From positions 1 through 40,213 of the IMG/VR virus record IMGVR_UViG_3300042197_004690: a stretch of 40,213 nt of DNA; one strand, given 5' to 3'. Position 1 is the first letter of the stretch. Every line of letters starts with the position of its first letter. The position numbers were made by a program, and so were the translations under genes. Below the pieces are notes generated by a model. That model was given only the letters and a program-made list of their open reading frames with translations, did not search any database and was not told where the DNA came from. Source of the stretch: a virus. Of the stretch, positions 1-40,213 are shown in pieces.

Positions 1-1
1 C

Positions 2-73
2 GGTGATACAGGACCAACTGGTGATACAGGTTCAACCGGTCCAACTGGAGATACCGGTCCTACAGGGTTAGCA
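2..73 (+). repeat. Collagen-like Gly-X-Y coding repeat (right end of an array)
   Basis: Eight consecutive triplets of the form G-X-T/A are encoded by 9-base units of the type GGT-x-ACA/ACT. The array continues to the left, outside the window, so its full length is unknown. Confidence 0.8.
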
Positions 74-655
74 GGCGATTACGTAGATGTTAGAACAGCC
101 TTCTATATTCAAGATGGAAATACTGCGGGATTTCAGACAATTAATGATAATACAGGGGCAACAGCACTAAATTATTATGATATAAATGATGGACCTGATC
201 CAGCTATTTATTCATTTACTTTTAAAAATATATTAGATTCAAATATTACTTATAAATCCATTATTTTTGCAAATCCTGCAGACACAAATCCTAATCAACT
301 TGTTGAGATAAATTTGCCACCTGTTGCAAGTAATGAAGGAAAAATGATTATTTTAAAATTTAAGAACGAAAAAAATGGTGGAGGTTTATTTACAGATTTT
401 GCTAGTTCCTTTGGTGAAACACTTTATCAAGTTAAATTAAAATCAAATGAATCTGAATACGTGTGGGGAGCTGGAACCGGTTATAAAGGTAATTTAGATG
501 AAACAGGTTCTACTCAAACTATATTTTTAGGTTCCGATTTTACTTGGAAATCTTTAATTTTGGTTGCTAATAATAACGGTGAATATCCTGCCGGCAGCAG
601 CAATGCTGTAGAAGGTAATGGTTGGGAAATAATTAGTCCTGCCGCTGCCTTCTAA
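2..655 (+). CDS. Collagen-like tail fibre protein, 3' part only
   Basis: The reading frame is open from base 2, so the gene begins upstream of the window and its start is not visible. The visible 217 residues begin with about eight Gly-X-Y triplets (GDT, GPT, GST, GLA), which form a collagen-like stalk. They continue as a roughly 190-residue globular tail rich in beta-type sequence, ending in SPAAAF. An internal ATG at 314 is not a credible start because the frame and the collagen repeats run through it. Collagen-like stalks with a C-terminal head are usual in phage fibres, where the triplets form a trimeric shaft and the head binds or trimerises. The second collagen-like gene at 1659 has the same plan but a different head. 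I do not recognise the head family. A virion fibre role is inferred from the architecture and the neighbours. Confidence 0.75.
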   Translation, partial: GDTGPTGDTGSTGPTGDTGPTGLAGDYVDVRTAFYIQDGNTAGFQTINDNTGATALNYYDINDGPDPAIYSFTFKNILDSNITYKSIIFANPADTNPNQLVEINLPPVASNEGKMIILKFKNEKNGGGLFTDFASSFGETLYQVKLKSNESEYVWGAGTGYKGNLDETGSTQTIFLGSDFTWKSLILVANNNGEYPAGSSNAVEGNGWEIISPAAAF

Positions 656-751
656 GATTTAATTACACGATTATTAAAAATGTAAAATTTAAAAAATAGA
701 TTAAAATATAATATTTATTGCTATTATTTTCTGAGAGAAAGACGAGTTTAA

Positions 752-1591
752 ATGTCTTCGACTAATTTATTAAAAGAGCATGTCTCTTATTCTGAAGTGA
801 AGGTCTGGAAAGAATGTTCTTGGCGTCATAAATTGTTGTATTTAGACAAGATCGAAACCTTTGAGGAGAGTCCTCATTTGTATTATGGATCGATTGTGCA
901 TGATGCGGTGGAGCATTTTTTAAAGACGAAAGAGTTGAAATTGCAGGAGATGGAGGAGAATTTGAGGAGGGAGTGGGAGAGGGTGGGATTTGATGGGGTG
1001 TGGCGGGAGGAGCAGGAGAAAAAGAATAAAGATTACAAACATATTCCGTTTGAGAAGTGGTTGTTGTGGGCGCAGAATAGTGTGAATGCCTTACCTCAGT
1101 GGATGGATGAGAATTTTCCGCAGTGGGAGACGGTGTCGGCTGAAGAGATGTTGTATGAGGAGATGCAAGATTTGCCTTTGAAGTTTAAAGGATATATTGA
1201 TTGTATTATTAAAGTGCCTCAGAAGACAGCTGGAAAGTGGAAGTATTATATTTTGGATTGGAAGACGGCGTCGGCTCGTGGGTGGGATTGGGAGAAGCAG
1301 CAGGATTTTTTGACACATATGCAGTTGTTGTTATATAAGTATTTTTGGATGGGGAAGAATGAGTTGACATCTCGGGATGTGCAGTGTGCCTTTGTGTTGT
1401 TGAAGAAAGTGGATAAGATTGAAAAGGTGTGTCAAATGGTGTCGATTAGTTCGGGACCGAAGAGTGTGGAGGAGGCTGTGAAAGTGGTAAGATCGATGAT
1501 TAAGGGGATTACTAAACCGAATCCGACGCCTTTGAAGAATAAAACTTCTTGTCAGTGGTGTCCTTTTGCTAATACTGAACATTGTAAATAA
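752..1591 (+). CDS. PD-(D/E)XK nuclease, RecB/Cas4-like, possible Fe-S cluster
   Basis: The 279-residue protein carries the full set of RecB-family nuclease motifs. Motif I is H50 with E54 (GSIVHDAVE), motif II is the D of GYID at D150, motif III is D169-W-K171 (ILDWKTA), and a Q-x3-Y motif lies in MQLLLYKY. It also has C22 near the N-terminus and C267, C270 and C278 at the extreme C-terminus. This one-plus-three arrangement is the one used for the 4Fe-4S cluster of AddB and Cas4 nucleases. The length suits a stand-alone exonuclease. The likely role is cutting or resecting DNA ends during phage replication, recombination or host DNA breakdown. Codon use stands out: Glu is mostly GAG, Val mostly GTG and Leu mostly TTG, whereas neighbours use GAA, GTT and TTA. 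It sits between two collagen-like fibre genes, which suggests a separate origin. The start at 752 follows a purine-rich GAGAGAAAGACGAG stretch. Confidence 0.85.
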   Translation: MSSTNLLKEHVSYSEVKVWKECSWRHKLLYLDKIETFEESPHLYYGSIVHDAVEHFLKTKELKLQEMEENLRREWERVGFDGVWREEQEKKNKDYKHIPFEKWLLWAQNSVNALPQWMDENFPQWETVSAEEMLYEEMQDLPLKFKGYIDCIIKVPQKTAGKWKYYILDWKTASARGWDWEKQQDFLTHMQLLLYKYFWMGKNELTSRDVQCAFVLLKKVDKIEKVCQMVSISSGPKSVEEAVKVVRSMIKGITKPNPTPLKNKTSCQWCPFANTEHCK

Positions 1592-1621
1592 ACATTTATT
1601 TCTAAGAGGTTTGTGTTTTTA

Positions 1622-3676
<2,055 letters not shown>

Positions 3677-3743
3677 GTTATGTTAAAATTAAAAAGCTTA
3701 ATTTATCAAATTGATATCGAATTGATTAAGGTAAAGGAATAAA

Positions 3744-4499
3744 ATGATTTTAACTTCATATGGAATGATAAAAAACGTAGTAATTAATACAAGTATTAGC
3801 ACAACAGGTTTAATTACATATTGGGATCTTCAAAATTCATCATCATATAGTGGATCTGGTACGACTATTACTGACCTTGATGAAACTAATAATGGTTTAC
3901 TTGTAGGCACAAATCCATATACGAGTGGAACGCCTAATTATATCTCTTTAGATAGTGGCACTAGCAATTATATTAGAACAACAGTAAATCTTAATCCATA
4001 CTTATCACCTGCTAATACAAGTACTGTCATATCTCATTTTGTATGGGTTTATCCTACTTCTAATGGTGTGATTGTATCCGAACAAGGAACTACATCTCCT
4101 AATTTTAATTGGTATGATTCACAAATAGAATGGATAAGTGGAACTCCTTGTTTTGCTGTCTGGCCCTATTTGATAGGCGGTGGTGCTAAAATCACATCAT
4201 CTGTATCAGCGCCTCTTAATAATTGGCATTATGTAGGTTTAACTTATGATGGTTCTACTTTAAGAGGATATGTTAATGGTCAGTTAGCAGGATCATCTAC
4301 ATATGCAAGACAAACGCCTTATAATAATGGGAGTAGTGTGGGTCTATATTATGCTTTAGGTTATCCTACAACAACAAATATGGGAAGTGGTGCAGGTAGT
4401 AATTTTAGATTAGGTGCTTTTCATGTTTGGAATACAGCACTCGGTTCAAGTGTTGTTCTCGATAATTATAATGCTACTAAAACGTCTTATGGTTTATAA
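3744..4499 (+). CDS. LamG/concanavalin-like tail fibre protein, paralogue without PA14
   Basis: The 251-residue protein shares the plan and much of the sequence of the gene at 2423. It starts MILT..GMIKNV, continues TTGLITYWDLQN, WVYPTSNGV, NNWHYVGLTYDG, YVNGQLAG and SNFRLGAFHVWNTALGSS, and ends DNYNATK. These are typical pieces of a LamG/ConA-like jelly roll, probably carbohydrate binding at the fibre tip. It lacks the PA14 insert of its neighbour. A 36-base stretch is identical in both genes (4416-4451 and 3593-3628), which indicates recent duplication or exchange. The start has a good AAAGGA site. It is probably a second adhesin or an alternative tip, which is inference from homology between the pair. 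Confidence 0.7.
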   Translation: MILTSYGMIKNVVINTSISTTGLITYWDLQNSSSYSGSGTTITDLDETNNGLLVGTNPYTSGTPNYISLDSGTSNYIRTTVNLNPYLSPANTSTVISHFVWVYPTSNGVIVSEQGTTSPNFNWYDSQIEWISGTPCFAVWPYLIGGGAKITSSVSAPLNNWHYVGLTYDGSTLRGYVNGQLAGSSTYARQTPYNNGSSVGLYYALGYPTTTNMGSGAGSNFRLGAFHVWNTALGSSVVLDNYNATKTSYGL

Positions 4500-4573
4500 A
4501 ATTTATTAAACGGTCTTTTCTAAAATATTATTATTTGAGTTAGAATGATAATTAAGATAAAAAAGGAAAGACA

Positions 4574-5059
4574 ATGACTGTTTTAAAAAATTCTTTAAGA
4601 CCGAATGGTGATAAGCAACATGATTTAGGGCGGGATGGAATTAGATGGAATAAATTATGGGTAGGGGATATTAATGCTGACGGTATAATTTATAATAATA
4701 ATGCTATTTTACGTCAAACATATGTTTTTGAAACGACTTATTCAGCGCAAATACCATTTCAAGGGTTATTATCGACTGTCTTTACTACACCTAATCCTAA
4801 TATTTCAAACCCAATTTTGATTAAAATACCAAATATCGTTATTGCGACTGCTATAACTGGATCAGGATTGTCTAGACAATTTAGATTAGTTGTAAATGGA
4901 ATTGAAATACCACCTAGTAAAACTGAATTAGCGGTTGTTGAAGCTGATACTTTTATTAAATTTAATGGTCAGTTATTAGGAACATCTATTGATATTACAG
5001 CTCCTGCTGCTGCTAGTAATTCTATTGTGGTGTGGTATGTTCCTGATTTGAATGTTTAA
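4574..5059 (+). CDS. Small tail fibre-like virion protein
   Basis: The 161-residue protein begins with a fibre signature at residues 7-40: SLRPNGDKQHDLGRDGIRWNKLWVGDINADG. Repeats of the type P-x-x-D-L-G-x-x-x-x-RW-x-x-LWV occur in phage tail fibres and in proteins carrying C-terminal chaperone domains. The remainder (about 45-161) looks like a beta sandwich, with VVNGIEIPPSKTELAVVEAD and an Ala/Ser-rich end. No chaperone domain or catalytic motif is visible. It follows the two LamG paralogues after a 74-base gap and has AAAAGGAAAG before its ATG. I call it a fibre component from the motif and context; its exact place in the virion is unknown. Confidence 0.55.
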   Translation: MTVLKNSLRPNGDKQHDLGRDGIRWNKLWVGDINADGIIYNNNAILRQTYVFETTYSAQIPFQGLLSTVFTTPNPNISNPILIKIPNIVIATAITGSGLSRQFRLVVNGIEIPPSKTELAVVEADTFIKFNGQLLGTSIDITAPAAASNSIVVWYVPDLNV

Positions 5060-5099
5060 CATCTGTTATAATTTTATTAAATTTTAATAATATTTGATA

Positions 5100-5426
5100 G
5101 TGGGTGATAATTTGATATATTTTGTCTTATTTTTATTAATATTATTGGGGATTGCAGTTTACTTTTGTGTCAAATTTGCAATGATTATAATCAACATGCA
5201 GGAAGTAATTGAAGAGAGTTTAGATATATTGGATGAAAAGTATGCAAAAATCTCAGAGATTTTAAATATCCCCATTTTTTTTGATTCAAAAGAGGTACGT
5301 GATGTTTTACGAGAGATTAAAGGTGTAAAAGATTCTATTTTATTAATTGCTCAGAAACTTACCAACCAAGAAATCATTGAAGAAGAAGAAATAGAGGAAA
5401 AAGACGATGTCCCTAAGAAAAAGTGA
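5100..5426 (+). CDS. Small membrane protein with cytoplasmic helical tail
   Basis: About 105-110 residues. There is one strong N-terminal membrane segment (LIYFVLFLLILLGIAVYFCV), then a charged helical region with EVIEESLDILDEKYAKISEIL and IPIFFDSKEVRDVLREIKGV, and an acidic, lysine-ended tail. The start is uncertain. There is no ATG; candidates are TTG at 5094, GTG at 5100 and TTG at 5112. The last is preceded by GGGTGAT, which resembles an extended Shine-Dalgarno, so the product may begin MIYFVLF. The 3' end overlaps the sigma factor gene by 20 bases, so the two are probably co-translated. Similar small proteins occur near late sigma genes in marine T4-like phages as far as I recall. Function is unknown; an anchored role at the host membrane is only a guess. 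Confidence 0.6.
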   Translation: MGDNLIYFVLFLLILLGIAVYFCVKFAMIIINMQEVIEESLDILDEKYAKISEILNIPIFFDSKEVRDVLREIKGVKDSILLIAQKLTNQEIIEEEEIEEKDDVPKKK

Positions 5427-6255
5427 TGATGTTTCCACAGAAAATGACGTAAAAAAAGTCGAAAAAACGAAAAAAGAGACAATTATTAAGGAAAAAGTTG
5501 CTAAACCTGTCAAGGAAGACCAATATTTTTCAAAAAATACTCAATTAAAATTGGAAGAATATAAACTAGCTGAAACTAATGAAGACCGTTGGGATATCTA
5601 TCTGAAAGACATTAAGCCTGCGTTCGAAGTCTTAGTAGATAAATTAGTCTCAGTATATGGTTTTAAGTCATTTGATGATGAAATGGACATTATGAAGTCA
5701 GATTGTGTCTTTTTTTTATGGGAAACGATTCAAAAGTGGGACGGTTCTAAAGGTAAAAAAGCTTTTTCTTATTTTAACGTGGTGGCTAAAAACTGGTTGA
5801 TTGCTAGGTCTCGTAAAAACTATCAACAATTTAAGAGAACTGTGGCAATTGATGATGGAAATACCAATTATACTCCAAATACTCAACCTAAAGAGGAAAG
5901 AGTTAATCAAAAGAAATATCCTAAGATAAATTTATCAACATATATGGTAGATGAAGATTCTAATCCTGAAACACAAATGATTGCAGCTGAACGGCAACAA
6001 CAAATTTATGATACAATTGATTATATGTGTAAAACAATTACAGATAATAGGGAAAAAAAGTGTATTGAAGCCATTAAAGTGGTATTTGAGAACATTGACA
6101 ATCTTGATTTTTTAAACAAACGGGCAGTGTTGGTATATCTAAGGGAAATTTCTGGTTTAAACAATGCAGAGTTAAGTTCTGCCTTATCTTCTATTCGTAA
6201 AGTGTATAAACAAATTAACAAAGATTTAGCTGAAGATTTATTTGATTTATTTTAG
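5407..6255 (+). CDS. 55: Late transcription sigma factor, T4 gp55-like
   Basis: The 282-residue protein has a charged, lysine-rich N-terminal extension (1-40). A sigma region 2-like core follows at about 60-150, with the hallmark SKGKKAFSYFNVVAKNWLIARSRK at 114-137. Phage late sigma factors carry a closely similar KAFSYF-x-x-x-x-K-N-W signature. Residues 235-275 (RAVLVYLREISGLNNAELSSALSSIRKVY) look like a region 4-type helix-turn-helix. The extreme C-terminus, EDLFDLF, is hydrophobic and acidic like the sliding-clamp-binding tail of T4 gp55. It would recruit host RNA polymerase to late promoters such as the TATAAATA sites in this window. The start at 5407 has AGAGGAAAAAG upstream and overlaps the membrane protein gene by 20 bases. 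Confidence 0.75.
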   Translation: MSLRKSDDVSTENDVKKVEKTKKETIIKEKVAKPVKEDQYFSKNTQLKLEEYKLAETNEDRWDIYLKDIKPAFEVLVDKLVSVYGFKSFDDEMDIMKSDCVFFLWETIQKWDGSKGKKAFSYFNVVAKNWLIARSRKNYQQFKRTVAIDDGNTNYTPNTQPKEERVNQKKYPKINLSTYMVDEDSNPETQMIAAERQQQIYDTIDYMCKTITDNREKKCIEAIKVVFENIDNLDFLNKRAVLVYLREISGLNNAELSSALSSIRKVYKQINKDLAEDLFDLF

Positions 6256-6279
6256 AGGTTCAATACGTAATATTATAAA

Positions 6280-6294
6280 CATGTTTTAACATGT
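6280..6294 (+). promoter_or_regulatory. Hairpin of two ACATGT copies just before a start site
   Basis: ACATGT at 6279-6284 and again at 6289-6294 can pair as a 6-base stem with a TTTA loop. It ends one base before the GGAG ribosome binding site of the gene at 6307. The position suits a translational control element, but a chance match in AT-rich DNA is possible. TATAAAC at 6274-6280 overlaps the left arm. Confidence 0.3.
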
Positions 6295-6306
6295 GGAGAT
6301 ATTACT

Positions 6307-6690
6307 ATGAGCGATTCAATTGAGATTTATACTAAAAAACTGGAAGACCAAGAAAAAAAGTATAATAAATTACAAAACTTTTCAGATATTTTGGATAATC
6401 TGTCAACGACAGAGGAAAAGAAGAAATTATTGTGGAAAGAGATTTATGAAAATGCCTTAGAAGATCGAGAAAAGGCGAAGATATTATTTAATGATTGTTA
6501 TCAAGCCATGTCAGCTGCTACAATTGCTGACCACGTGAGTGCTGGGCAGATTATGTCTAAGTATTTGGAGAGAATGTCTAAATGTAATGATCAAATTTTA
6601 AAGTTGGCTGAATTGATTGCGAATGCGGAAGAGAAGCAGGAAGCAGTATCTGAAGATGAATTATTTTTAAGAATTCAAGGTGCACGATAA
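6307..6690 (+). CDS. Small helical protein of unknown function
   Basis: The 127-residue protein is almost wholly alpha-helical by appearance and highly charged: YTKKLEDQEKKYNKLQNFSDIL, EEKKKLLWKEIYENALEDREKAKILF, and YLERMSKCNDQILKLAELIANAEEKQ. It ends SEDELFLRIQGAR. No catalytic motif or membrane segment is visible. It lies between the late sigma factor and the hub-like gene, and its TAA is followed at once by the ATG of that gene, so the two are likely coupled. Possible roles are a gp33-like late transcription co-activator (from its place beside gp55), a small terminase-like DNA binder, or a baseplate assembly factor. The sequence does not decide. A GGAG site precedes the ATG. Confidence 0.6.
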   Translation: MSDSIEIYTKKLEDQEKKYNKLQNFSDILDNLSTTEEKKKLLWKEIYENALEDREKAKILFNDCYQAMSAATIADHVSAGQIMSKYLERMSKCNDQILKLAELIANAEEKQEAVSEDELFLRIQGAR

Positions 6691-8457
6691 ATGTTTAAAA
6701 GAGCTGTTGTTTTAGATATTGTAATGCATCCTGGATTATTAAGTGATAGTGTGATTAAAAAGTTAACAGAATCTAATAGTAATTTTAAACTGGCTAATCA
6801 AAAAAATCCAGAATTTTTAAAATCTTTACCCGTTAATTCTATCATTGGGTCTTTTGTCGATAATAAGAACATTTTTGTAGCATTTCCTTTCTTTTCTTCT
6901 CACATGTGTCTTCCTTTGAAAAGGCAAGAAGAAGTTTGGATATATGAAGATACTAGCGCGGCTAGAGATTTTGAAAATGAATATTATTGGATCAGTCGAG
7001 TGCATGGTACCAATTTATATGAAGATGCAAATTATACGCATGCAGATCGAAAATATTTAAAAGATTATAAACAAGAAAAAGTTAGAAATTCCTTAAATAT
7101 TGAAAATTTAGAAAAAGTATCGGTTGCTTTATTTAATAATGGTCCAATTCGAGGTAATAATACTGGCACATCCGGTGATACAGGAATTACAAATCGAGAT
7201 AAAAAAATTAAAGAAAGTTTAAATTTATCTTCAAGCCATTTATTAGAAGATGTGCCAAGAACATTTAAAAATCCTGGCGATTATATTATACAAGGTTCGA
7301 ATAATACTTTAATTCGTTTAGGTACTAATCATATTAGAGAATCATCAGATAATTATAATGAAATATATTATAATACTATTTTTGCTGCTGACCCTGATGC
7401 ATATTCAGGCACAATTGATATTGTGGCCGGTCGGGCTGCTTTATCACAGAGTTTGGCAGTTGAGAAAAAATATGTTAATTATTTTAAGAATGAAGAAAAG
7501 TTATTTTTTAAAAATATTACAACTGGGGCTTATAAAAACTCTCAATTAATAATCTATAATGAGAATGAAATTGCTGAAAATTTAAAAGATAGTGAGTTTT
7601 ATTTAGGTAATAGAATTATTAATTGGGCTGAAGGTGATCCTGATTTTTTTACTGATATTAGTCGTATATTGGTATCTGAATATATTAATGGTGATAAATT
7701 ATTAAATTCAGGTGAAGTTAATAGTATATCAATGGAAGGTATAAAAAATTCTCTAGATAATAAAGAAAGAGGTTATATCATTGCAAAATCTGATGAAATT
7801 AGATTAATTGCACGTGGTACAGTTATTTCGAAAAATCATTCTAAAAGTGATCAATTAGAAAAATCAAATTTAATTGAAAATGATGCCGGTTCAATAAGAA
7901 TTATTAAAGAAGGTGGAGAAGATAAAGGTTATGTGATTATCGATAGTACAGGACATATATCAATTGATGGTCCTACTATTGTTTTAGGAGATAAAAAACG
8001 TATTAAAGAAAATGGAACTGGCGATAGTATTTATTTAGGTAATGATAGTCATGAGCCTGGTGTATTAGGATATATGTTAAAAAATAAGCTTGAAAATTTT
8101 ATGGATGAAACAATTCGAGCCTTAAATATTATTGGTCTTTGCCTAAAAGATCTAGACGGTCATGTACATCAATACGCAGGTCCAGCAGGTTTAACATTGT
8201 TTCCGATACCAGGTACCGCCCCGGGTCAATTGAAAACATTTGCAGTAGATAATGGAAATTTTCAAACTTGGCCGGATTTGACAGATACAAAAGCGGGTGA
8301 AAGAAGTGGTAGCCCGGATGATAAAACTGGAAATTATGGGAAAGTAAATGGTATGGGCGCTCCTGATAGTAAAATATTAGCAGACAAAATTAATGATATT
8401 GCAACAATTAGAGATAGTTTAAAAGATATTCTTAGTAAATTCGTGAAAACATTATAA
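6691..8457 (+). CDS. Baseplate hub/spike-like protein (gp5/VgrG-type architecture)
   Basis: The 588-residue protein starts with an OB-fold-like region (about 1-115). In it PVNSIIGSFVDNKNIFVAFPFFSSHMCLPLKRQEEVWIYED and YYWISRVHGTNLYEDANYTHADR follow the pattern of hub proteins of marine T4-like phages. A Gly/Thr-rich linker lies near 150-168. Residues about 410-430 (GYVIIDSTGHISIDGPTIVLGD) resemble the triple-stranded beta-helix repeats of spike proteins. Residues about 450-480 (EPGVLGYMLKNKLENFMDETIRALN) are helical, and a Gly/Pro-rich stretch follows (AGPAGLTLFPIPGTAPGQ). No lysozyme domain like that of T4 gp5 is visible. It lies three genes before the gp6-like gene, with the gp25-like gene between, as expected for the central baseplate. 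The call is from pattern and context. Confidence 0.55.
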   Translation: MFKRAVVLDIVMHPGLLSDSVIKKLTESNSNFKLANQKNPEFLKSLPVNSIIGSFVDNKNIFVAFPFFSSHMCLPLKRQEEVWIYEDTSAARDFENEYYWISRVHGTNLYEDANYTHADRKYLKDYKQEKVRNSLNIENLEKVSVALFNNGPIRGNNTGTSGDTGITNRDKKIKESLNLSSSHLLEDVPRTFKNPGDYIIQGSNNTLIRLGTNHIRESSDNYNEIYYNTIFAADPDAYSGTIDIVAGRAALSQSLAVEKKYVNYFKNEEKLFFKNITTGAYKNSQLIIYNENEIAENLKDSEFYLGNRIINWAEGDPDFFTDISRILVSEYINGDKLLNSGEVNSISMEGIKNSLDNKERGYIIAKSDEIRLIARGTVISKNHSKSDQLEKSNLIENDAGSIRIIKEGGEDKGYVIIDSTGHISIDGPTIVLGDKKRIKENGTGDSIYLGNDSHEPGVLGYMLKNKLENFMDETIRALNIIGLCLKDLDGHVHQYAGPAGLTLFPIPGTAPGQLKTFAVDNGNFQTWPDLTDTKAGERSGSPDDKTGNYGKVNGMGAPDSKILADKINDIATIRDSLKDILSKFVKTL

Positions 8458-8467
8458 GGTAATAACA

Positions 8468-9499
8468 ATGGCAATTCCATATTTTTTAGATAAGCCTGAG
8501 AGTAATCAAGGGATAATTAGACAAGTAATTTTTCCTAAGTTTAGAGGAATTAATAAATTTTTATATCAAAAATCTGGAGATAAAATGATTTATAAAGAAA
8601 TTGCAGCTAGTTCTAATGAAGAAGTTGTGCAATTTAATGCTGATGAAACATTAAAGTCTGAAGCCGTTATTAATGCAGTTGCAATACCTGATTTAACATT
8701 GGTTACTCAGATATTTCATGATTTAATTGAGGAATGTTTAGCAACGATTGGGTTATCAGAATATATTATCGCTGAAAATCCGTTGTTTAAAGATTTATTA
8801 AAACTTCCAAATTTAACTCCTTACGTTTTTGTTGCTAATCCTCCTGATGAATTTTGTGTTGAGAAATTAATGCTGGTTATTTTTCAAAATTATGCATTAA
8901 TTGTGCCGACCTCTGCACCTTCTTTTTTGCCTTTTTCTCCAGTTTTTATTGAAAATAATCCTTTAAAATTAAGTAATCCTCCAACAATTACAACTAATAG
9001 TGAGTCAGAATATAATAAATATTTAAATTTATTGTCTTTTGAAAAAGGTATTTTTACGATAGAAGAATATGCTTTATTTGATGAAGATCGATTAGCCTTA
9101 GCCTTTTCATATGCTTTTTATTATACTTTAAAAGATGTTTTTTCTTCTAGTTATTTACAAATTAATTTGCCTCCGCCTGTAACGCCTCCTGTAAATCAAT
9201 TAGGTTTAAACATATTAGAAGAAATTACTTTGGATTTAAAAAATTTACCTATACAAATTGCTGACCCTTTGCAACTGCCAGAGGTATTAAATAAATTACA
9301 AACAGCAATTGACGAAAAAACTTTGTTGGCTAATCCTGTGAATACTGAGATTATAGTAAATCCTGATTTTAAAATGACTAGAAAGTTAAAAAGTTCTGAG
9401 GAAGAATTAAAGGGTAAATTAAGAAATATTCATAATTATGTTAATAATCCTGATAATATTCCTGTCATTCAGATGGAAGGTGACGAAAATGGCAATTAA
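8468..9499 (+). CDS. Unknown protein in the baseplate block
   Basis: The 343-residue protein starts MAIPYFLDKPESNQG after an AAGG site, 10 bases from the previous stop. Its middle is helical with Pro-rich loops (IVPTSAPSFLPFSPVF, NLPPPVTPPVNQLGL). A C-terminal stretch, TRKLKSSEEELKGKLRNIHNYV, looks like a short coiled coil. There is no signal peptide, membrane segment or catalytic motif. Its last 11 bases overlap the start of the gp25-like gene, so the two are probably translated together. T4 places gp53 near gp5, so a gp53-like wedge role is possible, but I see no sequence match that shows this. A virion or assembly role is inferred from position only. Confidence 0.6.
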   Translation: MAIPYFLDKPESNQGIIRQVIFPKFRGINKFLYQKSGDKMIYKEIAASSNEEVVQFNADETLKSEAVINAVAIPDLTLVTQIFHDLIEECLATIGLSEYIIAENPLFKDLLKLPNLTPYVFVANPPDEFCVEKLMLVIFQNYALIVPTSAPSFLPFSPVFIENNPLKLSNPPTITTNSESEYNKYLNLLSFEKGIFTIEEYALFDEDRLALAFSYAFYYTLKDVFSSSYLQINLPPPVTPPVNQLGLNILEEITLDLKNLPIQIADPLQLPEVLNKLQTAIDEKTLLANPVNTEIIVNPDFKMTRKLKSSEEELKGKLRNIHNYVNNPDNIPVIQMEGDENGN

Positions 9500-10031
9500 G
9501 AAGAAGTATAATTTTGAATCGGGTGGTAATACTCGTTATGATTTAGAGGAAACTTTAAAAGATATTGCTTCGAAAGAAGTTGATTTGCCGTTGAGTATTA
9601 AAACGCCATTGGAAATTTCTACTAAAGATGATTTATTTAAAATGCATTATAATTTAAAAGATGTATTGAATGATCAAATTAAGAATTTGATATATACAGA
9701 ACCTGGTGAAAGATTATGTTTTCCAACAATTGGTACTAGTTTAAAGAATCTTGTTGCACAAAATGATGATTTAAACGCAACAATTGATAATATTAGTAAT
9801 GAAATTAAAAATGTTTTGACACGTTATGCGAGTGGAATAATTTTAAATAGTGTATCGGCTGTATACAGTGAAGAAGAAAAAAGAAAATACAATATTCCGG
9901 TTGTGATTATTACAATTAATTACTCTTTTTATGAGAAAATGAGTGTGTATAATGATTTAAATTCAGCCAGCGTTTTTAATGTTGTTAAAAGGGATTCATC
10001 AATGAATATTAAAATAGGATTAAACAATTAA
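9489..10031 (+). CDS. 25: Baseplate wedge subunit, GPW/gp25 family
   Basis: From the ATG at 9489 the protein has 180 residues. The gp25/GPW core spans about 45-165: an N-terminal helix (DLFKMHYNLKDVLNDQIKNLIYT), the family hallmark EPGER at 71-75 followed by CFPTIGTSLKNLV, a helix at about 93-113, and strands ending in VVIITINYSF. gp25-family proteins form the inner baseplate wedge and hold the gp6-like protein. The longer reading from ATG 9438 is rejected: 9489 has GGAAGGTGA upstream, starts MAIKKKYNF like neighbours starting MAI, and its overlap with the previous gene is only 11 bases. The gp6-like gene follows after 10 bases. Confidence 0.88.
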   Translation: MAIKKKYNFESGGNTRYDLEETLKDIASKEVDLPLSIKTPLEISTKDDLFKMHYNLKDVLNDQIKNLIYTEPGERLCFPTIGTSLKNLVAQNDDLNATIDNISNEIKNVLTRYASGIILNSVSAVYSEEEKRKYNIPVVIITINYSFYEKMSVYNDLNSASVFNVVKRDSSMNIKIGLNN

Positions 10032-10041
10032 GGAATAAAAA

Positions 10042-11904
10042 ATGGCAATTAACAATACCAACATACAACAAAGTATTTTAAATGAAAAAGCGTTAACACG
10101 TAGTTACTTAACTAAAGGATTTGAAGAATTTAGAGTTGAATTATTAGATTATGCAAGAAATTATTTTCCTGATAAAATACAAGATTTTACGGAAGCGTCA
10201 GTTGGCGGCATGTTATTGGACTTTGCAGCCATTGTAGGTGATTCATTATCATTTTATATGGATCATCAATTTAATGAATTAAATCCTAATACTGCTGTGG
10301 AAAGAAAAAATATTGAAAATCATATTCGTAGAGCAGGTATTAAAGCTGCACCTGCATCACCTTCTATTGCTGAAGTAACCTTTGAAATTAGAGTTGAGTT
10401 AATTACAGGTACTGAAGATGTCAATACAAATCAATTACCTAAAATCTTAAAAAACTTAAAATTAGGTAGTTCTAGAGACATTGATTTTTATTTGTTAGAA
10501 GATGTAGATTTTAATAAAGATTATACCATAAAATTTATCAATTCAGATGTAGAAATACCTTATGCTGTATTGCAGAAAAAAGCCTTGGCAGTTTCAGGAA
10601 ACAAGGAAACAATTGTTATTGATATGACAAATGCAGCTGCACAATTTCCGACTGTAACATTACCTAATAGAAATATTACGATGATTGAAAGGGTAATTGA
10701 TGATTTAAATAATGAATACTATGAAGTTGAATTTTTAAGTCAGGATACTGTTTATAAATCAACAATTATTAATGAAAAAGGTGATAAATATTATGAAATA
10801 TTACCTGCACCATATCGATTTGTTAAAGAAGATCAATTAACGTCAGGTTTAACTATTTTAAGATTTGGATCAGGCAATAAAGATTCAATTATGCAACAAA
10901 ATTTAATTCAAGATCCTACGAAATCTGTATTGTCTTTATATGGTCGCGATTATTTTCCAAAATTTAGTTTTGATCCAGGTTCTTTATTAAATACAAATAG
11001 TTTAGGAATAGCTCCCAAAGGTAATCTATATATTACCTATTCTTATGGCGGTGGTTTAAATCATAATGTTCCATCTTTTTCGATTAATAGGATTACAGAT
11101 TTTTCTTTTATTGTATTCAATGAAAATACATCTGAATTAGATGTGGAATTTATTATTAATAACATGTCAGTTTATAATGAAAAAGCTAGCGTCGGTGGTT
11201 TAAATGGTTTAACCTTTCAACAATTACAAGGACAATTAAATAATGCGATTAAAATGCAAAATCGTATTGTTAACTATCAAGATCTTCTGTCAAAGATTTA
11301 TTCAATGCCTTCTTCTTTTGGAAAAGTTTCTAAAATTGCTTTAGAAGATGATCCTAATAATATTTATGCAAAAAACTTATATGTTTTATGTTTTGACGAA
11401 AATCAAAAATTAACATTCGCAAATGATGTATTAAAAAGAAATCTGAGTAATTATTTAAATGAATTTCGTTTGATCGGTGATTCTTTTAATATTTTAGATG
11501 CTAAAATCTACAATATTCAAGTTGAAGTAAAAATTCGTATTAAAGATGGATTAGACCCTGTTTTCATCAGTAACAACGTAAAAGCTCGTTTACAGGAATT
11601 CTTTATTATTAAACAATTTGAAATTAATCAACCTATTATTTTAGATGAATTAATCAATATTATTATCAATACAAATGGAGTATACTCCGTCGCAAGTAAT
11701 AAATTAAATTTAATTAAACAAGTAAAAGGTACATACACAGTAGGCACAATTGATGAAGATCGATATCCTCAAGGTTTAAAATATTCCAACGAAAACATAA
11801 ACCTACAACAACAAATTTATAAAGATGTTTTATATCCTACTAAAGGTGGTATTTTTGAATTAAAATTCTTAGATAGAGATATTATTGTACAAGTTGTTGC
11901 TTAA
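10042..11904 (+). CDS. 6: Baseplate wedge subunit, gp6/baseplate-J-like
   Basis: The 620-residue protein has the N-terminal pattern of gp6/gpJ wedge proteins: SYLTKGFEEFRVELLDYARNYFP at 21-43, then EASVGGMLLDFAAIVGDSLSFYMDHQFNE at 51-79 and VERKNIENHIRRAGIKAAPASPS at 86-108. The C-terminal part, about 490-555 (YNIQVEVKIRIKDGL, then NNVKARLQEFFIIKQFEINQPIILDELINIIINTNGVYSV), matches the end domain of baseplate-J proteins. T4 gp6 has 660 residues, so the length fits. In the virion, gp6 dimers form the ring that ties wedges together and opens when the sheath contracts. It follows the gp25-like gene after 10 bases with an AAGGA site, the order usual in contractile tails. Confidence 0.9.
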   Translation: MAINNTNIQQSILNEKALTRSYLTKGFEEFRVELLDYARNYFPDKIQDFTEASVGGMLLDFAAIVGDSLSFYMDHQFNELNPNTAVERKNIENHIRRAGIKAAPASPSIAEVTFEIRVELITGTEDVNTNQLPKILKNLKLGSSRDIDFYLLEDVDFNKDYTIKFINSDVEIPYAVLQKKALAVSGNKETIVIDMTNAAAQFPTVTLPNRNITMIERVIDDLNNEYYEVEFLSQDTVYKSTIINEKGDKYYEILPAPYRFVKEDQLTSGLTILRFGSGNKDSIMQQNLIQDPTKSVLSLYGRDYFPKFSFDPGSLLNTNSLGIAPKGNLYITYSYGGGLNHNVPSFSINRITDFSFIVFNENTSELDVEFIINNMSVYNEKASVGGLNGLTFQQLQGQLNNAIKMQNRIVNYQDLLSKIYSMPSSFGKVSKIALEDDPNNIYAKNLYVLCFDENQKLTFANDVLKRNLSNYLNEFRLIGDSFNILDAKIYNIQVEVKIRIKDGLDPVFISNNVKARLQEFFIIKQFEINQPIILDELINIIINTNGVYSVASNKLNLIKQVKGTYTVGTIDEDRYPQGLKYSNENINLQQQIYKDVLYPTKGGIFELKFLDRDIIVQVVA

Positions 11905-11917
11905 TCTTATCTATTTT

Positions 11918-11925
11918 TATAATTA
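11918..11925 (+). promoter_or_regulatory. Possible late promoter (TATAATTA)
   Basis: TATAATTA lies 34 bases before the ATG at 11952, in a 47-base gap. The same 8-mer occurs before the gene at 34376. It differs from the T4 late consensus TATAAATA at one position. In AT-rich DNA this is weak evidence. Confidence 0.25.
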
Positions 11926-11951
11926 ATTTAAAACGATATAGGAAGTTTTAA

Positions 11952-13907
11952 ATGTATATTATTTATCCCATTCAAAAGGACACGTACATTACTAATAAAA
12001 AATTAAATGGTGTAGACGGAAAAAATGCCAACTTTGGTAAAGCCTCTACTTTAGATTTATATAAAACATACAATGAAAATACTGAACTTAATTCTTCATG
12101 TCTCTTTCGCCTTAATGATATACCCGTTAACAGTGAAGTAATTGAATTTGAAAATGCATTTAATCAAACTATTCAACTTTTAATTGATATATCATTAACT
12201 TCAGATGATCCTGCTAATGGCACAACCAATGAAGCAGGTCAATATTTAATTGGTATAAATGGTATTGCTGGTATCAATCTTATCGCTGCTATTGTTCAAC
12301 ACATCAAAGCAGTAATTGATACTTTAGAATTAGGAATTAATGCTTATATTCATAGTCCTACGGGTTTAATTGTATTTGAACAGACAATTAAAGGTATGGC
12401 GGGAGATAAAAATCTAATTTTGCAAGAAGGAAGTAAATTTCAATTATTAAAAGATTTTGCTAGAACTGAAGAGTCAGTGTTGTTATTAAAAGCAGATTTA
12501 CCTGCTCAAAATGATTTTTTTGCTTATTCGGTTGTACAGGGAAATATTAAGGTTTATCTAGAATTACATGATATTACAACCTCTTTAAGTAAACCTAGAG
12601 ATTATACAGTTGAAGCTTTACCTTTAACAAAAGATTTTAATGAAGGTTTAGGACGTGATGTATATTCGTTAACAGACATTGATGCTGCTAACTGGTTATA
12701 TTGTGACTATAATGGTAATACTAATGAAAAAATAGCGTGGGAAACAACTGGCGAAATAGGATTAATTGAAGGTACGATTGCTGCAGATTGTGATTTATTA
12801 ACATCTTTTGATGGATATGATTTTAAGGGTGATGAAAAATGCCAGGCTTATATTGCTGAAGGTAATGAAAACATTGTGATTGATGTGACACCTATCTATC
12901 AGAAATATTGGGCTGAAAATGCATTACCTGACAAAGGTTTAGCAGTTAAATTTGTCAATGATATTTTATGGAATGATGAAACATATTTTGCTAAACGTTT
13001 AGGAACTAAGAATTTACGTAATCGGCATCTCAGATCTTGTCTAAAAATTTTAATTGATGATGTTTGTTATAATATTCCTGTAGAAAAAGATTTTTATTTC
13101 AATGAAGACAATAAGGCCTTTTTATATAACAAAAAAGGCAATAAAGCTAAAAATATTCAAAAGTTAGATAATGGTCAGATTGTATCGATTTCTACTGGAG
13201 ATAATAACGATGGATTAGGTGATATTCGTTTAAAGATTGAGAGTATTGCTTTAACTGATGATTTGTTTCCTATTCCAATTTATTCATCGATAGGTTGGGC
13301 TGTTAAACAAGCCAAAGATATTAGAGGAAATGATATAGTTGGAACTTATTATACTGATTTTAATATTGATACTTTTAACAATCCTGAATTAATGACGTAT
13401 ATGTTTGAAAATTATTTAGAATCTTTAGATTTTCAATTTACATGGTATTGGCATCAATCTGAAGAATCTATTTTTACAGAAACCAAAACAATATATCGCG
13501 ATACATTAACTACAGACTCAACCTTTAAACGTTTAAGGGCTTCTGTTAAATTATATTCACCTGATTTAGGTATGATGAATGAAATTCATAAGATAGCTGT
13601 AACATTTTTTGATTTAGACGCACAATATGATTATGTGAAAGTAAGAAGAGAACTACCTGGATTAGATGTAGGTGATGTTTTTTATGAAGTGATTGATCCA
13701 GATACATTGGAGGTATTAGTTCCATGTACAGAAGAATTGAACGCGACGAAATGTTTAAAAGAGAATGACCATTATTGGTTTCCATTTTTTAATTCAGATG
13801 TATTTTACGGTCGACGTTTACAGTTTATTTTTAAATTAAAGCAACAAGAACAAAATAATTTGGTTGTGAATGCAAACGAAGTATTCAGGGTAGGTAATAA
13901 TGGGTAA
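11952..13907 (+). CDS. Virion structural protein with DNRLRE-like N-terminal domain
   Basis: The 651-residue protein begins MYIIYPIQKDTYITNKKLNG followed by KNANFGKASTLDLYK. This is the pattern of DNRLRE/CBM96-like beta domains and of a structural family in marine myophages, often placed just after gp6. Later parts (KPRDYTVEALPLTKDFNEGLGRDV at about 215, then NWLYCDYNGN) also fit that family. The C-terminal third contains an aromatic-rich stretch (FQFTWYWHQSEESIF) and ends in beta-type sequence. It is likely a baseplate or short-fibre attachment protein. It overlaps the next gene by 8 bases, so coupled translation is likely. A GGAAG site precedes the ATG. It may take the place of T4 gp7/gp8/gp10-type wedge proteins, but no direct similarity is visible. 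Confidence 0.6.
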   Translation: MYIIYPIQKDTYITNKKLNGVDGKNANFGKASTLDLYKTYNENTELNSSCLFRLNDIPVNSEVIEFENAFNQTIQLLIDISLTSDDPANGTTNEAGQYLIGINGIAGINLIAAIVQHIKAVIDTLELGINAYIHSPTGLIVFEQTIKGMAGDKNLILQEGSKFQLLKDFARTEESVLLLKADLPAQNDFFAYSVVQGNIKVYLELHDITTSLSKPRDYTVEALPLTKDFNEGLGRDVYSLTDIDAANWLYCDYNGNTNEKIAWETTGEIGLIEGTIAADCDLLTSFDGYDFKGDEKCQAYIAEGNENIVIDVTPIYQKYWAENALPDKGLAVKFVNDILWNDETYFAKRLGTKNLRNRHLRSCLKILIDDVCYNIPVEKDFYFNEDNKAFLYNKKGNKAKNIQKLDNGQIVSISTGDNNDGLGDIRLKIESIALTDDLFPIPIYSSIGWAVKQAKDIRGNDIVGTYYTDFNIDTFNNPELMTYMFENYLESLDFQFTWYWHQSEESIFTETKTIYRDTLTTDSTFKRLRASVKLYSPDLGMMNEIHKIAVTFFDLDAQYDYVKVRRELPGLDVGDVFYEVIDPDTLEVLVPCTEELNATKCLKENDHYWFPFFNSDVFYGRRLQFIFKLKQQEQNNLVVNANEVFRVGNNG

Positions 13908-16900
13908 TTTATTTAGTCAAAAGAATACAATTGATAGAAAATATCAAATGGATAAAAACAAAAGAATTGGAGATGCATCAGGATGGAAACAAGAAAAAGC
14001 AGAAAATTATGCTCAGTATCAATTTGAAAGATTTGATACGTATGATGGATTATTTAATACACAACAATTTTTAGGATCTGTTGATTTTTCAGATTTTTCT
14101 AAACATTGTTTTTTTAATTCAGCAGTATCAAAAGTAGAATATGTTTTTAATCAAATCTATGATGATTTTCCTGTGGATGGAACTGCATATGAGTTGGAAG
14201 AATTTTATAAAAAATTAGATGGTTTTGGTCGTTATATCTATAATCAGATGAATAAGAATATTGGTTATTTAAGATTTAATAATTCTTATATTGAAGTACA
14301 AAACAAATCAGGTTATATTACGTCTTTTAATAGAAATAATAAAATAATTGAAAAATTATCAAAAACAGTTTTAAATCCTGGCGCTAGTTCTTTCGCTTTT
14401 GATTTAAGATTATGGATTGAATACGATCAAATACAAACAAGCAATAATCCGCAAGTTATATTTCAATATTTGGATAAAAACAATGGCAGAAAAAACGGAA
14501 TGTCTTTATTTATTAAAGATTTTGTTAATATCGGAAATATTGTTTATGCCAATATTGTGTTTCACGTTAGTAATAATACTAATAATAGCAAAATTTTAGC
14601 TAAATTTAAAGTACCAGTAAATTCATGGCAACATCTATCAATATGTATTAATAATAATAGAAATAATGTACTTAATAATTCTAAACAAATAAAGGTATGG
14701 TTAAATACATTTGAATTAAATGAAATTAGCATAATTCAAAATTTTAATATCAACGATTTTTTGGAAATTGATAATTCTATAAAATTTGTGATAGGAAAAG
14801 GTGAATCACATATTAGTACTGATGAGGGTGGAATATATAATTTACCGATTAGTCCTGATTCTTTTTTAGGTTTAATTGATGAATTTAGATATTTGCATCA
14901 ATCAATTGATCAAGAATGGATTATTAAAAATAAAGATGTTAATATTTTCGCGCAAGATACCTTAAAATTGTATTTTAAATTTAATGAACCTACAGGTATA
15001 TATGAAAAAAATATGTTTTGTTTTGATAGTAGTGGTAATTCATTACATTCTAGAATTCAATTAAAACCTTATATTGGGAATAACCCTGATCCTGTATTAG
15101 AATTACGTACGATTATTTCTTCATTGCGTTATAATCCTCAGAATTTGTTGCAGCCTAGACCTTCTTTGAAGTTTGAAAAAGATGATGATAATCCTTGTTT
15201 AATGCCTACATTTACAGCTAATATTACTTTGAATAATCAAATATTGGAAGAAGCCAAAGAATATGATACCTTTAATCCTAATTTAATTTTTAAATTATTT
15301 CCAAAACATTATTTTGAAGAAGGGGCACAATTTGAAGGATTAGTTGAAAGTTTTAAAATTGATAATAGCTCGGCGTATTATATTTTTGATGCTACTTCAT
15401 CGGATGATGATACTTTAAATTATCCAGGTCAGCAAAAAAATGAAGGGGTACAAACTTTTGCTAAACTATTATTAATTTGGGCCAAATTTTTTGATGAAAT
15501 TAAAATTTATTTAGACATAATGCCTAGATTGATTAAAATTGATTATAACAATTTAAATTCTGCAGATAATGCTATTAATTTTTTCTTGCCACTAATGGCT
15601 AAAAACGCAGGGTTTGAGTTTAAAGAAATCATGAATTCTCCTACTTCTAAAATTTTAGATGGATATATTATTGGTAGCGATGGAGTAGATAAGAGTGAAT
15701 TCACATTAAGATTTGTACAAAATGAATTATGGAAAAGAATATTAATTAATTCTCGGGATATTTTACAATCAAAAGGTACTAAAAATGCTATCAGATCTAT
15801 TTTTAATTCAATTGGTGTAATACCTGAAGAGTATTATCGTTTTAGAGAATTTGGTAAGTCTGAAATTCGATTTGTTAAAAATTCTTTATTACAAAAAATT
15901 AAAAATATTAAATTTTTTAAGTTTACCAATACTAATACTAATTTAAGAGGCGATTTTAATTTAAGTTATTTAAATTCTTTAATGAATTATAATACAAATT
16001 CTTATTCTTTGGAATTTTTTATTCATTATCCTTTTTTAACTAAGAATGAAGTAATGAATGAAACTATTTTAATAATAAAAAATGTTGCTAATGATCAAAA
16101 TATTTTAAAAATTCTATTTGAAAAGGTTAGACAACAAGAAACAGGTACATTAAAAGCTGTTTTTTACAAAAATGATAATTCACAAGAAATTCTAGAGATA
16201 GAAAATGTTAATATTTTAAATAACAAAATTTCTCATATTTCTTTAACAGTTGATAATAACGATCGTGCACAACGTAATATTACTTTGAACTTTCAAAATA
16301 ATTCTAAAAATTCAAATTTAATACAAGGTAATTTAACTTTATTTAAAAATTTATCAAATTCTAATACCTTACGATTATTTGCAAATACTAATAAAACTAT
16401 TAAATTAGGATATGAGAATTTTAATGGACAAATTTCATTTTTAAAAATTTGGAAAAATGTCTTATCAAAAGACGATTTAAAAATGCATGCTTTGGATGTA
16501 TCATCAATTGCAAATCATGAATTTCAATTTTTAAAATATAATAAAATTTCAGATTTATTATTGTTGAATTTGACTTTACAGGATGATCATTTTCATATTA
16601 ATACGCAGTCTAATATTATATATCCTATTGATTATAGCGAGAATAATATATTGCCTTCAAGTCAGACTGAACTGACTTATCCTTTCCGGATTTCTGGGAA
16701 TAATAATTTAAAACCTATTGATTATTTAACTTTTCAAACAACAATTTGTTATGAAAATGATTTTAAATTTGATGAACCTAATGTGGAAAATAAAGTAAAT
16801 ATATTAAGTTTTCAGGATGAAAATTTAATTAATGAATTTGACACACGACCTGTGCCAATATATGAAGTAAATTATGATAAACAAAAGAAAAATGATGTAA

Positions 16901-17352
16901 GATTTTCGATTGAAATGTCAAACGTGAAGCATTTAAACGAAGATATTGGTAAATTATTTGAATCAATTGATTTTTTTGCTGATATTATTTCAGACTTTGG
17001 ATCTTTAAATGAAGGTCATTATAATAAATTTGAAAAGTTTTCAGATTTTTATTTTAAACGGATTAAAAGTAATCAAATACAAATAACACCTTTATATGAT
17101 TTATATCAGATTTTCGATAATGTATTAACTGAAATGTTACATGATTTTATTTCCAGTCGCGTTAAATTTAATAATAATGTTTATGTGATTGAGTCTCACG
17201 CCTTAGAGAGACATAAATTTCATTATAAGTTTATGGAAAGTCATATTGTGATGAAAGGGGATATGAATATCTCTAATTTAAATAATTCCCGTAAATCTTT
17301 TAATTATTTAAAGTTAGAAGGCAGAAGATTACAGCAAAATAATCTTTTTTAA
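13900..17352 (+). CDS. Large baseplate protein with two LamG-like domains and a gpI-like motif
   Basis: The 1150-residue protein starts inside the previous gene. Residues about 40-110 (FDTYDGLFNTQQFLGSVDFSDFSKHCFFNSAVSKVEYVFNQIYDDFPVDGT) follow a pattern shared by large baseplate proteins of marine myophages. A first LamG/ConA-like domain spans about 158-366 (SSFAFDLRLWIEYDQI, NSWQHLSICINNN, FLGLIDEFRYLHQ). A second spans about 700-870 (YSLEFFIHYPF, NGQISFLKIWKNVLS). Between them, about 610-645, ILQSKGTKNAIRSIFNSIGV resembles the GT-x-x-A-I-x-x-I-x-x-x-x-G motif of phage tail protein I and related wedge proteins. It probably forms part of the outer wedge and links it to fibres. It may be the functional equivalent of T4 gp7 (1032 residues), by position and size only. 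Confidence 0.6.
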   Translation: MGNLFSQKNTIDRKYQMDKNKRIGDASGWKQEKAENYAQYQFERFDTYDGLFNTQQFLGSVDFSDFSKHCFFNSAVSKVEYVFNQIYDDFPVDGTAYELEEFYKKLDGFGRYIYNQMNKNIGYLRFNNSYIEVQNKSGYITSFNRNNKIIEKLSKTVLNPGASSFAFDLRLWIEYDQIQTSNNPQVIFQYLDKNNGRKNGMSLFIKDFVNIGNIVYANIVFHVSNNTNNSKILAKFKVPVNSWQHLSICINNNRNNVLNNSKQIKVWLNTFELNEISIIQNFNINDFLEIDNSIKFVIGKGESHISTDEGGIYNLPISPDSFLGLIDEFRYLHQSIDQEWIIKNKDVNIFAQDTLKLYFKFNEPTGIYEKNMFCFDSSGNSLHSRIQLKPYIGNNPDPVLELRTIISSLRYNPQNLLQPRPSLKFEKDDDNPCLMPTFTANITLNNQILEEAKEYDTFNPNLIFKLFPKHYFEEGAQFEGLVESFKIDNSSAYYIFDATSSDDDTLNYPGQQKNEGVQTFAKLLLIWAKFFDEIKIYLDIMPRLIKIDYNNLNSADNAINFFLPLMAKNAGFEFKEIMNSPTSKILDGYIIGSDGVDKSEFTLRFVQNELWKRILINSRDILQSKGTKNAIRSIFNSIGVIPEEYYRFREFGKSEIRFVKNSLLQKIKNIKFFKFTNTNTNLRGDFNLSYLNSLMNYNTNSYSLEFFIHYPFLTKNEVMNETILIIKNVANDQNILKILFEKVRQQETGTLKAVFYKNDNSQEILEIENVNILNNKISHISLTVDNNDRAQRNITLNFQNNSKNSNLIQGNLTLFKNLSNSNTLRLFANTNKTIKLGYENFNGQISFLKIWKNVLSKDDLKMHALDVSSIANHEFQFLKYNKISDLLLLNLTLQDDHFHINTQSNIIYPIDYSENNILPSSQTELTYPFRISGNNNLKPIDYLTFQTTICYENDFKFDEPNVENKVNILSFQDENLINEFDTRPVPIYEVNYDKQKKNDVRFSIEMSNVKHLNEDIGKLFESIDFFADIISDFGSLNEGHYNKFEKFSDFYFKRIKSNQIQITPLYDLYQIFDNVLTEMLHDFISSRVKFNNNVYVIESHALERHKFHYKFMESHIVMKGDMNISNLNNSRKSFNYLKLEGRRLQQNNLF

Positions 17353-17370
17353 TATTTAATTTATTAAAAA

Positions 17371-17386
17371 AGGCATGCCTCAGTGA
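17371..17386 (+). promoter_or_regulatory. Palindrome and mini-ORF at a GTG start
   Basis: AGGCATGCCT at 17371-17380 is a perfect 10-base palindrome. It holds an ATG at 17375 that reads ATG-CCT-CAG-TGA, and this TGA overlaps the GTG start at 17383. The AAAAAAGG just upstream is spaced correctly for the GTG and too close for the ATG. A role in controlling the start is possible but unproved. Confidence 0.3.
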
Positions 17387-18843
17387 TCACAGTTTACATT
17401 GAACCTAATACCATCTCACCTTTTGTAGATGTATCAGCAGACTCAGGAAATTTAATCAATTTTGTGATAAAAAGTCGTTATTATTTATCTTACGACAATT
17501 TATCAGTTGATGATATTTTTAACAACGAATATTATGATACCTATGAAACTAATGATGTTAGAGATAAAAAAGCTCTCCAGATAACCACCAGAACTACTCA
17601 GATTAATTCTGCGTTGCAAGATAATATTTCTTATGGATTTGCTCTTAAGTTATCACCAGAGATAAACGAGATCAAACATCCTACTTCCAAATTTTTTACT
17701 AATTTTAAAGAACAAGAAAATTTTAATTCATTTATCGACAATTATAAAACCTCTCCACTTTTCGAATGGGAAGAAAGAAGATTTACTGACGTTGATGATA
17801 TTATTTACAGTATTGATAATCAATTAATCTTAGATACAACCTCATGGGATAATGAATACAAAAAAAATTATGAAATAATCAAAAAATTAATGGAAAAAGA
17901 TTGGTATCAGAAAAAAACTTCTATTCAATCCTTAGAAGATCTAACTATCCGCGGATTAAATGACGATTTTAAAATGATGTATCCTCATTCTTATCGACAA
18001 GGTCCATTTAATGAAGTTTTTAACGATTATTGTTTACCTGTCATTTATAATCAAAAACACGGGTATTGGGAAAATACAAGCACTTTAAAAATTTTAAATA
18101 ACTATTGGGAAAAAATCTTATTAAATCTAGATGATCAAGAAAGATATTCTTTTATTTCAAAGTTGTTATATCCTATTATTACCAACAACGATATTCATAA
18201 TTTTTATTTCGGAGCTTATCTAGAACCTTTTGAAATTAGAAATCTGTTAGAATATAAAGTAAGATCTAAAAATCTATTAAACGGATTTAAATTATCATTT
18301 GTAGAAGCAGGTATTAATGCTAGAGGTAATACTAATATTATTTCTGACGTTATTACTAATACAAATGCAATTAACGCCTTTTCAGATGATTATGAGAATT
18401 TTTCAGATATAATTGATGTTGCCTTACAAACATCTACTTGGGAACAAATTAGAAAAAGTGCAGAAACCGGTACTGTATTTGATATTAATGGTAATATTAC
18501 AGAAAATCAACAAAAAATTATAGTAAATTTAGACGATCCTTATCCTTTATGGTCTCCAACTATTAATTTTCATTTCTTAAATTCTGACGAACATATTGAC
18601 CCTATACAACCTTTTAATGATAATAATCAAGCACAAATTTACGTTGTTCAAAATAACTTTTATGATGATATTACTGATGAAGATGTTAGAAATACTATCA
18701 CACAAACTATTGCTGACACTATTTTTAATCGTAAAAATATCATCGCAAATGATCAACAATATACACCTAATGGATACGACGTTGATCGATCAATTAATCC
18801 TACAGGACGTGATTCAAAAATTTACATAGGATTTAAGGAATAA
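17383..18843 (+). CDS. Unknown virion protein (GTG start)
   Basis: The 486-residue protein starts at GTG, 9 bases after AAAAAAGG, reading MITVYIEPNTISPFVDVSADSGNL. I do not recognise a family. The sequence is aromatic-rich (WDNEYKKNYEIIKKLMEKDWYQKK, NNYWEKILLNLDDQERYSF). Near the C-terminus it has YTPNGYDVDRSINPTGRDSK. A very similar Y-x-PNGY-x-x-D motif (YIPNGYNIDH) sits near the N-terminus of the next protein, 3 bases downstream. The two genes are therefore linked by sequence as well as by position and may interact or share an ancestor. No membrane segment or enzyme motif is seen. It is likely a baseplate or tail component from context. Confidence 0.6.
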   Translation: MITVYIEPNTISPFVDVSADSGNLINFVIKSRYYLSYDNLSVDDIFNNEYYDTYETNDVRDKKALQITTRTTQINSALQDNISYGFALKLSPEINEIKHPTSKFFTNFKEQENFNSFIDNYKTSPLFEWEERRFTDVDDIIYSIDNQLILDTTSWDNEYKKNYEIIKKLMEKDWYQKKTSIQSLEDLTIRGLNDDFKMMYPHSYRQGPFNEVFNDYCLPVIYNQKHGYWENTSTLKILNNYWEKILLNLDDQERYSFISKLLYPIITNNDIHNFYFGAYLEPFEIRNLLEYKVRSKNLLNGFKLSFVEAGINARGNTNIISDVITNTNAINAFSDDYENFSDIIDVALQTSTWEQIRKSAETGTVFDINGNITENQQKIIVNLDDPYPLWSPTINFHFLNSDEHIDPIQPFNDNNQAQIYVVQNNFYDDITDEDVRNTITQTIADTIFNRKNIIANDQQYTPNGYDVDRSINPTGRDSKIYIGFKE

Positions 18844-18846
18844 AAA

Positions 18847-21800
18847 ATGGCTAGAATTAAAAATAATATTACAAAATCAGGCGCTTCATTATTAAACGAG
18901 AGAACTCGCTTTTATAATAATCAAAATCAACAAATCAGACAACCTTATATTCCTAACGGTTATAACATTGATCATTTAATTACTACAACGACTGATTCAA
19001 ATAATGTAGTTAGAAGTACCTTTGCATATAATGATGAAAATACAATTAATTTTAATGATTTAAAATATTTTAATTTAAAGGAATACTTTGATGATAATCC
19101 TAACGAAAGAAATACACTTTCACAACAACTGGCCACACCTTCAACTTTTCATACTTTAAATATCAATACTAACACACTTGGTAATCATGATCAACGCGAA
19201 ACATTAGAAAAATTTTTAAAAAAAGGCAACTCAATAGAAGTTAAATTTAATGCCTTTAATGATAGAGAACACATTGAAAATAGTTTAGATAATCAGGATT
19301 TTATTAAAGGTGAAGGAAAATATTCTTTTTTAGATACTAATTTATATGAAGAAACCTCAGTTGAAATTGAATTAGAAGTACCAGCAGATGCTTTGTTAGA
19401 ATATACCGCTAAAATGCAATCACAAGATGGTACATCATTAGGTGTGTATGAAACTGCTTCTTATACCAAATCGCCTTATAATTTTAGAAAAAATTTTCCA
19501 ACTAATATTCCACGCAAAAATTCTCCTTTTTTAATGTATAATTTTGATAAAAAATGTTTTGAAAGTCGAGGATATTATGCTAGAACAGGTGGAAACGCAA
19601 ATCAATTTGAAGGTTTTGCAGATAGTCTTGTTGAAGATATAGAAATAATACCTGAATTAGATTTTTTAACAGTAACAGCAAATAATCAAATATTAGGTTT
19701 TAAAGTTGTAAATAATAATGCTTCTAATACTTCATTATTTCAAACAAAGATTGCTGACAATTTAAAAAACCATCATTTTGCATTAACTAATACCCCTATT
19801 AATCATTTGGATGGGGAAGAAAAACGGAATGATAATTATAATTATTTAACATTACCTACAATGCAGTTTGGTTTTCCTCATTTTCCTACATTTCATACAT
19901 TCGAAGATAATTTAATATCAATGAAAAAGTTTTTAAATAAAAATCTAATTGTAGATCGAGTTACAGTTGATTTAAATGTAAAATTGCAAGCTGAAATTTC
20001 AAATAATCCAAATGATTTCGAGGAAGAAGATCTAGATATTTGGGACGGTTTAAATTTTTCATTAAATTATTTTATTTTAAACGACAGCAAAAATAAAAAA
20101 GATTTAGGTTTAAATTTTTTATCTTTAAATCCACAACAATATTTTAAAGATTTTGAAATCGATAATCCACCTGATGAATTTTTATTTTTAAGTCAATTTA
20201 ATACAGTTAAACATTTTACAACTAAATTAATTGACAATTTAAATCCAGGCACTGTTCTTAATACTTTTCAAGCCTCAAAACAAAATTTAAAAATTCATCG
20301 TAAATTATGGGGTAATTTATGGGGGGAAGAAGGAGATCTGAATAGAAATTCTTTAGGCGTTACTGATATGCGTAATCGTATTGATGAAATTGCATTTAAT
20401 AAAAATATTGTGTCATTTGGAAATGTATTATTTCATGCTTCAAATCCTGAATTCATTGATAGCATTACTAATAAAAAACCTGTGTATAAATCAGACAAGT
20501 TAGTAAGATTTCAACAAATGAAAAATAACAATGATTTAGTTATTGATACAATTTCCGATAATATTTTAAAATCAGATCAAATAAATGAAAAAAGCGATTT
20601 AAATGCAGAAAATATTTTTTTAGATTTTGAAGATAAAATTAAAATTAATAGTTATGTTAAAAAGGCAGGGAGTTATCCTCGTTATTTAAATGCTAATAAT
20701 TTAAATTATCAGTTTGAAATCAAATCAACACTTAATTCAACACAACAATATTCTTTAATAGGTTCAGAACCTAATTTATTAACAGGAGAAAATATATTAT
20801 CTGAAATGACTTATAATCATACTCGTAATATGTTAAACAATCGACTTGACGGTAAAGATTTAATAAATTCACAATCTCAATTACAAAATGATATTACAAA
20901 ACGTATTATTGCTCGTAAGACTGCTAAAAGATTATTTAAAAATTTAAAAAAACCTGTTCCTTTTACACAGGAAGAAATCGATTTTTATTATATGAATTAT
21001 CAAGCTAGTGATTTAACAAATCTTCATTTTAATAGAACTAGTAATTTTTCACCTTATGTGTTAACACCTGATGATAATTTGGCTTTTTGTTTTTCGATTT
21101 CGCCTACTATTTCTCCTAAATTATTTAAACATTCATGTCAAATTAAAGCAGGTAAAGTTAAATTTACATTGCATGGTTATATGAAGAAGAATAACAAGAA
21201 GTTTCAGGATGACACTAATTTAAAAAATTTAAATCAATTAAATCTGAATACAGTTATTATTGGGGATAATTCAATTGTTAGTGATAATTATAACAATTTA
21301 GGTTATTTGACTGAATATATTGATACATTTAATGATAGAATTTTTAATAACACAGTTTTTCAACATTTTACAGACACAGACCCAAATATACCTCAAAATA
21401 TACCTTCAAATACTAATTATCGTAGAGTCATTGGATCAAAAATTAGGACAGGTAATGCATATAGCACTTATGTAAAACTAGAAAATAATCCTTTTTTCTT
21501 TTTAAATGAAGTAACAAGAAAAATTGAAAAATTTGAAGAATATATTTTTGATGATTTTAAAACCCATACTCAAATTTTTGATCTAATACTAAAGTTTTTG
21601 ATAGATAATCAGAATGGTAGCGACGTCAATATTTATAAGGCTTATGAAATTGCAAAAGAGTTAACATTTTATAAAGACAAAACGCAGCAGAACGTTTTAT
21701 TTTCTAACGCAACAACAAGTAATATTTTTAATTTAATTACTGATACAACTAATTTAATTCCAGACGTGACACCTCCTATTACTTATAAGGCGAAATTTGA

Positions 21801-22251
21801 TGAGATAGTGACAGCTCTGACTCAATCTTCTCCTAATTCAAATGCAGCGGCGATAAAAATTTTGGCCTTTTTTGTTTTTGCCGCTTTTCTTACACAAACG
21901 TCATTTAGTTCTATTGCAAGAATAGGACATAAGAGATATTTAAATTCTTTTGTGAAGTTAAAAGGATATGGACAGTTTAGAGATAATTTTGAACAGAGAT
22001 TATATACTTCTTTAATTAATGCTAATGGTGATTATAGTTATGTCGTTGAGCAAAAATTTATAAATGACGTTGATGGTACTGAGTTAACAAATTTAGGTAA
22101 TAGTTTGATACCGCATAATAAGTCAAAAACTTTGCAGTTGATTGATGCTGGTTTTAAATCTATTACATCTAATGGGGTTATTACACCTTGGAATGGGGAA
22201 GATTTTTATAATCGTCGACATGTCGTTTATAATGATATGATAACTGTTTAA
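18847..22251 (+). CDS. Very large unknown virion protein, N-terminal PNGY motif
   Basis: The 1134-residue protein starts MARIKNNITKSGASLLNERTRFYNN, then YIPNGYNIDHLI, echoing the end of the previous protein. Most of the sequence is Asn-rich with alternating short strands and helices and no known domain that I can see. At about residues 998-1018 there is a hydrophobic stretch (AAAIKILAFFVFAAFLTQTSF) that looks like a membrane or buried helix, unusual for a baseplate protein. The C-terminus reads GVITPWNGEDFYNRRHVVYNDMITV. It begins 3 bases after the preceding stop with a GGAATAAAAA leader. A virion role is inferred from its place in the structural block and its size. Confidence 0.6.
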   Translation: MARIKNNITKSGASLLNERTRFYNNQNQQIRQPYIPNGYNIDHLITTTTDSNNVVRSTFAYNDENTINFNDLKYFNLKEYFDDNPNERNTLSQQLATPSTFHTLNINTNTLGNHDQRETLEKFLKKGNSIEVKFNAFNDREHIENSLDNQDFIKGEGKYSFLDTNLYEETSVEIELEVPADALLEYTAKMQSQDGTSLGVYETASYTKSPYNFRKNFPTNIPRKNSPFLMYNFDKKCFESRGYYARTGGNANQFEGFADSLVEDIEIIPELDFLTVTANNQILGFKVVNNNASNTSLFQTKIADNLKNHHFALTNTPINHLDGEEKRNDNYNYLTLPTMQFGFPHFPTFHTFEDNLISMKKFLNKNLIVDRVTVDLNVKLQAEISNNPNDFEEEDLDIWDGLNFSLNYFILNDSKNKKDLGLNFLSLNPQQYFKDFEIDNPPDEFLFLSQFNTVKHFTTKLIDNLNPGTVLNTFQASKQNLKIHRKLWGNLWGEEGDLNRNSLGVTDMRNRIDEIAFNKNIVSFGNVLFHASNPEFIDSITNKKPVYKSDKLVRFQQMKNNNDLVIDTISDNILKSDQINEKSDLNAENIFLDFEDKIKINSYVKKAGSYPRYLNANNLNYQFEIKSTLNSTQQYSLIGSEPNLLTGENILSEMTYNHTRNMLNNRLDGKDLINSQSQLQNDITKRIIARKTAKRLFKNLKKPVPFTQEEIDFYYMNYQASDLTNLHFNRTSNFSPYVLTPDDNLAFCFSISPTISPKLFKHSCQIKAGKVKFTLHGYMKKNNKKFQDDTNLKNLNQLNLNTVIIGDNSIVSDNYNNLGYLTEYIDTFNDRIFNNTVFQHFTDTDPNIPQNIPSNTNYRRVIGSKIRTGNAYSTYVKLENNPFFFLNEVTRKIEKFEEYIFDDFKTHTQIFDLILKFLIDNQNGSDVNIYKAYEIAKELTFYKDKTQQNVLFSNATTSNIFNLITDTTNLIPDVTPPITYKAKFDEIVTALTQSSPNSNAAAIKILAFFVFAAFLTQTSFSSIARIGHKRYLNSFVKLKGYGQFRDNFEQRLYTSLINANGDYSYVVEQKFINDVDGTELTNLGNSLIPHNKSKTLQLIDAGFKSITSNGVITPWNGEDFYNRRHVVYNDMITV

Positions 22252-22300
22252 AACGATAGAAAGAATTTAAAGTTCCTTTAAAATTATTATTTTTGATAAA

Positions 22301-22310
22301 TATAAAAATA
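22301..22310 (+). promoter_or_regulatory. Probable late promoter (TATAAAAATA)
   Basis: GATAAA directly followed by TATAAAAATA lies in a 74-base gap, 25 bases before the ATG at 22326. The 12-base string GATAAATATAAA is identical to that before the gene at 26281. The run TATAAAAATAAA followed by A-rich TAAG recurs before the gene at 36631. The resemblance to the T4 late consensus TATAAATA and the shared flank support the call. Confidence 0.45.
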
Positions 22311-22325
22311 AAATAAGAGATAATA

Positions 22326-23495
22326 ATGTCAGGAATACTTGATAAAAAACAACGTTTGGTTGATTTTATATTAACTGCTGATGGTTATAAGCAGGTCGAA
22401 AATGGTGATTTACGTTTTGTTTATGCAACTTTGACTGATAAGGATGCTATTTATGATCGGCGACAAAACGAGTATAATGTCGCTGATTTAGACGTGATGC
22501 CTTTTTCATTTGAAGCGAACAGCAATTTTTTTGATAAATTAAATGTTGAGATCGATTTAAAACAAACAGCTAATTTTGAATTAAGAACTGAAATTGATGG
22601 ACAATATATTGATTTACGTAATAATGAATATCGGAATAGTATCACACAACCTGCCTCGGTGATATTTGATAAAATCGCGGGTAGTTTAACTGAAAATTTA
22701 ATCAATCAAAGAATTATTTTAACAGATAATTTTTTTAATTTAAATACTGTTACGCAGGAAAATCATCGTATTTCTTTATACGTCTCAAAAGTCAATAAAA
22801 ATTTATTTCATATTAATGACGAAATTAATACAAATATTGTACAAATTGATATTAATTCTTTAAACAATTATTATACCTTAACAAATCAAAATAGTTTAAA
22901 TTTATCAAAAACATCAATGATTGAAGACGATCGATTTCAGCATAAATTAAATTATATGTTTTTACCTCCGTCTAATATGAATAGAGAAGTGATCACTAAA
23001 AACAATAAGATTGCAAATTCTTATAATTTGGCTGTTGATAATAGAAATCTGCATAAGGTCATTTTTAAAAATTTTAAATCAAACGACAATATTTCTACAC
23101 AGTTATTAAAAGATTTTAATAACGTAAATTTTATATCTAAAGATCAAGCGGTATTACAGTCAATTGACATTTTAAATCATGAAGATTTTAATATTGGTAA
23201 AATGCAATTAATGTTTGATAACAGAGAATATGACACAGAATTTGTTATTAATTTATCTGAATTGAATAATAGCAATGATGGCGTTATTTTTAATAAATTA
23301 TTATTCATTAATCATGGTGAAATATTTAATGTGAATCAACAAAAAAATGTGCAAGTTTATTCGGCTGGTAAATTGATTAGTTCTAAAAAAGAAATTGATT
23401 TTGATAATAACTTTGATAACAATTTAGATAATGGCGAATATTTGGTTGAAGATAATTATTTATTTGTAAATTTGTTTACAATTGTGATAGAATGA
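22326..23495 (+). CDS. Virion structural protein, DAVLT-type N-terminal module
   Basis: The 389-residue protein starts MSGILDKKQRLVDFILTADGYKQVENGDLRFVYATLTDKDAIYD. This can be aligned with the N-terminus of the protein at 34376 (MGFLDHTTNNIIIDAVLTERGRELLARNDGSFRIDAFAFGDDEVDY). The shared pattern is G-x-LD, then I-x-D/F-x-LT-x-x-G, then G-x-x-R, then an acidic end with Y. Proteins with that N-terminus are common structural proteins in marine myophages. The remaining 330 residues are Asn-rich and unrecognised. A probable late promoter lies just upstream and an AAGAGA site precedes the ATG. It ends with TGA, 15 bases before the next gene. Confidence 0.6.
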   Translation: MSGILDKKQRLVDFILTADGYKQVENGDLRFVYATLTDKDAIYDRRQNEYNVADLDVMPFSFEANSNFFDKLNVEIDLKQTANFELRTEIDGQYIDLRNNEYRNSITQPASVIFDKIAGSLTENLINQRIILTDNFFNLNTVTQENHRISLYVSKVNKNLFHINDEINTNIVQIDINSLNNYYTLTNQNSLNLSKTSMIEDDRFQHKLNYMFLPPSNMNREVITKNNKIANSYNLAVDNRNLHKVIFKNFKSNDNISTQLLKDFNNVNFISKDQAVLQSIDILNHEDFNIGKMQLMFDNREYDTEFVINLSELNNSNDGVIFNKLLFINHGEIFNVNQQKNVQVYSAGKLISSKKEIDFDNNFDNNLDNGEYLVEDNYLFVNLFTIVIE

Positions 23496-23510
23496 GAAAA
23501 GGAATAATTT

Positions 23511-26204
23511 ATGTTAAAAAAAACTGGTAATGTTTTTATAGGTAATTTACCTAATAATACACTTAACACAACGATTCCTTCTTTTTTAGGAAATGTTACA
23601 ATTGCTAATTACACACGTTATGAAAGAAACGCAAATATTTTTCGTACCTTTATTAAAATTGATGTTTTAAAAGCGAAAGAATTAGGATTAAGTTATTTTA
23701 AAACTGTAACTATTAATAAATTTGAGAATAGTAAATATGCAAGTTTGAAAAAGGGATATACGGGTTTATTAGAAGAAAATCAAAGAATTGATTTAAAAAA
23801 ATTTATTAGCGCGGATCAGCTTGATGTGAATTATGATTTAATTAAAGAAGATGTGTTAGGTCGTGATTTAAATTTAAGCGATTTTCATAATAAGTTCAGT
23901 ATTGAAAATTTTTCATCTCGTAAATCTTACAATTATAATGTGGGTTTAAGTTTAAATGCCGAATTAGATATTAAAGAATATCAGGATTTATTTTTTGAAT
24001 GTGCCTTTTCTAGTAATTTAACGCCTAGTACTTTATTTCCAGGCAGTACTCAATATGATTTAATCATTTATGCAATGGATAATAATGATCAGATCATTGA
24101 TGTTAAAAAGATTACAAATTTTAATACGGCCACAACCAATTGGAATATTGATAAAATTACATTTTTATATGATATTGATGATGTAGATTTTAATAAAATA
24201 TTTAATGTAACCTTTGATAATGTAATTCTTAATAATTTAAAAAGAAGACTTTATATTAATTTAACTGATAATTGCAAGGCCTTACGAGATGAATTAGGCT
24301 TTTATCCTATTGAGACAATTTCAATACAAGAAAATTCTAATCCTATTGAAGTGCAATTAGATAGGATTAGAATTGAAAATGCATTTAAGGAAACTGATAA
24401 AATTACATTAGATTGTGAAACTGATTTAATGATATCCGCTGTACCTTTTGAATTAAATTATAAAATTTTTATGAAAATCTACGGTAGGAATGATTATATT
24501 ATTAAAAATTACGTTAATGCGATTACAAATCCACAAGCGATTTTAGGAATATCACAGCAAGAAAATTTAAATCGATATCTAAGAAATTCTAATGTCTCAT
24601 ATTTAGCCAGTTTAAATACTATTAAAATAGAATTATCATTATTAAAAATTGCTAATAACGATAATAGTTTTAATCCTTTCATTTCTAGCATTTTTATCAA
24701 TAATAATAAAGATAAAAATTTTGCAAATGCATGTTTCAATTTTATTCCTAACTCGTCATCACTAGAAAATTTAAATTTAACGGGAACTTTATTAAAGAAT
24801 ATAATTACAACAACAAAAAATGAAGAAGAAAATTCTTTTATCTTTTATTTGAGAAATTATTCTGACAATCCTTTCACTTTAAAATTTGTATTTGAACAAG
24901 ATTTTGAAACTTATGAATTAAATTTTGATATTAAATCAATTTACGGATTAGTAGATTATGAACAATCCTTAACAATTACTAATAAAAACAATTTTATAAC
25001 TTCAAAATTTTCAAATTTAGATATTCAATATAAAATTAAAATCAAAAACTTTAAAAATTCAAATATCAATTTAAATAGATTTTTATCATTAAATTATGAA
25101 AATATATTTTTACAAGAATTACAAAATGGAACAACTCAATTATCAAGAGATTTTGAAAATAACATTTTTGTAATTGTCAAAAAATCAATTTTACAAGACA
25201 ACATACACATTAAAGATAAATTTTATATCTTTAATAAAGATGTTTTTGAAAATTTAAAATTACAAATTCAAACTGAAAATGATCTTACTTTAGATTTAAA
25301 TTTTAATGATAATGAAACAGTTAACGCTTTATTTTTCAAGACATTCCAATATGATAATGTTGATTTGACAAAAAATGTTAATTATCGATTTGAAGCCAGA
25401 ATTATGATTATTCCTATTGGGTTTTTTATTACACAAAACGATTATGTGACAAAGTTAAGAATTAAAGAATTATTATGCTTAAATAATATAAATCAACCAA
25501 TTCCATCAGCTGCACAAATTAATGAAATATTTTATATTTTAAAAACTATCAATGATAATAAATTTGCAGATTTAAATCAAGTTTATCTTTATAAATTATA
25601 TCAAAATTATTGTTTAAAAAATACTCAAGCCAATAATGAAATATTAATTGCAACAGCTAATCAAACTAATGTAAATGACAATCAGATAACATTCAGATCT
25701 GTTAATTATAATTTAAACACTTTAAAAACTCAAACTAAAAAGCTTGAGTTTATCCTTACATTTGATATCATTTCAAAAACATCTAATAATCTAACACTCA
25801 CATCAATTATCAATAATATGAAAAACTTATTTACACAATTTTATTTTAAAGATAACAACATTTTGACACCTACAACACAAATTATTCCGGAATTTACAAA
25901 TTTAGAAATCAAAAATGAATTAAATAATACTTCATTTAAATGTAATATCACAGCGAACACTTTAACTGTAATTATCACTTTAAATATTTCAGCTGAATTT
26001 TTACGTTTTTTAAGTTTAGCCTATAACCGTTCAAATAAAAATTTTGCACCTTATACTTTTGACTTTTTAAATCAAAATCTTTACTTAAAATTAAATTTAC
26101 CTGATTCACTAAGCATAAATATCGGCAATCAATCCGAAAAAATTTCTTTTAGAAATATTGAAAATCAATACATTTTATTAGATTTCTATCCTATCCTAAA
26201 TTAA
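23511..26204 (+). CDS. Large unknown beta-rich virion protein
   Basis: The 897-residue protein starts MLKKTGNVFIGNLPNNTLNTTIP after an AGGA site. The sequence looks like a string of beta domains separated by short helical parts, with many Asn and Asp residues. I find no domain I can name, no signal peptide and no membrane segment. There is a beta-type region at about 150-300 (YNVGLSLNAELDIKEYQDLFFECAF, YDLIIYAMDNNDQIIDVKK) and an Ig-like looking stretch at about 455-500. It follows the DAVLT-module protein closely and probably shares its transcript. It ends 76 bases before the 2093-residue gene, where a new late promoter is predicted. The virion role is from context. Confidence 0.6.
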   Translation: MLKKTGNVFIGNLPNNTLNTTIPSFLGNVTIANYTRYERNANIFRTFIKIDVLKAKELGLSYFKTVTINKFENSKYASLKKGYTGLLEENQRIDLKKFISADQLDVNYDLIKEDVLGRDLNLSDFHNKFSIENFSSRKSYNYNVGLSLNAELDIKEYQDLFFECAFSSNLTPSTLFPGSTQYDLIIYAMDNNDQIIDVKKITNFNTATTNWNIDKITFLYDIDDVDFNKIFNVTFDNVILNNLKRRLYINLTDNCKALRDELGFYPIETISIQENSNPIEVQLDRIRIENAFKETDKITLDCETDLMISAVPFELNYKIFMKIYGRNDYIIKNYVNAITNPQAILGISQQENLNRYLRNSNVSYLASLNTIKIELSLLKIANNDNSFNPFISSIFINNNKDKNFANACFNFIPNSSSLENLNLTGTLLKNIITTTKNEEENSFIFYLRNYSDNPFTLKFVFEQDFETYELNFDIKSIYGLVDYEQSLTITNKNNFITSKFSNLDIQYKIKIKNFKNSNINLNRFLSLNYENIFLQELQNGTTQLSRDFENNIFVIVKKSILQDNIHIKDKFYIFNKDVFENLKLQIQTENDLTLDLNFNDNETVNALFFKTFQYDNVDLTKNVNYRFEARIMIIPIGFFITQNDYVTKLRIKELLCLNNINQPIPSAAQINEIFYILKTINDNKFADLNQVYLYKLYQNYCLKNTQANNEILIATANQTNVNDNQITFRSVNYNLNTLKTQTKKLEFILTFDIISKTSNNLTLTSIINNMKNLFTQFYFKDNNILTPTTQIIPEFTNLEIKNELNNTSFKCNITANTLTVIITLNISAEFLRFLSLAYNRSNKNFAPYTFDFLNQNLYLKLNLPDSLSINIGNQSEKISFRNIENQYILLDFYPILN

Positions 26205-26227
26205 AATATTTATTATCACGTATTTTT

Positions 26228-26242
26228 TGATAAATTTTATCA
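26228..26242 (+). repeat. Perfect 7-base inverted repeat next to a late promoter
   Basis: TGATAAA at 26228-26234 is mirrored by TTTATCA at 26236-26242 around a single T. It lies 9 bases before the TATAAATA box. A TTTTTT run precedes it instead of following it, so it is not a standard + strand terminator. On the minus strand it would be followed by an A-rich to T-rich switch. It might be a weak terminator or a protein site, or chance. Confidence 0.25.
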
Positions 26243-26251
26243 GTCGATAAA

Positions 26252-26259
26252 TATAAATA
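26252..26259 (+). promoter_or_regulatory. Late promoter, exact T4 consensus TATAAATA
   Basis: TATAAATA matches the T4 late promoter -10 element in all eight positions. It lies in a 76-base gap with GATAAA immediately before it, and transcription would begin roughly 10-15 bases before the ATG at 26281. The gp55-like sigma factor in this window is the expected reader. This is the strongest promoter candidate here. Confidence 0.6.
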
Positions 26260-26280
26260 AAATCTCGTGAGTATAGTGTA

Positions 26281-29200
26281 ATGGCAATCTTTAAGAAAGA
26301 TTTGGAAAATATTAATTCATTAAATGAAAAAAATCGTAAAATTAATGTCAGATCTGAACTTTTACAATTTATTAATTATCAAAATGATGCAACGGATTAT
26401 GATTTTCAGGATTTTAAATTTGAATTAGACATTAATTTTAAACAAAAATTTGATAAAAACAAAAACATCTTAAGGGATTTCTCTCGAAAAAGAATTGAAA
26501 AAGATACTTTCAATAAAACATTTTTAATTTTCAGCAATTTTACAACTCAGAATTCTTCAATTTATGCATGCATGGAAAGACTAGTCTTTCAAGTTAAAGA
26601 AGAAAATGATCTATTCAACAATGAATTTTTAAGCGTTTCAAATAATATTAAAAACTCTAAAAAAAACGCCTTTAATCTTTTACATGCCTTCTTATTAAAA
26701 GCCAATAAAATTACAAATGTAATTGATGATGCGACCTTAATATCTGAAAAATCAATTGTCTCAACTACAATTAAAAATTTAGAAAATTTAGAAATTAATG
26801 ATTTTAATATTACTGATAAAAAATTAATCAACACTTACAAAGAAGTTGTAAAAAACCCTGTTAATTTTTTACAGACATATACAGGATTTAACTTTATTAA
26901 AACTAATGAAAATAATTTAATTCAAAATGATAACAAACCATTAAGTTTAATGTCTTTGTCAACAGCAATTAATAACGTGATAGAATATTCTTTTGATTAT
27001 GCTGCTTGTAATTCTTTATTTAAAGGGATCTATACTGATTCTGAATTAAATAATAAATTAAAAGCAATTGAATTTACTAATGTACCTATTCTTGAAAACG
27101 ATATTATAAAAGAGATTTTACCTATTAAATACGTTGACAATTTTGAGTTCATTAATAATGTAGAAATGTCAAATTTAATTACACAATTTAATGATACTTT
27201 TAAAAATTTAAAAAATGTTAAAAAATCAGAATTAGAAAAGAAAATCCCCTCTGACATTTTTACATGGGAAAATTTGATTTGTAGTGACAATGATGTTGAT
27301 AATTTATCTTTTACTTCAAAAGGAATGTTAAATGTTACTGATAAAGTTGATGCGATTTCAATTTTAAATACAACAGATGATAATTTATTGCCTTACATTA
27401 CGTTATTAAATACTATTACTAATCCTGAAAAGGTATCTCTAATTGCTAATCGAGATAAATCTAGTTTAGCAATGTTAGAACAATTAAATCTTATTGCGAA
27501 TCATTTGAATTCAAATCAATTAAAATTAACTTATGGTGTGGTAAATAAAACCGCGAATAATATTCCTGATTATTCAAATATTAAACATCGACCTGTTATT
27601 GATGTTAATAAAAAAGGTATTTTAAATTATCATTTTGAAGATATTGACAACTTTACCAGTAGTATTATTAAAACTCGTTTAATTTGTAACAATATCGTTA
27701 AAAAATACAAAAAATATAGTTTAAATAAAGGACATGATGCGGCTTCAGTTAATCCTTTAAACAAAATTAATTTATTTCTTAGTAAAGAAGGAATGAGGCA
27801 AAATATTGAAGATAATATAAAGTCCATTAATCTGATTGATGCAATTATTAAAATTAATAAAAGTAATAATCTAAATCAGTTTATGGAGTCTTTTAATACC
27901 CAAGATCATATTTTTGAAATTTTTAATAAAAAATTTAATAAAATTAATCAAGATTTAATTATCGTTAATAATGCAATTTTAGGTGAGTCAAACGCCGATG
28001 ATTTTATTTCACCTAATTTTCAAAATGTTACAAATTTAAATAATGATATTAATAAAGATACAATTAATATTGGCAATCTTAAAGAACAAATGAAATCAAA
28101 CTATAATAACATGAAATCATTTGTGAATGAATATTATAATAATCAAAATATCTTCTTTAAAAATTCAGCGACTTTTTTCCAAGAAATCATGAAGGTTTGT
28201 GCTAATAATTTTAAATGGCATTTAAATAAAAAGAATAAAACAAAAATGTCCTCAGATCGAGCTGATTTATTAAATAACGCCTCAATTCTTTGGTTATTTA
28301 ACGATGCTTGTTCTGAAATGACATTAGCGCAACGGGAAGTATTTCAAGAACAATTTGTGAACTTATTAATTTCATTTTTATACATTAACAATAAAAATCT
28401 AACTTCTTATAAAAATGCTTATACAGTTAAAGCTGAACAAATTATTTTAAATCAAGGCCCTACCCCTGCAACCACCATGGAATTAGCTCCATTTTTTAGC
28501 TTTTTTACAAATGAACAACAAATTGCAACTAATTCCGGAACATTTGCAAAGAATAAAGCAATTCGACAACTTGAAACTGGTAATATCAATAAAAAATACA
28601 ATGAATATTATAACGTCGCTGAAAATGTTTTTGAAACGAACGGGAAAAGTTCACACTTTTTATCAATTCCAATTCAATTATTAGATAATAATCTGAATAT
28701 GTCATATAACTCAGGCCACAAATTAGCTGATACAGTTGATTTAGATTATATTGATACTAATGGCGTTAATACCGATAACGTTAAAATCTTTAATGAAAGA
28801 AAAAGAAATATTTTATTAACAGGTTTAAATACTTACAGAAAATATATCGTTGATCAAAACAGCATTACATATGATGACACAATGCATTTTTTTATACCTC
28901 AATTAACATTTAAAAAAATATCATATGGTAATAATCAACATAAATTTGAATATTTTTTATATAATTCAGCTATAGCTAACACTTATTCAAATAATGTCAA
29001 TGCTAGTTCATATGATTTAATTCAAATTTTAATTGATACCTTTGGAAATAATAATACAACCATTGATATTTTAAAGCAACTATCATACAATTTTGAAACC
29101 CAAAATTCGTTTTTAAACGTGTTAAATTTTGGAAATCCATATAATGTTGAAATAGAAAATGACGCTTTAAACAATAATATTTTTTATCAATTAACAAGCT

Positions 29201-32200
29201 TATTTAAAGAACTAATCAATAATTTAAACATTACAGGTTTAAATTCATTTAATACTTTATTTACACAACTTGAAACTAATAACACAAATAACATTTTAGA
29301 CTTAAAATTTATGATCAAAAATACATTAAAAATTGCATCATCAATTTATTGCAAAATGTTTAATACATTACAATCATATACCAATTTATCAGATAGAATT
29401 TCAGAAAGCAATTTTTTTCATGAGAATTCTCCATCGCAACAAAGATTTTTAAAGTCTATTTCATCTGATTATTTAAACAGAAATAATGACGCAGATTTTC
29501 AATTTTATTTAAATAAATTATGGGGATATTCTTCTAACGTTTTCCTCAATCAATCTGAAAATTTCACACAATTTACTGCTAATGAATTTAAGAAATATCG
29601 TAGCTTCGCGAGCAAAAAATTTGTATATTTCTTAAATGAAGTTTTAGGCATTGAGAAAAATGAAATAGAAATTTTAATGGAAAAAATCATGTCAGGTTAT
29701 GTTTTAAAACATAACGAAGGTAATAATTTTAATAATTTTCCATTATTAAATCAAAATACAGCAGTTAATAATTTCTTTAATAATACAATTAACACCAGAT
29801 CAAAAAGAGCTGTTGACTATAATATTTACTTAGCTATTGCATCAATCGCTCAAAAAAGTTTAAATGAAAAAAATTGTATAGAATTTATGATTAATCCTTT
29901 TGAAGAGTTTAATTTATATAATTCCACTTTATTTCAATTAATTCCTGGATTATCTAATTTTAATGATGGCGATGTTGATTATAATTTACAATTATCTTCA
30001 AATTTAACAATCATGAATATTTTTAAAGCTGGTAACAATTCTGATATTTTAACTAATAATAATTCAACAAGCTTTACATTAACAGATTTAGAATTAAGTC
30101 GTATGCAGGACTGTTTAATATCAATTGATTTATTTGATTTAACACGAAAAGATGCCTTAACAGATAATTTCAGAATACAAAACAATTTACAAAATATTAG
30201 ACGTGTGAATTCAAATTTATTGCCTGTATTAGCGAATACAACAACTGTATCAGGTAATGCAACTACATTTTTAAATAAAAATATTTATATTAATTTTAGA
30301 GATTTTACAGCCGATCTTAACATTGCAACTGATAATTTATCTACAGCATTAACTACAAATCAGGCTAGTCAAATCTCTAATAAAAGAAATTATAATGTTA
30401 AAACTAAATTAAATGCTTTAAATATTTTTGATTTATTAGTAGAAAACTCATTCGAACTTAATTTAAATTATCATAATGAAAATTTTATAAATTTTAAAAC
30501 TAATCAAAACGGAAATATCAGTTCGAACAATTTAGATCAAGAATTATCAGGAATTAATAATCCATCATTCAACTTTAATTTAAATTTAAATTCAGATCAA
30601 ACAGTCAATTCTACAAAACGCGTATCAGGTTTAAAAGAAAGTTATACATATGAAAATAATTTTATGGGATTGAATAATATCGTTAATATTCCACAGATCG
30701 ATTTAAATCTTAAATCAAACGCTAATCAACAAATGTTTAAACAAAAATATGTTGATATTAATTTAAATTGGTATAATCATGTAATTCATGGTTTAATTAC
30801 TAATGATATCGCTTTAGCAATGTCATTTGATCTTTTATTATACTATTACGATAATTTTGTAAATGACGTTGAGATCAATTTACAGAAATTACAAAATTCT
30901 CGCAACAAAAAAATAAATATTTTAAATTATAATTTGAACTTACAAGATTGTAGAAGTGTTTTAAATAATATTCCAAATATTGATACTAAAGAATTAATTG
31001 ATATATCAATTGATAATTTAAAATTACAAAAAAATTACATAAGTCAATTAATCAAATTTAAATCTTTACTAAATCTTACTTCTATTTTAAACGTAAGAGA
31101 TACTTTAGCAGCTGGTTTAGATAAATTTGTTGAAAAAATAGTCACCTTAAATAATCAAAATGAAAATGGCGATTTTTTTATGTCTTATTTTGATGATTTT
31201 TATATTAAGGAATTTTGGAATAGTTTAAAAAATGATACAAACCTTCAATTCAAAAATAAAATAAACAAAAACTATCAAAAGACATCGCAAAGTTATATAG
31301 TACCAAATCAAGCTGAAACAGTTTTAGGATCTCATATTTTAACTGTTGGTATTAATAATGATTATAAATTAGATAAAGATGATATTATTTTAATTAAAGT
31401 GGAAATGACTGATCATGATTTTCCGGAAATAGTTTGGGAACCTAAAATTTTTGAATATTGCGCTAGTTTTCATGATTTAGAAAATGCATTTTTACAACAT
31501 AGGAATAGCATTAATATACAAACAATTGATAATATTACTAATGAAAATGTACCAGTTGGTATTACATCAGTTTATAAAACATATAATATTAATGCGACTG
31601 CGCCTTTTGTTGATAATGGTATTACTTTAAAAGATGCTTTAATTCAAAATAAAACAAATAAAGTTGTTAATAATTTAAATGTAAGTAACAATATAGGATC
31701 AATTAATTATAAAAATGATACTAGCTATTTAAACCCAATCGTATACCAAAATAAATTTGATGAGATTTTAAATTTATTAACTGAATCTAATGAAGATTTT
31801 ATTTTCTCTAAAATTCCTCAAACCTTTAGAGAGAAGTTAACAATTACTGAATTAACAGCAATTCGAAATGATATTATCAAGAGATGTATTCATAATCAAA
31901 GAATGAATTTAAAGTTGAGTAAAATTAGTAAATTATTATCAGGGTTTGAACCTACAACAAAATTTAGTTTAAAAAGTAATCAATGGATGAATGATTTATT
32001 TGTTTTAAGTGACATTTATCAATTGTTTATTGAAGATTTTGCAGGTAGTCAGGATAATATTAAAGAAATGTATCCTTTTACATATGAAGAAATTTCAAAT
32101 GCAGTTCAAAAGAATGCTTATTCATATATTACTTACAACTTTCATAAATTACATTTTACAACCAATCCTAAATTGAATGTATATTTGCAATTTATGTCAA

Positions 32201-32562
32201 ATTTAACTAAAGCTTTATTAGCTGATTTTACTGAAATGAGTTCTCATAATTTTCAAAAGATCTATACTTTAGCAGTTAATCCTAAAGATTTTATTGTAAC
32301 AGGTTTAAATGGTGGAAATAATAGTTTTATTCCTAATTCTTCAGAGTTAGAATTTCAACAAATCGTATATAATGAAACAACTAAAAATAAATTCTTAGAT
32401 GAAATTGGAACTGAAACTAGTTTAATTTTAAGATTAATTTCTAGTAAAACGATTGAAACTGATGATGTGACTTATTATCGTGTGATAAATAAAAAAAATA
32501 ATAATACGACATATATTCCTAAAAACGTTTCATATCGTATTTCCACCATGATTTTGGAGTAA
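26281..32562 (+). CDS. Giant unknown virion protein (2093 residues)
   Basis: This is the longest gene in the window. The protein is very rich in Asn, Ile, Leu and Phe and begins MAIFKKDLENINSLNEKNRK. Much of the length looks helical with beta inserts; no collagen, LamG or enzyme motif is visible. One segment at about 1673-1735 stands out as beta domain-like: VPNQAETVLGSHILTVGINND, then KDDIILIKVEMTDHDFPEIVWEPK. A similar VEM-x-DHD-x-P-x-IVWEPK pattern is familiar to me from marine phage structural proteins. Its own late promoter candidate lies upstream with only a weak GTGAG ribosome site. The size suits a tape measure, but its place downstream of the baseplate genes argues for a baseplate or long-fibre protein. 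It ends 3 bases before the next gene. Confidence 0.65.
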   Translation: MAIFKKDLENINSLNEKNRKINVRSELLQFINYQNDATDYDFQDFKFELDINFKQKFDKNKNILRDFSRKRIEKDTFNKTFLIFSNFTTQNSSIYACMERLVFQVKEENDLFNNEFLSVSNNIKNSKKNAFNLLHAFLLKANKITNVIDDATLISEKSIVSTTIKNLENLEINDFNITDKKLINTYKEVVKNPVNFLQTYTGFNFIKTNENNLIQNDNKPLSLMSLSTAINNVIEYSFDYAACNSLFKGIYTDSELNNKLKAIEFTNVPILENDIIKEILPIKYVDNFEFINNVEMSNLITQFNDTFKNLKNVKKSELEKKIPSDIFTWENLICSDNDVDNLSFTSKGMLNVTDKVDAISILNTTDDNLLPYITLLNTITNPEKVSLIANRDKSSLAMLEQLNLIANHLNSNQLKLTYGVVNKTANNIPDYSNIKHRPVIDVNKKGILNYHFEDIDNFTSSIIKTRLICNNIVKKYKKYSLNKGHDAASVNPLNKINLFLSKEGMRQNIEDNIKSINLIDAIIKINKSNNLNQFMESFNTQDHIFEIFNKKFNKINQDLIIVNNAILGESNADDFISPNFQNVTNLNNDINKDTINIGNLKEQMKSNYNNMKSFVNEYYNNQNIFFKNSATFFQEIMKVCANNFKWHLNKKNKTKMSSDRADLLNNASILWLFNDACSEMTLAQREVFQEQFVNLLISFLYINNKNLTSYKNAYTVKAEQIILNQGPTPATTMELAPFFSFFTNEQQIATNSGTFAKNKAIRQLETGNINKKYNEYYNVAENVFETNGKSSHFLSIPIQLLDNNLNMSYNSGHKLADTVDLDYIDTNGVNTDNVKIFNERKRNILLTGLNTYRKYIVDQNSITYDDTMHFFIPQLTFKKISYGNNQHKFEYFLYNSAIANTYSNNVNASSYDLIQILIDTFGNNNTTIDILKQLSYNFETQNSFLNVLNFGNPYNVEIENDALNNNIFYQLTSLFKELINNLNITGLNSFNTLFTQLETNNTNNILDLKFMIKNTLKIASSIYCKMFNTLQSYTNLSDRISESNFFHENSPSQQRFLKSISSDYLNRNNDADFQFYLNKLWGYSSNVFLNQSENFTQFTANEFKKYRSFASKKFVYFLNEVLGIEKNEIEILMEKIMSGYVLKHNEGNNFNNFPLLNQNTAVNNFFNNTINTRSKRAVDYNIYLAIASIAQKSLNEKNCIEFMINPFEEFNLYNSTLFQLIPGLSNFNDGDVDYNLQLSSNLTIMNIFKAGNNSDILTNNNSTSFTLTDLELSRMQDCLISIDLFDLTRKDALTDNFRIQNNLQNIRRVNSNLLPVLANTTTVSGNATTFLNKNIYINFRDFTADLNIATDNLSTALTTNQASQISNKRNYNVKTKLNALNIFDLLVENSFELNLNYHNENFINFKTNQNGNISSNNLDQELSGINNPSFNFNLNLNSDQTVNSTKRVSGLKESYTYENNFMGLNNIVNIPQIDLNLKSNANQQMFKQKYVDINLNWYNHVIHGLITNDIALAMSFDLLLYYYDNFVNDVEINLQKLQNSRNKKINILNYNLNLQDCRSVLNNIPNIDTKELIDISIDNLKLQKNYISQLIKFKSLLNLTSILNVRDTLAAGLDKFVEKIVTLNNQNENGDFFMSYFDDFYIKEFWNSLKNDTNLQFKNKINKNYQKTSQSYIVPNQAETVLGSHILTVGINNDYKLDKDDIILIKVEMTDHDFPEIVWEPKIFEYCASFHDLENAFLQHRNSINIQTIDNITNENVPVGITSVYKTYNINATAPFVDNGITLKDALIQNKTNKVVNNLNVSNNIGSINYKNDTSYLNPIVYQNKFDEILNLLTESNEDFIFSKIPQTFREKLTITELTAIRNDIIKRCIHNQRMNLKLSKISKLLSGFEPTTKFSLKSNQWMNDLFVLSDIYQLFIEDFAGSQDNIKEMYPFTYEEISNAVQKNAYSYITYNFHKLHFTTNPKLNVYLQFMSNLTKALLADFTEMSSHNFQKIYTLAVNPKDFIVTGLNGGNNSFIPNSSELEFQQIVYNETTKNKFLDEIGTETSLILRLISSKTIETDDVTYYRVINKKNNNTTYIPKNVSYRISTMILE

Positions 32563-32565
32563 AAC

Positions 32566-34329
32566 ATGAAAAATAATAAATTTGATATAATCAACTATGA
32601 TATCCCTAAATTTACTGTCGATGTGAAATTTACTTATCACACTTATGATGAGCAATCTGAAGATATTAATCCTATTAATGATTTTGATATTAATTTAAAA
32701 TTTGACGATGCCAATATGTTTTTATCTAATCGTATTTCTATTCAATTAAATGATTTACGCGATCGTTTACGATTTGATTCAAACATTTCATTTTTAAATA
32801 ATATTAATCAATCAATTGTATCGCAAATTCAGAATTTGCAAAATAAAAATTTAAATTATTTTATCTTTAATGACATTAAAGCGATTGAATACTTTAATTC
32901 AAATTTAAAGTTTGATGATAAATCAATTAGCTTTATATCAGGTTTAAATGACAAATATAGAAAAAGGATTTTAGAAGCGTATGATTTAAATACTAATTTA
33001 TATTCTAATTTAAGTCAATTTAATCAAAGAAATGTTACATACGGTAGTAATTATTTACAAGACATCATGCAAAATAAAATTAATTCTCAGTATGCCTATG
33101 ATTTTAAAAATGCTGAATTTTTATCTGATATCAATCAAATCGAGAATGAAAGAATTAATGCTGATTATTTATCAAAAAATATTTCCATTTCAAATGATAA
33201 AATTACAAAATTATATGAAAATTATAAATCTGATTCAAATGTATTATTTGATAATTTACCTTTATTAATCAATTTTAAAGCGTTAGATATTACTCCAGTG
33301 ATTGAAGATGATGCAAATTTAAAAAATGAAACAGGCGTTGCTTTTATTGGATTTTTGATTAAAAAACATATTAAAAATAAAAGTGGAGATACTTTTTTAG
33401 ATGCAGCATCACAATTTATTTATGTAGATATTAATCAACAAAATATTGATCAATTAGTTATTTATGATGACTTATTAAATTATACCAGCGCTTATTCATA
33501 TGAAATTATTCCTGTTTTTTATTTAGGATTATATCGATTTTTTGGATATGAAAATTTAAATTTTCCATTAATTTCACATCATTTAGTTTGGAATAATTCT
33601 CAACGAACAGAATTTGTAAGAGCTGTAGATTATTATGCGCCAGAACCACCTAACGGTTTAATTGCCAAATTCAGATCTAATATTTTTAAGGCTGAATTAA
33701 TGTGGTCACATCCTACTAATCCCCAAGGTGATGTAATTGGTTTTCAAATTTATCGACGTCAAAGATTGGATGAACCTTTTCAATTAATTAAGGTATATCT
33801 GAAAAAGAAAATATCTGATTTTCCTCATATGGAATTATTTGCAGATATTATGCCTAATAATTTAATTGAAATTTCTAAAGATAATACCTTAAAAGGAATG
33901 TATAGTTTTATCGATCACGATGTTGATTTAACTAAAGAAAATTATATTTACGCTATTTGTTCCATTGATGCCCATGGATATATTTCAAATTATTCATCAC
34001 AAATTGGATTAAGATATTCAAAAATTTATAATAATTTGATTGTAGATCAGGTGAGTATGCAAAATGCGCCTAGAAGTTATCCTAATTTATATGTGCAACG
34101 TAAATCACAATTGTTTGAAAATGATGATTTAATTTTTGACTTTACTCCAAACTTTAAAAACAAAGATAAAATTACTGTATACTTTACACCTGATGCATTA
34201 AATGTAAAAGATCCCATTAACAATACTCAATTTGAAATATTTAATATCGACAATCAATATCAACTATCTATTTCACGTTTAAATGACCTAGATACAAAAA
34301 ATATAAAATTTAAATTAAATTTACCATAA
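32566..34329 (+). CDS. Virion protein with fibronectin type III-like domain
   Basis: The 587-residue protein follows the giant gene after 3 bases, with GGAG inside the end of that gene as its ribosome site. Residues about 358-480 form an FN3-like domain. It opens with PEPPNGLIAKF, continues with FKAELMWSHPTNPQGDVIGFQIYRRQRLDEPFQLI, and ends with YIYAICSIDAHGYISNYSSQI, where the usual Trp, Tyr and final Y-x-I/V-x-A-x-D/N-x-x-G pattern is clear. The N-terminal 350 residues are unrecognised and partly helical. The C-terminal 100 residues look like another beta domain. FN3 domains are frequent in phage tail and baseplate proteins, where they help bind cell-surface polymers. The coupling suggests it is made with, and may bind, the 2093-residue protein. 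Confidence 0.65.
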   Translation: MKNNKFDIINYDIPKFTVDVKFTYHTYDEQSEDINPINDFDINLKFDDANMFLSNRISIQLNDLRDRLRFDSNISFLNNINQSIVSQIQNLQNKNLNYFIFNDIKAIEYFNSNLKFDDKSISFISGLNDKYRKRILEAYDLNTNLYSNLSQFNQRNVTYGSNYLQDIMQNKINSQYAYDFKNAEFLSDINQIENERINADYLSKNISISNDKITKLYENYKSDSNVLFDNLPLLINFKALDITPVIEDDANLKNETGVAFIGFLIKKHIKNKSGDTFLDAASQFIYVDINQQNIDQLVIYDDLLNYTSAYSYEIIPVFYLGLYRFFGYENLNFPLISHHLVWNNSQRTEFVRAVDYYAPEPPNGLIAKFRSNIFKAELMWSHPTNPQGDVIGFQIYRRQRLDEPFQLIKVYLKKKISDFPHMELFADIMPNNLIEISKDNTLKGMYSFIDHDVDLTKENYIYAICSIDAHGYISNYSSQIGLRYSKIYNNLIVDQVSMQNAPRSYPNLYVQRKSQLFENDDLIFDFTPNFKNKDKITVYFTPDALNVKDPINNTQFEIFNIDNQYQLSISRLNDLDTKNIKFKLNLP

Positions 34330-34341
34330 AAATCGATAAGA

Positions 34342-34349
34342 TATAATTA
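34342..34349 (+). promoter_or_regulatory. Possible late promoter (TATAATTA)
   Basis: TATAATTA lies 34 bases before the ATG at 34376 with GATAAG just upstream, like the GATAAA before the stronger candidates. The distance to the ATG is the same as for TATAATTA before the gene at 11952. Confidence 0.3.
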
Positions 34350-34375
34350 AAATTAAAAAATAAAGGATTTTAAGC

Positions 34376-35161
34376 ATGGGATTTTTAGACCATACAACAA
34401 ATAATATTATTATTGACGCAGTTTTAACTGAACGTGGACGTGAATTATTAGCACGTAATGATGGTTCATTTCGAATTGACGCTTTTGCCTTTGGGGATGA
34501 CGAAGTAGATTATTCAAACATCGTTAAATACGGATTAAATATCGGCAAAGAAAAAATTGAAAAAAATACACCTATTTTTGAAGCTCAAACTAATGAAAAT
34601 TTGGCGCTCAAATATAACAATATTACACTCAGCAATTCAAATTTAAGAATTCTCTATATTCCTACTCTTAAAAAAATTTCATCCAATATTTCATTAAGTT
34701 TAAATAATTCCAATTCAGGCAGCGTAGTATCACAAACTGTCGAGATCCTATCAACTTTACCAAAAGAATCAGGACAAAACATTATTGATTCAAATTTATC
34801 TGATCTTAATTTCGAAATTAAAATGAATTCATTAATTCTATCAATTTATAACGGCAATATCGCTGATACCACCAATGTAATTGATGAAGATGAAAATTTT
34901 GTTAAAACTTGGAAATTAAAAGGAGAAGAAATTGCTAATGATAGTTTAGCCTCACCTGATAATTTTGCACTTACAAATCGTCAACGCTTAACTTTTAATG
35001 TCGGTCTACTTTCTAATGTCAATGAATCAACCTTTACACAATTTGGTACCTTAATTCAAAATGGCAATTCTCTTACTGGTAAAATTAATACCTATATTGA
35101 AATTGTAGGCACTAGCTCCGGTTCACGTTTATTAATACCAGTAGAAATTACATTAAGTTAA
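34376..35161 (+). CDS. Conserved myophage structural protein (DAVLT/GDDEVDY family)
   Basis: The 261-residue protein opens MGFLDHTTNNIIIDAVLTERGRELLARNDGSFRIDAFAFGDDEVDYSN. The combination of FLD, DAVLT-x-x-GR-x-x-LA, a G-x-F-x-I strand and a GDDE-x-DY end is a pattern I know from many marine T4-like phages, where the protein is a virion component of unknown detail. The rest is beta-rich (NISLSLNNSNSGSVVSQTVEIL; IEIVGTSSGSRLLIPVEITLS). A shorter, more diverged copy of the N-terminal module occurs in the protein at 22326. An AAAGGA site precedes the ATG. It ends 12 bases before the next gene and likely shares its transcript. Confidence 0.7.
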   Translation: MGFLDHTTNNIIIDAVLTERGRELLARNDGSFRIDAFAFGDDEVDYSNIVKYGLNIGKEKIEKNTPIFEAQTNENLALKYNNITLSNSNLRILYIPTLKKISSNISLSLNNSNSGSVVSQTVEILSTLPKESGQNIIDSNLSDLNFEIKMNSLILSIYNGNIADTTNVIDEDENFVKTWKLKGEEIANDSLASPDNFALTNRQRLTFNVGLLSNVNESTFTQFGTLIQNGNSLTGKINTYIEIVGTSSGSRLLIPVEITLS

Positions 35162-35173
35162 AGGAAATATATC

Positions 35174-36553
35174 ATGACAGTCGCAAGAACCAAATCATTA
35201 GACGCCGCCGATAGAAAATCACAAGATAAAGCCCGTTTAAACCAATTAATAGATATTATCAGCTCTGATATTAGCACAGAAGCTAATCGCAGAAAATATC
35301 CTGCATTTGTATCAGGCAGCACTACTCCTATCACAAGCTCTATCTATAACACTATTTTTGATCAAGATCATACTTTACAAAGCTCTAATGCTTTATTTGA
35401 TATTTCCTTCGGCTTATATGCTTATACAGATAATACAGATAATACCATTAAAGGCTCCTCAGTCATTACTAGTCTAACAGGTAATACAATCGATTCAGCA
35501 GGAAAATATAATTTTCTTAATACTACATCTAATATGATGAGAGAAAAAATCAATATATACCGTCAATATGCTCAAGCCTTATTAGGAAATAGTAATTCTG
35601 TATTTAGAACACCTCATACAGTTGCTGATAATTCTACAGATGATTCTACGAAAATCCAAGAAGCACTTTTTATTAATGTGAAACGTCTTTTTAAACGAGA
35701 TAATATTGCCAAAGGCACTTTTGGTATGAAATTTTTTAATCGTACTGGTAATAATACACTTTTAGATGATGATGATGCACATGCTTTATCAGGTACACTT
35801 TTCACTTCTCCTGCAACATCAGGTTTTGTAGGTCGTTCTAAATTAACAACAAACGATGCTAACTATTCTCTAAATCAAGTAACAATTTTGGATACTAATG
35901 CGTCAAATACTTATAATGTTAAACCTATTTCAGGAGAAGTTTCAACTCTTAAAATGTATTTAGGAAATGCTAATCCTATTGATGTAGGTTTAATATTTTA
36001 TGATATGGGTATTATGGTATTAGATGTTAATAAAATATTTGATTTAAATGATTTAGTTCAAGGTGTTATTAATTTTCCTGATGCGATCGCTGTTAATGGT
36101 TTAAATTTTACTTTAAGCGGTCAAACTTCTCAGCCTGTTGATATTGCAGCTGGGCAAAAGGCAATTGGCGATTCAAATAATTCCGGAGATAATTTACAGA
36201 AATTCTTACAATTAGCAACTATTGATGATATTATTAAACATTTCTGTGAAGCCCGATTTACTGATACTCCAAATACTGCTATTACTTTCCAAAATGAAAC
36301 AATTATTAATTCTACTATTTTCTTCTGTCGAGCAGCTGCTAGTGATTTTAATTACAGTACTAATCCAACTTATACTGATGAGAATGGTAAGATTTTAGTT
36401 GTTAATAATACTGCTGATCAACCTTTTAGTTATATTACCACAGTTGGTTTATATAGTAATGATGGTAGTTTATTAGCAGTGGCTAAATTAAGTCGTCCAA
36501 TTGAAAAAAATCCGAATAATGAATTAACAATTAGAGTGCGTTTGGATTATTAA
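35174..36553 (+). CDS. Conserved myophage structural protein (LQSSNALFD / MMREK family)
   Basis: The 459-residue protein has several segments that recur in a structural family of marine myophages: FDQDHTLQSSNALFDISFGLY at about 70-90, SAGKYNFLNTTSNMMREKINIYRQYAQALLGN at about 113-144, and VKRLFKRDNIAKGTFGMKFF at about 172-191. Its last 42 residues (YITTVGLYSNDGSLLAVAKLSRPIEK, then NELTIRVRLDY) form a module that recurs at the C-terminus of the next protein. The length and order, just before a LamG protein and a resolvase, fit that family. An AAAGGA site precedes the ATG. It is probably a tail or baseplate-associated protein; its exact position in the virion is not known to me. Confidence 0.7.
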   Translation: MTVARTKSLDAADRKSQDKARLNQLIDIISSDISTEANRRKYPAFVSGSTTPITSSIYNTIFDQDHTLQSSNALFDISFGLYAYTDNTDNTIKGSSVITSLTGNTIDSAGKYNFLNTTSNMMREKINIYRQYAQALLGNSNSVFRTPHTVADNSTDDSTKIQEALFINVKRLFKRDNIAKGTFGMKFFNRTGNNTLLDDDDAHALSGTLFTSPATSGFVGRSKLTTNDANYSLNQVTILDTNASNTYNVKPISGEVSTLKMYLGNANPIDVGLIFYDMGIMVLDVNKIFDLNDLVQGVINFPDAIAVNGLNFTLSGQTSQPVDIAAGQKAIGDSNNSGDNLQKFLQLATIDDIIKHFCEARFTDTPNTAITFQNETIINSTIFFCRAAASDFNYSTNPTYTDENGKILVVNNTADQPFSYITTVGLYSNDGSLLAVAKLSRPIEKNPNNELTIRVRLDY

Positions 36554-36582
36554 TTTTTAAACCTAAATTTCTTTTATTATTT

Positions 36583-36590
36583 TATAAAAA
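36583..36590 (+). promoter_or_regulatory. Possible late promoter (TATAAAAA)
   Basis: TATAAAAATAAATAAG lies in a 77-base gap, 48 bases before the ATG at 36631. It closely repeats TATAAAAATAAAATAAG found before the gene at 22326. Together with the exact TATAAATA at 26252 these form a small family of similar sites. Confidence 0.4.
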
Positions 36591-36630
36591 TAAATAAGTA
36601 TAATATAAGAATAACGAAGGTTGATTGACA

Positions 36631-39573
36631 ATGTCAATTATTAATTTAACTGATGCACAGAAAAATTTTGAGGAAATTAAATTATCTCCTCAAAAAAGTT
36701 TTAAAATAAAATCTGATTACACGACAGATCCTCTTAATTTATTTGATGAAACAATTACCGATAGTAATTCTACAATCATTTCTGATTATCCTGAGTTAGG
36801 TCAAACTAGTTATGGATTGATACCTCTATATTCATATAAAACGAATAAATTAAAGGAAATTGGTGCAGGTGGTAATACTCAAATCGCAAGTAGCAATTTT
36901 ATAAATAATACAGATACAACATCAGTCTTTAATAATTTAACACAAAATAATTTTAATAATTTATCTAATATTAGACCTAGATTAAATTCAAAATTAGAAG
37001 TTGATACTAATTATTTCGGTGTTAAAAGATTAAAACAAGAATTAAAGCCATTTAGCTCTACTTTTAACAAAAAACAAATTGTAAAAAAATTATATCAAAA
37101 TGATCGCTGTATGTCTGATTCTAAATTATCTCAACAATATCATTATGGTTTTTACAATTATAACTGTTTTAATTTTTTTAATATTTTGCCAGGATCTAAA
37201 ATATCAAATCAATACAAAGATAATTTTAAAAATAATTCTCATAAAAATGCTCTAATTTATTCCAATGAAATATTAAATAATTCACAAATTAAATTAGGCG
37301 AAGACAAAAAAGATATGACAATTAATTTTTGGATTAATCCAAAAAGAATGGCTTCAATCGGAAAAAGATATAACCCGGGTTGTATTTTACATTTACCAAA
37401 TATTATTGCAATCTATTTAATTGCTGACACTACTCACGTTAATGCTAATAATCAATCACAACAATTTAAAATTATCTGCCATTTAGGAGAATATGCCAAT
37501 AAATTATTTCAAAACCCAAATATTCCTAATTCAGCAAAATTAATTTCAAATAATAATTTAAATTTAAACACATGGCATAATATTTCAATTGTCTTAAATC
37601 AATTCAACGTCAAACTATGGATTGATAATAATCTTACACATACGACAGACACATTAAACAGTCTAAACATCGGAACGACTATTCCTTCCATTTTAACAAT
37701 TGGTAATCGTTTAAATAATGAAACAACAGAATTCTGGACAACAAATAAACAACAATTAAAAAATAGTTTTTTTAATAATTCTACTTTTCTAGAACAACAT
37801 CTAAATGCCGATGAGATCTCAACTTTAAATAATGATCAAGCTACAATAAATTGGAATACTTTAATTTCAAATACAATTGCAGAAGATTTTAATTACGCTT
37901 TACACTCTCACGCACTTAATGCTGAATTATATGGTTTAATGATTTTTAACCAAGAAATTAATATTGAAACTTTACAAAATTATTCATATGGCAAGGTTGA
38001 TATTATTGATAATCAATATTTGTCATTTTATTTACCCTGCATCTATATTTCAGATTTAATCAAACGCAAAGGTTATATTACTTTAGGTACCCGAGACGAT
38101 ATCGCCTATCGATCCCCTGTCAATCCTTATTTTGCCCACAAACTGTACGGACATGAACTTTCAATTGAATCATTTACACTAGATATTGTCAATCTCCGAA
38201 AACCTTATATTTTAGGTATGAATGGAGACACATATGAAAATTCTATGTCGACTCAGTCCTGTAATTTTAACAATAATGATAGTTTTGTATTAAATGATAA
38301 AATTAATCTTGTTAAGGATTATTTTGCCTATCACAAAACACCAACTGAATTACTCAATAAAGTTATGACGTCGAATTTAGTATTATTCGATAAAAACTTT
38401 GCAGATAAATCTTTTCAATTTAATAACATTGTTTACAGGAATAATTTCATTTTACCATGTGATAATGGTTTAACCCATTTTAATTTAAATCCTATTTTTA
38501 AAGCAAATAAAATTAAAAATCTAATTGGAGATTCATTAAAATATTTTTATCATGAATCCAATCCACATTATGTAAAATTAGATAATTTATACATGTCAAC
38601 CGAAGAATATTCTTTTCAAACACCTACGCAATTTTTTAAAAATGAAAGTATTTATGCAAACCTTTTTGAAAAACCATTTATTCAATTAAATTTTTTAATC
38701 AATCCTCCTACTAATCAAAATTTTGTAACTAATACTTTAATTGACAAAAATAATATTAATTACATTCAAACTGTTTTTTACGATAAAATCAAAAATAAAG
38801 ATACCAGATCTACAATTCAAGGATTTTTTAATCAGATTAAATCATTACATTTAACAAAAAGTGATAAACATCTTTTGATTAATTCTATTTTTAAAAATAT
38901 TGATAGTAATTATGATGCATCAATTAATATTCCTGAAAATATAAACTGGACTCAAAAAGGTATAAATAATATTAATGTCAGTTATTCAAAATATTATAAT
39001 TCACATTACAGTATTGAAGGAGATTTAGGAGAAACACATAGCGTTCTCTTCGACATTTCTAATCTTCTTTACTCTTCACAAATTCGTCCTAAAAATCTAG
39101 AAATCAAAGATGTCGATTTAGCAGGTAGCGGCGGTGCTTTAAATATTAAAATCAAAGATAATGGTCATGGCATAATGTATCGAGCTGATTGTATTGGTAA
39201 ACACGCCACCTGGGCACATTTAGGTCATGTTTTTTATTCAGACGGTCTTTTGAATGTATTACATCCTGGTTTAAGTAATTTTGGTGAAAATAATTTTAGT
39301 TTTGATTTAAAAGGTGAACATTCTCTTTACGTGATGCAGATTGATATCCCAGTAGAAAGAGGTGAATTTAATGTCTCACAAAACCCAACCTATATCAAAG
39401 GTTTAAAACCTTCCAATAATCTATCAGATTTAGAAGAAACAGATTTTGTCTATATCACAGGTGTTAATCTACACGATGAAAATCTGAATATTGTGGCGAA
39501 AGCTAAATTTGCTCAACCTATTGTAAAAAGACTAAACGATAGATATAATATTAGATTAAAGATGGATTTTTAG
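36631..39573 (+). CDS. Large LamG-domain virion protein with shared C-terminal module
   Basis: From the ATG at 36631 the protein has 980 residues. The TTG at 36625 is rejected because the ATG gives MSIINLTDAQ with GAAGG 10 bases upstream. A LamG/ConA-like domain spans about 227-457. It has KDMTINFWINPKRM, GCILHLPNIIAIYLI, NTWHNISIVLN, LWIDNNLTH and LYGLMIFNQEINIETL. This matches a LamG type seen in marine myophages that opens FWINP and has GCILH. The middle holds IYISDLIKRKGYITLGTRDD and YRSPVNPYFAHKLYGHELSIES. The last 43 residues, DFVYITGVNLHDENLNIVAKAKFAQPIVK to IRLKMDF, match the end of the previous protein. It probably binds surface sugars. Confidence 0.7.
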   Translation: MSIINLTDAQKNFEEIKLSPQKSFKIKSDYTTDPLNLFDETITDSNSTIISDYPELGQTSYGLIPLYSYKTNKLKEIGAGGNTQIASSNFINNTDTTSVFNNLTQNNFNNLSNIRPRLNSKLEVDTNYFGVKRLKQELKPFSSTFNKKQIVKKLYQNDRCMSDSKLSQQYHYGFYNYNCFNFFNILPGSKISNQYKDNFKNNSHKNALIYSNEILNNSQIKLGEDKKDMTINFWINPKRMASIGKRYNPGCILHLPNIIAIYLIADTTHVNANNQSQQFKIICHLGEYANKLFQNPNIPNSAKLISNNNLNLNTWHNISIVLNQFNVKLWIDNNLTHTTDTLNSLNIGTTIPSILTIGNRLNNETTEFWTTNKQQLKNSFFNNSTFLEQHLNADEISTLNNDQATINWNTLISNTIAEDFNYALHSHALNAELYGLMIFNQEINIETLQNYSYGKVDIIDNQYLSFYLPCIYISDLIKRKGYITLGTRDDIAYRSPVNPYFAHKLYGHELSIESFTLDIVNLRKPYILGMNGDTYENSMSTQSCNFNNNDSFVLNDKINLVKDYFAYHKTPTELLNKVMTSNLVLFDKNFADKSFQFNNIVYRNNFILPCDNGLTHFNLNPIFKANKIKNLIGDSLKYFYHESNPHYVKLDNLYMSTEEYSFQTPTQFFKNESIYANLFEKPFIQLNFLINPPTNQNFVTNTLIDKNNINYIQTVFYDKIKNKDTRSTIQGFFNQIKSLHLTKSDKHLLINSIFKNIDSNYDASINIPENINWTQKGINNINVSYSKYYNSHYSIEGDLGETHSVLFDISNLLYSSQIRPKNLEIKDVDLAGSGGALNIKIKDNGHGIMYRADCIGKHATWAHLGHVFYSDGLLNVLHPGLSNFGENNFSFDLKGEHSLYVMQIDIPVERGEFNVSQNPTYIKGLKPSNNLSDLEETDFVYITGVNLHDENLNIVAKAKFAQPIVKRLNDRYNIRLKMDF

Positions 39574-39577
39574 TAAG

Positions 39578-40147
39578 ATGATTTTAGGCTTGGATATTTC
39601 TTCTAGTATTGTAGGAATTTCTTTATTTAAAGAAGATGGCAGTTTACATAATTTATATCATGTAGATCTACGTAAAATTGATAGCTTTTTCAAAAAGGCT
39701 GATTATGTTAGGGCGAAGTTAGAAGATTTACGCTGCGAATTAGCAGACGAAACAATCTCCTTAATTTCAGTAGAAGAATGTGCTCAATCTTTTCGTAAAG
39801 GTTTTTCTTCTGCACAAACCCTCTCGACACTAGCACGTTTTAACGGAGTGATATCCCAGATTGCGTATGAGACATTTAAAGTGGAACCTTTATATTTCAA
39901 TGTCGTTTCAGCACGCAAATCACTGGGGATAAAACTGGATAAATCTAGCACTATCGACACTAAAGAACAAATCGTCAGTTGGGTCTCCACTCAAGAACCA
40001 CACTGGTCTTGGGCCACCAAACTTATCAGCCGCGGTAAAAACGCCGGCACCACCATTCACGAAACTTTTTGTTATGATATGGCCGACGCCTATGTCATCG
40101 GAAAAGCAGCAATCAAAGATGCCCAAAACAACACACGAAAAATATGA
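39578..40147 (+). CDS. RuvC-like Holliday junction resolvase
   Basis: The 189-residue protein has an RNase H-fold resolvase plan. MILGLDISSSIVGISLF gives the first acidic residue D6 on strand 1. ISLISVEECAQSF gives E66/E67 after a helix. VVSARKSLGI at 109-118 fits the basic loop, and the C-terminal helix CYDMADAYVIGKAA gives D167 and D170. These four positions are the usual metal-binding set. Such enzymes cut branched DNA (four-way junctions) to clear phage genomes before packaging, the job done by endonuclease VII in T4. It begins 4 bases after the LamG gene with a weak ribosome site. The second half, from about 39950, uses C-ending codons (ACC, GGC, GCC, ATC) unlike its own first half and most neighbours. 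Its TGA overlaps an out-of-frame ATG. Confidence 0.8.
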   Translation: MILGLDISSSIVGISLFKEDGSLHNLYHVDLRKIDSFFKKADYVRAKLEDLRCELADETISLISVEECAQSFRKGFSSAQTLSTLARFNGVISQIAYETFKVEPLYFNVVSARKSLGIKLDKSSTIDTKEQIVSWVSTQEPHWSWATKLISRGKNAGTTIHETFCYDMADAYVIGKAAIKDAQNNTRKI

Positions 40148-40194
40148 CTTTTTAAGACAATTTATCACTTTTCATAAATACAACAAAAACAAAT

Positions 40195-40210
40195 CAGACA
40201 TGGCTGTCTG
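40195..40210 (+). terminator. Possible hairpin at the right edge (terminator or leader)
   Basis: CAGACA at 40195-40200 pairs with TGTCTG at 40205-40210 around a TGGC loop, giving a 6-base stem with four GC-type pairs or mismatch-free ends. It lies 48 bases after the resolvase stop and follows an A-rich stretch. The window ends 3 bases later, so a T run cannot be checked. Confidence 0.3.
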
Positions 40211-40213
40211 GTG

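Follow-up and report, generated by a model that had tools for sequence, protein, structure and literature searches.

In bacteriophage T4, the peripheral part of the baseplate is formed by gp8–gp12, which signal to the wedge that the host has been contacted (PMC3004832). A sheath built from two proteins is known in Pseudomonas phage PaBG (PMC7412058), and for the moraphages, large aquatic phages known as a lineage from metagenomes, Table 2 of the description gives lysine-tRNA ligase an occurrence of 24 (PMC12619734). The locus that we describe lies in an IMG/VR record analysed in its entirety (40,213 bases; the window), a fragment of a T4-like contractile-tailed phage. Judged by gp6, the nearest annotated genomes are immuto (MW353176), Mel-JY01 (PP395634) and LR756508, with a gp6 identity of 27–28%.

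Homologues of gp25 and gp6, the core of a T4-type baseplate wedge, adjoin in the window. They are followed by two conserved wedge-cluster genes, then by a block of six closely spaced genes on the + strand (17383–34329; A to F), and downstream of F by H, I, J and a RuvC-like gene. The features are:

9489..10031, + strand: gp25-like baseplate wedge protein (PHROG 261, 1.5e-8)
10042..11904, + strand: gp6-like baseplate wedge protein (PHROG 6, 3.8e-14)
11952..13907, + strand: g11952, conserved wedge-cluster protein, 651 aa; homologues in relatives, immuto and Mel-JY01
13900..17352, + strand: g13900, gp7-position protein, 1150 aa, with a LamG-like stretch; last gene ahead of the block
17383..18843, + strand: A, 486 aa; linker-like, variable length
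18847..22251, + strand: B, 1134 aa; probable adhesin or fibre protein in a hypervariable slot
22326..23495, + strand: C, 389 aa; H paralogue by its N-terminal module, probable connector
23511..26204, + strand: D, 897 aa; positional equivalent of the relatives' multi-FN3 rod protein
26281..32562, + strand: E, 2093 aa; large, fold unassigned, with a conserved C-terminal part
32566..34329, + strand: F, 587 aa; modelled as a tandem pair of FN3 domains behind a helical N-terminal part
34376..35161, + strand: H, 261 aa; conserved gene behind the block, of a type also present in the isolates immuto and Mel-JY01
35174..36553, + strand: I, 459 aa; fibre-like; C-terminal domain common to I and J
36625..39573, + strand: J, 982 aa; LamG-like lectin stretch (sub-threshold LamG) and the C-terminal domain of I

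The original prediction for this DNA had described six packed genes of these lengths behind clear baseplate genes. Open reading frames and translations confirmed the positions and lengths of all six, which sum to 5586 aa and are separated by gaps of 3, 74, 15, 76 and 3 bases, and the gp25 and gp6 homologues upstream matched PHROG baseplate wedge families. The further statement that T4 has far less protein at this point also holds, as gp8–gp12 total 1970 aa. The gp25-like frame opens at 9438 and has a likelier start (MAIKKK) at 9489; the gp6 family matches T4 gp6 in a profile comparison (E-value 4e-4). Compared with the nearest relative (G001), dN/dS was 0.19 for A, 0.36 for B, 0.19 for C, 0.29 for D, 0.32 for E and 0.19 for F. 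All six are thus under purifying selection and are real genes, with selection at its weakest on B and E. Pfam and PHROG searches returned no match at a useful level for any of A–F.

Upstream of the baseplate genes, positions 1659–2426 encode a collagen-like protein with sequence repeats; two reverse-strand frames (1619–2141) are probably mirror images of this repeat and not genes. Two adjoining paralogues of 425 and 251 aa follow (2399–4499), with N- and C-terminal parts in common and a middle insert in the longer; they look like lectin-type surface proteins.

Where the block occurs was examined in several collections. Against 50,697 phage records, a nucleotide search with the block found no relative, and tblastn with the window's B and E and the relatives' F, D and C found no match. 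A scan of IMG/VR with the window's E as a single query was also empty, because relatives of E are too distant, whilst a gp6 query gave 54 IMG/VR loci and a C query gave 80, of which 61 had distinct C proteins. C as a query found no match in 84,980 prokaryote genomes, and so gave no hint of a prophage or a host. In five near relatives (G001, G002, G003, G005 and G006), gene content and order agree with the window over the length that each contig covers. Distant relatives, on contigs of up to 293 kb, keep the arrangement gp6–g11952–gp7-position–A–B–C–D–E–F–H–I–J–RuvC.

Profile–profile comparison of near and far families backed homology for F (E-value 1.9e-41), C (1.4e-33), B (2.8e-10, over only 52 columns), A (5.6e-7) and E (two collinear matches, 1.7e-4 and 2.8e-3, with about 85 aligned columns), and also for H, I, J, g11952 and the gp7-position protein. 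Between the window's D and the far D proteins no sequence homology was detected by this comparison; they are linked by position and size only. Among the near-identical records, those of G003 (L081/L082) have E as two frames of 1347 and 727 aa compared with an intact 2105 aa in G001 (L080), and gp6 is 62 residues shorter in G003 than in G001; these differences may be assembly errors or real variation.

Synteny was scored in the 80 IMG/VR loci, which were selected by C alone. The contig reached F in 74, and in all 74 the genes from C to F lay on one strand. Exactly two genes (D and E) separated C from F in 69 of the 74; the five exceptions were a split E in L098 (a near relative) and L116, and small extra frames in L108, L117 and L140. 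Wherever the next gene after F could be read it was H (43/43). These counts are not independent events, since the 80 loci include near-duplicates. In a sub-lineage of four loci (L138, L163, L164 and L176), C–D–E–F–H stands beside PhoH-like, ClpP-like and helicase-like genes rather than gp7–A–B, so the stretch from C to F and H moves as a unit without adjacent A and B. Co-conservation of all six genes had been proposed as a check in the original prediction; the C–D–E–F order was kept in every testable locus, and A and B are not adjacent to C–F–H in these four.

Across 19 loci, the distance matrix of each of A, C, D, E and F was correlated with the gp7-position matrix (Spearman 0.72–0.87; reached in 0/500 permutations). 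As a comparison of sequence distances, this shows shared descent, not contact.

The fixed arrangement bears on a reading in which the block encodes long tail fibres with their attachment and assembly proteins, E and B being shafts and C a connector, and I, J and H making up the core periphery. Tail fibres often consist of large, fast-evolving proteins and often carry FN3 and lectin domains, the B slot of relatives holds fibre-type proteins, and the C-terminal domain of I and J is common to tandem repeated proteins of Mel-JY01. However, fibre cassettes swap, whereas C, D and F keep their order and number at almost every locus, and their divergence follows that of the gp7-position protein; only B behaves as a swapped cassette. 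We consider the long-fibre reading unlikely. The C-terminal domain itself is about 75 aa long and occurs in five consecutive Mel-JY01 proteins; its distribution in sequence suggests a common attachment or trimer-end module.

Structure prediction, which had also been proposed as a check, gave FN3 for the window's F and for the D of one relative. The model of F (mean pLDDT 67) placed FN3 domains at about residues 240–500, with a pLDDT of 84–93 in the second, best-modelled stretch, and Foldseek matched it to tandem FN3 proteins with E-values down to 3e-6. As modelled, F has the FN3 beta-sandwich fold in two tandem domains, so the FN3 domain predicted somewhere in the block could be located here; Pfam fn3 also matched one F-family member. 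The AlphaFold model of D from L173 (pLDDT 76.7, pTM 0.71) had FN3-type sandwiches along much of residues 10–860; its best matches to FN3 tandems reached a Z of about 11, covering one or two domains each. The window's own D matched nothing among PDB sequences. No known baseplate folds were among the matches listed for D and F, which is not evidence of difference. Nothing useful was found among PDB sequences with the profiles of A, C, D, E, F, g11952, g13900 and H; weak FN3-like matches there agreed with the later model. One D-family member (in alignment A5) carries a HINT/intein-type domain (PF07591, 1.8e-5; PF14890, 1.2e-4).

Protein E ranges from 1070 to 2105 aa in relatives. Its conserved C-terminal part corresponds to window residues 1679–1893, the C-terminal third is 41% identical to that of G006, and no PDB or Pfam match was found. 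A very large protein of variable length is reminiscent of a tape measure, whose neighbours would then be chaperones or hub proteins, and family searches named no tape measure in the tail region of G018. In that genome, however, the tube and hub genes lie ~35 kb from E and are followed by three large, unassigned genes (579, 1207 and 951 aa) in the usual tape-measure position, and the neighbours of E are FN3 rods. The helix-forming residues of the G018 E are also low, at 0.35 versus 0.57 for the presumed scaffold, a comparison of composition only. That E measures the tail is thus highly improbable, and we rejected the idea mainly on position.

A module at the N-terminus (MGILDxKxRxxDxxxTxxG) is common to C and H, whose profiles match over the N-terminal 45 columns (E-value 3.8e-7). 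By this homology C is a paralogue of H, and it is probably a connector that carries the MGILDxKxRxxD module. The N-terminal module of the original prediction is present and is probably that of C; the gene after the block has it too.

Protein A has a short conserved C-terminal region, of GxDSIAFGGLKK type in relatives. Across 31 family members, motifs of PFxD type (PFxD/E) were observed 84 times versus 12.2 expected after shuffling, a mean of 2.7 per protein, an excess that is over-counted because related proteins inherit motifs together. Among other block proteins there was a slight excess in C and none in D and F. A match of A to neural WASP among PDB sequences (E-value 0.009) was dropped as a chance match of a short low-complexity region.

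B is the fastest evolving protein of the block, with an identity of 0.58, many gaps and the highest dN/dS between the window and G001. Relatives have one to six frames in this slot, single frames reaching about 2900 aa, and the proteins there show a LamG lectin domain (PF13385, 2.5e-19), a match to a baseplate-assembly PHROG and fibre-like C-termini; LamG was not found in the window's own B. From these sequence features, B is probably an adhesin or fibre protein. The hydrophobic helix of the original prediction does exist, at residues 1000–1018, but it is absent from some B relatives and so is not a defining feature; as a lead to a membrane anchor it was dropped. In the window's B, this segment would suit a block that is not part of the virion at all, with late proteins acting in the cell or on an envelope and a late operon shared by position alone. 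Besides the patchy retention of the segment, the conserved place in a structural operon, the tight spacing, the homology of C and H and the FN3 and lectin domains all count against this, and we give a non-virion role hardly any credence.

The tail genes themselves lie outside the 40 kb window and were seen in relatives. In G018 (140 kb), portal, capsid, neck, two sheath genes, tube and hub are downstream of the block. The neck genes are next to sheath and tube, away from A–F, and this does not support the collar of fibres that had been among the structures first suggested. Two sheath genes (three in one relative) were present in 11 of 15 relatives, each an open frame of about 950–1190 aa. With the tube, hub, neck and portal genes, these oversized sheaths indicate contractile phages with generally large tail parts. 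The adjoining sheath genes are those of G008, G011, G013, G018 (G018:C1:54731-60651), G019–G022 and G024–G026, with three in G025, and are far larger than T4 gp18.

Among the nearest annotated genomes, far members of the gp7-position family matched proteins of Mel-JY01 (1336 aa; E-value 2.6e-21) and LR756508 (1400 aa; 4e-16). No match to T4 gp7 was detectable by profile comparison, with a single sequence on the T4 side. In immuto, Mel-JY01 and LR756508 the I-type genes come after the gp7-position gene, with an H-type gene ahead of them in both isolates. Immuto alone has one unrelated gene, of 403 aa, between the gp7-position gene and H, and neither immuto nor Mel-JY01 has A–F there. Profiles of F, D and C run against the whole of the three genomes found only the H-type N-terminal module. 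With C, D and F absent from the deposited phages and from these nearest annotated relatives, the lineage makes something that its described relatives lack.

We consider it reasonably probable that A–F make up the outer (peripheral) baseplate in one lineage of large, uncultured, T4-like contractile-tailed phages, in keeping with the enlarged baseplate that the original prediction had put forward. The block follows gp25, gp6, g11952 and the gp7-position gene, where T4 has gp8–gp12. Its C–D–E–F order is kept, its distance matrices correlate with the gp7-position protein, FN3 domains are found in F and in the D of a relative, and the fast-evolving B occupies a lectin/fibre-type slot, while the relatives' other contractile-phage genes are elsewhere. 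Against this reading, no sequence or fold match connects A–F with any known baseplate protein, FN3 is a generic fold, and H, I and J, right behind the block, could alone be the host-binding part.

From this cluster, its conservation and its domains we infer a location in the particle, a set of contacts and a role in triggering. D, E and F would form long arms or a ring on the gp6/gp7-type wedge, carried by C (and H); most of the mass of the outer baseplate would be E, and A would be a tether within it. B, with I and J further downstream, would display the host-binding domains. On host contact the arms would signal to the wedge and so trigger contraction, as gp9–gp12 do in T4. A–F would then work like the T4 gp8–gp12 periphery, with different proteins and about three times as much of them. 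The block may replace a T4-type periphery rather than add to it, as the second adhesion device of the original prediction would, since no relatives of gp8–gp12 were detected; the FN3 rods and the fibre and lectin proteins of the B slot suit either an enlarged baseplate or an adhesion device. A more specific proposal, which we put forward tentatively and regard as doubtful, is a superstructure not described before, in which FN3 arms (D, E and F) form a crown or ring with C/H connectors, the tether A and an exchangeable adhesin B, replacing a periphery of gp8–gp12 type and matched to a tail with two oversized sheath paralogues.

No relatives of B–F turned up in the 50,697 phage records, nor was an isolate that has them seen among the deposited ones. 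The lineage consists of large environmental myophages that are widespread, by the distinct C proteins of one viral collection, and that probably build much of the baseplate from proteins without known relatives. If the outer-baseplate reading is confirmed, contractile injection machines would have evolved their periphery anew around a gp6/gp25 core that is itself conserved, C, D and F would serve as marker genes for such phages, and B would be a clear candidate for determining host range.

Of the described systems, the moraphages are alike in being uncultured, large and aquatic and, in the part of the source used, in having T4-type gp6, gp25, sheath and PhoH (PMC12619734). A block like A–F is not mentioned in that part, the two lineages being compared by description and not by sequence. 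Lysine-tRNA ligase was found in 0/11 relatives, in records that may be incomplete, and not every moraphage has the gene. PaBG, like the relatives of the window, has two sheath paralogues in one phage (PMC7412058); its sheath proteins are about 58 kDa, as against the much longer frames here, and no kinship of the phages is implied. The gp6, g11952-type, gp7-position, H-type and I-type genes of immuto and Mel-JY01 are ordered as in the window; the two isolates differ in a gp6 of 28% identity and in the genome-wide absence of D and F, and of C save for the H-type module. In 198 profile comparisons with T4 gp7–gp12 and fibritin, for which gp6 was the positive control, A–F gave no match (best E-value 0.04); the T4 side consisted of single sequences, and A–F may therefore still be remote homologues of gp8–gp12. 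A–F have their position in common with the T4 periphery, behind gp6 and a gp7-position gene in a contractile-tailed phage. By analogy, they would share its part in host contact and the triggering of contraction, and they differ from T4 descriptions in the FN3 rods of the block.
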